Part shown: in pieces, positions 1-64,000 of the stretch
How the letters are laid out: each line of letters opens with the position of its first letter
Position numbering within the stretch: the stretch's first letter is position 1
Origin: Pseudophaeomoniella oleicola
Taxonomy: Eukaryota; Ascomycota; Eurotiomycetes; Phaeomoniellales; Phaeomoniellaceae
DNA length: 64,000 bases
Assembly (NCBI GenBank): GCA_003868215.1
Contig: QWDQ01000024.1
Coordinates: forward strand, 124,001-188,000
Direction: 5' to 3'
Position numbers and translations under genes: made by a program
The notes under the pieces: generated by a model
What the model was told of the DNA's origin: nothing
Databases searched by the model: none
The model's input: the letters and a program-made list of their open reading frames with translations, nothing else

Positions 1-992
1 CTAAAACCTCCTGACCATCATCCGTACGGCTGATTATAGGCGTTATCCAAACCACATTCTTCTTGGAAAGTTCAGCGTGGCATCTAGTGCCAGGCTCGCA
101 GCTATGGATTCGCAGATCACTATGTGGGCTTAAACAGCCGTCATGTATTCTGTTGCCAAACTGGAAGCCGGTCAATGCATCCGATATTGGATGGGCACCT
201 GCCAGTGATTGATACAGACACCACTGATATTCATCTATGTGTACCTGCTCGCGTTAATAGTGAAGGGTATCGACATCACGTAGATCTTACCTGACTACGC
301 ATCAAAGAGGACAAAGTAAGCCATACGTCCTCGTATCCGAGCGTCCATGCTCGAAAATAGTAAACAGTGTCTGGAGGATATTTGGAGACCTTCTCTATCA
401 GCTCTGAAAGGCCGCTGGCCTTGGTAGGAAATTCTTTATATATGTCTTCCTTGGTGGCGAAGGTGGTGTCAAGGTACACTTTGTCGAGTCTCGCATGACC
501 AAGAGTATAGGGGACGAGGACAGGATTCCTGAGCAACGAATTGACCCACCATGGCTCTGCGCGTATATCGCCCGTATATAGAATTGCCTTATTGTTGCCT
601 TCAATGAGAAACATGACAGCCCCCGGACAATGGTTGGCATCGAACAGTGTGACCCGTATCTTCTCTACCGGACTCAGCTCAATCTCCGTTGGGGTCTCAA
701 TAGGGATCGGTCTTAGTACTGTCTTCAAGTGCTTGTACGTTTGCACTCGAGACTCCAAGATGCCCTTGCTGAAGTTCATTCGATGGGGATATTTTTCCAT
801 GGTCAATAGTAACCTTCGCGTTGCATGAGAACAGTACACAAAAGGAGATTTGAGACTCTCCAACCCCTGCAGATGGTCGCTGTGAACATGGCTGAGGAAG
901 CAGGCGACGGGTGGCGGATAACTGGGGTTGAGACGAAAGAAATCTATACGAATCCTTGGGAATTCGGTGACTATGCCATTGAAAGTAGACAT
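1..992 (-). CDS. Artemis/SNM1-type metallo-beta-lactamase DNA-repair nuclease (partial, C-terminus off window)
   Basis: Likely a nuclear 5' exonuclease/endonuclease of the beta-CASP metallo-beta-lactamase class that processes DNA ends and crosslinks. The start at 992 opens MSTFNGIVTEFP. The metal-binding motif SHVHSDHLQGL lies near residue 34, and FDANHCPGAVMF and LYTGDIRAEPW follow, all diagnostic of the SNM1/Artemis/Pso2 family. The first exon runs 992-291. A 46-nt intron (290-245, GTAAGA...CAG) joins in phase 0 to a second open exon from 244 to the left edge, giving the junction ...LMRSQ|VHIDEYQWCLYQ, the usual continuation in this family. The C-terminal part lies outside the window. The family is clear; Artemis-like versus Pso2-like is less certain, though the N-terminal start and the LDTTFATK segment favour Artemis-like. 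Confidence 0.88.
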
Positions 993-2242
993 GGCGGCGG
1001 GCTTGGTGGTATTTTCAGCCAGATGATCCTATAACCATCCTATACAGCCAAAGCCAGTATGCTATATAGTCATCAAAGCTCCGACTGCCGGTGAAGGGCA
1101 TTGTATCCGTGTGAATGGAAGTAGGTTACTCTCAGTTGGCTTGTCTTTGTATGATGCACGTGAGTATTTGTAGACAACAAGAGCCTGAACAGACACCGGC
1201 AGAAGTGACAGAATCTTGATCAGATTATCGAATGCTCTGACTGCTCCCGGTTGATTTCTATCCTTTTTGTGAACGCCACCTTCACTCGGTTCCCTATTAT
1301 ACTGTTGAGGCGATCAGGGACGAGATTGTAGCTCACCCAATGTTAGATGAATGCCTAAATCAAATTTCTACCGTGATACAGTATATCGTAAGGTATGGAA
1401 ATGTCGACCGGCGTAGTACAAATATTACCTGGAAGTAAAGAGTGAGAGCCAATAATGGGTGCATTAGGGGTCACCTTTTGATACCTAATGTCAGTTCCTA
1501 TCGTTAAATGTCTCGTCTCCGAAGAACCCTGGAAGCCCTACTACGTACAACTATTAACTGCTCGAGGAACGGACGGTAGCATACAACCTAATATACTGGG
1601 GGCCGTGTCAAGGTTCCTTACGTCGTAATCTCTTTTCAGATCTCGCCTCGCCCATCAACCGAATCAACCAAGCACTTTTCTCCTTGACTTAAACACAAAG
1701 CAAATCATTCTGTTCTGTCAATCAGATCCCACTCCCCTTCAAACCTCCCCCAATTGCAGCGGTCTCGGTCTCGGTCTCGAAACCTCAAATTCGACATTGC
1801 TGCCACATCCTTCCTTCCGTTCTTTTCCTTTTCCTTCGTTTGCATCTTCCGTCGACAATCGTCTGTACGGGTCCAATGTGGCATACCAAACATCTTGTTT
1901 CTCACAGTAGCTGACATAGAAGCCCAAATAAGAAATCCAAAGATCAACTGACTCGCCAATCCCTGTGAACCAGATGTGCGAACTATTCTTTCACATGACC
2001 AGTCACACTCCAAATCCTTGAATCAAGAATTCCGCCAAATCACTGCTGCTTGTTGTCAACGATCTCCTTCACGCTCGTTTCATTCAATTGAGTTATCGAG
2101 AGATGGCGCATCTGAGCTAGGCCTTCAAAACGCGACCGACTCTGAACAAGAAAACCATCATCTGTCCTTCTACATACAAGAAGCAAGCCATTCCACTGCA
2201 GTTCTATAGGCACACGGCATCATCACCCCCTCTGCTAGAGAT
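993..2242. other. Intergenic region between two divergent genes
   Basis: About 1.25 kb without a supported gene, between the Artemis-like gene (minus) and the gene at 2243 (plus). Stretches around 1620-1860 are rich in C and T, as is common upstream of fungal transcription starts. A 77-codon open frame at 1976-2209 ends 33 nt before the next gene's ATG. It has no recognisable content and is most likely 5' leader sequence or an upstream ORF. Confidence 0.5.
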
Positions 2243-3163
2243 ATGCATCAACCAAACATCGCCCAAGTCGTCTATAAGCATCTGTTTCCTCGACCCCGTC
2301 CAAGCGACCCTTCCTCCTTTTCCGCCCATGTCACTCGCAACCTCGTACCTGAAGTTCGTATAGAAACCGCTACGTTTTACGGTGCTCTAGACTGTATCGA
2401 AGCCCAATATCCAGGGCTAGATTACACATATGGTCCTCACCGGCGTCGCCTGAGTCGATTCGCATGGCATAGGCGCTTGTTTCGAGCATTCGACGACTTG
2501 GGCCTTACGGACTCGGAGATACTTTCAATCTGTCAATGGGAAGGAACAAAATCGGCGAAAGACAAATATGAAAGAGATGCAGGGCAACGAATTAGAGACA
2601 CGACCGCAGATGGTGTTGCGCTGGCAACTCCCCCGCATTCACCGAGAGCAATCTTCCATCCTGTGCAACAGCCTACGCCTCACCTGAAGATTGTGGATGA
2701 GGTGATGAGGCATGGTAATATGTATAGCGCGGATGACGAGTCGGCGGAAGAAGATAGTGATATGGAAGACGAGAGTGATTCATCCAGGATCGATAGTTAC
2801 GGTCTCGAGCTAAATAGGCGGTTATTAGCTGCCGCCGAAGCCCGATTGCGAGGCGATAATAGCGCCGTCTTTGATGAGCAATGGGAGCAATGGCTGAAGG
2901 AAGCAATGGAACGACATGCAGCGCTTCCTGAAAACATCAGGGCGCAGGTGAGAGAGCGGCTGGCGGCACAGACGGGCTCATCCAGAATCGGCAATGTCTC
3001 AGCGAACAGGACTGCATTCGACAATGGTAATTTGGCGGCTGCAGTTGCATCTAGTGGGCGGCCTGCTCTCGTTGATGAGGAGGCGTTGAGCCGACCAGCA
3101 GCAATGGCAATGAACTTCACGGCAGGTGCTTCATCCAACAATCCTGCTGCAGGCGCAGCTTGA
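2243..3163 (+). CDS. Conserved fungal protein of unknown function (306 aa)
   Basis: Single-exon gene. The N-terminal third is the conserved part: after VYKHLFPRPRP comes a block around residues 60-110 reading LSRFAWHRRLFRAFDDLGLTDSEILSICQWEGTK across several helices rich in Trp, Arg and Phe, of a kind seen in uncharacterised filamentous-fungal proteins. The middle (about 150-180) is acidic (SAEEDSDMEDESDSS) and probably disordered. Residues 185-245 are predicted helical and charged, followed by an Ala/Asn-rich tail. There is no signal peptide or membrane segment. I do not recognise a catalytic motif. A nuclear or cytoplasmic regulatory role is possible but is only inference. The start was chosen as the first ATG before the conserved block. 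Confidence 0.75.
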   Translation: MHQPNIAQVVYKHLFPRPRPSDPSSFSAHVTRNLVPEVRIETATFYGALDCIEAQYPGLDYTYGPHRRRLSRFAWHRRLFRAFDDLGLTDSEILSICQWEGTKSAKDKYERDAGQRIRDTTADGVALATPPHSPRAIFHPVQQPTPHLKIVDEVMRHGNMYSADDESAEEDSDMEDESDSSRIDSYGLELNRRLLAAAEARLRGDNSAVFDEQWEQWLKEAMERHAALPENIRAQVRERLAAQTGSSRIGNVSANRTAFDNGNLAAAVASSGRPALVDEEALSRPAAMAMNFTAGASSNNPAAGAA

Positions 3164-4579
3164 AAGTCTCCTATCTCGGCATGGCCATGGATTTTTGGCG
3201 TTTCGCAAACATACGGTGGACAGATGGGACAATCTTTCTGGGGACTTCACTTCAGAACGCCTTTGCATGTGGCCGTACAGGTCACGACAGGCGTGCATCG
3301 TTATATGTCTGGCGTAATGGAGTTCTTTGTTGTTATTTGCTCAGGAGTCTCTCAAGACCACGCTTGGCGTTCAAGGTTACACACGTGGGTTCAGCATATA
3401 TCCAAGGGTCATATTTAGAATTTCAAAAGTGACAGCATAATCCTGCGTATGAAGCAGTTTCTCCAAGTCATTGTTCTACATTTTCAGCTTTCATGCCTCA
3501 ATCACCACAGCTGTATGGAGTAGTAGGTCGAGAGTCAGGTAGTGGGCCGGCTGATGCGGCATCTGCCAGAGCGGATCGACGGCCCAGATCGACTGAAATG
3601 GGGCTGGCGGATGATCTGACAGATCAGCGAATTGGTGGTGATGGATAGAAGTGAGAGAGTCTTGATAACACACGCGATAGGAGGATGGAGTTGTCCGTGA
3701 GATCAGCTGCAACTAACTTGTCAAGAAGAAAGGAGGGTGGAGGGGAGACTCTTCTTCTAGGTCGTAGGCAAGATGGCGCAGTGCATAAGTTACAAAGTAC
3801 ACCTACTCGAGCGGGATTGATCAGTTCCGGAGCGAAAAAGATGAAATGCTTGCTGCGGTAGATGCAGTTGGTATCAAGATGGTAGCAAGTACAACCATAG
3901 GTATCTTTTGACTGGTACTGTAAGCAGTCTGCAGTAGATGTTTATAGGCAAGTCGGTGGTCTCTTTTTCAACCGTGATAATTCATGTAGATAATCTACGT
4001 CAGTTAGTACTTATTGATGCGATATCGAAATAATGACCAGCCAAATGATTAATTATTATTGATTACTAATTTATTTAATTAATTGATAGGCGACTGTTAG
4101 CGACCCTCTACCCGCCACCAGTAATACCAACCTAAGATAAGATACCTGAGACTGCGCCTGGAAGTAACGGAGTAGGGAAAGACCAGACAATGAATGAGAG
4201 CAAATGCGGAGTTAGGGATGCGCCTCTTTCTTTCACATCCGGTCAATCGCTAAATGTAAGAGAATACGGAGTAGTGATACAACCACCCCCTCGTCGATCC
4301 TGTTTCGCCCCGAAAGCACTCACTCATCCATTTCCTGTTCCCATCGTTCGATTTCGTGATTTTGATAATTGCCTGTTTGATAATGTGTTCTCCCTCATTG
4401 CCGCTACTCTCGAACAACACCCCTCTTATCTGTTGCTGTGGTTGTTGACCTCATTGCCGTCGTTATCGTGAGCAAGGTGTGCCCACCGCACCAGGTTTGT
4501 GAGCCGATACTGCCCACCTGCCGAGGGTAATTGAGCGACACTGCACCATTGCGACAGGAATCGCTCACTTAATTGCAAG
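3164..4579. other. Intergenic region, no gene recognised
   Basis: About 1.4 kb between the gene ending at 3163 and the RING-finger gene. Short open frames here (for example 4190-4471) lack domains, splice logic or plausible composition. The stretch near 4020-4085 is AT-rich (TTAATTAATT runs). I see nothing else in it. Confidence 0.45.
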
Positions 4580-6515
4580 ATGAGTGAGTATTATCTATCA
4601 GCGAACCAAATGTTAGCTCGCTGGTCTCAAATACTGACGACACGCAGCTGCGCGCGCTTTCGATGTCGCAACCTTCGTGTTTCCAGATCCCAACCAAGCG
4701 GTGCAATATCCCAGTCTTCAACCAATTCAGGCAAATGTGAGCAGTCTGCGTCGATGCCGTAGCAAACACTAACGGATATAAAGGCGTCATCATCCTACCA
4801 TCTCAACAACTTCCCTTCCATCCAGACCCTCTCCAATAACCTAGGCAATGAAAATTCAGATCAAGTTCGGGGTCTACTCTATGTTCCATCATTATCACCC
4901 ACCGACATCTGTTTCAACCAATCCGCGCAATATGTCCCGCATAATGCTACTCGCCGGGGGAACATACCGACAACCAGTTATACGGCACTGGCGCTGGCAC
5001 CATGGTTCAGCATCGAGTGCACAAAGTCATATCTAGCGTCGCTCATGGATGATCTAGACTTCGTCAGCGGAGTGCTATTTTACCAAGTCAATGACACCTC
5101 GACAGCTACTCCACCTCCTGTCAGCAATGTAATGTGGAATCTCAATGACGGTGGGCGTTGGAAGTCACGACTAGGAATTCCAGCATACGCACTGCCGGGT
5201 CCCATGGGAAGACAGCTGATGTATTCTTTGAGCATGTACTCCGGCAATGTCTCAACCACTCCAGATCCAGCTGCTTTGGGCAGCGATTATGGACCGGGTG
5301 GTATGGCCCGGCTATATGGAGACGTCATAATTGGTGAGTGGACCTCCGTTAGCATTACCACAGTCAACTGATGATGGGTTATCAGACAGGGGGCCATCGT
5401 TACCCAGTCTGTGGGTATTTCTAATCATCGTTCTAGCTGTCCTCCTTGCTGTTGTTACAGCGTCTTCAGTGTTCCTGGGTTACATCCAACGACGGAGACG
5501 CAATGCGTTAAGAAGACGTGTGGTAAATGGAGAAGTTGACCTGGAAGCACTTGGGATGAAGACGATAAACGTACCACGAACGGAACTGGACAAATTGCCG
5601 TTGTATACCTATAGAAGCGAGCAAGCGTCCAGCAACGAAACCGCGGTAACGTCGAAGGAAGCTGGAATGACCCATCCAGATGATTCTGTGCCTGTATCGG
5701 AAGCACCGACAAACCAGGACGCTGGGTCTTCGCACATTGGCCCCAACATTCCACTATCAGCCGCATCACCTCCCTCAGGATACTATTTCTCGCAGACAAG
5801 CTGCACAATCTGTCTGGATGAATTCGAACCCAATGTCACTACTGTACGCGAACTACCTTGCCACCATATTTTCCATCCGGAATGCGTAGACCCTTTTCTA
5901 CTCGAACACAGCAGTGTTTGCCCAGTTTGTAAGAGATCGGTTCTCCCAAATGGGTTTTGCCCGGAGAATATCACCAACGCCATGGTTCGCCGAGAACAAC
6001 TAATTCGTCGGATTCAGCAACGAAGAGGCCAACTTAGTGGCCGGCGCGTATCTTCGCTGCCTCGAAGCCAAACAGCGGCTACTATTGCTCGAGTCGGGCT
6101 CAGTGATCGCATTGCAGACATGAGAACTCGGCTTAATCTTGGCATCAATCATCCTCACGAAGCCGCGCCGACCGGACCAGTCGGGGTGATTATAACACCT
6201 ATCGAAATGACCCCGTTACCCCAAAGTTCAAACAATGGTGGAAACTCAGACCCCGCAGCCAGTGGCCACACGCCAGCCACATTATCCTCATCAGAAAGTG
6301 CTATGCCCACTCAAACCTCGACCAATAGGGCCTCTATCATAGCGATTCAATCCGAACATGATCCAGGACGTCGACGAGATCTGGCCCGGCAACGGGCCAT
6401 CGCGAACTTGAATGAAGCTGCTGCTGCTGTGGACCAGGATATCGAGCAGGAACAGCGCCGATTGCCATTTTGGAGACGCGCTGTCGGGAAGGTGTTTCCA
6501 GGCTTGACCACATGA
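4580..6515 (+). CDS. Transmembrane RING-H2 E3 ubiquitin ligase
   Basis: Proposed model: exons 4580-4583, 4648-4736, 4784-5333 and 5386-6515, giving 590 aa with all phases consistent. Introns: 4584-4647 (GTGAGT, branch TACTGAC), 4737-4783 (GTGAGC, branch CACTAAC) and 5334-5385 (GTGAGT...CAG). The N-terminal half is a lumenal, PA-like region (GLLYVPSLSPTD, QYVPHNATRR, PWFSIECTKSYLAS). A single membrane helix follows (LWVFLIIVLAVLLAVV), then a basic stop-transfer RRRRNALRRR and the conserved EVDLEALGMK segment. The RING-H2 finger starts at CTICLDEF and has PCHHIFHPEC and CPVC, with all eight ligands present. It probably ubiquitinates substrates at an endomembrane. Oddity: the first coding exon would be just ATGA, and no signal peptide is seen, so the extreme N-terminus is the weak part of the model. 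Confidence 0.82.
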
Positions 6516-7849
6516 GAACATATCACATCCAAGCTTGATGCTAACGACGATGGCGACGGACATGTTTCCACAATGTTTACGACTTAACTTCCCACCACGC
6601 TTTCAGAACGGATTGGAAACCAAAAAGAGGGTGGTGTCCGTCAATCGTGAACCTTTTGCATATCATTATTGTCTGTCGTCATCGCTAGCCTGATTTCCAG
6701 CATCATGCATCCTAGACCTATGGCTCTCTCTTATCACCTCTTCTCGACACTTTCGTTATTGTTATTGTCCTCGTTATCATTGTCATCGTTAGCGTCAGCA
6801 TCAGCACTCGCACCAGCATGGCGTTGGAGCGAAATGGAAATGGATTTGATTTGGATTTTGAAGGAATAGCATGGGTTACCAAAAAACCACTTAGGTTTAA
6901 AAGGCAGAAGAGGCCCTTGAGGCAATCAAACGAACTGAATAGTATCTGATGGTCTGATGCTGTGACACGTATATGTACATGTAGAGAAGTATATGTATAG
7001 CTCCGCACTGCTTCCATCCCAGGATATCAAGAAGGACGACGACACCGTATTAGCCAGTCCTCTGAACTTTTCCACCTCTCGTCACTTTCCACTTCTTCTT
7101 TCCATTCATTCAATCGAGGGGACTGGTTCCTAAGCCCCTTTGAGCACATCCTTGCGCCGCCGTCCCTCCCAACCATCCTTCCCTTTGGCCCCCGTCTATA
7201 TTCTATCTCACATCTCTCTTTAGACTGAACAATGCCGTGTGGGTATGCATCCTGTCTCTTTAATTTCCGTTCCAAGTCTCCCTCCTCCGGACCTTCTTGC
7301 CTTGTCTTGCTTTCGGGTTTAGTTCTCGGAAGGGGCCAAAAGCTGGAGGGGGCCAAAAACGACCAGCGATCATTAGGGTAAGCCAGGATAGTAGATAACT
7401 TAGTATGTAGGGGCCTATTTGCGGGTATGGAGACCCTTTTATGCGAGAGACCATATCCTGATTAATTCCGGTTTCGTTCCGTTACCATGATTGATAGGTA
7501 CCGGGACGCTTTCGATTGAGGTAACATTTGAACTAGTCCTTAGCCGAAAGGCATAAAGTTGTCCGTTGCCGACGAGACGATCGCCAAACTACGGGTACCT
7601 AGGTTTAGCCGTTGGTAGTTGTATCAATGTAATCTACTTGTTTTCGGGAACTAAGTGGGAAACCGTGCGGGTAATTTTACGGAAATGTTACGGTATGTGA
7701 GGACGATATCTACAACCACCTGACGTAGGACATACAGAAGAGCACACTTTCAAGAATATTGGCTGCCTAGGTAGGATATGTACAACCGTTGGCGTTGTCT
7801 TGGAGTCTTCCCAGTTTCGTATCGAGTCTGTCTCTTCTGAGCTACAAGC
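6516..7849. other. Intergenic region at the left border of the biosynthetic cluster
   Basis: About 1.3 kb with no supported gene. Short frames at 6669-7356 are low-complexity (a TTATTGTTATTGTCC-type repeat on the plus strand) and lack conserved content. A CCTAGGTAGG motif lies at 7766-7775, upstream of the P450 gene. Confidence 0.45.
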
Positions 7850-9753
7850 ATGTCTGTTCTCACCAAGACTCTTCTTCAATGTCTGCTGGCAGGGTGCGCT
7901 CTGTCATTCGCGTTGTGGCTACTCAACGCTCTCGTCACTCAGCTGCTCGAGTTCTGGGGGAAATTGAATCCGCCATGCAATCTTCCCGTCGTCAACTTGG
8001 ATGGTTGGCAGTTTGAAAAGGCGAAACGAGAATATCTGTCCCATCTTGAGAAGTATTTGCGTATCGGCCGTGAGAAGGTTGGTCAACATGCCACCCCGTG
8101 TGTGATATCAGAGGAAAGTGCAAGCTGACTGGGAGGTCCTGCTGGCAGTACAAAGAGACAGGTTATATGCTTTGGAGTCCCGAAGGCTACAAGATCGTTC
8201 TGCCCACATCTCTTTACGATGAGATACGTCTGATGCCTGATTCTGTTGCTAGCAATTATGCAGTGGGGATGGTAGGTGTCTTCGATCATTGAGCCAGGGA
8301 TAGAAATGACTGACCCATCTAGCGCATCTTTGGAGGCTATGATTTCCTGAATATAGGGCAAGATATGTCCCTTGTGGCACATGTCACCAACAGTCACCTG
8401 CTTTCTGGGCTAAGTAAGAGATGGGAAGACATCCCAAGCGAGAGGAATTGCTCATGTGGATTTGACAGGTTCCCTTGATGCTTCACCTTCGGAGGAAATT
8501 CAGGCGGCCATTCTCAGAACCGTACCTCAGGTTGATTGTCTGAGTATTGTCTGGTCATCTTCTGATCTTTCGCTGACGATATTCCCAGACTGGCAAGATT
8601 TCAACGCCTATCATGCCATACTCGAGGGCCTCAAGACCTGTATATCGACAACAATCTTTGGCCGTGAACTTGGGAACGACCAAAGGATCAGGGACTCCTT
8701 GTTAGATTTTGTAAGACAGATCCCTCAGGCCGGGGGTGCACTGAGAAGAAAACCCTGGTACGCGAAGGCTTTCGCTGCAGAGCTTGGCTTCATTCCTCCC
8801 GTCCAGGTTGCTAGAAAGTATATCGCGCGTGGCAAGGCATTGGTTGCTCGAGAGCTTCGGGCAAGAGAACAGGTTCTGGATCATCATGGCGAGGACGAGA
8901 AGCACAATGACTTCATACAGTGGTTGTACAACACGAACGAAGCAGAGGGCAGTCCAAGGTCCCTCGAAAGACTTGGGGAGATCGCCTATCTCGCTGTGAC
9001 TCCATCGATTCATACAACCTCGTTCGCGCTTCTAAATGTCATTTACTATCTCGCATGGTTTGGCCAATATATCCAGCCTCTGCGCGATGAGATCGATCCG
9101 GTGTGGAACAAGTGCAATGGCATCCTAGACCTTGCAGCCGTCAACCGACTCGAAAAACTGGACAGTTTCATCACTGAAGCGGCGCGCCATGCCGCACTTC
9201 TCAGACGTGAGTACTTTACGATCTCCCCTCAGGCTAATTAACTGAATGCGTGTGAAATTTCCTCTTCCCTTTCAAAATTGCTGATCCTGTGCATTGTCTG
9301 GCAGTCATCTGCGACCGAAACATAACCAGCAAAAAAGGCCATACGTTCTCGAACGGCCTCCACGTCCACCACGGCGCCACAATCGTACTCGACCTGCAGG
9401 GCCAAGAAACCGACCCCGAACTCTGGGACCACCCAGAAGAATTCCGCCCATTTCGTTTCCAAGAGCTCCGCTCCAGTAGCAGCAACAACGACAAACAAGG
9501 CCTCACCTACGCCTCGACGCACATCAAGAACGCAATGCGCTTCGGCAGCGGCAGACACTCATGCCCCGGCCGAGCCTTTGCGTCGATGATGATGAAGATC
9601 TTTTTGGCGACGCTGCTGCACGAGTACGATATCGCAACTGCACCGGGTACGGAACCGATCAAACCGATCTCGACGGGTGTGACCGAGATGTTTCGAATTG
9701 ATGTTCCTGTACTGGTCCGAAAGAGAGGTGGTACTGAAGCATCTACCAAGTAA
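7850..9753 (+). CDS. Cytochrome P450 monooxygenase A
   Basis: Haem-thiolate monooxygenase, probably an ER-anchored tailoring enzyme. Model: exons 7850-8077, 8149-8271, 8323-8413, 8469-8537, 8589-9206 and 9305-9753 (525 aa, phases consistent). The intron at 8538-8588 is 51 nt and frame-neutral; I infer it because splicing removes a stretch foreign to P450s and it contains CTGAC before CCCAG. The N-terminal helix is LLQCLLAGCALSFALWLL. EAAR supplies the K-helix ExxR. The haem loop is FGSGRHSCPGRAFA. The I-helix reads TPSIHTTSFA instead of the usual AGxDT, as in the fungal ent-kaurene-oxidase-like group. The first donor, GTTGGT, is weak. It begins the gene cluster that includes the PKS at 20.2 kb, which suggests hydroxylation or oxidation of the polyketide; the substrate is unknown. 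Confidence 0.88.
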
Positions 9754-10327
9754 TTAGCAGTAGTCACTAGAATATACTACCTAGGTAGTTACTGACTGAA
9801 CGAATAACGAGCATTGAATTCGGACAACGTTGCCCCAAGGAAATAAAAGCTCTTCTCTTCAGGCCGTACCGAAATAGCGTCTACAGTGCAAGATCACGTT
9901 ATGCAGGCAACCTCGAGCCTCTCGAATCTCCAAGAGTTAAGGCACGGTGGAATGAAAGCTGTAAATATGTACTATGTACCCACGGGACTGTAGATAGAAG
10001 TCTGTACCTCAATAACTTAGCTTTAAAACCATCATGGCCGTTGGGCCCCGACTTCGGTTGCTTTTCCGATACTAATACGTACCTAAGTCTTTCAACGACA
10101 CAGGAGAAATGGATGATATTATCTGGCCGGAATAAAGTAATCTGTGGCACAACATAAAAAGCTCCCATTTTCCTTCCGTCTGGCCACGATAAAGCTCCGT
10201 AAAACATCTTAGACTGCTGCTGGCTTCGCCTCTGTAGTCTGCATGCCTAGTATCTTTGGTCTGTGCGACTGACGGCGACGATGACCTCATTTATCACTAA
10301 AAGCCATGCCGACACGTGCATCAAGAC
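9754..10327. other. Convergent intergenic region between the two P450 genes
   Basis: 574 bp between the 3' ends of P450 A (plus) and P450 B (minus). An ACCTAGGTAGTT motif sits at 9779-9790, just after the stop of P450 A. No gene or clear terminator structure was recognised. Confidence 0.45.
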
Positions 10328-12230
10328 TCAACTCGTTCGCTTCCTCAGCTTGACGTGAAAATCCTTGCCCGTGAAACTTGCGGATTTGGTCAGTGAAGTC
10401 CTTGTCGGGTGCCAACAAGGAGAATCCTTACTAGATGAGCAACAGATCGATCCATTTCATGTCTTCGTCAGTGGTATCGTAGATTTCCAGCTCAAACCTG
10501 CGGAAGAGATTGCCGAGGAACGTATATAACTCGCAGAAAGCTAGACTGAAATAATATTGATGATCAGTCCAAACAGGTCAAACAAGTGAGCGGAATATAA
10601 TACTTACTCTCTTCCTAAGCATTGCCTCGAACCTCGGGAGAAACTGGCCATATATTTCTCTAGGTTCGCGGAGTCGTGGCTAAGCCATCGTTCCGGACTG
10701 AATTTGTCGGGGTCGATCCAGACGTCGCGATGACGGTTAAGAAGATACGCCGAGGTGTTGAGAATGGTCTTGGAAGTTGTCAGCTCAAACCTCATGGGAA
10801 ATAGTGGTACGAATTCTTACACCACCAGGAACCACATGCCCGTGAAGAGAATACCCTTCTGGAGGTACGACTCTGGGCAGGCGGCCGGGAAGGGGGTAGC
10901 TACAGCGAAGCAGCTCTTTGATCACGGCTGTCTAGATCTGGTCAGTCGATCCTGATCTCTCGAAGGCCTTTTAATTGACCTACCAGATATGGGAGCTTCT
11001 TGGTATTATCGTAATTGATCTCCGCTTGCACGTTCGGGAAGGACATCGCCAGCTCGCTGTTTAGTTTTTGATACACCTCCGGATTCCTGAGAATCTGATA
11101 GATCCCAACGATCATAGCATCGGAAGCTGTGTCGTTTCCTGCGGATAGTAGCATAATGACCTCCTCGGCAAGTTGATTGTCATTCAGGACACTGTGATCT
11201 TTGGTCAAGGTAGGATCCAGGAGCATATCAATGACAATCGACCGGTCAAACTCTTTTCTCTGCAATGACACCTCCGCATCTCCCACTCTCGGAGCGTTGC
11301 GCTCACGCAAGTAATCGTCGATGAGAAGGAGGCACTTCTAAATACGAATCAGCAGAGTCGCACCATCCAGCGACTGATGAGTATACTTTTTTGAAATCCT
11401 GCAGTGGGATGGGGAAAATCCTTTCCGATATCCAATCTGGCAAGCTCAAAGAGATCTTGACGAGATTAGGGAATGCAGGTGCAACCCAGCCCATCTCAAA
11501 CGTGGCGTGAAGGAATTCGATGAACTGGTTTTGAAAGGTGGGATCTTCAATGACACCGAGCTCTTTACCAAATACGATCTTCGATATGATGTCCATGGTG
11601 AAAGCTTTCGTGCTCCGGCATACATTCACCGCCGACTCTTCTCGGGCAAACTCTTCGAATCTTTGCAACAGCAGGTCGACCTTATCTTTAACCATCGGTG
11701 CTAGGTCTTGTACCCGCGCCGGCGAGAAGGCTGGAGTTAAGACCGATCGTCGAATACGATGCCTTCCGGGCTCACTTTCGCCGATAGACGTACCGGGGAA
11801 GGTGACGTAGTCGTAGAAGGCAGGATCCTTTGTAAAACGGGAGCCGACCCGGGTCATGTCGACAAAGACTTCTGGGTCATTGATGTGGAGTTCATTTGGT
11901 CCGACGCGAACGATCGGTCCTGTAAAGATCAATAAATGAGTTGACTCTGAGAGATGATGCGTACCGAATTTGTCATGCAAGCGCTCGATCTCGAACAAAA
12001 GCTGCCCAGTATGGTGAAAGTTCCAATACCACTCGTACCTTGATGGACAGTCAGACCTTCCAGAAGAACGAAGAAGACAAAGCGACATACCATGGTTTAG
12101 ATGTAGCTGCAATAGCTGAGCCTGGATAGCGAGATAGAGGATGCAAGAAGATACGATAGAATGCCCGACATATCCAAAAGATCAGATACGATACTACCGT
12201 TACTGCTGCGGCTGTAGGAAAGGAAGTCAT
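10328..12230 (-). CDS. Cytochrome P450 monooxygenase B (CYP65-like)
   Basis: Eight exons read downstream from 12230: 12230-12091, 12038-11965, 11919-11387, 11337-10980, 10927-10821, 10768-10608, 10545-10432 and 10376-10328, giving 511 aa with consistent phases. Introns are 45-62 nt and several show CTGAC branch points. An N-terminal helix precedes the RIFLHPLSRYPGS hinge typical of fungal CYP65-type P450s (the trichothecene-hydroxylase-like group). The I-helix has SAGNDTAS with the oxygen-activating AGxDT. KELLR gives ExxR, PERW follows, and the haem loop is FSRGSRQCLGRDLA. The last tiny exon supplies the usual basic tail (TGKDFHVKLRKR). It is transcribed divergently from the FAD oxidase. Likely role: hydroxylation, epoxidation or multistep oxidation of the cluster polyketide. 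Confidence 0.9.
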
Positions 12231-13085
12231 GTTGACGCAGATGGGAATCGACCGCGAGTAGGTGCAGTTGCTCTCTCGGATCTCACAGTATTGATTGAGT
12301 ACAAGAATGTCAGTTGTATTTCTTTGCCAGGAAGCACTCTCACGAAATATGCAGCAGAGAATGACCAAGCACTTTCTGATGGCGGGTAACCCACGTAGAC
12401 TCCCACCACAGCATGATGCTCTGTACTTCTGTACCTGCGTCCTCGATGATGAAATTGTCATGCCCAAGCTTCAAGGCGGATTTCTTCTGTATCAGACCCC
12501 ACGAGACTACGACGCACATGCACGTGCTAAGTGGGACGTAGTATCGAATGCAGTTGTACGGACAATTCACATGTCCCTTACTACGTAGTACCGGATCCTA
12601 TAAGATGTCCGAAACATGGTTGACAACAGTATCCAGTAGGCACTAAGTCTCTTAGTATCGAGACTTCTACTGCTGTCGGGCTTCATCAAAAGTGTCCGAC
12701 GTGGGGGCGGGAAGATCACAGTACGGTAAACGTAATACCTCTCCTGAATTTACCTTACCTGCCGTGCTTACATGTAAGGTACTCGTACGGTAATATTGAC
12801 TGCCGAACGCCTCCTTTCCGAATATAGCAACATTGATGGATAACTACGAAGTTCAATAACCCAATGGTAAACTTCCCCTTATCCAAGGTAACCTAGACAT
12901 GGATCCAAAGGGGGGGCCAAATGCAAATACTACCAGCGTCGCCAGATTTTGCCTTGTTGGTTGCTCACATACAACTTATATACCTGACTATATAACTTCA
13001 GAATGGCGCCGCTATCTACAAGAGAAAAGGGAGGGTCAATTGGCCGGTTCAAAGATTCCCAACCGACCGGAGCGGATAAACAATC
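12231..13085. promoter_or_regulatory. Shared divergent promoter region of P450 B and the FAD oxidase
   Basis: 855 bp separate two oppositely oriented cluster genes, so both promoters must lie here. This layout is typical of co-regulated fungal biosynthetic genes. No pathway-specific activator site can be assigned by eye. Short TACGTAG- and CGGTAA-like words recur (for example TACTACGTAGTA near 12579), but they are common in fungal DNA. Confidence 0.5.
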
Positions 13086-14739
13086 ATGAGGCCAGTCATT
13101 GCCCTCAACTTACTCCTGGCGCTTGTCCTGGCTCCATTTCAACACGTATATGCTGATGGCAATGCCCATGCCTGCGCGATGCTTGCGTCAGCAAGTCCGA
13201 ACCAAACCGTGATACACCAAAGTGGTACTGTTTATACAGGAGGAGCTCAGGGCTATTGGTGAGCAGCTTTCCATCCTCGCAGAAGCATCCTCCAATTAAC
13301 GACCGTTCTTCTAGGTCAGCAACGGCCTGGGAGTCCCCTTCGTGTATTTACTCTCCTCGATCCGCCGATGCTCTTGCTCGAGCTCTCAAACAAATCACCT
13401 CTGCCAACGCTACCTTTGCAATTCGCGGTGGTGGCCACTCGCCGCTCCCGGGATGGTCCAATATCAACGGCGGAATCCTCATTCTCACAAGTGCCATTGA
13501 CGACCTCGAGTTCAATCCGTCATTGTCAACAGTACGGGCCGGAATGGGGAATAGGTGGGGAGCTCTCTTCGAGTATCTGGAAACGTTCGGTCGCACCGTC
13601 GTCGGTGCTAGGGATCCGCATGTTGGGCTGGCCACAATCCTTGGAGGTGAGAGAGCCCTTGGTTTGTCTGGTGTATGTCTGAATTGCGATTGTTGACTTC
13701 TGATTCAAGGCGGTCTCTCTCACTCGTCGAACGAGCATGGCTTTATCTCGGACAACATCATCTCCTTTGAAGTAGCGACTACGGACGGTCGCTTGATCAC
13801 GGTAAATGCAACATCCAACCCCAATTTGTTTTTTGCCCTCAAGGCCGGCACCAACAATTACGGTAAGTGCGATTTCAACCCCCTGAGCACTGGGACAAGC
13901 AGGGGCTCATATTCGTATGCGTGATAGGTATCGTAACACATGTTACCCTGCGAACTTATCCAACCAGCAAGGTATGGGGTGGAGCGATAGTGTATACCAA
14001 TGACCATCGTGACGAAGTCATGCGTGCATTTGCCGATTACCAGCGATCCGGTCAACTAGACACCAAGTCAGCGGTCCTGAGCTACATGGGGATCAATAAC
14101 AACACAATATACGTGATCCTCGTGTATCTCGACGATGTTGAGCGTCCAAACGCTTTCGACGCGTTCTACAATATACCCTCCAAATTTGATGGGACCAGCA
14201 TGCATGATAACTTTACCGACCTCATCAGCCAGGGGCTTGATTTCGTGGTACCGAGGTGGACGTACGGCGCGACGACATTTCTCCTGGATGAGGCTACCTA
14301 TGTCGATGTCGGCCGCATCTGCCAGAACGCAACAGCTCGTCTTGCAACGATCAACGGTGGCTCGATGGTTCTCACGCCGCAACCGATATCTGCATCCATG
14401 GTAGCGGAGTCCTGGAAACGAGGCCCCAATCCGATGACAACCCACCTCAAGCATGCCGCGCAGATGTGGCTGTGTCTCAATATGGGGTGGAATTTCGCGT
14501 CGGATGATATGAAAATTCAAGAGATCCTGCTTGACACGCTGGCGTCGATTGATGCGTTGACAGAGTCACGGAATCTGCGTCATCCATTCATATTTGTCAA
14601 TGACGCTTACATGTCGCAAAGGCCTTTTGCAAGCTACGGCAGAGATGTGGTCAGAGCCTTGGATCATACCCGCAGGGAAACAGATCCCTTGGGTTTCTTT
14701 CAACGAAATGTGCCGGGGGGATTCAAATTACACCAGTAG
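13086..14739 (+). CDS. Secreted FAD-linked oxidoreductase (berberine-bridge-enzyme type)
   Basis: Flavin oxidase of the VAO/PCMH fold. Exons 13086-13258, 13315-13646, 13710-13862 and 13928-14739 give 489 aa, with every junction in frame (introns of 56, 63 and 65 nt). A cleavable signal peptide is evident (MRPVIALNLLLALVLAP...YA). The FAD-binding domain includes FAIRGGGHSPLPGW; His99 is the expected 8-alpha-FAD attachment site. The GGGLSHSSNEHG loop and LKAGTNNYGIVTHV follow. The C-terminus has a BBE-type ending (YGRDVVRALDHTRRETDP). Homologous enzymes in fungal polyketide clusters perform alcohol oxidations or oxidative cyclisations, for example the solanapyrone synthase class, where oxidation sets up a Diels-Alder reaction. 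A similar late step is plausible here but unproven. An (AT)n run follows the stop. Confidence 0.9.
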
Positions 14740-15169
14740 GCAATCATATAATATATATATATATATATACGAGGTAGTTCTCTATCTACTGTGTACATAG
14801 TACCTTATAAATCCTACCTACCTACCTATACCTAAGGTACCTAAGGTACATGTGGCGATGACGGTGCACTCGTCAGGAACGCGTAAACATCTATCGTGTA
14901 CGGTAAGGTTACTCGTATCTGTATCGGGTGATAACAATGACGCTCCAGTTTTGAACTTTCGATCTAGTAAGCTACGGCCCCACATAGCGCATTGTGAGTA
15001 AGCTGCCGTTTCCCCGCCGTGTAGATCACTTTGGGGGCAGTTACCTAGATAGGTAACCGGTATCTGGTACTTAGGTACGGATTTAAAGGCACCATAATTC
15101 CACTCCTCCACGCCCTCCAATCGTCTAGATCCAGGTCAGACCAACGTTGACATCACACCACAAATCAGT
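14740..15169. other. Intergenic region with an (AT)n run and a TAGGTA-rich block
   Basis: 430 bp between the FAD oxidase and the SDR, containing the SDR promoter. An alternating AT run is at about 14746-14769. A block of overlapping CCTA and ACCTAAGGTACC words lies at 14813-14850, with further ACCTAGATAGGT at 15043-15054 and TTAGGTAC at 15071-15078. Confidence 0.55.
14746..14769. repeat. (AT)n microsatellite
   Basis: About 24 bp of alternating A and T directly after the stop codon of the FAD oxidase. It is read directly from the sequence. Confidence 0.8.
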
Positions 15170-16206
15170 ATGGGCAACTTCTTCGCTTTCGTCTATCACC
15201 AGCTATCTTTCACTCCTCAACCACTTCCGGCAGAGACGTCACTTGAGGGCAAAACTGCGATTGTCACCGGCGCCAACAGTGGTCTCGGCTTTGAAGCGGC
15301 TCGAGAGTTAGCTTCCCACCAATTATCGCGCCTCATAATTGCTGTTCGCGATGTCGAAAAAGGCAACAGCGCCCGTGAAACCATCTCCAAAGAAAACCCG
15401 AAATGTGAAATTGAAGTCTGGCAGGTTGATTACGAGGCTTACGACAGCATCATCGCCTTTGGCAACAGAGCTGCACAGCTCACACAACTCGACTACGTAC
15501 TCCTAAATGCTGGCGTAAAAATGCTAGAATATACAACTTCTCATACAGGCCATGAACTGAATGTCCAAATCAATCACCTCGGCACTTCTCTTGTCTCGCT
15601 TCTGCTCCTTCCAATTCTTCAGAAGACGGCCGATGCCACCGGACAGCCCTCTCGCATGACAATTGTATCTTCAGAAGGGCATTTCTGGATCCCCTTCCAT
15701 GAGCGCAAAGCCTCGAACATACTCGCACGCATGGATGAGAAGTCTACATTTGGCACGGCCATGCAGAGATACTACACCACCAAGCTGTTGAATGTGCTTT
15801 GGACGAGAGAACTGGCCAGCCGCATCCCGAAAACGCAAGTCATCATCAACAATGTTAACCCAGGCTTCTGCTACAGCGGCCTCCATCGTCATGACCACGG
15901 GCAGGGCTACAAATTCTTCCTCCGTTTGATGGGCTGGACCAGCACTCAAGGCGGACATTGCTTGACAGACGCATTGGTGAACCATGACGGTTCTCATGCA
16001 GCTTATTTCAGTGAACAGAAGGAGACACCGTATGTGCTGCTCCATCCAGCCTTTTGATCATGCTGGAAGCTAACCATATTAACAGTCCATCGTCGTTCGT
16101 CACATCCACTGAAGGTCAAGCAGCCCAGAGGCAGATTTGGAATGAAACTTTGACTCTACTCAAGCAAGAGGCCCCTGAGGCGAAACTTCCAGCCTTTGCT
16201 ACTTAA
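15170..16206 (+). CDS. Short-chain dehydrogenase/reductase
   Basis: NAD(P)-dependent oxidoreductase, 326 aa from exons 15170-16029 and 16086-16206 (intron of 56 nt, GTATGT...CAG, phase 2). Rossmann motif TGANSGLGFEAAR lies near residue 34, LLNAGV is the structural NNAG equivalent, IVSSEGH supplies the catalytic Ser, and RYYTTKLLN contains the YxxxK pair (Tyr followed three residues later by Lys). PGFCYSGL follows, as in the family. The protein resembles the NADP-retinol-dehydrogenase-like and phomacin/terpene-cluster SDRs of fungi. It sits in line with the FAD oxidase and the PKS on the plus strand and is probably a ketone reductase or alcohol dehydrogenase acting on the polyketide. The substrate is unknown. 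Confidence 0.9.
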
Positions 16207-17657
16207 CAGCATCGCGGAAATCTTCGTATGGCCAACCAAAACATCGAGATATGGCAGATGCACAGAGAAGATATACATTCTCTCGTGGCCGAGCTAGGAA
16301 AGGGAGCGAGGTCAGGCTGCAAAGGGTGGAAATCTGGTATGATTGTGCAGCAGGGGTTCTCCTTTCGCTCCATGTGTTCCCACCTTCACGCTTGTCTTCT
16401 ACCAGTCCCTTGAGCCACGACCACGACTCAAGGTAGGCCTCTCTCCATTGTAGCTCACCAGATGCTGCTGTCTTCTGCTGTTCCTAGATTGGGCGTCAAG
16501 GTAGCTCAAGCACACGGTTGGTTTTGGTAAGGCTTCGGACATACGTATCCTCTTAGAGCAAAGAATAAGCAAATGGCCGTGATAGACCTTCCATAACGTC
16601 GGGTAATGCTATATCACAGAGGCTCGTCATCCCCGAGACGGTCTCACCCCGCATTACCGAAATGGAATCCTGCGGTGCAGGGAAGTATGGACGTAAGTTA
16701 CCGGATGTTCGGGTTCAAGAGTGCGCACAGCATCCCTCGCATCTGTCTCCGAAAAGAGTTCGAGAGCCTTTGGATTCACAGCAGCATATTTTCAAATATG
16801 GCCGTTGCCCGGACATAGCCGAGATAGCAGCTCATTGCCATTCCAATTCATTGAAATACTCGTACATGTCCGTTGGACGGTGGACACAGACCCATAAACA
16901 AATGCTCTTAAAACAAAGGTCTGACCATGGGCAGCAGAACTTTGGACTGACGAGAAATCTCGAGAAGTCATCGTGGCTGATTCCAGACCGCCCCCATTCC
17001 GTAGCAAGCACTGTATCGTCTCTCTGTCTGCATGTCTCAGCCATTTCGCAATCCGAAGTCATGGCTAGGCATGATCACGATAAAATGCCCCGCATACATC
17101 GGATTCCGAAGCTGCGCTTATTCTCAACTACTCGAACCCTGCGACAATATGATGACCCGATGGTTCCCACCCTTGCAGATGTCTGGCCCCAAGCAGTAGG
17201 GGTACCTAGTGAATTACCATGCTGATTCCATGCCGATCATCGGCTTTGCCAGCATGGTTTGCTGTATGCATACAACGTTGTATTGACCTGAGCGATCCTC
17301 GCTGGTCATTCGTGGGTCACCGAAATGTGAGAGTGCCACCACCGTTGTTGCTTTGGGGGCCATGCAAGACGTCCAGGGAATCCATATATGTTGCACAAAT
17401 GCATCGCTAGACATGGGACATATGCACGTAGGCTTATGTCGTGGCGACAGGGAGCAAGTTCAAATGGTCAGACTCCCACAATCGATCCTGCCACTCATTC
17501 TCTCTGTGCCTTCGCATTATCGACACCCAGGTGCAACAGCTGTTTGCCAAATATTTTAGCATCACGAGCAACATATTTATATCTCCTTGACGCTCCAAAG
17601 TCATCCAGAGCTGTCGTACACTGTTCTCAATTCGAGAACCTTTCGACATCAGTCATC
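16207..17657. other. Intergenic region, no gene recognised
   Basis: About 1.45 kb. The longest open frame (16662-17225, plus) has no domain, shows strongly basic, His/Ser-rich composition and no family resemblance, so I leave it out. It could be a decayed gene of the cluster, but nothing in it is recognisable. Confidence 0.4.
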
Positions 17658-18932
17658 ATGACTCCGCTCCCCCCAAATCCCCTTGGGAGGAAAGTCGTTG
17701 CGGCTGCCTCGGTAGGGGTATTTGTTGATGCCATTGTCATCGTCTTACGCTTGTGGTCGAGGAAATTGAGGAAAAGGAAGCTGGTTCTTGGAGACTACTT
17801 GATGATTGTAGCGTGGGTGAGTACACAACACTGTTCTATTTCAAGGAAGAACTCGCAAGAGCATCATGCTTTACTGGAAATTTCGAAGCCGTTTTGACCA
17901 GAGGCCGCTCTATTGGTATCTCATCTAACTCGAAGTTCCCAGGCATTACTTTTAGCCGACCTCATCAGAAAGGGTATAGGTATGTAATTCAGGAGTCCGC
18001 TGCATATACTGGCCGTGAACCTCGTTGACATTGTATACCAAATCGTGCAGCGTACAAATGGGGCGTTGGTTTACATATGGAGGCCATCCTCACAACCGAT
18101 CCTTCGCACCTTCGTGACGCCGCCAAAATCACGTTTGCGCAATACTTTGTCTGGATCGCTTGCGTCACTTGCATCAAACTTTCTGTCCTTCTTGTGTACT
18201 GCGAGTTGTTCTGGACCCTCACGTGGTTCATCTGGTGTGTACGGGCAACTATGGCTCTTGTGGCGATGTGGTCTATTGCTTTCACGATAGCAACGTGTCT
18301 GCAGTGCACGCCTGTTGCAAAGATCTATTGGCCCTTAACGCCAGGGCACTGCGGGATAAGCCTTCTCAATGGCTTCATAGTCATGGGAAGTATAAATATG
18401 TTGACCGATGCTATCATAGTGGTGTTGCCCATACCGGTGGTTTTGACGTTGAGAATTCCTATATGGAAGAAGATCGCGGTATGCGCCCAGTTCGGGCTTG
18501 GAACTCTGTAAGTCTCCTTTTCATAATGAGGCAATGGTGTTGATATTGATCATCGGTAGAATACTGTTCGTCGTGGGTTGGAGGTTCAAGTTGATCAAAG
18601 AGCAAAATCCTAACGATTACATCCACGACGGCGAAAAAGCGGGCATTCTCATCTGGCTCGAACTGTACCTCGGCGTGATCTCTGCCTGTGCACCCTTCCT
18701 CACACCTCCGATGGCCAAACTGGGCACCTTCGTGACGGATTCAACAATTTATAATCGCATTTTGTCCCGCAACAGTCAAAAGTCTTACGATTGTAACGAA
18801 CTAGAACGGCAGAGCGACTCGAGCAAAGATAAACTGCCAAGACTATACGAAAGTTCTCAAAAGAGCGACGAAGAAGCCACTGGCCGGGTTGAAGACTCAA
18901 CTTATAACGCGCACATACGGGCAACGGTATGA
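17658..18932 (+). CDS. Seven-helix SAT4/PTH11-like integral membrane protein (fungal rhodopsin-like domain)
   Basis: Exons 17658-17816, 17943-17979, 18051-18507 and 18560-18932 give 341 aa. The 37-nt second exon, flanked by good introns (GTGAGT...TCTAAC...CCCAG and GTATGT...GCAG), restores the frame and the second helix: MIVAW|ALLLADLIRKGI|AYKWGVGLH. The hallmark core FAQYFVWIACVTCIKLSVLLVY, MWSIAFTIATCLQC and the Pro-rich IVVLPIPVV are typical of the fungal rhodopsin-like family (DUF also called SAT4). It is abbreviated between helices 6 and 7, then has ISACAPFLTPPMAKLG and a polar, Ser/Lys-rich cytosolic tail. The family is found in secondary-metabolite clusters and among PTH11-like sensors; its biochemical role is unsettled. 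In this cluster it could sense, bind or traffic the product. It is not a classical MFS or ABC pump. Confidence 0.85.
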
Positions 18933-20168
18933 GGTATAGGAAGTCGTTTCAAGAGGCTGATGATGGCATGATTTCTATCACGGAGCGCAGAATAGACCCT
19001 GCACGGGTCTCGGAAAGTAGGGGAGAACTTCGCCTACAATCATGACCACTTTCTCTTGTGGCTTCCGGTAAAAAGGAGAAGAAGGCGAACGAGGTTGAGA
19101 CGTTTTCATCGAAATCGGTACCCTTTCGCGCGTAAGACTAATGGCCCAATGGTGGAAGTCCCCCGTCTGTATGCTGTCTTATCCAATGATCTCAATATAT
19201 ATACCTCATATTTGGAATTCCACAGAGCTCGTTCAGTGTTGATCCTCAGAGGGCAATGCCCTGTCGTTGCGAATTTTCCGCAGCCTTAGTCCTGGCGGAC
19301 CTGAGCGTTCATCTACAATAAGCAGCCGTCGTTCATGTGAGTGGATGGTTCGTAAACGTCTGATAATGTGGAGCTGCGCATGGGCATCAAAATCGCCCCT
19401 ATCAAATTGGTTCTGATGTACATAAGAAAGCTGACCGGGTGCTCGTAATCATGACGTGTATTTCATACCAAAAAGCGACCTTGGAAACTTTTAATTACCA
19501 CCTGGTCAACTTTAGCGAGCACCAGATCATCTAGTAGGTAAGTTACTCCCGTGGATTACTGTAATTATTTCATTCAAAACATAAGGTAATTTTAATTACA
19601 TTAGGTATCTTAGTAGCTATGAGAGGCAGATATCAACCAGTCACTTATAGCCTAGATGTCAGAATCTTTCCTCACTAAATTCATGCCTTGCTTCTACGAT
19701 CACGCTCATCCCAGCTAAATCACTTTGATTTGATGAAAGCCGTCGTTGAGGCGCCGCCCCTTTCTGACCCGGTGACGCTTCCGACCCTCTGATAACGCCC
19801 GCGACATGGCCCCCACCCCGTTTCTGTTTCTCGCATTCCGAAGACAATATTACACCTCGACACTAACTTACATACAGGCCCAAAATGCTTATCTCCAGCG
19901 TTCCAGCACAAGCAACCGAGACGACCTCCTTGATGACATGCATAGTAACCCAGGATCCATTGCCTAAACGGTCCATGGGCCGAAGGCTGCGAGACCAGAT
20001 GCCCACTATCAAGCAGATGGTGGCAGTGACCTTGGCGTACATAAACAGTGGATGAGTTGCTCGAATAGCTCTAAAGCAATATGCCTTTCATATCAAAGCG
20101 TCTCCTACTGCCTGTCTACCAATGTGGAACACTTTACTTTGTTCTTGCAGGTACTGAACCATCCCATT
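18933..20168. other. Intergenic region containing the PKS promoter
   Basis: About 1.2 kb. A 19500-19620 stretch is AT-rich with TAGGTA words (19535-19540 and 19602-19607). Short minus-strand frames near 19659-19911 lack any recognisable content. The PKS promoter must lie in the right-hand part. Confidence 0.45.
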
Positions 20169-23100
20169 ATGCCTTTTATTGAGTCAAATGGGATCCATAC
20201 TTCATCATGGGAGTCGGCCAGGCGTGATCTGGAGGCCACAGATCACCCAGAACCGATAGCTATTGTAGGATTAGGTAAATGCCTAGAAGTCAGGATATGT
20301 TTGTTGAGGCTGACCATGTAGGATGTCGATTACCGGGCGGCATATCGACGCCTTCAGAGCTGTGGGATTTCCTGTGCGAGGAGAGAGCTGGTTTCCGCGA
20401 ATTTGGTCCAGATAGAATCAACCTGGATGGCTTCTACCACCCCAACCACCAACGACCAGGGAGTATTGCAACTCGTGGAGCATATCTCCTCGACGAAGAT
20501 CCGACCTTGTTTGATCACACGTTCTTCGGAATGAAACCTGCAGAGGTCCTGACCCTGGACCCGACTCAACGAAAACTGCTCGAAGTCGCATACGAGGCCT
20601 TTGAGAATGCCGGAGAACCGTGGGAGAGGTTTTCCGGTTCCCGCACGGGAGTCTTCATCGGCAACATGAACACCGAGCACGCTACGATGCAGATGTATGA
20701 TGCTGATTTTGCACTACCGTATTCTCCCACCGGTGGCAGTTCAAGCATCATCAGTAACCGACTCAATCACGTATTCAATCTCAAGGGCCCGAGGTACGTG
20801 TGGCCGTTCTGGGTGACGCTGATACCTCGCTGATTGACGGCAGCATGACAATTGATACGGCGTGCTCCTCGTCCATGTACGCGCTCCATTTGGCCGTTAA
20901 TGCTATTCGTAATGGAGATTGCGACGCTGCCATAGTGGGGGGCAGCAATCTCATTTCCCGCCCCGAGATGCAGCTGCTGACCAGCAAACTCGGCGCTCTG
21001 TCCCCAACTTCAACTTGTCACACCTTTGACAGCTCAGCCGACGGATACGGCCGTGGAGAGGGCTTCGGTGCTTTGTATTTGAAAAGGCTATCCGATGCCG
21101 TAGAAGGACAATATCCTATTCGCGCGCTTGTCAGAGGAACAGCGATAAACTCGTCCGTGGCATGCAAATCCGTCGTTTCTGAATACCCACTGATGTGGCT
21201 TTAGCAACGGTCGAACTGCGGGCATTTCGCACCCGAGCGTAGAAGGTCAGGAAGCGCTCATCCGCCAAGCGTACAGAAGCGCAGGCCTTTCCACTCGCTA
21301 CACCGCGTATTTTGAGTGTCACGGCACGGGAACCCAGGTAGGTGACCCTGTGGAAGTATCTGCGATTGGTAGAGTCTTTGCTGCAGACCGCGAGGACTCG
21401 CCGCTGCTCATTGGATCGGTAAGACTACCACTACGAATTGAGACTCGATGCTCGATGCTGATGGTCGTACCGCAGGTAAAGACGAACATGGGACACGGTG
21501 AGTCGGCGAGCGGTGTGATAGGAGTCATGAAAACCATCTTAGCAATGGAAAATGGGATGATCCCTGCGACCATTGGCGTCAAAAACCCCAACCCCAGCAG
21601 TGAGTCTATCGGGCGCGTATTTGGAAGACCTTTTCGTATGCTGAGCAACACAAGTCAACTTTTCAGAAGCAAGAGTCCGGGTGGTCACGCAAATGACCCC
21701 TTGGCCAGAGAACCTTCCGAGAAGAGCGAGCGTGAACTCGTTCGGATATGGAGGTGCAAACGGTCACTGCATTCTTGAACACATGCCGATGGTTGCGTCT
21801 GAGTTCCCAGATCTATTGTCAAGGAATAGACTAGTTCGCCTTACGAAAAGCGCCGAAGCCAAGATGCAGACTTTCATCCCATCTATGTCTGAAGGTGCTG
21901 GTCGTCGGGTACAGCCACGGCGGCTTGTGCTGCTTCCATTTTCGGCTCACGATGAGTATTCTCTCAATGCGAACATCTCTGCGATCAAGGAAGCTCTTGG
22001 ACGTGGTCAATGCTCATTATTGGATCTCGCATTCACCCTATCAGAAAGGAGGTCAAAATTCCTGCACCGAACTTTCCGGGTTGTCGACACTATGGATCCT
22101 GCGAAGGCGCTCAGCGATAGTAAGGCGCCAGGGGCGAAGTCTTCAGGTGCTCAACCTACCCGGGTTGGTTTTGTCTTTACCGGTTCGTGTTCCACCGCGA
22201 GTCCCAAAGCAGCGTATCGTCCTACTGACTTTTTCATTTGCAGGCCAAGGAGCGCAGTGGCAAGGCATGGGCTCTTCGCTGTTCGAATACCTGGTCTTCC
22301 GAGATTCAATAGCATACCAAGTCTCAGTTTTACAATCGCTTTCTTTTTCGCCGCCGTGGAACATTGAGGACATTTTACGCGGAAAGTCAGATCTATCCGT
22401 TCAGGAACCAGATATTTCCCAAACGGTCTGCACGGCACTTCAGATCGCGCTCGTTGATCTGTTGCGATCATGGAGCATCATCCCACATGTGGTGGTGGGC
22501 CATTCGTCGGGGGAGATCGCGGCTGCATACGCAGCGGGCCATCTTTCAGCAGCGGAAGCCGTAACAAACGCGTATTGTCGAGGTCGAGCACTGAGGAAGA
22601 ACCAGCTGTGCGGTCGTATGCTTGCCGTCGGTCTGTCAGCCGATTCTGCCGCTGTTTACTTATCGGAGGTTGGGGACGAGGTGAAGATCGCAGCTGTCAA
22701 CTCTCCGGAAAGCGTCACCTTGTCAGGAAATGCTGACCAGATTGTGAAGCTACAAGAGCGCTTTAAGGAAGATCAAGTCTTCAACAGAATGCTTCATACC
22801 AATGGCATGGCGTATCATTCGGGCCACATGCTTCCGGTCGGCGCCGAGTACGAATCACTTTTACGGCTGGCCCAAGAGCAGTTGGGAGTACCGGGCAACA
22901 TGTTCACAGCAGAGAATCAGAAGGGTCATACTCGCTGGATCTCTTCAGTGACTCCAGATAATAATGTATTCGGGAGGCAGCCTACTTCAGACCCAACATA
23001 TTGGCGACGCAACCTCGAATCGACCGTTCAATTCAACCACGCCGTTGATGTCCTTGTCGCGAATGACGCCTCATACGCGGATATTCTGCTAGAGATTGGC

Positions 23101-26100
23101 CCTCATTCGGCATTGCAGGGGCCGTTGAAGCAAATTTTCGAGAGATCTTCAGCTGAAACGCAAAGAATCGTGCCTGCTTACCTGCCATCTCTCAAGAGAT
23201 TTGAAGATGGCATGCAAAACCTTCTCGACATGTGCGGATCGCTGTTCTGCATGAACTCTGCCGTCGACTTGAACACGGTCGGCGCGCTTGACATCCTCGA
23301 GAACAACGACCACCGCTATGTCTATGGATCTGTCTGCCACGACCTGCCTCCATATCAATACAACTACGGGACGGGGCCTCCAAATTACTACGAGAATCGG
23401 ATCAGCAAAGAAATCAAGAGGCGGAAATATCTTCACCACGATCTCCTCGGTGTGCTCCAAATAGGTTCCCCGAGGGATCGCGCGGTGTGGCGGAACATGT
23501 TGCGGGTGAAGGACGTGCCGTGGCTGAAAGATCACAAGGTACAAAGTCAAACATATTGTTCTATTATTGATGATACGCTGACTATGTTCAGTTAATCCCA
23601 AACGCTGTACTACCGGCATCTGGCTACATTTCCATGGCTGCAGAAGCGTCGGCACAATATCTCGGCCTGGACGGCGACGCAAGGAAGACCGCCTCATTTG
23701 TACTGAGAAGCGTATCAATCAAATCCGCAATGCAGCTGCCAGAGGACGAATTAGGTCTCGAGGTCATGCTATCTTTGCAAGTTTGTTCCACAGCGCCAGA
23801 ATGGCTGGAGTTCACCATCTCATCCGTTGTACAAAATCCGACGACGTGGACGAAACATGCAACCGGTATGATATCAGCGAGACCTGGTGTACCATCTCGA
23901 AATTCAACTCGTCTCAACGTTCCAATGGACCCGCGAGTAATTGATGTCGAGGATTGGTATGAGAAATTTGCCGAGATCGGTCTCGGATACGGGCCATCAT
24001 TTCAAGGTCTGACGGAGTTGCTATCACACCCGGTCAAGAATATTGCGACAGCGAAAGTAAATCTATACACTACCGAGGGAATGTTTAAAGGGCCTGAATC
24101 CCCCTACATAATACATCCAGCATCATTGGATATCTGTCACCAACTTGCACTCATTTCGTGCCATGGGGGACAAACCGGCCGGATCAAACACGCTTTCATC
24201 CCCGTCTTTATTGAAGAGATGAGCGTGCGGAGCTGCGAGGCCAGTGAAACGTGGGGCACTGGTCTTGCAGCCGGCCGGCTCAGTGGACTGAGAGGGGCTC
24301 AGGCAGATGTACAGCTCTTCAATCAATCCGGGGAATTACGTTTGGAGATCAACGGTCTTCGGTGTGTAGCTCACCCTGGAGGCACGAAAAGTACTGCTCA
24401 ACTTCCAAGTCCGTACGCTCGCTTGGTATGGAAACCAGATATTGCGTCTCTTTCGTTCGATCAAGCGAAGCACCTTTTCCCACCTACGTTGCCGCTGCAC
24501 GCTGTGCAGTCGACTTTTGATGACATGGACAAAGTCTCGAATTACATGATCATTGATATCGCGCAGCGATATAATGACCTGGTTCCTAAGGAAGACCATC
24601 TCCAGAGGCTTTTGGCTTGGACGCGACGTCTTGCGGTCCAAAACTTGCCATATGCTGAAGAAGCCCGCGGGAAGACGAGCGAGGATCGTCTGTCATCCAT
24701 CGAAGGCTTCTGCACCTCTTTACATGATGTCGTCGACGTGAAGCACACCAGGCGTATCTTTGACAACATGCACGACATCCTTTGCGGAAGGAAGAGTGGA
24801 GTTGAGATAGCGCTCCAAGACGGCCTTTTAGCGGAGATGTATGCCTCGGGGATAGGTATCTCTGCGGCGTATCCCCAACTCGAGCGCTTGTTGGACCTGC
24901 TGGGCCATCAAAATCCGTCTCTGAAGGTGCTGGAAATCGGTGCTGGGACTGGGGCTGCCACGCAGATCGCGATGCGGGCCCTTGGTGCCGAGTCCTCCAG
25001 CAGACGATACAAAAGCTATACCTTCACCGACGTGTCCAGCGCCTTTACACAGAAGGCAGAACAAAAGTTTTCAAATTGCAACAACGTGACATATCGGCGG
25101 TTTGACATGAACAAATGTCCTATTGCGCAAGGCTTCGAGACAGACTACGACCTCGTGATTGCATCGGAATGCTTGCATGCCGCCAAAGACATCACGATCG
25201 CCCTGCAAAACGCCCGAAAGCTGTTGAAGGACCAAGGAAAAGTGATACTGATAGAAACTAAGCGGACATTGCTCGGTCACGGTCTTGCTTACGGTACGTT
25301 CCCTGACTACTGGAGAGGAGATGACGGTCAAGACTCTCCTTTCATGAGCACCGAACAGTGGGCACAAAGCTTAAAAGCCACTGGTTTCTCGGGGGTCGAT
25401 ATTGAACTCGATGATTACGAAGCACCACTGGGAGTGGCTTCGACAATTGTCACAACTGCCGTGGAGTTGGAACCAGAAAGGCCGATATCTCATGCACAGG
25501 ATACGGTACACATCGTGTTTCTGCATGAGCAGGGAACATTCCACAATACGTTGGCATCAGAGCTCTCCGAGAGAAGTCTCACGCCGGTCCTCACAAAACT
25601 AGATTCCTGCAGCTTACCGGACAAATGTAGGGTGATACTTACAATCGACTTGGAATCACGACTTGCCGATGCCGACGAGCACGAATTCGAGCAGATCAAA
25701 GCCCTGGTCAGACGGGCATCTTCGGTGCTGTACCTTGCCCACGGCGGCCTGCTTTCAGGCGCCAACCCGAAAGCGGCGATCGTGACAGGCCTTGTAAGGA
25801 TGCTGATCACTGAAAACACTCTGTCGCGGTATGGGGTATTTCATCTCGAAGCGAGCTCTGAGGCCGAGGACCACAGGATGGCTCGGCTGATCGCGAAGTG
25901 CGAATCTCGTATACATGGGGGTGATTTCGAACGCGAATTTGCGGTGCAGGATGGCGTGCTCCAGGTCAGTCGGCTACTTTTGGACCGTGACCTCAACCAG
26001 CGTTATCAATTGATGCATCATTCGGTGACGGGTCCGATCGAAGGACGCCTCCAAGAACATGGCCCGATGATGGTCGACTTCGAAACTCTAGGACTCTTTA

Positions 26101-28415
26101 GTTCCTTGTACTTTAGAAAGGACTGGTCGTTCGAAGTACCTCTGCTAGATGACTGGATCGAAGTCAAGACCACTGCAATCGGACTGAATTGGAAGAACAT
26201 TGGCGCTGCATCAGCAAAAGTCAACTTGGACGCCTTGAGCTCAGAGTGCTCCGGCGTGATCACAAAATGTGGAAAGTCGGTCCAGGGTCTCAAGCCGGGC
26301 GATTTAGTCTACGCCCTGGCACAGGGGAAATTTGGGAACTACGCCAGATTTCCTGCGTCTCACTGCCAATCTATGCCGACCTCCTGTGACTTCTCTCCCC
26401 TCGAATTGGCGTCGCTGCCGATAGTCTTCTGTACCGCGATCTATGGCCTCCAGCACCTGGCACGTCTCCGAAAGGGTGAAAGAGTGATGATACAATCGGC
26501 CACCGGAGGTTTAGGTCTCGCCGCTATCCAGATCGCGAAGTTAGTTGGCGCCGAGATATTCGCCACCGTGGGAGCCGAGGATAAGGCTCAGCATCTACAA
26601 GTACACGGCATACCCAAAGAGCGGATATTCACAGTTCGTGACGTCAATGCCACTGCGGACATGATGGCAGCAACGTCAGACAGAGGATTCGATGTTATTT
26701 TCAGCACGTCCACGGGTGCGATGATGCACGAGACTTGGCGATGCATTGCACCTCAAGGCCGCTTCATCGACGTCGGTCGCGTTGATGTGCAGAATTCCGG
26801 GACCCTTGCTTTGGAGATTTTCCAGCGCAATGTGTCCTTCTCCTCATTCGATTTGAACGTTCTGACCGCTCAAGATCCTGAGCTGGGTGGAGAGTAAGTT
26901 GCATCATATCGATTGATCACGGCATGCTGACCCTTTCCAGATTGATGCAGGAAGTGGGCAGGATGTTGGACCAAGGTCTGATTCGCCCGATCAGTCCGGT
27001 CACGAAATTCAATGTATCTGAGCTCGATCAAGCGCTTCTCTATTTCTCGAGAGGAAAACACACCGGCAAGATTGTCATTTCATTTGAGGATGAAACTGCA
27101 CAAGTCAAGGTACGTTTAAAGAAAAATCTGCATATCTCCATCATAGGAACCAACATAAAGACAGATGCTACCTCCTCCCCCTCGGGCCAGGTTTGATCCC
27201 GGAGCCCAGTACATCATTTTTGGCGGTTTGGGAGGACTGGGAAGAAGTGTCTTGCAGTGGATGGTCGACCGCGGTGCCAGAAACTTGACTGTATGCTCTA
27301 GGTCTGGTAACCATCCCATACAGGCGACAGGTCTGATCCAAGACCTGAAATCTCTGAATGTCAACGTGAAGTTCAGAAGCTGCGATATTGGTATGAAAGC
27401 ATCCGTTGATGAAACTATCAGGGTCACAGCGGCAGCGGGACCCATCAGAGGTATAATTCATGCCGCGGGCGAATTGAACGATGGATTGTTCGACACACTT
27501 TCATTCGATCAATGGAAGCGCGGCATCTCTGCCAAGATGCATGGTAGTATCAATCTTCACGAGGCCACGTTGAAGTACAATCAGCCACTCGACTTCTTCG
27601 TCATGACCAGTTCCTTCGAGGCCGTGGTTGCTTTGCCGACCCAAGCAGCTTACTGCGCAGCCAACAGTTTCCAAGATGCCTTCGCACGTTACCGTAGAGC
27701 TCGTGGCCTCCCAGCATGCGCCATCGCTTTTGGTTTGATCACCGAAGTTGGCGACGTCGGACAGACAACGATCGCAAGGCACATGATCCTTCGGAATGGC
27801 CTGTACAAAACCGGCGAATTAGAGTTTCTGAGGCTTCTGGAGGCTGCGTTCCTAGACACCCCTGTCACTGTTGGTGAGCGGCAAGGCCATTTTGACCCCC
27901 TCGCTGAGGCGCAGATCACGACGGGCCTGGAGCCCTTCAGGCTTGCAAAATTGGTACAGCAGGGGGAGGACACAGCAAATCCGAATCCACCACCACGATG
28001 GCGCTCGGATAAGAAATTTTCACACCTCGTTCAATCGATGGACGATCATGTCTTCTCGGCGAAGAAGCGACCTGATCAAAGGGACGCTCAGCATGCTGCG
28101 GCAATGTCAGCCTTGCTCAAATCGCTCGATGACGCCATGGAAAAGGGAACCCTCGACGACGCCACTCGCATCGTGAGCAAGTCGATTGTCGAAAGGACCG
28201 CAGGACTCATGTTCCTGCCTCACGAAAGTATCCGCACGAGCGAGTCGATCGCAGCATACGGCGTTGACAGTCTGATCGCGGTCGAATTCAGGAACTGGAT
28301 GATTCTCACATTCGAAAGCACGATCCCCTTGCTGAAGCTGTTGGACGAGGCGCTGAGTATCAGCGAGTTGGCCGCTTACATCGTTGAGGAAAGGAAGCAG
28401 AAACTGCATGCTTGA
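20169..28415 (+). CDS. Highly reducing iterative type I polyketide synthase (KS-AT-DH-MT-ER-KR-ACP)
   Basis: Core enzyme of the cluster, 2585 aa. Ten exons: 20169-20274, 20322-20793, 20844-21152, 21205-21418, 21476-21599, 21667-22182, 22244-23538, 23592-26893, 26941-27109 and 27165-28415; all phases agree. KS: IAIVGLGCRLPGG, active Cys200 in DTACSSS, His335 in ECHGTGT and His374 in KTNMGH. AT: GQGAQWQGMG, nucleophile Ser668 in GHSSGE. DH: His1011 in DHKLIPNAVLP (a Pro replaces the usual Gly), Asp1192 in HPASLD. C-MT: LEIGAGTG near 1460. ER: about 1845-2150 with SATGGLGLAA. KR: FGGLGGLG near 2185, MTSS and YCAAN near 2332. ACP: Ser2538 in GVDSL, close to the C-terminus. There is no TE, reductase or condensation domain, so product release needs another enzyme or occurs spontaneously. 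It uses malonyl-CoA, SAM and NADPH and should act in the cytosol. All catalytic residues checked are present. Confidence 0.95.
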
Positions 28416-28870
28416 TCTTTCTCTTTGTCTATTTCATTCTCTTTCTCGCTTTAAGTTATTTAGGGGTGTATGAGAATTGCTGGACAGCACCTCCACACTA
28501 GTCTCGCGCGCACAACCAGTCGTATAATTATGTCTTGCTCCAAAAGATAAGTTAGCAGCCGCACCAATGGTGTCTGTCTGTCTGAAACGGGAAGACTATG
28601 TATGTAACCTTACCCGGCGTAGAAGGAATTTTTGATAGGTAGGATCTACCTTACAAAAGTATTTAGTTAGGTAAATGTTTTTGGGGGTATTATACGTTTG
28701 TTGTCGTCTGAATCGTTAATGCTAATATCGAGTATATATATATATATATATATATGTGAGAGAAGGAAGAGGGGGAAAAGGCCATCTTTCCCTCCTCAAC
28801 CCTTTTTCCTAAGGTAACTTAATTACCACCTTACTTAACACACGCCCCAAAGAGAAAAATGCACCTCCAG
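28416..28870. other. Convergent 3' region between the PKS and the FRG1-like gene
   Basis: 455 bp with a TA microsatellite and TAGGTA words (28634-28650 and 28668-28673). No gene is seen. It probably holds both 3' UTRs and polyadenylation sites. Confidence 0.5.
28732..28755. repeat. (TA)n microsatellite
   Basis: Uninterrupted alternating TA run of about 24 bp downstream of the PKS, read directly from the sequence. Confidence 0.8.
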
Positions 28871-29896
28871 TCAATAAGCATATTTATCCCTCCCACTCTT
28901 CACCCTCAACCCCAACATCTCCTCCCTCAAATCCCCCTTGCGATACGCCTTCTTCAGACGCCGCACCTCGTCGTCGTCGAGTTTGCGCCCGACTTCCTTT
29001 TCGAGTTCCGAGCGCGAGATCTTTTCCTTGTCGGTTGTTTTCTGGGTCGAGAGGGCGAGAGTGGTGGGGTGGTGGGCGGATTGCATTCGGAGGATTAGAT
29101 AGGTTGTGGTTGTGGTGGTGGAAGAGGGGGAGGGGCCGTCGGAGCGGAGGGTAATTGTTTCGGGAGCTGAGGGGTTTTTTTGGGGAGCGGAAAGGTAGCC
29201 GGGGGTTAGGCGGGGGGAGTCGCTGGTGTCGTTTGGGGTGCTGCTGCTGCTTGGACTGCTAGTTTGCAGGACGAAGTGTCGGTCAGAGTGGTAGTTGGAT
29301 CCATCTGTTGTGAGAGATGACTGAATGTTGCTTAATGTGAACGTTTCGGCTTTGCTGACAGCAATGGATGTCGCACGTAAACCGCTGTGTTCGTCGACGC
29401 CAAGGTAGTTGCCATAACAGCTTTTGAAGCTGTACTCGACGGATTCTGGATTGTTATCGCCCACCTCCTGTTTTACGAGAGCCCCACTAGATGTACCGGA
29501 TGCTTGCACTCTTGCTTTTTTGCTCGCGGAGCTCATCGGGGTGTTGGTTCCGGGAATGCGCTGTACAATCCATACAGTGCGGACATCGTGGGGTTCTGCA
29601 GTTCCGGGGTCGCCTTCGATCATGTTCTCGAGTTTGGCCGCGAAGACCTTGCCGTTTGCATCTGTCGCAAGAGCGGTAGGAGGGTCCGTGGGCAGCACTA
29701 TTAACGTCGGGCCGGAGAGGTGGGAAACGCGGTCCAGGGATATCCAAGTATCGTTGACATCCGCGCCGCCTGAAGAGGGATTGCCTGGAGCCGAGGATGG
29801 CGGATCGTCTGTGACAATGTTGTCGCTATCTTCAAGCTTGCGCTTCTTGGTGTGTTTCTTGGGCTTGTCGCCCTTGAAGGTGAGGGGTTTCACCAT
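28871..29896 (-). CDS. FRG1-like actin/RNA-associated nuclear protein
   Basis: 341 aa, no intron needed. It starts with a lysine-rich nuclear-type N-terminus (MVKPLTFKGDKPKKHTKKRK), then has a beta-trefoil-like region with DTWISLDRVSHLSGPTLI and SFKSCYGNYLGVDEHSGL (the latter matching the FRG1 KSGYGKYLGI element). It ends with the family's charged tail KKAYRKGDLREEMLGLRVKSGRDKYAY, split here as RLKKAYRKGDLREEM and SGRDKYAY. Human FRG1 is a nucleolar protein linked to pre-mRNA splicing and F-actin. The fungal version carries Ser/Thr-rich insertions (about 195-245), so it is longer than the 258-residue human protein. Probably a housekeeping gene marking the right edge of the cluster. Confidence 0.82.
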   Translation of the reverse strand: MVKPLTFKGDKPKKHTKKRKLEDSDNIVTDDPPSSAPGNPSSGGADVNDTWISLDRVSHLSGPTLIVLPTDPPTALATDANGKVFAAKLENMIEGDPGTAEPHDVRTVWIVQRIPGTNTPMSSASKKARVQASGTSSGALVKQEVGDNNPESVEYSFKSCYGNYLGVDEHSGLRATSIAVSKAETFTLSNIQSSLTTDGSNYHSDRHFVLQTSSPSSSSTPNDTSDSPRLTPGYLSAPQKNPSAPETITLRSDGPSPSSTTTTTTYLILRMQSAHHPTTLALSTQKTTDKEKISRSELEKEVGRKLDDDEVRRLKKAYRKGDLREEMLGLRVKSGRDKYAY

Positions 29897-30423
29897 TGGG
29901 CAAGGCGACTTAGAGCAGTACCTCCTGGGTTTTGATTGTTGTTATAAGGTCTAGGTATGCTCAATGGTGATCGTCTTCCAATTTGAGATTGAACGCAGGG
30001 ACCCCGTTGATAGTAGAGGTCTTTGGCCTATTTGCTGACCACTGGGGATGTTCCTAGAGCGAGGTCCTTGGATGAGGACGTAGATTATACAATAGAGTGA
30101 GAATTAGAAGCGTTTGAATATACTGCAGTGACCAGTCAACATGTGGGGAAGCTCTTGAGAAATCGACGTCGCAAGTGAAGAGTCCCGCACCGCAGCCTTA
30201 CCCAACGACTTATCGATTTAGGCGTTCGCCTAATGGGGAAGCTCCCGATGCTTGATAACGAACCACTGGAATCGACTTATCTAGACCGGGCGCGCCGATT
30301 GGGATGAGGCGCCTTCGATCCATTTCTGTTGTGCCTTTCGTTAATCATTGTTTTCATTGATTTGACTCAGTCTTCCTTTGAAGAGTCTCTTCTGGCAAAT
30401 ACATTTGTACATCAGCCATCATA
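29897..30423. other. Divergent promoter region between the FRG1-like and dioxygenase genes
   Basis: 527 bp between two oppositely transcribed genes. Nothing further is recognisable. Confidence 0.45.
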
Positions 30424-31694
30424 ATGGGGAGTATCGGAGTCTCTATCCAGAATGGTAAAGCCGTGAGCGTGTCTCTGGAAGACCTCAAGTCAGGTCCGTG
30501 ATTTGGCCGTTATGTGCTTCCGTCTATGACTGACTATATCATCAGGTTCGATACCATTCTCTACGCTTGAAGAGGCATTTGGTCCGGACTCGCTCGGTAT
30601 CATCGTCGTGGAAGGGCTTCCGGAGAAGTTCCAAAAGCTTCGTTCCGAGGCGCTGGCGAATAGTTCTTATCTTGCTGGATTACCTAAGGACGAAATCTGT
30701 AGGTTGTCTCTTCCATCTATTCATAGTGCTTGTTCCATTGCTATCTGATGATACCTTTGGGATGTACCGTGGTAGTGACAGCAGTTTCGTTCGCGATTTA
30801 TATACCTAGTCTTCTCGGTATTTGGCTCATCCTTGTCTAGCTTCTTTAGAATCGCCCGAGTCAAAATACCTCGTTGGATGGTCCCATGGCAAAGAGACTC
30901 TTCGACCCGGCGTCGTCGACATATATAAAGGTTCATATTATATCAACTGTGCATTTTACCAAAAGGGCCAAACTGTACCCTACGATGCATCTTTTCCGGA
31001 ATATACATCACCCAACGTATGGCCTTCAAAAGAGTCCCTACCAACCTTCCGATCCTCGCTCGAGGAATTGATCACGCTTATCATTGATGTCGCTGGTCTC
31101 GTTGCCAGAGCTTGCGATCGCTATGCCGCAAAAACCATTCCCGAGTACAAGGAGGGCTACTTAGAACATGTCGTCAGAGGTAGCCTCACGACAAAAGCTC
31201 GCTTGCTTCATTACTTTCCCGAGGATTCCACTTCCCAGACAGACACGCCTGAGCCGAGTTATGACGACGATTGGTGCGCTACCCACAGGGACCATGGCTG
31301 TCTCACAGGTCTAACATCGGCAATGTTCGTCGATGAATCGTCATCTCCTCAACCGTTCTCACCCACAAACACGCTCTCGGAGCTCCCTTCCTCTCCCGAC
31401 CCATCCTCAGGCCTTTACATCCACTCTCGTTCTGGTGCTACAACCAAAGTCTCCATACCCCGTGACTGCCTCGCCTTCCAAACGGGCGAGACTCTAGAAT
31501 TGATAACGCAGGGGAAATTCAAAGCTGTACCGCATTTCGTACGAGGCGCTCGGGACACCGGAGGAAAGAAAGTCGCGAGAAACACGTTAGCGGTCTTCAC
31601 ACAGCCGAATCTGGAAGAGGTTGTTGAATCGGGCACCGGATTGACATTCGGGGAGTTTGCTAGGGGGGTGGTGAAGAAGAACACGACATCATGA
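30424..31694 (+). CDS. 2-oxoglutarate/Fe(II)-dependent dioxygenase (clavaminate-synthase-like)
   Basis: 358 aa from exons 30424-30493, 30546-30698 and 30841-31694 (introns of 52 and 142 nt, both in frame). The double-stranded beta-helix core shows the 2OG-oxygenase signature: the HxD iron ligands in ATHRDHGCLTGLTSAM, then LAFQTGETLELITQGKFKAVPHFVRG with the distal histidine, and the ARNTLAVFTQPN segment carrying the Arg expected to bind 2-oxoglutarate. N-terminal features (SLESPESKYLVGWSHGKE, GSYYINCAFYQ) match a conserved ascomycete family often annotated as clavaminate synthase-like. Substrate unknown. It stands 2 kb beyond the PKS but beyond the FRG1-like gene, so membership in the cluster is uncertain; the family is also present as a core gene. 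Confidence 0.85.
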
Positions 31695-32392
31695 GAAATG
31701 AGTATGTCGAACTCGAAAGTAAATAAATATACAAATCCACCTTGTAAGGAAAAGAGCAAAAGAAAAAACACAAAAGAAAGAAAAAAAGAAGAGGAATCAT
31801 CCGCGCATCTGATATGTAAATCACCCTGTATAACCATATCCATCGCTCCTTGATCACCTAAATCCTCGTCCAACCCCCAACCAACAAACCAACCAACCTT
31901 GAACCCCCCAATCCATCTATCCATGTACTGTAAATCCCGATCTCAGAAAGTGGTGTATCACGTAGTACACCACCACTAATTTCCCTTCTGGCGTGATCTA
32001 TCATCCGCTCACGCCATGTCTGTGGTGTTGTTTGTCCTTGTATTTGATTTCTAAGCAGAATCCCTATCAGGTATCTATCTACTCGTAGACAAATGCAGTA
32101 TTTTTGAGTATCCACATGTAAGTTACCATGCATAGATAGATAGTAGTTGGCTGATAACGCCACTGGGTATAGTAGAGACCTTTGATGCTGTTGTTGTTCT
32201 TGTTGAGTGGAAACATGGGAAATGGGGGAAATTTGATTTGTCATCGAGCGGGACAGGGGACAGAGCAAAGAGAGAGATGTGTAATTGATGTACGGGGAGG
32301 GAGGTTATATATATGTATATGGGGAGGAGTGGAAGGAAACGGTTTGGTGGCTTCGTTTCTTTCATTACATACACCTAGGTATTTCGAAAGTC
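31695..32392. other. Intergenic region, no gene recognised
   Basis: 698 bp. It is A-rich just after the dioxygenase stop (31730-31800, likely 3' UTR). A TATA-like stretch lies near its right end. Confidence 0.5.
32305..32319 (+). promoter_or_regulatory. TATA-box-like element upstream of the epimerase
   Basis: TTATATATATGTATA lies 74-88 nt before the ATG at 32393, a plausible distance for a fungal core promoter with a short leader. The assignment rests only on composition and position. Confidence 0.35.
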
Positions 32393-33445
32393 ATGGCACC
32401 AAATAAGACCGTCCTCGTTACAGGCGCGAATGGTTACATCGGTAACGCCGTTGCCCGCGCATTTGTACGAGCAGGCTGGACGACGTATGGATTGATTCGG
32501 TCGACGAGGTCGGCGACGGCGGTTGCGGCCGAGGAGATTATTCCTGTAATCGGGAGTATTGACGATGTGGGATCGCATGGGAAGATCTTGGAGGAGTTGC
32601 CGGCGACGATCGATGTTGTGGTGTCGGTGACAGAGGTCATCATGCAATACGTTCCGCATTATCGGAATATTGTCAGCCTGTTGAGGAGTGTTGCTGGAAA
32701 GAGTACGGCGAATGGGGTACGACCACTTGTTATCTTTACGTCCGGGTGTAAGGACTATGGTGTTGGAGCTCCTCACGGCAGCCCTGACCTCGTCTGCCAT
32801 ACCGAAGAAAGCCCACTCAATCCTCCAGTTTGGGCAAGAGATCGGGCAACCTACGCACTCAAAATCTTTGACAATGACGACGCTTTCTCAGCCGTCGTCA
32901 CCCGTCCTACAAATGTCTATGGCCGCTCTAGTAGCGTTTACATAGCTTTCTTCGAAGTTGCTGCGTCGGCTGCTGAGAGCGGAAAGCCGCTACTTTTGCC
33001 GTCGGACCCAAATACGATATGCAGCGCCGTTCATGTGGATGACTGTGCTGACGCATACGTTGCCATAGCATCACATCCCGATCGTACACAGGTGGAGGGT
33101 CAATGTTTCAATATCTCTGCTCACCGATACGAGGTACTCGATGAGCTTGCTCAAACGTTAGCGCGTGAATATAAGATTGAGAACGGCCTCAAGTACGTTT
33201 CTGAAGCGGAATTGGGACCGAGTGAGAACCCATGGCCTCCTTTCATCATCGACTTTCCTCAGTGGACCGGTTCAGAGAAGCTGAGGAAGCTAACAGGTTG
33301 GGCCAATAAGAGACCACTCTTCTCGGAAGCTTTGCATACCTATCGACTAGCATTTGATGCAGCGTCCCTGTTGGGACATGAGAACGTCGCGAGAGTCAAG
33401 ATGACACTTGACGGACTTGGCAGCTCGAAGAAGAGTAATAGTTGA
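32393..33445 (+). CDS. NAD(P)-dependent epimerase/dehydratase (extended SDR)
   Basis: 350 aa, single exon. The ATG at 32393 (MAPNKTVLVTGANGYIG) is preferred over an in-frame ATG at 32285 because the Rossmann TGxxGxxG motif then sits at the N-terminus and a TATA-like box precedes it. Other family features: TSGCKDYG (the catalytic Ser/Thr region), RPTNVYGRSS, and AVHVDDCADAYV in the C-terminal substrate domain. The usual YxxxK is not obvious; RDRATYALKIF places a Tyr and a Lys only three apart, so catalysis may deviate, or the protein may bind NAD(P) without epimerase activity. The substrate is unknown. It converges on NPR2 with only 56 bp between the stop codons. Confidence 0.8.
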   Translation: MAPNKTVLVTGANGYIGNAVARAFVRAGWTTYGLIRSTRSATAVAAEEIIPVIGSIDDVGSHGKILEELPATIDVVVSVTEVIMQYVPHYRNIVSLLRSVAGKSTANGVRPLVIFTSGCKDYGVGAPHGSPDLVCHTEESPLNPPVWARDRATYALKIFDNDDAFSAVVTRPTNVYGRSSSVYIAFFEVAASAAESGKPLLLPSDPNTICSAVHVDDCADAYVAIASHPDRTQVEGQCFNISAHRYEVLDELAQTLAREYKIENGLKYVSEAELGPSENPWPPFIIDFPQWTGSEKLRKLTGWANKRPLFSEALHTYRLAFDAASLLGHENVARVKMTLDGLGSSKKSNS

Positions 33446-33501
33446 GCAGGTAGACTTAAAATCACACCTGGTATAATCCTCGCCGCTTGTCGCCACAGGA
33501 G

Positions 33502-35123
33502 TTATCTGTGGATGATGTTGACTTCTCCTCCTGGATTTCTCAGCGGCCATGTCTTCAATCTCTGGACCAGATACGCTTCACTTATCTCGAGTTCAGTACA
33601 GATCTGGTCGAAAGGATGATTGCCGTCGAGATACACGAGAAGATCCTGATCCGTGATTTCGGAGTCAGAGAGATCTTCCATAGCTGAAGGCCCATCTACA
33701 TCTTGCCCATTGATGGGCATAGGGTGCAGTATACCGGGCAAATTTGGTTGTGAACGCGAGGATGATTCTCTGTGCATTGATTGAGAAACCATCTGCTGGG
33801 CGTGGTCTTGAAGAGCCAAAGGTTGATTATGAACTGAAGAAGCTGCGTTGAGGCCATTAATTACGACAGCCGTTGAAGTCGCCCCGGAAAGATAGGCATA
33901 TTTGTGCACGCGATAGAGAAACCCTTTGATAACACCGAATGTCACAAAACGCCTGAGATCAATATTTGTTAGCGCAGAGGCATGTTCCGCATACCACTCC
34001 TTGACACTCAGCCCTTGAGACATTGCTGCATAGAGCTCAACTATGGCGACACCGTCGATGACCGCACCTGTGGCTGTCCTGGGGAAGATATCCAGCGCTT
34101 GATGAACACTCCCGCTTTCTGCGGTCGACATGGTGGGATCTCGGAGAGAAGATGCAGGGGATGATGATACCATTGGCCCCTCTGCTGCTGTGCTTGAGCC
34201 CGAAGATGGCGCAAATGCAGTGTTGACATAGATTGCGCATTCCTTCTGCATGTCCGAATCGGAGGCGATCGTGCTCGAGAACTGTGAGGTAGGGGCATAT
34301 ATGGCGGAAAAAGAGAAGATGTCAAGCAACAGAACGCAACTGTAGTATATCAGATGCTTGAAACATTTGCGTGTAAGCCTGATATCAGCATCCGCAAGAA
34401 TAGCGATCTGTTTGACCGAGGAAATGCCGTTGATATGTGGCATGATACGTTGCATCGTCAGATCCCAGTTATCATCCGTCAGGGTTTCAGGTCGGACTGT
34501 GAAGATAGGTACATGCCATGGTTTGACTGTTCCCGGTGGAGTATACGTAGGGAACAACTTGATATTTAGTGTGTTGAGGTCATCGATAGGTATCATGCAC
34601 TCTGCATAATTGTTGAGATCTTCCATGAGCATTTCACATACAGAATGGATCTTTCCCTGACCAGGTCTGCTCGGGTCTCCAGATAGGAACTGCGACTGCT
34701 CTTCGAGACCCCTCATGAGATTTGCGAGCTTTTGGACCACTGATTTGAACGGACTGAACTCGTCGTCTTCGGAAAGTACGAAACAGAAATTAAAGATGAA
34801 CTCGTTACGGTCATAGCGGGAGGACTTCACGCATATTGGGTAACCCAAGATGCGATACCCATCCTTGCACACTGTTATCAAATTCCCACAGAGCTCCTGT
34901 CGTGGGATCACGAAGAATGAAACGTCCGGGAAGCTGAATAATGTGTTTGATTCAAGCCCTGGAGTGTTCACGTGGGCATGCGAGCCGGAGATGGCATCGG
35001 AAGGCACTTGGTGGATGATCCTGGGACCTGTGGAACGTTAGCCCATGCATAGAAAGCTATACGAAAGGGCCACAAGCCTTCTTGGGTGTCGAATTTAGAA
35101 TAGAAAAGAGCCTTGATGGACAT
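33502..35123 (-). CDS. NPR2: Npr2, subunit of the SEACIT/GATOR1 complex
   Basis: Nitrogen permease regulator 2 forms, with Npr3 and Iml1, the GTPase-activating complex that restrains TORC1 at the vacuole during amino-acid or nitrogen limitation. Exon 1 is 35123-35078 (MSIKALFYSKFDTQEG) and exon 2 is 35027-33502, totalling 523 aa. The joining sequence GPRIIHQVPSDAI and the longin-like N-terminal segment match the family. Other hallmarks: VIPRQELCGNLITVC, GYPICVKSSRYDRNEFIFNF and KCFKHLIYYSCVLLLDIFSFSAIYAP. A Ser-rich linker and a C-terminal winged-helix-like end (FDQICTELEISEAYLVQRL) follow. Oddity: the only donor that keeps the frame is GC (AAG|GCTTGT), giving a 50-nt GC-AG intron with a GCTAAC branch site. 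Confidence 0.92.
35028..35077 (-). other. GC-AG intron in NPR2
   Basis: The 50-nt intron starts with GC and ends with CACAG, with GCTAACG upstream of the acceptor. No GT donor nearby keeps the conserved frame (QEG|PRIIHQ). GC-AG introns are a small minority of fungal introns. Confidence 0.65.
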
Positions 35124-35659
35124 AGTACTCGTATTTCTAGAGGACCGATTTTGAAGGCTTTGTGAGTGCGGTCGTGACGGTAATCATATCAGCGAAATGC
35201 CGGCTATCAAGTTCTCATTTTAATCCTGCTCATAATCCTCAATATGCAATACTTATACTCAAACAGAATAATCTCCTAGAAGAAACCGCACCTTGCAAAA
35301 AGTGCGAAGTATTAGCTGACAATGCTGGAGACGCACAAAGAGGATGAGAGGAGTGCCAAGCATCAGTCCGGCAAGCAGAAATTATTACTTCAGAGAACAA
35401 CGCATTCACGATGCCAGGATACCGTATTGTATGTTTCCTTGAAAACGGGATACTGATGATATAATTCGCAACTCAAGGGTACGGGTATCTTATCTATCAA
35501 CATCACTTCGTCGCCTGTACTTTGCCTAGCCAATCATCCAGTTTGGAGCCACTGAGCGGCCCATGCCTAAATGAAATCCATACGCCATGCTCTGCCATCA
35601 AGGTCCGCCGCCTGGATTAAGACTCGCAAAATGGTAATAGTTACCGGATGTGATATCAT
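35124..35659. other. Intergenic region between ADA3 and NPR2
   Basis: 536 bp on the promoter side of NPR2 and the 3' side of ADA3 (both minus strand). No further feature was seen. Confidence 0.45.
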
Positions 35660-37768
35660 CTATTCGGTCTCATTTTCGAACTCCTCGAGTTCGCCCTTTT
35701 CAAATGCTTCCATTGTGGAAGGATCCCACAATGACAGATCTTTTCCGGGAATGCCGTGATTCATACCTTCAAAGACCGGGCCAATTGCTTCAGCCCACCT
35801 CCTGCGTCTATCTAACAACATTCTCGTCATATCGCCAATATCTCTGCCCTGTCTTGCCCCAGCGCCGCCAGCAGCTATAACAGATGCAGTACCTGGTCTT
35901 GGTTTGCCGTGTTGACCGCCCTTCTTGTGCTTGCCCATTGTGCGAGTTCGCTTGAGATAGGCTTGTTGGACCTGAGAGTCAAGATCCTCGTGAATAGTGA
36001 TGTACTCTTGGTAGGCCAGGCGTTCTTTGGCGATTTCTAGAAGACGTGCCTTTCGAGAGCCATTTGTGACTATGACTTTCTTCAATTCTGCTTGAAGAAG
36101 TCGTAGGCGCTCCGAAATATCGTCGTCATGGTGGCCTTCATAGTCAGGAACGTCTCCATCGGAAAGAAAACCGAGATGGCGTAGCTCAAGTCTGAGCCGT
36201 TCTTCAGCGTGACCAGGCTCCAATTTCAATGCGGGTGTTTTGACAGAAGAAAGCTCTGGGATGGCCGCGGCAGGTGGTAATGGCTTGTTCTCAGGTTCCG
36301 TCGAGGGCAAGTCAAGGTCCATTGTCGAAGTGTCGGGATCGAGAATGCCATTCATCGTGTTCTCAGCATGGCCATTTGCGGTATTGTTTTCGTTTGGAGG
36401 TGGACGGTGTTCAAATCTCAACAGCGACAACAGACGACTCTGGAGTGGGCCTGTCGAGACCTTGTCGGTCTGAGCCGTTTCGTCATTGACATCATCAATG
36501 CTGCCTCTAGGTTGATTCGATGTTTCGTTGACACCATTGGAGACTGCAATGCTACCATCTTCTTCTGCCCATATTTCCGTGTAGTGTCTCTTTCCCCGCG
36601 GGACAGCAAGGAATGGTGTTGATCGGTCCCCACGCTCTCTCAAGAAAGCCACATCTTCTTCCGTGAGAGGACGGAGGTATGGTTCAACGTAAGTAAGGAA
36701 TGTGTTAGCGCTGACTTGATTGGTAGGCTTTGAGTTGCTGAAATCTTTGTCCGGCGGTAGACCTGCAATTTCATCCGAAAGATCTTTTGTAGGAAAGCTA
36801 GCCACACTATACACCTCCTTCTTCTCTTCGACGGACATCTCGGGGGTCACTTCTCGTATGTCGTATACAATTGGGTCAGGAGCAAGAGGGTCCGGAAAGT
36901 AAGCTTGGGTCATGACCGGTGGAGCTGGCTTGGGTTGCTGTTCACTCATATCACTGTCCATAGAAATATCTGACTTTGCTGGAGATAGGCGGCTTTCAGG
37001 GTCAGCACCTGCTTCTGGAGATTGCGCAATTTCCGAGAGAGATGACGAGCCTGGGCTGCCTTTCGTCTTTTTAGTCGCCGACGGTGAACCAGCTGCTCCA
37101 GGTGTACGTGCCCTGGCGAGAGCTGTGGGATCTGCATCATCTGGACAGTAGTCAGCATCTTGGAGAAAAGCGTCGATACACATTTGAAACGGGCAAAGAA
37201 CTTTGAGCTTACCCTCCTGCTTGATATCAGTTCCATCTTGTTTGGCTACACCATGAGCGCCATGCGCAAGTGGCCTTTCCTCGCCATCTCCTCTGGTACT
37301 ACTGCGTTCCTTTCGCTTTCTAACTTTACTAGCCTTTCTTCCTCTATCATCGTCGGCGTCGCCTTCTTTCTTAGACATTGCGCGTCTTTGTTCTTCTAGT
37401 CGTTCATTCTCCCGCTGCTCTTCAAGCACTTCTTTCCTCTTGTTGACGAGCTCTCTCATTGCGGCGTCGCAAGTTAACGAGCGTGCCTCGACCAGAGCGC
37501 TCAGAGTCTTTAAAGATTCTAGCAGCTGTTCAATCTGCTTTGGCTCCAAGATATGCGAGCCGTTGCCGAGCTTGTCGAGAACTTCTTCATAGATCGGACT
37601 ACTCGGAACAATAAGCTTCGAGGTGTCGACCTCTAGGTATGCGGTGACTGTAGGAATGACAGGTGTAGTGCCACTACTGAGTACAGAGCTTGGAGTGGTG
37701 TTCCGACTTCGCGATCTTCGAGCCTCACCCCGGCCTTTGCTCTTGCCCTTGTTCGCGATGGGAGGCAT
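35660..37768 (-). CDS. NGG1: Ada3/Ngg1, SAGA histone-acetyltransferase complex subunit
   Basis: Coactivator subunit that helps bind Ada2-Gcn5 in the HAT module of SAGA. The preferred start at 37768 gives MPPIANKGKSKGRGEARRSRSRN, the usual fungal Ngg1 opening; the frame is open 36 codons further upstream to 37876. An LEVDTSKLIVPSSPIYEEVLDKLGNGSHI block follows at the N-terminus, then a coiled-coil with KRKEVLEEQRENERLEEQRR, and a basic middle. The C-terminal Ada3 domain has ERLRLELRHLGFLSDGD, RLAYQEYITIHEDLDSQVQQAYLKR and a GRDIGDMTRMLLDRRRRW segment. A 54-nt stretch (37212-37159) has GTAAGC...CCAAG ends and encodes a Cys/Phe-rich piece out of place in its charged surroundings. It is probably an intron; because it is a multiple of three, both 702-aa (retained) and 684-aa (spliced) products stay in frame. 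Confidence 0.88.
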   Translation of the reverse strand: MPPIANKGKSKGRGEARRSRSRNTTPSSVLSSGTTPVIPTVTAYLEVDTSKLIVPSSPIYEEVLDKLGNGSHILEPKQIEQLLESLKTLSALVEARSLTCDAAMRELVNKRKEVLEEQRENERLEEQRRAMSKKEGDADDDRGRKASKVRKRKERSSTRGDGEERPLAHGAHGVAKQDGTDIKQEGKLKVLCPFQMCIDAFLQDADYCPDDADPTALARARTPGAAGSPSATKKTKGSPGSSSLSEIAQSPEAGADPESRLSPAKSDISMDSDMSEQQPKPAPPVMTQAYFPDPLAPDPIVYDIREVTPEMSVEEKKEVYSVASFPTKDLSDEIAGLPPDKDFSNSKPTNQVSANTFLTYVEPYLRPLTEEDVAFLRERGDRSTPFLAVPRGKRHYTEIWAEEDGSIAVSNGVNETSNQPRGSIDDVNDETAQTDKVSTGPLQSRLLSLLRFEHRPPPNENNTANGHAENTMNGILDPDTSTMDLDLPSTEPENKPLPPAAAIPELSSVKTPALKLEPGHAEERLRLELRHLGFLSDGDVPDYEGHHDDDISERLRLLQAELKKVIVTNGSRKARLLEIAKERLAYQEYITIHEDLDSQVQQAYLKRTRTMGKHKKGGQHGKPRPGTASVIAAGGAGARQGRDIGDMTRMLLDRRRRWAEAIGPVFEGMNHGIPGKDLSLWDPSTMEAFEKGELEEFENETE

Positions 37769-38770
37769 GATGGGAAGGGTCCCGCAGTCACTTCTATCGC
37801 CGAGAAACCTCACAGGCGATAGGGGACCAAATGTCTTCAGTGACCGTTCGTCAGGGTGGCGAGTCAAGCGGGCCACGACACGGTGAGGAAGTGTGCTATG
37901 TTAGTCCCTATTAGAGACTTTCCTGTACATTTCGCCGGGAGATGTCTGCTGCAAGTCAAGTCATGACGGTCCTAAGAGAGCGCGATGCGGAGTTGTTCGT
38001 CTTCGCCCCATATTGGGAATTGGCGCTATATCACGTGAAAGCCGTCCTCCATCGGGAATCGGTGTTTTCTTATTGAAGATTACCTGGTATTTATTACGGG
38101 ATTGTAATCAATTTATGCAACAATCGCGTGGAGAATAACCCTCCTCAATACGAGGCAATACAGCACCAAAGGACTGCTCTCACCTCTGCGCTTGTTCATG
38201 TTCATATCATTAAATAATACCGATAATTATAGCAGCATTAGCAGCACGGGCAGCATTCTTCTTAGCTTCGACCTTGATAAAGATCTGACAAGGGTTGGTC
38301 AGCTAATTCAAAACTTGTCAGACTGATGATTGGGAGCAGAGTGAGCTCCATCTCACCCCCCTCTTCCCCTCTCCCCGTCTCTGTGTTAACTGAACCTGCT
38401 GCACGGTGTAATCTTAAGAGTCGCGAGCCACGACTTCGCCCCGATCAACGGATACTATTGTAGGTAAGGTATCAGCCATCAGATTCTAATTAAAGACTTC
38501 AGTCCATCCCTCTCGCCCTCATCTCACTTTTACGTTGCTCTTGTTCTCTTCTTAATTATCATCATCGTTGATCTCTACACCACTCCACTTACGACTATCA
38601 ATCATTGCCGGAGCATTCACCCCGAAGACTATATTCTCTCAATTTGCTCTAAATAAACATATAGTCGAGGTCCCCGTTCTCATCAGCAGTTTGTCGTCTA
38701 GATTCTATCCTCTTCGGTCTTTCATGTGATCTACTTTCTCTTCGTCGCGTTGTTCGAGAGATTTGGAAGG
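37769..38770. other. Divergent promoter region between ADA3 and the DUF7053 gene
   Basis: About 1 kb. The right half (38490-38720) is C/T-rich and probably a 5' leader of the plus-strand gene. An in-frame ATG at 38726 precedes the preferred start. No other feature was recognised. Confidence 0.45.
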
Positions 38771-39712
38771 ATGCGGTCTGTCTTTACGATAACCACGCCG
38801 TTGCCGGCAACGGTAACGCGGGAGACAGCGATGGATATGCTTCACGATCATGCAAAAATGATCGAATTGAACCCCTTAGTAATAGACTATAAGCAGTGCA
38901 GACCTCCAAAAGATGCCGCACCTGATGAATTCCATTGCATTTGGTACGAAGTCACAGATAAAGTGAGCTATCTTCCGGGAATCTCGGGCTCGCTCAAGTT
39001 TAATGTCTGCTTCAATGACATACCGATTGGTGTTCAAACGCACGTCTACGCCCCTATGGGTCTAGATATCCTGGAGCGCTGGTCAGTGGGAGGCAATCTT
39101 CCGGGCGAACCACGCGAGCCTAGGGAAATAGGCATCGACGTCCCTCGAGACGTCCTCTACCTGCGAGAAGACGTCAACATGAACGTCAGTCGAATCTTCA
39201 CGAGCTTCACAAAGGCTAAGCTCAACAAAGCACATGCAACTCTGGTCCAGCGACTGTTGAAAAAGGGCGAGATCATCGAAGATCTCAACTACCAAACCGC
39301 CATGTCAGATACCATGTCCCAGTCCGATAGCTCCTCAGTCCGCGGCGTCAGGTCCCCTGGCCTTCCACAGCTGTCCCCTCACTCCTCCCAGCACCTCGGC
39401 AGCAACCCCTACCGCATCAGCGCATTGAGCGGCTTCGACCAGAAAGGCCTCCCATCACCGCCCATGTACCCTCCACCTCCACCGAAAGACTCAGCCCCAT
39501 ATCCCCAATACGACCACCACAGCAACCCAGGCTCGAAGCACTCGTCGACACTTCAAAGCCCACCTCCGTCAGGTAAATCCTTCATCGCAGAATTACCGGG
39601 CAATACGCCACCGATGGGCAACTCGTCGCCGAAACTGGCGGAACTATATTCGCCGGGGCGGCCTCCTGGGGGCGGGATGACGCATGGTCCTACAGAGTCA
39701 AGGGGTCGGTAA
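38771..39712 (+). CDS. DUF7053 domain protein, conserved in filamentous fungi
   Basis: 313 aa, single exon. The start at 38771 (MRSVFTITTPLPATVTRETA) coincides with the conserved beginning of the domain; the frame opens 15 codons earlier at 38726. Residues 1-175 form the DUF7053 domain: MLHDHAKMIELNPLVIDYKQC, EFHCIWYEVTDKVSYLPG, QTHVYAPMGLDILERWSVGG and the PRDVLYLREDVNMN stretch. Domains of this kind have the look of a START/SRPBCC-like lipid- or ligand-binding fold, which is inference. The C-terminal 130 residues are Pro/Ser-rich and disordered (PPMYPPPPPKDSAPYPQY). Function unknown. No signal peptide or membrane helix is seen from this start. Confidence 0.82.
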   Translation: MRSVFTITTPLPATVTRETAMDMLHDHAKMIELNPLVIDYKQCRPPKDAAPDEFHCIWYEVTDKVSYLPGISGSLKFNVCFNDIPIGVQTHVYAPMGLDILERWSVGGNLPGEPREPREIGIDVPRDVLYLREDVNMNVSRIFTSFTKAKLNKAHATLVQRLLKKGEIIEDLNYQTAMSDTMSQSDSSSVRGVRSPGLPQLSPHSSQHLGSNPYRISALSGFDQKGLPSPPMYPPPPPKDSAPYPQYDHHSNPGSKHSSTLQSPPPSGKSFIAELPGNTPPMGNSSPKLAELYSPGRPPGGGMTHGPTESRGR

Positions 39713-40006
39713 ATTTGGATCAGAGCAAATAGCGTCCAGCGCGTACCACTATCCATGGCAGTAAGCAATGAAACAACCCTGCCATATGTATCACCTCAAG
39801 GAAAGTGAAGAGATGGAGAGAGGAAATGGCACGAAGAGCCTGAATAGGAGCGACATCAAATTTCTGATCTCTACCGGACATTTTCATACATACTTGTCTC
39901 TTCGATGCGTCTCGTTCAATAATGATACCCAAATTCCAACCGTTTCCTATCTAGATAAAAAAATCATTCGCATCAAAAAAGTTAGTAGTGGTAGTAATAG
40001 TACTCC
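39713..40006. other. Convergent 3' region
   Basis: 294 bp between the DUF7053 gene and the kinase gene. It is A-rich near 39950-40010, consistent with 3' UTR sequence. Confidence 0.5.
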
Positions 40007-43000
40007 TCATTGACCAATACAAGAAGAAACCCTTTCTCGCGTTCTCCTTCTCTTGGGACTCTGGCTTTGAGGTCGATCTCTGGAGTTGTTGTTGTCGTCG
40101 TCGTTGCCGTCGCCCAGCTCTTGACTTTGTCGGGTGTTATCGTTGTCGTTGTTCCTAGGTGGCGATGCTCTTTGGGGTGAGGTTTCGGGACTTGTTCGGG
40201 ATTGTGGTGGGTTCGTTGACGGTGTAGGGGATGTGGCACTTGCCGCTTTTTTATTAGCTCGTTTGCGCTTTTTGGAAGATGATGAGGAGAGTGGTGGTGG
40301 TGGTGGTGGAGGGCGTGTGTCTTCCAGTGTTTGGTTGGAGGGGGAGAGGCTGGATGCTGTTGACTGTAGGTTCAGACCATGAGACTGTCCGGCCGGGGTT
40401 ATTTGGCTGAAGGCCGGACCATGAGCCACAGATTGATGCGAGGGTATATTATTGGTGTTGTTATTGTTGCCATCTTCTTGTTCCCCTACATCGTCACTGA
40501 CTCCGTACATATCGCCATCTTCTGGATGTAGATCGTGGTTAAAGCCCGCCGCTAAGCCCACGGGTGGAGGCGCCGGTACACTTCGAACCCCTGAATAGAT
40601 GGCTTTTCCCGTAACATCTGCCTCCAAGTGAACCCATACAGTGGTAGTGTAAGGAGTATTCGGCTGCTCCACAAACCATGGGGGATCTCGATTGTGGATC
40701 ACTCCTAGATTCAGCTGCATATAATGCACTCTACCCCACAGGCGAAGAATGGTGGCGACATCCTCAACTGTGAAAGCTTCGACATCGTCCTGCCAGATCT
40801 GCTCTAAGTGGCGCAAGCTCCTCTGGGCAGTCACAACATCCATGAGATCCAAGGCACTAGGTAGTACGATGCCAGGATGCATGTGCTCCATTGTCAGTCT
40901 TATTGAGCAGAACGCACTCAGGATACCATCTTCATTTGTTTCGATCTGAGCCCACCCATGGGGAAAGTCATGGTTGTAGTGAATAGCCGCCATGTCAAGG
41001 TTGTCTTGGCTGGATCTTGCATCTCGTGCTCCCATTCCTATCCCATGGCCAGTGTGGCGCATTGACAATAAATGCCCATGTTGACCGCCAGCATCCTGCC
41101 GAGAGTCTCTAGGAGGATGGGCTTGAGATTGATGAAGGGCAACGTCGCCACCATCGTCGTCGCCGCCATCATCATCAAAAGAGCTTGAAGACTGAGGATG
41201 ATGTCCTGGACGTCCTTGCGGTGGATGTCGAGGCTTGCGGCCTGGATATTCAATTTGCTCGGCTTCCGCTGTTTCTCTTGCCTCGGTGTTGATTGAACCG
41301 TATTCTGCTTTGCCCGCGATCCAGACGTCCTTTTCCCTGTGGCGGTCGGCGGCTGCACTGTACACATCCGGTATCAATAGTTCTATCTTCTTTCTGCCGT
41401 CCTTGTCTTCCACTTCTACATAAAGATTCGAAAGGGGTGGCGGATAATTTGACCCTCTTCGAGTATTGTATTTCTGTCGCTTCTTCGTAAGCCAAAAGTC
41501 TCCAGCGAGAGCGGCGGGTTTCCACCGCAATTTTGGGTAGACAATCGGAGCACCGGGCATGCCCCGAAAGAAGTTGTACATGACTCCGGGGTCGGGTTCA
41601 AGGCTCTGACGCCAATGGCGCGCCGTGGAGATCCATCCTCCCCTTCCAATACCCTCGTCGCTGTAATCGAATAGCGGGAAGAACAAAGTGCCCGGGATCA
41701 TGTCATTGATCTCGTTGCCTCTATAATAAAGCGAATTAGGGTCGGTCTTTTTGTTATATGCTTCGCCCTTCCTTGGACCAGATTTATATCTTCGAATGGG
41801 CTTTGAATGTTCGGCAGCGCTTTCTGCCAAATATCTCTGAGTCTTCTCAAACAGCACTCTCGCGGTTGGCCGCTTAGCAGGGTCCGGGTGTAGGCACTGC
41901 CTCACAAGCTTCCTCAAGTGGGGGCTATATTCTTCTTCAGTCTTCGAGTTGACTTTCTTGCCCGGCTTGCGATCGTCGCCGCGCATCGTAGAGACTTTCT
42001 TCATGAAATGCCCGTCAGGGTATTGCTTGCGGCCTCGTTTGTATGCACACCTGAGGTAGAAAGTATCGAGCGTCAACATCTCCCACATCACGAGTCCGAT
42101 GCCGAACACATTATGCTTCTCGTTGTACCAAGAGCATCGAGACCATGGCTTTTCGTTACCTAGCCACCATTCGTCAATTGAGTTATTTCTCCCGCGCGTA
42201 CAGGTGTCCTCCTGTTCCTGAAGGTCTCTGTTAATCATAGTCTAGCTGGCTTTCTCGGATTTTACGAGCTTACCGGAGGCCTCAAGTGGTCCGTACCACC
42301 GTGCAAGTCTCTAGGGTTGTAGGGATCCCTTTCGAAGGTTATCTGAGCAAGTCCAAAGTCTCCCACCTTTATAGATGGAAACGCTGGATTTGGCCCGTCA
42401 CGAATAGGGTCACCAAGGAATACTTGCCAGCGTCAATATTCGACCAAGCGTTGCTGAGAGGGATGACTCACTATTTGTGCTTTTGAAATCCAGATGAATA
42501 ATTTCATTGCGGCTGTCTGGTCTCCCACTGGCCGCGGTTGAAACACCGACCCAAGGCACCTCTTTGAAAGTCATCGCGGCATTCGCCAAGCTGTCAAATA
42601 TGTGCCAAAGGAACGCCTCAGGAAAGAACTCCCCAAAGTTCCTGTAGCGGAATCTAAGGTCGTAAAGATCTCCATGTGGGCAGCACTCAAGGAAAAAGCG
42701 GTCTTTAGTCCGACCGTCATTGCTCAGATACCTCTTGAAGGTTCTCAATCGCACAATATTTGGATTGTTCTGGTCATTCATCTGGGCCATAATACTTGCT
42801 TCGAGCGGTACGAACTGTCCACTATGCTGAGACCAATAGTTTGGACGACTCATTGGGTTTCCAACGGTTCTCGTTTCTTTAATAACAACATGCTAATACG
42901 AAAGCATTAGTCACGTTCGAGAGGATCTTGACCATGGTGCTCACATCGGTGACAGGCCCCGTCCCATTGACTCTGCGCTCGTATAGTGCAGCCCAACCAA

Positions 43001-43229
43001 AGCCACCTTGGCCCAAAGGCCTCACACCTGCCCACTCATGCGGATTCGGATCGGATATACCAAGCCCGGAGCAAAGTCTATCAGCCCAATCCTCTCCATA
43101 CCAGTGGCTTGTGTTTTCGCGGAAAACGGTCGGTGCACTCCTTCTCCACCAGTGTGATCGATCTGGTCTCGCCTCCCTCGGTTCGTTCGGAAGCCATATG
43201 TCGTTCAGGTCAAGTGGAGGCAGCGCCAT
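40007..43229 (-). CDS. Protein kinase with long disordered C-terminal extension (1021 aa)
   Basis: Exons 43229-42945, 42892-42472, 42422-42274 and 42217-40007 (introns of 52, 49 and 56 nt) give 1021 aa with consistent phases. The kinase motifs are complete: Gly loop GQGGFGWA (73-80), Lys100 in VVIK, HLDFKSTN (Asp230, Asn235), DFG at 257-259 and a C-lobe HNVFGIGLVMWEML with CLHPDPAKRPTARVLFE. It should therefore be catalytically active, although HLDFK differs from HRDLK. A further conserved-looking region (about 450-560 and 650-740) follows, then a poly-Pro, poly-Asn and Ser-rich tail with several basic NLS-like clusters (SKKRKRANKK, SPKRRRTRER). I do not recognise the family; it resembles divergent filamentous-fungal kinases. 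The first intron removes a competing VKIL reading and supplies the canonical lysine. Confidence 0.83.
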
Positions 43230-44220
43230 AATGTATATATACTGGAGGGTAAGTATTTATATTTGATGGGAAACACGAGAAGCTCCGTTGCTCGTCGAGA
43301 GCCTTGATCTAGGGCCAGTCTAAGCTATCAGTCGGTGCTGTGTGTCATTCTCTGAGAGCAGATGGTATTGCGTTTGGCAGAGGTCTTCCTTTCCTAGCGC
43401 GTCGTATCTTGGACCTTCAGTACAGTCTAACACGTTTCAATATGCGAAGGATGAGTTAAGAGAAAAGGGATGACACAGAAGGAAAGGGGAACACATGAGA
43501 TCTAGTGCAGAAAAGAGTCAATGATCTTGGAAAGCAAGACAATAAACAAAAGGGCCATGCTGTCTTCGAGAAACATCGTTTGAACAGAAACAGAAGTCAC
43601 GGTTCCGGAAATGGAGAACACAATGGTTATACAAAGGATTGTAAACGTCTAACGACTCTGATGTCCCAATTATACACCTGACGTGGTGCATAGCACACTT
43701 CTCAGAGCAAAGAAATGGCGTGGATTAAAGAGTGAAATGGATCTTGTGAGATGCTGTTTTCAGAGTCTGCCATATGGCGAGACAAAGGCGATGCAACGTC
43801 CTAGTCGAAAATGCACAACGCTGCTGAGAGGGTCGTGTAAGTTGACGGAAAACAAGCTGCAGCAGCAATGAAGCCCATATATCTGCCATGAGATCTTCGC
43901 TATGCATATGAGATTATTACCATGGAAATCTGGTGCATTTGGATTGTCGTAGGGTTAGGCCAGATATACGAGAGTAGGATTGTGGGTTGAAGATGGAATG
44001 ATATTTTGTCTTTGGAAGAATGATGCTCACTTCCGGAATACCTTAGCGAATTGTCTCCTTTGTGCATTTCTGAGCGAAAACGGCAAACCGACAACAATAC
44101 ATCAGGAAACAAAGAAGCTGCTGAAGGATTGTGTACTCACAATGTTCAATGAGTTACACCTATGGATATTTAGTTTTTATCCACTTTATAAATCTAAACG
44201 CGTTTAAACATCCCCCTAAT
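43230..44220. other. Intergenic region at the edge of the AT-rich tract
   Basis: About 1 kb of normal composition between the kinase promoter and the AT-rich tract. Short frames (43683-44207) have no conserved content. I see nothing else here. Confidence 0.45.
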
Positions 44221-44493
44221 CCTATAAGCTATATCGAAACAGAACGTTATATAAATTTATATATAAATTAAATATATTATAAAATCGAGATTAATAAATC
44301 GTTTAATAATTTTTAAAATAACGAACAGCGTTTAATTTATATAAAATTAAATATTAAAAACGTTTAATATAAATCTTATTATTACGAATTATCTTTTAAT
44401 CGTTAATAAAATATTATTTTAAATATTTACGTTTATACGTCTTAAAATTAATAAGAATATATAATTTAAAATATAAATAATATATTTTATGTT

Positions 44494-47400
44494 TGATTAA
44501 TATTATTAGTTTTACTAGTGTTTTTATCTAGCCTTTATAACTGTTTTTAATTAATAATATAAATTTATTTTTAAAATAAACCGTTATTTCTATTTTTTTT
44601 TATTAATAAAGAATAGATATACCTTCTATATTTTATTTATATATATTAAATAAATTAGTTTTTAGTTTATATATTTATATTTTTTATATATAAAATATAT
44701 CTTTTTCCGAAATATTTCGGGAATATTTTAATAATAATTTATATAATTATTTAATATATTTTTTATTTATTAATTATCCGTTAATTAATAATCCGTAAAA
44801 GATTATAAAAAAAGGGAAAAAAAATTAAATAATAATTTTTTTTATAATTCTAATTCTTTATTTTTTTTTTTATATATTTTTTAATTTATTTTATAATAAA
44901 ATCGTTTAAAAATATTTCTTTTATAAATAAATCTTATCCGTTACGCATGATCGTAGTATAATAATTAGATTTTTATTTAATAAAATATCTAACTTTATCG
45001 TTTTATATTTTTTTTTTAATTAATCTTTATTCTATAACTAATAATAAAATCGATTAATTATATATTAACCGCGGTTAATTAGCATATAAATAATATATTT
45101 TTAATTTATTTATTTAATATATTATTTATTTATATTTTATAATTATAATTATTTATAAATAATATTCTATTATTTCTATTATTCTTATTATTTTTATTAA
45201 TAATTTTAAATAATAACTTTCTATTAAGAAGCCTTTTATTAATAAAAATAATAAATTTAATTATTATTTATATATTTTTAATATAATATAAAAATATAAT
45301 TTTTTTCTTTTTTTTATATTTTTTATTTATTTAATCTTTTTAATTATTTATATATTATATTAATTTATTTTTACTCTTTTTAATTTATTTTAATAATATT
45401 TAATTAGCGTTCGTAAAGTACGATATTTTTAAAAAAAATTATATTAAAGAAAATTATATTAAAAAAAACGGATATAAAAAAGATAATATTAAAAAAATAA
45501 TTTATTATATTTTTAACCGTTTTCGTTGTTTTTATTATTTTTATTATTTTTATTACTTTTAATGTTTTTATTATTTTCGTTATTAATATTTCTTTTATAA
45601 ATATTTCGCGGTTTTATTATTATAAAAAAGTCTATTTCTTCTCTTTATTTTTTAATAATTTTAAGAACGATTAATTATTTAATATTATTTTAAACTTTAT
45701 TTTATTTTATTTTTTTTATAAATATATCCGCGTTTAGTCTGCGTTCCGTTAGTTAATTATAAATATAATAATTTTATTTATTATTATTTTTATTTATTTC
45801 TTTATTTATATAGCTTTTAATTAATATTAATAATATATTCGTCGCGTTAAACGTTTTAATCTTTAGATTAATAATTATAATTATATTATTTATAAATATT
45901 ATTTATTATTTATTTATATTTAATTTATTAATTATCTCATTTAGTCTTTATTTTAATTAATTATAAATATTATTTTAAGGCGAGTTATATTTATAAATTT
46001 ATAAATATTATTTTAAATTTATTTTTTCGTTATTAATAATATACTAAATCCCGAAAAATTATAAATATATTATTTATAATATATATATCGTTTTAAAAAT
46101 TATTTTAAATTAATTTATTATTAATAATTATTATTATTTTTATATTTTTAACACTCAGTTATTTCTATTTATATATAATTTAAATATTTTTATTATAAAT
46201 TATTTATTTTTTATTAATTTTTTTTTATTATTAATAAGATCGCTAAAAATGCTATTAATTAAAAAATTAATTTAAATTATATTATTAATATAAATACCCG
46301 ATTTTTAATTTAAATTATATATATTATTATAAAGATTAATATTATTATTATAAATACGCTTTCCGTATATAATTAATAAAAATTAATTATAATAATATAA
46401 TATAACTTTTTTTCTCTAACCGGAGAAGATGCAGTTAAATTTAAAGAAAAAAAAATTAAAAACTAATAAAAAAAATATTAAAAAAAATATAAAAAAAAAA
46501 CGAAGGCTCTTAATCTAAAATAGATTTATATTATTTTTATATATTATATATAGTTAATTTATTTTCTTTATTATTATTATAATATTATATTATATTTTTT
46601 TTTTATTTTTTTTTTATTAATTAATTAATTAATAAATTTATTTAAATATTACGCTGATTATAATTAGTCTAAATATTAATATTTTATTTACTTTTTTCTT
46701 ATTTTTTCTTTATTTTTTTTATTAATTTAAACTACTTTAAAATTTTTTTTATTATTATTTATTTTATTAATTTTTTCAGCTCTTTCGCTGTATTAAATAA
46801 TATATTATAATTAATTAATTTATATATATTTTATAATCTTTCTATATTTTATTTATTATAATATAGAATTATATATTTTATTATTTATTTATTATTTCTA
46901 TAAAAATAATAAGAATTTTTTATTTTTAGAATTTTTTTTTAATATAAAAAACTTTTTAAATTAGTTTTTTTAATTTTAAATTAAATAATAATCGAGCTCT
47001 CCGTTTTTATTAAATATATATATAAAATATTATTTTATTATAATTTTTTTTTTATTAATTAATAAATTTTTATTTTTATTATTTTAAAATCTTTTTTATT
47101 TAGTTCGTATTTTATTATTTATATAAATATTTAAGATTTTTTTAATTTTTTTTTTACGGCTTCTCTTTATTCCCTTTATTTATTTATTTAATATATTTAT
47201 AATTTAATTTATTTATTTATTTAATATAATTAATCTGCATTATTCTTATCCGTTTATAAGAAATAATTTATTAAAGATTTTTTTAATATATTATTTTTAA
47301 TTATTTTTTTTTATCTTTCGCTAGTCTTTAATATTATTTAATTTATATATATATTTAAAATTAAAATAATAAGTTTTTTCTTTAGAGTTAGTATAAATAT

Positions 47401-49533
47401 CGTATAATAAATATTTATTATATATCGAAAGATTTATATTTAAATAATTTTTAATTTTTTAATTTAATTTTTTTATTTTTTATTCGAAGTAGCTAGAGTC
47501 TATATAATAATAATATATATTATTATAAATTTAATTATTTAAAAATAAATATATTTCGTTTATAATATAATTATATTTTATATATTAATTATCAGCGATA
47601 TTAAACACTTTATTTATATTAAAATCTTATTAATAACGTTAATTATTTAAAGTTTTTAAATTAATTTAGTATTAATACGTATTCTTAATATATTAATTTT
47701 TTTAGCGTTATTATTACTTTTTTTAATTAAATTATTTTTTTTAAATTATATTTTCTTAGATTATTCGTTATATAAATTAATTTATATTTAATAAACGTAA
47801 AAACCGCTTTATACGTATTTATTTATTATATATAATTTATATATATTATTTTTAATTTTTAATAAATTTCCTTTATTAATCTATTTATAATTATTAGATT
47901 AATATTATTTATAAATTTATAAATAATTACGCCGAATTCAGGCCTCTGATATAGATTTAATAAATTAACGTTAAAAAAAAAATTAAAAAAAAAACTAAAC
48001 TTTAAAATATATTATATATTATATATTTTAATTATAAGATTTATTCTCTCAGTCGGAGACTCGTTTATTATTTATTTAAAAATAATTTTACGTAAATTAT
48101 TATTCATTCCGATATTTTTTTTTTAAAGTTATATAATAATTTTTAATATAAAACTTTATTAAAAATCTTAATTATATTAAAATTAAATATAGATATTATT
48201 CGTTTATTTTTTAATTTTTATTATTATATTATTTAAATTTATTATATAATATAATATAAAATTAATTTAATTAATCTTCCTTCTCTCGTTTTCATTTAAT
48301 TAAGCGGGAGTAAAATATATTTTTTAATAATAATATAAATATATTTCGTTAAATAATTTTTATATATTTTATTAATTATATTTAATAAAACTATAAATTT
48401 ATATATTTTTAATGACGTATAGTTTTTATTTAATTTTTTAATAATTATGATAATAACCGTCCTAAAATAAACGAAATAATATTTATATATAATATATATT
48501 TAAAATATAAATTAAAGTTATTTTATAATTATTTTATTTATTTTTTTTTAAAATCGATTTAATAATTTATCTAATTTAAATACTTTATCAGACGGGACGC
48601 GTATTATAAATTTATTTATTATATATAAATTAATTACGTTAAGAATATTTATTAAAACGAAGTAAATTATTTTATTAATATTTATTAAATTAGTATTTTT
48701 AGTTTAAAAAAGAATTTTATTTTTAATATTTTTTTTTATATATTTATTATTATTTTTAATCTCTTTTTTTTTAATATTAATATAAAAATAATATTATAAT
48801 CGTATTTTATTTATATATTTTTTATAAAATTATAAATATTTTTATTTTTTTAAAGATTTTTAACGAATTTTTTTTATTATTTCGTTTTATATTTTTTAAT
48901 AATAATTTTTTATTTATTTATAAATCTTTAATATTTTTATTTAGTTTTTTACGAATTATTTATTTTAAATATATATTTTATATATTTTATAGTATTTATC
49001 GTTATTTAATATTTTATTAATTAATTCGTTTTTTTTATTTTTATTTTAATTTTTTTAATAATTATTTTTAATATCGCTTTCTCGATCGTTTTTTAATAGA
49101 TTTTAATAAATTAATTAATTTTTTTATTAATTACGATTATTATATTTACTGTACGATTTATTTATAATTTATATATATTTAGTAATTCCGCTGTTTTATT
49201 TATATTTATTTTTTTTTATTTATATATTGTTTTTTCTTTAGCTTCGGAGGTTACTAAAAAAAGATTTATATAAATTAAAAAATAATTTAATAGTTATTTT
49301 ATTTTATACGTAACGCGATAATATAATATATATTCCGTTAAATATTAATTTATAAATATTAAATTTAATATTATTTAATTCTTTTTTTTAATTTTAATTA
49401 ATATTTTTAATAAGATTATTTAATTTATTTTTTTAATTTCCGTTATATAAATAAGATTTATAATAATTAAATATATATATTATATCTATAATCCGTTTTA
49501 TATTAAATAATAAAGATTAAAATCTTTTCTTAT
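44494..49533 (-). mobile_element. LINE copy 1 (Tad1-like), minus strand, 3' portion
   Basis: About 5.0 kb with its 3' end at 44494 (tail reading CTAATAATATTAATCA on the minus strand). It aligns along its whole length with the plus-strand copy at 50348-57431 when reverse-complemented, from about 52.36 kb of that copy to its 3' end. It therefore covers the second ORF (endonuclease/reverse transcriptase) and the 3' region but not ORF1. The reverse-transcriptase block lies roughly at 47.9-48.5 kb. At its 5' side homology runs straight into the 3' tail of copy 3 at 49534, so it is either 5'-truncated or interrupted by copy 3 with the rest outside the window. Heavily RIP-mutated. Confidence 0.75.
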
Positions 49534-50347
49534 TGATTAATATTATTAGTTTTACTAATGTTTTTATCTAGCCCTTATAGCCGTTTTTAATTAATAATAT
49601 AAATCTATTTTTAAAATAAACCGTTATCTTTACTTTTCTTATTAATAAAAAAAAGATATATTTTTTATATTTTATTTATATATATTAAATAAATCGGTTT
49701 TTAATTTATATATTTATATTTTTTATACGTAAGATATATCTTCTTCCGAAATACTTCGGAAATATTTCAGTAATAATTTATATAATTATTTAATATATTT
49801 TTCTTTTATTAATTACTCGCTGGCCAGTGACCCGTGAGAGATTATAAAAAAAATAAAAAATTAAATAATAATTTATTTTATAATTCTAGCTCTTTATTTC
49901 TTTTTTATATATTTTTTTAATTTATTTTATAATAAAATTATTTAAAAATATTTCTTCCGCAGATAAATCTCACTCGTTATATATAATTATAATATAATAA
50001 TTGATTTTTATTTAATAAAATATTTAGTTTTATCGTTCTATATTTTTTCTCTTTTTTTTATTTTATTTTTTTAATTAATTTTTATTTTATAATTAATAAT
50101 GAGGCTAATCGATTATATATTAATTATAATTAATTAATATATAAATAGCATACTCTTAACTTATTTACTTAATATATTATTTATTTATATCTTATAATTA
50201 TAATTATTTATAAATAACATTTTATTATTTTTATTATTTTTATTATTTTTATTAACAGCTTCGAATAATAGTTTTTTATTAAAAAGTCTTTTATTAATAA
50301 AAATAATAAATTTAATTATTATTTATATATTTTTAATATAATATAAA
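49534..50347 (-). mobile_element. LINE copy 3, 3'-terminal part (separated from its body by copy 2)
   Basis: About 810 bp that closely match the 3' end of copy 1 (44494-45290) and, inverted, the 3' end of copy 2. It ends with the tail CTAATAATATTAATCAATAAG on the minus strand at 49534. Its internal boundary at 50347 is exactly where copy 2 begins, and the sequence resumes at 57432 on the other side of copy 2. It is the severed 3' end of the minus-strand copy whose body lies at 57432-63127. Confidence 0.8.
50335..50347. repeat. Target-site duplication, left copy (LINE copy 2)
   Basis: AATATAATATAAA, 13 bp, immediately left of the 5' end of copy 2; identical to 57432-57444. The sequence is low-complexity, but its position at both ends of the inserted copy makes chance unlikely. 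Confidence 0.75.
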
Positions 50348-53300
50348 GAATTTAAAGAGGATTGAAAAATGAAGGAACCTTCTACAGAATCTAGAATATA
50401 CCTAGAAAGAGCGAGATTATTAGTTTTAATAAAAAAAAAAAACCAACGTCGTTATAATATCTAAAACTAACGAACCGCGTATTAAAAATATAAAAATAAT
50501 AAATACGACGCGAAATAATCTCTAATTATAATAATAATTAAATCGAATATAATTATAATTAAATTATTAAATACATCGAATACTTTTAATATTAATTTAA
50601 TAAAAAAAAAAGATTTAAAAAGCTATAAAGAAAATTAAAAAAAAAAATTAAAAAAAAAAACAATAAACGAAAAATATATAATAATTATACGGAAATATTA
50701 CGAGAATGAAATTACATTATAAAAAATAAAAAATAAAATTAATTTATTTTATAAAAAAAAATCTATAATTAAAATATTCGCGCAGATAACCGCGGACGAA
50801 TTATAAATTAAACGCGTAAAAATAAAAACCGAAAAGCGATATAAGAAAATTATAATTAAAATTAAAAATAAGAAAAACTAATAAATAATTAATAATATAT
50901 TTAAAAATAAATTATTAATTAAAATTAAAAAGAAAAACGGATTAAATGTAAAATTAATATTTAAAATAAGATTTATTAAATCTAGACGGGTATTTATTTA
51001 AATTAAAAATTATAATATAATAAAAATATTATATTTAAATATAAATTAAATCGAACCGGTTTTAAAAATAAAATGTATAATAAATAAATTATATATAATT
51101 ATAACGCATAAACTATATTAATAAATTATTAGAAAAGATATAAAAATATTTATTAAAAAAATATAAAAAATTAAAATTAGAAAAAATAAATAATTAAAAA
51201 TTAAAAAAATAAAATAATTTTATAAAGATATTATTTCGAGAAAAATCTATATTTTTATAATAATAAAAATAATATGCGAAGAGCAAGTTAATAATATAAT
51301 AAAAAATAATATATAAATTAAATATAAAATTAAATATTATTAATATTTTAAACGGAAATTAAGGATTCTGTAATATTATAAATATTAAAAATATAATTAT
51401 TTATAATATAATTATTAATTTAAAACGGTGTACGGTCAGTACGTCGGGAAATATAGAATAAATATATATAATTAATAATCAAAAAATAAATATTATAATT
51501 ATTTATAAAATAAATATAATACTAAATTAAATATATATTATATTCGAAAAAAAAAATAAAAAAAACGAATTACGTTAAAAAAACCGTATTATATTATTAT
51601 TTTACAGCGGATAAAATATTTATAAATAATAATATAATTACGTTTTTTATATTATACGTTAAATCGGTTTAAAAATTTAAAAGAAAAAGATAATCGCTAA
51701 TAAATTTAAAAAAATAAATAAAAAAATATAAATTAAATAAATCGTTAAAAAACATTATTTAGATATAAAATTAATTTTAAAATATATTAAATATCTCGTT
51801 TAAAATGTAAATTTTTAATATTTTAAAAATATATAGATCGTTATCGTCTTATAAATATAATAAGTAAAAAAAGATAGAAATTTAAATTATAAAAAATAAA
51901 TAAATACCGCTAAATATAAATAAATCTATAAATAATAAACTATAATTTAAAAATCTTATAATATAATATCCAGAAGAGCAGAAAGCTCATTATAATATTA
52001 TTTTTTATATATAAAATAATTATTAAATATAATATTATAATTATTTAAAAATTATGAAAGAATCTTATATAAAACATTATTTATTAATTAATAAAAATCA
52101 ATTTTAAACTTTATTATTTCGATAATAATTAAATAAAAATATATTTTTATATTAATAAACGTATTCTGAGTAATATATATGAATAATATATAATTAATAT
52201 ATATTTTATAATTTTATCGATAAATATTATATATATAATAATATATATATATAACGTATATAACTCTCCGTAAGAATTTACGATAATAAATTTAAAAATA
52301 TTAAATTAAATTAAATCTAGACTTAAATAATTAAAAGAATATATAATAATAAAAAATTTTAATTTTTATTATTTAATATAAAATAAATTATAAATATAAT
52401 ATATATATTTAGCTACCGCAAGCCTCATTTATATAACGGAAATTAAAAAGATAAATTAAATAATTTTATTAAAAATATTAATTAGAATTAAAAAAAAGAG
52501 TTAAATAATATTAAATTTAATATTTATAAACCGATATTTAGCGGAATATATATTATATTATTATATTACGTATAAAATAAAATAAATATCGGATTATTTT
52601 TTAATTTATATAAATCTCTTCTTAATAACCCCCGAAGCTGAGGAAAAAATAATATATAAATAAAAAAAAAATATAAATAAAACGACGGAATTACTAAATA
52701 TATATAAATCGCAGATAAACCGTATAGTAAATATAATAATCGTAATTAATAAAAAAATTAATTAATTTATTAAAACCTATTAAAAGACGGTCGAGAAAGC
52801 GATATTAAAAATAATTATTAAAAAAATTAAAACGAGAGTAAAAAGAACGGATTAATTAATAAAATATTAAATAATAATAAATACCGTAAAACGCGCGAGA
52901 CGTATACTTAAAATAAATAATTTATAGAAAATTAAATAAAAATATTAAAAACTTATAAATAAAAAAAAAACTATTATTAAAAAATATAAAATAAAATAAT
53001 AAAAAAAGTTCGTTAAGAATTTTTAAAAAAATAAAAATATCTACAGTTTTATAAAAAAAATACAGACGGAATATGATTATAATATTATTATTATATTAAT
53101 ATTAAAAAAAAAGGAATTAAAAATAATAATAAATATATAAAAAAAATATATATTAAAAATAAATTTTTTTTTTAAATTAAAAATACTGATTTAGCGGATA
53201 TTAACGAAATAATTTATTTTATTTTAATAAATATCTTTAACGTAATTAATTCGCGTATAATAAATAAATTTATAATATATATTTTATTTAATAAAATATC

Positions 53301-56300
53301 TAAACTAAATAAATTATTAAATTAATTTTAAAAAGAAATAAATAAAATAATTATAAAATAATTTTAATTTATATTTTAAATATATATTATATATAAATAT
53401 TATTTTATTTACTTCAGGACGGTTATTACCGTAATTATTAAAAAATTAAATAAAAATTATATATTATTAAAAATATATAAATTTATAATTTTATTAAATA
53501 TAATTAATAAAATATATAAAAACTATTTAGCGAAATATATTTATATTATTATTAAAAAATATATTTTACTTCCGCTTAATTAAATGAAAGCGAAAAAAAA
53601 AAATTAATTAAATTAATTTTATATTATATTATATAATAGATTTAGACAGTATAATAATAAAAATTAAAAAATAAATAAATAATATTTATATTTAATCTCA
53701 ATATAGCTAGGATTTTTAATAAAATTTTATATTAAAAATTATTATATAATTTAAAAAAAAAAATATCGGAATGAATAATAATTTACGTAAAATTATTTTT
53801 AAATAAATAATAAACGAATCTTTAACTGAAAGAATAAATCTCATAATTAAAACGTATAATATATAATATATTTTAAAATTTAGTTTTTTTTTTAATCTTT
53901 TTTTTTTAACGTCGATTTATTAAATTTATATTAGAAACCTAAATTTAATATAATTATTTATAAATTTATAAATAATATTAATCTGATAATTATAAATAGA
54001 TTAACGGAGAAAACTTATTAAAAATTAAAAATAATATATATAAACTATACGCATTAAATAAATACGTATAAAACGGTTTTTATATTTATTAAATACGAAT
54101 TAATCCACATAACGAACAGCCCGAGAAAATATAATTTAAAAAAAAATAATTTAATTAAAAAAAATAATAATAATGTTAAAAAAAAAATTAATATATTAAA
54201 AATATATATTAATATTAAATTAATCTGAAAGCCTTAAATAGCTAGTGTTATTAATAAAATTTTAATATATATAAAATATCTAATATCGCTAACGATTAAT
54301 ATATAAAATATAATTATATCGTAAATAAGACGTATTTATTTTTAAATAATTAAATTTATAATAATATATATTATTATTATATAAGTTTTAACTGTCTTAA
54401 ATAAAAAATAAAAAAACTAAATTAAAAAACTAAAAATTATTTAGATATAAACTCTTCGGCGTATAATAAATATTTATTATACAGTATTTATATTAACTTT
54501 AAAAAAAAACTTATCATTTCGATTTTAAATATATATATAAATTAAACGATATTAAAGGCCAGCGAAAGATAAAAGAAAAATAATTAAAAATAATATATTA
54601 AAAAAACTCTTAATAAATTATTATTTATAAACGAGCGAGAATAATATAAATTGATTATATTAAATATATAAATAAATTAAATTATAAATATATTAAATAA
54701 ACGAATAAAGGGAATAAAGAGAAACCGTAAAAAAAAAATTAAAAAAATTTTAAATATTTATATAAATAATAAAATACGGGCTAAATAAAAAAAATTTTAA
54801 AACAGCGGAAATAAAAATCTATTAATTAATAAAAAAAATAATTATAACGAAATAATATTTTATATATACGTTTAACGAAAGCGGAGAATTCGATTATTAT
54901 TTAATTTAAAATTAAAAAAACTAATCTAAAAAGTTTCTTATATTAAAAAAAGATTTTAGAAATAAAAAATCCTTATTATTTTTATAAAAATAATAAATAA
55001 ATAGTAAGACATATAATTTTATATTATAATAAATAAAATATAAAAAAACTGCGAAACGTATATAAATTAATTAATTATAATATATTATTTAATATAACGA
55101 AAGGGCTGAGGAAATTAATAAAATAAATAATATAAAAAAAGTTTTAAAGCAGTTTAGATTAATAAAGAAAATAAAAAAAAAACGAATTATTAAAAAAATA
55201 AAGAAAAAATAAAAAGAGAGTAAATAAAATATTAATATTTAAATTAATTATAATTAACGTAATATCTAAACGGGTCTATTAACTAATTAATTAATAAAAA
55301 AATAAAAATAAAAACTAGACGAGCATAATATAGTATTATAATAATAATAAAAAAAACGAATCAGCTGTATACGATACGTAGAAATAATATAAATCTATTT
55401 TAAATTAAGAGTTTTCGTTATTTTTTTTATATTTATTTTAATATCTTTTTTATTAGTTTTTAATTTTTTTTTTTTTTAAATTTAACTATATCTTCTTCGG
55501 TTAAAAAGAAAGAATTATATTATATTATTATAATTAATCTTTATTAATTATATACGGAAAACGTATTTATAATAATAATATTAATCTCTATAATAATATA
55601 TATAATTTAAATTAAAAATCGGGTATTTATATTAATAATATAATTTAAATTAGTTTTTTAATTAGCGGCATCTTTAACGGTTTTATTAATAATAATAAAA
55701 AAGAAATCGGCGGAAAATAAATAATTTATAATAAAAATATTTAAATTATATATAAACAGGGACAGCTGAATGCCGAAAATATAAAAATAATAATAATTAT
55801 TAATAATAAATTAATTTAAAATAATCTTTAAGATAATATATATATTATAAATAATATATTTATAATTCTTCGGAATTTAGTATATTATTAATAATAAAGA
55901 AATAAATTTAAAATAATATTTATAAATTTATAAATATAACTCGCTTTAAAATAATATTTATAATTAATCAGAATAGGAACTAAATAAAATAATTAATAAA
56001 TTAAATATAAATAAATAGTAGATAATACTTACGAATAATATAATTATAATTATTAATTTAAAAGTTAAAACGCTCGACGTAATAAATATATTATTAATAT
56101 TAATTAAAAACTATATAGACGGAGGGACGGATAAAAATAATAATAAATAAAATTATTATATTTATAATTAATTAACGGAACGCAGATTAAACGCGGATAT
56201 ATTTATAAAAAAAAAAAAATAAAAAAAAGTTCGAAATAATATTAAATAATTAATTATTCTCAGAATTATCGGAAAGTAAAAAAGAGAAATAGATTTTTTT

Positions 56301-57431
56301 ATAATAATAAAAACGCGGAACGTCTGCGGGAGAAATACTAATAATAAAAATAATAAAAGCGGCGGAAATAATAAAAATAATAAAAATAATAAAAATGACT
56401 GAAACGATTAAAAATATAATAAATTATTTTTTCGATACTGTTTTTTTTATATTCGTTTTTTTTTTTAATATAATCTTTTTTAAAGACATCGTGCTTTACG
56501 AATATTAATTAAATATTATTAAAATGAATTAAAAAAGATAAAAACAGACTGATATAATATATAAATAATTAAAAAAATTAAATAAATAAAAGATATAAAA
56601 AAGAGAGAGAAACTATATCTTTATATTATATTAAAAATATATAAATAATAATTAAATTTATTATTTTTATTAATAAAAGGTTTTTTAATAAGAAATTATT
56701 ATTCGAAACTGTTAATAAAAATAATAAGAATAATAAAAATAATAAAATATTATTTATAAATAATTATAATTATAAAATATAAATAAATAATATATTAAAT
56801 AAATAAATTAAGAGTATACTGTTTATATATTAATTAATCGCGATTAATATATAATTGATTAATTTTATTATTAATTACAGAATAAAAGCTAATTAAAAGA
56901 ATAAAAAAAAAATATATATAAAATGATAGAATTAGATATTTTATTAAATAAAAATCTAATTATTATATTACGACTATACGTGACGGGTGAGATTTATTTA
57001 TAAAAAAGATATTTTTAGGCGATTTTATTATAAAATAAATTAAAAGATATATAAAAAAAAAAAAAAGAATTAAAATTATAAAATAAATTATTATTTAATT
57101 CTTTTTCTCTCTTTTTATAATCTCTCACGGGTTATTAATTAACGGGTAATCAGCAGACTAAAAATATATTAAATAATTATATAAATTATTACTAAAATAT
57201 TTTTAAAATATTTCGAAAGAAGATATATTTTATATATAAAAAATATAAATATATAAACTGAGAGTCGGTTTATTTAATATATATAAATAAAATACGGAAA
57301 ACATACGTATTCTTTATTAATAAGAAAGATAGAAATAACGATTTATTTTAAAAATAGATTTATATTATTAATTAGAGATGGTTATAAGGGCTAGATAAAA
57401 ACACTAGTAAAACTAATAATATCAATCAATC
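50348..57431 (+). mobile_element. LINE copy 2 (Tad1-like), nearly complete, plus strand
   Basis: 7.08 kb non-LTR retrotransposon, inserted in antisense orientation into copy 3. The 5' end carries a leader of about 20 nt and an ORF1 start at 50369 reading MKEPSTESRIYLERA, also seen in copy 4. The reverse-transcriptase core is discernible despite RIP: VITVIIKKLNK followed by a region matching the RPIaLLN element at about 53404-53590, a degenerate F-x-DD catalytic region near 53.97 kb, and KYELIHITNSPRKYN at 54091-54135, the family's thumb-adjacent block. The 3' region of about 800 bp ends in ATCAATCAATCAAT repeats (57421-57434), typical of the simple-repeat tails of LINEs. Many stops throughout; certainly inactive. 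Confidence 0.82.
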
Positions 57432-57434
57432 AAT
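57421..57434 (+). repeat. (ATCA)n 3' tail of LINE copy 2
   Basis: Three and a half ATCA units at the 3' end of copy 2. Copies 1 and 3 end with one unit each (AATCAA) at 44494 and 49534, so the repeat is the element's own terminal signal and varies in length. Confidence 0.7.
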
Positions 57435-57444
57435 ATAATATAAA
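57432..57444. repeat. Target-site duplication, right copy (LINE copy 2)
   Basis: AATATAATATAAA, identical to 50335-50347, directly after the ATCA tail of copy 2. In the uninterrupted copy 1 the same sequence occurs once at the corresponding position (about 45280). Confidence 0.75.
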
Positions 57445-60400
57445 AATATAATTTCTCTCTCTTTTTTATATTTTTTATTTATTTAATTTTTTTAATTATT
57501 TATATATTATATTAATCTATTTCTACTTTCTTTAATTCGTTTTAATAATATTTAATTAGCGTTCGTAGAGTACGATATTTTTAAAAAAAATTATATTAAA
57601 AAAAAAACGAGTACGAAGAAAATAATATTAAAAAAATAATTTATCGCGTTTTTAATTATTTTAATTATTTTTATTATTTCCGCCGTCTTTATTATTTCCG
57701 CCGTTAGTATTTCCTCCGTAAACGTTTTATATTTTTATTATTATAAAAAAATCTATTTTTTATTTTTATTTTTTAACGATTTTGAAAATAATTAATTATT
57801 TAATATTATTTTAAATTCTTCTTCGTTTTTTTCTTTCCGTAGATACATCCCGCGTTTGATTTATATTTTATTAATTAATTATAAATATAGTGATTTTATT
57901 TATTATTATTTTTATTTATTTCTCCGTTTATATAATTTTTAATTAATATTAATAATATATTTATTACGTTAAGCGTTTTAACTCTCGGATTAATAATTAT
58001 AATTATATTATTTATAAATATTATTTATTATTTATTTATATTTAATTTATTAATTATTTTATTTAGCCCTTATTCTAATTAATTATAAATATTATTTTAA
58101 AACGAGTTATATCTATAAATTTATAAATATTATTTTAAATTTATTTTATTATTATTAATAATATACTAAATCTCGAAGAATTATAAATATATTATTTATA
58201 ATATATATCTCGTTTTAAAAATTATTTTAAATTAATTTATTATTAATAATTATTATTATTTTTATATTTTCGGCATTCAGCTATTTCTATTTATATATAA
58301 TTTAAATATTTTTATTATAAATTATTTATTTTTCGTTAATTTTTTTATTATTATTATTAATAAAGCCGTTAAAGGTGCCATTAATTAAAAAATTAATTTA
58401 AATTATATTATTAATATAAATATCCGATTTTTAATTTAAATTATATATATTATTATAAAGATTAATACTGCTGTTATAAATATATTTTTTATATATAATT
58501 AATAAAAATTAATTATATTAATATAATATAATTCTCTCTTTCTGACCGGAGGAGATGTAATTAAGTTTAAAAAAAAAAGTAATTAAAAATTAATAAAAAA
58601 AATATTAAAATAAATATAAAAAAAATAATAAAGACTTTTAATTTAAAGTAAATTTATATTATTTTTATATATTATATATAATTAATTTATTTATTTTATT
58701 ATTATTATAATGCTGTATTATATTCGTTTAGTTTTTATTTTTTTTTATTAATTAATTAATTAATAAATCCGTCTAAACGTTACGCTAGCCGTAATTAATT
58801 TAAATATTAATATTTTATTTATTCTTTTTTTATTTTTTTTTTTATTTTTTTAATAATCTGTTTTTTTTATTTCTTTTATTAATCTGAATTATTTTAAAAT
58901 CTTTTTTTTTATTATTTATTTTATTAATTTCCTCAGCTTTTTCGTTATATTAAATAATATATTATAATTAATTAATTTATATATATTCCGTAATCTTTCC
59001 GTATTTTATTTATTATAATATAGAATTATATATTTTATTATTTATTTATTATTTTTATAAAAATAATAAAGATTTTTTATTTTTAAAATTCTTTTTTAAT
59101 ATAAAAAGCTTTTTAAATTAGTTTTTTTAATTTTAAATTAAATAATAATTAAACTTTCCGTTTTCGTTAAATATATATATAAAATATTATTTTATTATAA
59201 CTATTTTTCTTTATTAATTAATAAATTTTTATTTTTATTATTTTAAAATCCCTTTTATTTAGCTCGTATTTTATTATTTATATAAATATTTAGAATTTTT
59301 TTAATTTTTTTTTTTACGATTTCTTTTTATTCTTTTTATTTATTTATTTAATATATTTATAATTTAGTTTATTTATTTATTTAGCGTAATCGATTTATAT
59401 TATTTTTATTTATTTATAAAAAATAATTTATTAAAGATTTTTTTAATATATTATTTTTAATTATTTCTTTTTTATTTTTCGCTGGCTTTTAGTATCGTTT
59501 AATTTATATATATATTTAAAATTAAAATAATAAATTTTTTTTTTAAAATTAATATAAATACTATATAATAAATATTTATTATACGTTAAAAGATCTATAT
59601 TTAAATAATTTTTAATTTTTTAATTTAATTTTTTTATTTTTTATTTAAAGTAGTTAAAGTTTATATAATAATAATATATATTATTATAAATCTAATTATT
59701 TAAAAGTAAATACGTTTTATTTATAATATAATTATATTTTATATATTAATCATTAATAATATTAGATATTTTATTTATATTAAGATTTTATTAATAACGT
59801 TAATTATTTAAGATTTTTAAATTAATCTAGTATTAATATATATTTTTAATATATTAATTTCTTTTTTTAACGTTATTATTATTTTTTTTAATTAAATTAT
59901 TTTTTTTAAATTATATCTTCTCGAACTGTTCGTTATATAGATTAATTTATATTTAATAAATATAAAAACCGTTTTATATATATTTATTTATTATATATAG
60001 TTTACGTATATTATTTTTAATTTTTAATAAGTTTTTTCCGTTAATCTGTTTACAGTTATCAGATTAATATTATTTATAAATTTATAAATAATTACATCGA
60101 ATTTAAACCTTTAATATAAATCTAATAAATTAATATTAAAAAAAAAAAAGATTAAGAAAAGAATTAAATCTTAAAATATATTATATATTATATATTTTAA
60201 TTATAAAATTTATTCTCTTAGCTAAAGACTTATTTATTATTTATTTAAAAATAATTTTATATAAATTATTATTTATTCCGATATTCTTTTTTTTTAGATT
60301 ATATAATAATTTTTAATATAAAATTTTATTAAAAACTCTAATTATATTAAGATTAAATATAAATATTATTTATTTATTTTTTAATTTTTATTATTATATT

Positions 60401-63127
60401 ATTTAAATTTATTATATAATATAATATAAAATTAATTTAATTAATTTTCTTTCTCTCATTCTTATTTAGTTAGGCGAGAGTAAAATATATTTTTTAATAA
60501 TAATATAAATATATTTCGTTAAATAGTTTTTATATATTTTATTAATTATATTTAATAAAATTATAAGTTTATATATTTCTAACGATATATAATTTTTATT
60601 TAATTTTTTAATAATTATAATAATAATCGTTTTAAAGTAAACGGAATAATATTTATATATTATATATATTTAAAATATAAATTAAAATTATTTTATAATT
60701 ATTTTATTTATTCTTTTTTAGAATCGATTCGGTAATTTATTTAATTTAAATATTTTATCAGACGGAACGCGTATTATAAATTTATTTATTATACGCGAAT
60801 TAATTATATTAAAAATATTTATTAAAATGAAATAAATCGTCTCATTAATATTCGTTAAATTAATATTTTTAATTTAAAAAAAGAATTTTATTTTTAATAT
60901 ATATTTTTTTTATATATTTATTATTATTTTTAATCCCTTTTTTTTTAATATTAATATAATAATAATATTATAATCGCGTTTTATTTATATATTTTTTATA
61001 AAATTATAAATATTTTTATTTTTTTAAAGATTCTCGACGAACTTTTTTTATTATTTTATTTTATATTTTTTAATAATAATCTTCTTTTTATTTATAAATT
61101 TTTAATATTTTTATTTAATTTTCTGCGAGTCATTTATTTTAAATATATATTTTATATATTTTACGTTATTTATTATTATTTAATATTTTATTAATTAATT
61201 CGTTTTTTCTACTCTCGTTTTAATTTTTTTAATAATTATTTTTAATATTACTTTCTTAATCGTTTTTTAATAAATTTTAATAAATTAATTAATTTCTTTA
61301 TTAATTATAATTATTATATTTATTATACGATTTATTTATAATTTATATATATTTAGTAATTCCGCTGTTTTATTTATATTTTTTTTATATATATATATAT
61401 ATTTTTTTTTTATATATATTTTTTTTTTAGCTTCGAGGATTACTAAAAAGAGATTTATATAAATTAAAAAATAATTTAATATTTACTTTATTTTATATAT
61501 AACGCGATAATATAATATATATTTCGTTAAATATTAATTTATAAATATTAAATTTAATATTATTTAACTCTTTCTTTTAATCTTAATTAATATTTTTAAT
61601 AAAACTATTTAATTTATTTTTTTAATTTCTGTTATATAAATAAGATTTATAATAATTAAGTATATATATTATATCTATAATTCGTTTTATATTAAATAAT
61701 AAAAATTAAAATTTTTTATTATTATATATTCTCTTAATTATTTGAATTTAGATTTAATTTAATTTAATATTTTTAAATTCATTACCGTAAATTCTTACGA
61801 AGGATTATATACGTTATATATATATATTATTATATATATAATATTTATCGACAGAGTTATAAAATATATATTAATTATATATTATTTATATATATTATTC
61901 GAAATACGTTTATTAATATAAATATATATTTTTATTTAATTATTATTAAAATAATAAAGCCTAAAATTGATTCTTATTAATTAATAAATAATATTTTATA
62001 TAAAATTTTTTTATAATTTTTAAATAATTATAATATCGTATTTAATAATTATTTTATATATAAAAAATAATATTATAATAAGTTCTCTACTCTTCTGAAT
62101 ATTATATTATAAGATTTTTAGATTATAATTTATTATTTATAAATTTATTTATATTTAACGGTATTTATTTATTTTTTATAATTTAGATTTTTATTTCTTT
62201 TTATTCGTTACGTTTATAAAATAATTATAATTTATATATTTTTAAAATATTTAAGACTTGCGTTCCGAATAAAATATTTAATATATTTTAAAATTAATTT
62301 TATATTTAAATAATATCTTTTAATGATTTATTTAATTTACGTTTTTTTATTTATTTTTTTAAATTTATTAACGATTATCTCTTTTTTTTAAATTTTTAAA
62401 CCGATTTAATATACGATTTAAAAAATATAATTATATTATTATTTATAAATATTTTATTTATTATAAAATAATAATATAATATGATTTTTTTAATATAATT
62501 CGTTCTTTTTATTTTTCTTTTTTAAATATAATATGTATTCGATTTAATATTATATTTATTTTATAAATAATTATAATATCTATTTTTTAATTATTAATTA
62601 TATACGTTTATTTTATATTTTCCGACGTATTAATTATATATCGTTTTAAATTAGTAATTATATTATAAATAATTATATTTTTAATATTTATAATATTATA
62701 AAACCCTTAATTTTCGTTTAAAATATTAATAATATTTAATTTTATATTTAATTTATATATTGTTTTTTATTATATTATTAATTTACTTTTTATATATTAT
62801 TTTTATTATTATAAAAACGTAGATTTTCTCCGGAATAATATTTTTATAAAATTATTTTATTTTTTTAATTTTTAATTATTTATTTTTTCTAATTTTAACT
62901 TTTTATATTTTTTTAATAAATATTTTTATATTTTTTCCGATGATCTGCCGGTATAATTTATATATTATAATTATATATAATTTATTTATTATATATTTTA
63001 TTTTTAAAATCGATTCGATTTAGTTTATATTTAAATATAATATTTTTATTATATTATAATTTTTAATCTAAATAAATATCCGTTTAGGTTTAACGAGTCT
63101 TATTTTAAATATTAATTTTAATTAATA
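57432..63127 (-). mobile_element. LINE copy 3 (Tad1-like) body, minus strand
   Basis: Continuation of the minus-strand copy split by copy 2. Its sequence at 57432-61700 parallels copy 1 (45285-49533) and, beyond that, 61700-63118 matches the reverse complement of the ORF1 half of copy 2 (about 50945-52365). Joined with 49534-50347 the copy spans about 6.5 kb of element. The reverse-transcriptase block lies near 59.9-60.7 kb. Its 5' end is cut by copy 4 at about 63.12 kb and presumably continues past the window. Heavily RIP-mutated. Confidence 0.8.
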
Positions 63128-64000
63128 GGAGAAAAAGGAAAATGAAGGAACCTCTTATAGAATCTAGAATATATCTAGAGAAAATAAGACTATTAGTTTT
63201 AATAAAAAAAAAATTAATATCGTTATAATATTTAAAACTAACGAGCCGCGTGCTAAAAATATAAAAATAATAAATATAACGCGAGATAATTCTTAATTAT
63301 AATAATAATTAAATTAAATATAATTATAATTAAATTATTAAACACATCGAATACTTCTGGTAATAATTTAATAAAAAGAAAAGATTTAAAAAACTATAAA
63401 AAAAATTAAAAAATAAAATTAAAAAAAAAACGATAAATAAAAAATATATAATAATTATACAGAAATATTATAAGAATAAAATTATATTACGAAAAATAAA
63501 AAATAAAATTAATTTATTTTATTAAAAAAAACCTATAATTAAAATATTTACGTAAATAACCGCGGGCGAATCGCGGACTAAATATATAAAAATAAAAACC
63601 GAAAAACGACGTAAAGAGATTATAATTAAAATTAAAAATAAAAAAAATTAATAAATAATTAATAATATATTTAGAGATAAATTATTAATTAAAATTAAAA
63701 AAAAAACGAATTAAATATAAAATTAATATTTAAAATAAAACTTATTAAATTTAAACGGATATTTATTTAAATTAAAAATCATAATACGATAGAAATATTA
63801 CGTTTAAATATAAACTAAATCGAATTAATTTTAGAAATAAAATGTATAATAAATAAATTATATATAATTATAATATATAAATTATATCGATAAATTATTG
63901 AAAAGAATATAAAAATATTTATTAAAAAAATATAAAAAACTAAAATTAAAAGAAATAAATAATTAAAAATTAAAAAAATAAAATAACTTTATAAAGATAT
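63128..64000 (+). mobile_element. LINE copy 4 (Tad1-like), 5' end, plus strand, runs off the window
   Basis: A new element start: the sequence from about 63128 parallels the 5' end of copy 2 (50348 onward), including the leader, the ORF1 ATG at 63142 (MKEPLIESRIYLEKI) and the following about 850 bp. It interrupts the minus-strand copy 3 in the opposite orientation, as copy 2 does. The 3' part lies beyond the right edge. Confidence 0.78.

What the first reader, a model, noticed from the sequence alone, without database searches (positions are those of the whole stretch)
7850..28415. Uncharacterised reducing-PKS cluster pairing a FAD oxidase, two P450s, an SDR and a SAT4-type membrane protein
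Seen: six complete genes within 20.6 kb, with all frames restored by canonical introns and all PKS active sites checked present. Known: berberine-bridge-type oxidases next to reducing PKSs can drive oxidative cyclisations, as in the solanapyrone-type pathway. Inference: a C-methylated reduced chain is oxidised and possibly cyclised. The combination with a SAT4-like protein and without O-methyltransferase or transcription factor does not match a cluster I can name.
Basis: partly seen in the sequence, partly recalled or inferred. Interest (0 to 1): 0.75.

Follow-up and report, generated by a model that had tools for sequence, protein, structure and literature searches.

The report
Fungal reducing-polyketide gene cluster, uncharacterised
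An intact-looking six-gene fungal cluster that probably makes a methylated, oxidised polyketide; its synthase and its flavin oxidase are found together in several other fungi, so it is a new member of a known kind of pathway rather than a new kind.

Summary
Six intact genes lie in window 7850-28415: P450 (542 aa), P450 on the minus strand (511), FAD oxidase (489), SDR (326), a PF20684 membrane protein (341) and an HR-PKS (2589 aa, KS-AT-DH-MT-ER-KR-ACP); all 27 modelled introns are GT-AG. RING and FRG1 genes flank it. Oxidase and PKS form a recurrent pair: for 12 of 29 named near-full-length oxidase relatives (37% identity or more), a PKS relative of the same species lies on a contig of identical length; best pair Zopfia rhizophila, 59%/59%. 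The orthologue's model has a BBE-like fold, but the Pfam BBE domain and second flavin Cys are absent; 34 of 35 close relatives have ND[A/G] where 12 distant ones have NY. Best reading: alternapyrone/solanapyrone-like, with pyrone release, P450 hydroxylation and flavin oxidation, perhaps ring closure. Known alt, sol and amp clusters hold most of these gene types, so the set is less odd than claimed. The P450s were not shown to travel with the pair; SDR and SAT4 were untestable across species. The one unusual part is the Pth11/SAT4-type protein. Product unknown.

The parts
7850..9753 (+). CYP1: cytochrome P450, 542 aa, 5 exons (7850-8077, 8149-8271, 8323-8413, 8469-9206, 9305-9753); IHTTS, EAAR and heme-type FGSGRHSCPG motifs
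   Evidence: best relatives 37-40% identity, from metagenomes; other matches in the genome are fragments of 24-38%
10328..12230 (-). CYP2: cytochrome P450, 511 aa, 8 exons; AGNDT, KELLR and heme-type FSRGSRQCLG motifs
   Evidence: many distant paralogues in the genome
13086..14739 (+). FADox: FAD-dependent oxidase, 489 aa, 4 exons, hydrophobic N-terminus; His99 at the flavin-anchor column, no second Cys, N444-D445-A446
   Evidence: orthologue P0001 model has an EncM/SorD-like fold
15170..16206 (+). SDR: short-chain dehydrogenase/reductase, 326 aa, 2 exons; TGxxxGxG and YxxxK present
   Evidence: a 36% identical fragment lies about 1.3 kb from another KS on C36
17658..18932 (+). SAT4-type membrane protein, PF20684 fungal rhodopsin domain, 341 aa, 4 exons, nine hydrophobic stretches by a simple plot
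   Evidence: (only PF20684 found)
20169..28415 (+). HR-PKS, 2589 aa, 10 exons: KS-AT-DH-MT-ER-KR-ACP, no release domain seen
5331..6515 (+). left boundary: RING-finger protein (ORF only)
   Evidence: zf-RING_2
28871..29941 (-). right boundary: FRG1-like gene (ORF)
   Evidence: PF06229

Best explanation
It is a functional-looking biosynthetic cluster of the alternapyrone/solanapyrone type. The HR-PKS builds a reduced, C-methylated chain. It has no release domain, and none of the five genes beside it is a releasing enzyme, so the chain most likely leaves by lactonising to an alpha-pyrone. One or both P450s hydroxylate the chain or a methyl group. The FAD oxidase, with flavin bound through one His, oxidises the resulting alcohol to an aldehyde or ketone using O2; the carbonyl may trigger a ring closure. 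The SDR adjusts an alcohol/carbonyl. The SAT4-type protein is not an enzyme of the route but a membrane protein, possibly a sensor. Shown here: intact reading frames, motifs, the oxidase fold (on an orthologue) and the recurrent PKS-oxidase pairing. Inferred: substrate, pyrone, order of steps, cyclisation, roles of SDR and SAT4.
Against: No direct comparison with Sol1, Sol5, Alt4 or Alt5 was possible. Of the 29 named oxidase relatives, 17 show no partner in the 120 listed PKS rows. Equal contig length on megabase contigs does not prove adjacency. The permutation test ignores species kinship. In alt' the flavin oxidoreductase, and in amp all eight genes beyond PKS and OMT (oxidoreductase, P450s, SDR included), gave no new product on co-expression, so tailoring genes in such clusters need not act. 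A metallo-beta-lactamase-fold ORF lies at 276-1028, beyond the RING gene; I take it for a DNA-repair nuclease from memory, but a releasing enzyme elsewhere is not excluded. P450-1 was not found with the pair elsewhere.
Confidence: 0.45

Rival explanations
1. Decalin route: the PKS makes a polyene, the oxidase makes the dienophile carbonyl and holds the substrate for an intramolecular [4+2], as Sol5 does.
For: Sources name 12 relatives solanapyrone synthase and two (P0027, P0036) oxidase/Diels-Alderase; MaDA and MaDS1 share the fold; Sol5 acts so.
Against: The names look automatic. ER and MT motifs are kept, which allows but does not favour a polyene. A shared fold shows no function.
Confidence: 0.22
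2. Non-redox use of the flavin scaffold: acid-base catalysis (aldol or double-bond isomerisation), as described for SthB and AspoA.
For: The close oxidase clade has Asp where distant relatives have Tyr (34 of 35 versus 0 of 12); SthB and AspoA precedents (PMC11375781, passages).
Against: The flavin-anchoring His is kept in 44 of 46 letters at that column, which suggests the flavin is used. Whether the Asp lies in the active site was not measured.
Confidence: 0.13
3. A PKS-oxidase core with bystanders: P450-1, and perhaps the SAT4-type gene, are neighbours without a role in the pathway.
For: P450-1's best relative is 40% identical and none of the 16 rows lies on a paired contig length. PF20684 is common here: 38 loci by hand count of 56 rows, a lower bound, in 26.1 Mb, so about 0.03 expected in 20.6 kb.
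Against: SAT4 and SDR lie between oxidase and PKS, and all six genes lie between a RING and an FRG1 gene. The search behind one search was weak.
Confidence: 0.3

Closest known systems
alt / alt' (alternapyrone) clusters
   Same: HR-PKS of the same domain order, a flavin-linked oxidoreductase and several P450s; no OMT or TF in the five genes described (PMC11669671, PMC4936691, passages)
   Different: three P450s instead of two, no SDR and no SAT4-type gene described; sequence orthology not tested here
sol (solanapyrone) cluster
   Same: HR-PKS, FAD oxidase, P450 and a dehydrogenase (PMC11686517, passages)
   Different: sol has an O-methyltransferase, a Zn2Cys6 transcription factor and one P450; the first two were not found here
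amp (amphichopyrone) cluster
   Same: HR-PKS, FAD-linked oxidoreductase, two P450s, SDR (PMC9146101, Table 1 passage)
   Different: also an OMT, another methyltransferase, another oxidoreductase and two unknown proteins; no SAT4-type gene named
satratoxin cluster with SAT4
   Same: putative integral membrane protein SAT4 listed with SDRs and a PKS (PMC4117958, passage)
   Different: its PKS is non-reducing and the pathway is a trichothecene one; SAT4 sequence not compared
EncM and SorD (solved BBE-like oxidases)
   Same: fold of the orthologue P0001 over about residues 25-492
   Different: 17-20% identity; substrates differ
C47 cluster of the same genome
   Same: PKS, FAD oxidase and P450 within about 14 kb
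   Different: only 27-42% (PKS), 31% (oxidase) and 30-33% (P450) identity by segment

Membership tests
Fungal HR-PKS | KS, AT, DH, MT, ER, KR and ACP domains with catalytic residues | tested here: met
   LovB is the best-scoring solved relative
alternapyrone-type cluster | HR-PKS + flavin oxidoreductase + P450s side by side | tested here: met
   searches set; gene types only
alternapyrone-type cluster | orthology of PKS to Alt5/PKSN and of oxidase to Alt4 | not tested
   no row named so in the lists shown
alternapyrone-type cluster | alpha-pyrone product | not testable with these tools
   needs expression and chemistry
solanapyrone (sol) cluster | O-methyltransferase and transcription factor in the cluster | tested here: not met
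   no such Pfam domain in 6 models and 17 further window ORFs, of which two lie in the cluster span outside the models; a short-exon gene could be missed
BBE-like / VAO-type flavin oxidase | FAD_binding_4 domain | tested here: met
   E 8.6e-20
BBE-like / VAO-type flavin oxidase | BBE C-terminal domain PF08031 | tested here: not met
   no hit at E 1e-3; not among the precomputed domains of P0001-P0062 either
BBE-like / VAO-type flavin oxidase | whole-length fold | tested here: met
   on orthologue P0001, not on our own protein
bicovalent BBE | second flavin link through Cys | tested here: not met
   Ser here and no Cys at the two columns checked in 47 aligned relatives; the position was assigned from a recalled motif
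Pth11-like / PF20684 (class XIV) | fungal rhodopsin domain PF20684 | tested here: met
   E 2.1e-43; class as in PMC13308352, passage
Pth11-like / PF20684 (class XIV) | CFEM domain, listed for the class beside PF20684 | tested here: not met
   only PF20684 found; the review lists both domains for the class, not that each member has both
Pth11-like / PF20684 (class XIV) | receptor activity | not testable with these tools
   no ligand or coupling data

The most novel reading that the evidence does not exclude
The SAT4-type gene is a cluster-embedded Pth11-like receptor that senses the cluster's own product, a precursor or an outside cue and so stands in for the missing pathway-specific transcription factor; and the ND[A/G] oxidase clade is a distinct, uncharacterised lineage of PKS-partner flavoenzymes with chemistry of its own.
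Probability: 0.1. Interest if true: 0.6.

Novelty: new member of a known kind. Interest (0 to 1): 0.33.

Why it matters
A PKS-oxidase pair that recurs in Dothideomycetes, Sordariomycetes and Lecanoromycetes (classes of three of the twelve species checked), and for which the paper listings I saw describe no product, is a reasonable target for finding new oxidised polyketides and for testing what this oxidase clade does. If the SAT4-type gene proved to be a working part of the cluster, it would give a tractable test of what these abundant orphan membrane proteins sense.

Tried and rejected
P450 conservation: one profile search from an alignment of the two P450s returned 16 rows. SDR and SAT4 conservation across species therefore stayed untested.

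SAT4 beside other PKS genes: the only other PF20684 locus within 20 kb of a KS match, on C33, lies by a gene that Pfam calls a thiolase, so it was dropped.

Organism name: an 18S search of the own genome was asked three times and not answered; the name was left open. No RNA family reached its gathering score in the window.

ORFs inside or near the cluster without a model (16569-17225, 9789-10157, 7027-7461) and one overlapping the SAT4 start (17331-17897) gave no Pfam family; the first three gave none in NCBIfam. SAT4 gave no PDB relative at E 1.

Six locus tags of relatives were not found in the paper library. Other paper searches: (listings only). Nine papers were opened, passages only.

For these the confidence in the best explanation went from 0.5 to 0.45.
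Full report
Observation. The window lies at C30:124001-188000 of a 26.1 Mb, 112-contig genome. From the raw sequence I built spliced models for the six genes. Order and strand: P450-1 (+), P450-2 (-), FAD oxidase (+), SDR (+), SAT4-type (+), HR-PKS (+). P450-2 and the oxidase are divergent, with 855 bases between them. Pfam confirms the type of each. The PKS shows all seven domains and its catalytic motifs align with those of 120 relatives. There is no RNA evidence, and a few donors are weak.

Surroundings. The cluster sits between a RING-finger gene and an FRG1-like gene; further right come a 2OG-oxygenase-like ORF (below the Pfam cut-off), an epimerase, NPR2, Ada3, a DUF7053 protein and a kinase-like ORF (below cut-off); far left lies a metallo-beta-lactamase-fold ORF at 276-1028. 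No O-methyltransferase, transcription-factor or transporter domain appeared in the 6 models and 17 further ORFs scanned; two of those ORFs lie in the cluster span outside the models, so a small or many-exon gene could have been missed. From 44.2 kb on, the DNA drops to about 11% GC with a strong RIP-type dinucleotide signature; the block continues to about 198 kb on the contig.

Recurrent pair. The oxidase search gave 86 rows and the PKS search 7739, of which 120 are listed. The searches were independent, yet for 12 of 29 named oxidase relatives (37-59% identity, 87-99% of the query) a PKS relative of the same species has the same longest-contig length: Zopfia, Westerdykella, Lojkania, Lindgomyces, Cucurbitaria, Coniothyrium, Delitschia, Monosporascus, Neopestalotiopsis, Fulgogasparrea, Stachybotrys and Sodiomyces. 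This is a lower bound, because only 120 PKS rows are shown; 17 of the 29 have no partner among them. Among the 11 named distant oxidases (P0051-P0062 without the unnamed P0060) one more, P0052 of Dendryphion, shares its 3.8 Mb contig length with PKS P0094. Five pairs have readable locus tags for both proteins and are 1 to 5 numbers apart. Four contigs are short (29-110 kb), which makes closeness likely; on the megabase contigs it is not proved. Tree distances of the 13 pairs, ours included, correlate (Spearman 0.57; 0 of 5000 permutations reach it), but species kinship is not controlled. Against: of the 12 PKSs nearest ours, 4 have a close oxidase partner, 1 a distant one and 7 none in the list, so the pairing is frequent but not obligatory.

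Mechanism. The PKS has no release domain, and none of the five neighbouring genes is a releasing enzyme. In sol, pyrone formation releases the chain, the P450 Sol6 makes the alcohol, and Sol5 oxidises it and promotes [4+2] (PMC11686517, passages). In alt', the PKS product lactonises and P450s oxidise it, while co-expressing the flavin oxidoreductase gave no new product; in amp, adding the eight genes beyond PKS and OMT changed nothing either (PMC11669671, passages). XilA, 52.2% identical to Sol1, makes a simple pyrone that one P450 completes (PMC9147667, passages). Homologues of the sol cluster in Daldinia and Hypoxylon were linked to dalsymbiopyrone, another pyrone (PMC8403587, passages). I therefore commit to a pyrone-releasing route with P450 and flavin oxidation (0.45), with a [4+2] route (0.22) and a non-redox role of the flavoprotein (0.13) as rivals; these three are not exhaustive, and the bystander question (0.3) is separate.

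SAT4-type protein. PF20684 (E 2.1e-43), nine hydrophobic stretches by a simple plot, no CFEM domain found. A 2026 review places PF20684 with Pth11 and Pth11-like receptors (PMC13308352, passage). The genome holds 38 such loci by my hand count's 56 rows, a lower bound; about 0.03 would fall in 20.6 kb by chance, so its presence is suggestive, not decisive. No other of the 38 lies within 20 kb of a KS match except one on C33, where the match is a thiolase. The name SAT4 comes from a cluster that also lists a PKS and SDRs (PMC4117958, passage; that SAT4 is a PF20684 protein is recalled), so the company may not be new.

P450s and SDR. P450-1's best relatives are 37-40% identical and metagenomic; its other matches in this genome are fragments of 24-38%. 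P450-2 belongs to a large set. A relative of the SDR lies about 1.3 kb from another KS, on C36. A second PKS-oxidase-P450 trio exists on C47, only distantly related.

Verdict. An intact-looking, uncharacterised member of a known kind of pathway. The gene set is less unusual than claimed; what is new here is the evidence for a recurrent PKS-oxidase pair and the ND[A/G] signature. In the listings of my library searches I saw no paper on this pair or these loci; most were searched by theme, only by locus tag, and the library lacks most subscription journals.

Noticed in passing
window 44200-64000, continuing to about C30:198000 (L025): About 30 kb internal block with 8-21% GC and a strong RIP-type signature ((CpA+TpG)/(ApC+GpT) 0.29 in the window part); could be a mutated repeat island or a centromere.
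   Followed up: partly
C47:525-539 kb of the same genome (L046, L047): A second PKS + FAD oxidase + P450 group, distantly related to the one in the window.
   Followed up: partly
C59:51.7-57.1 kb (L028): An oxidase paralogue (24-40% by segment) beside a P450, with no KS match on that contig.
   Followed up: partly
C36:96.6-99.1 kb: A relative of the SDR about 1.3 kb from another KS domain.
   Followed up: no
oxidase rows P0001-P0043 versus P0051-P0062: Clade-specific Asp instead of Tyr in the C-terminal N[D/Y]A motif; its role is unknown.
   Followed up: partly
window 30400-31694: 2OG-Fe(II)-oxygenase-like gene just beyond FRG1, outside the cluster as drawn (below cut-off).
   Followed up: no
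PKS relatives P0091, P0092, P0094, P0100, P0101, P0121: Near relatives 168-240 residues shorter, aligned over only about half of the query in the best piece; an altered methyltransferase region was guessed, not checked.
   Followed up: no
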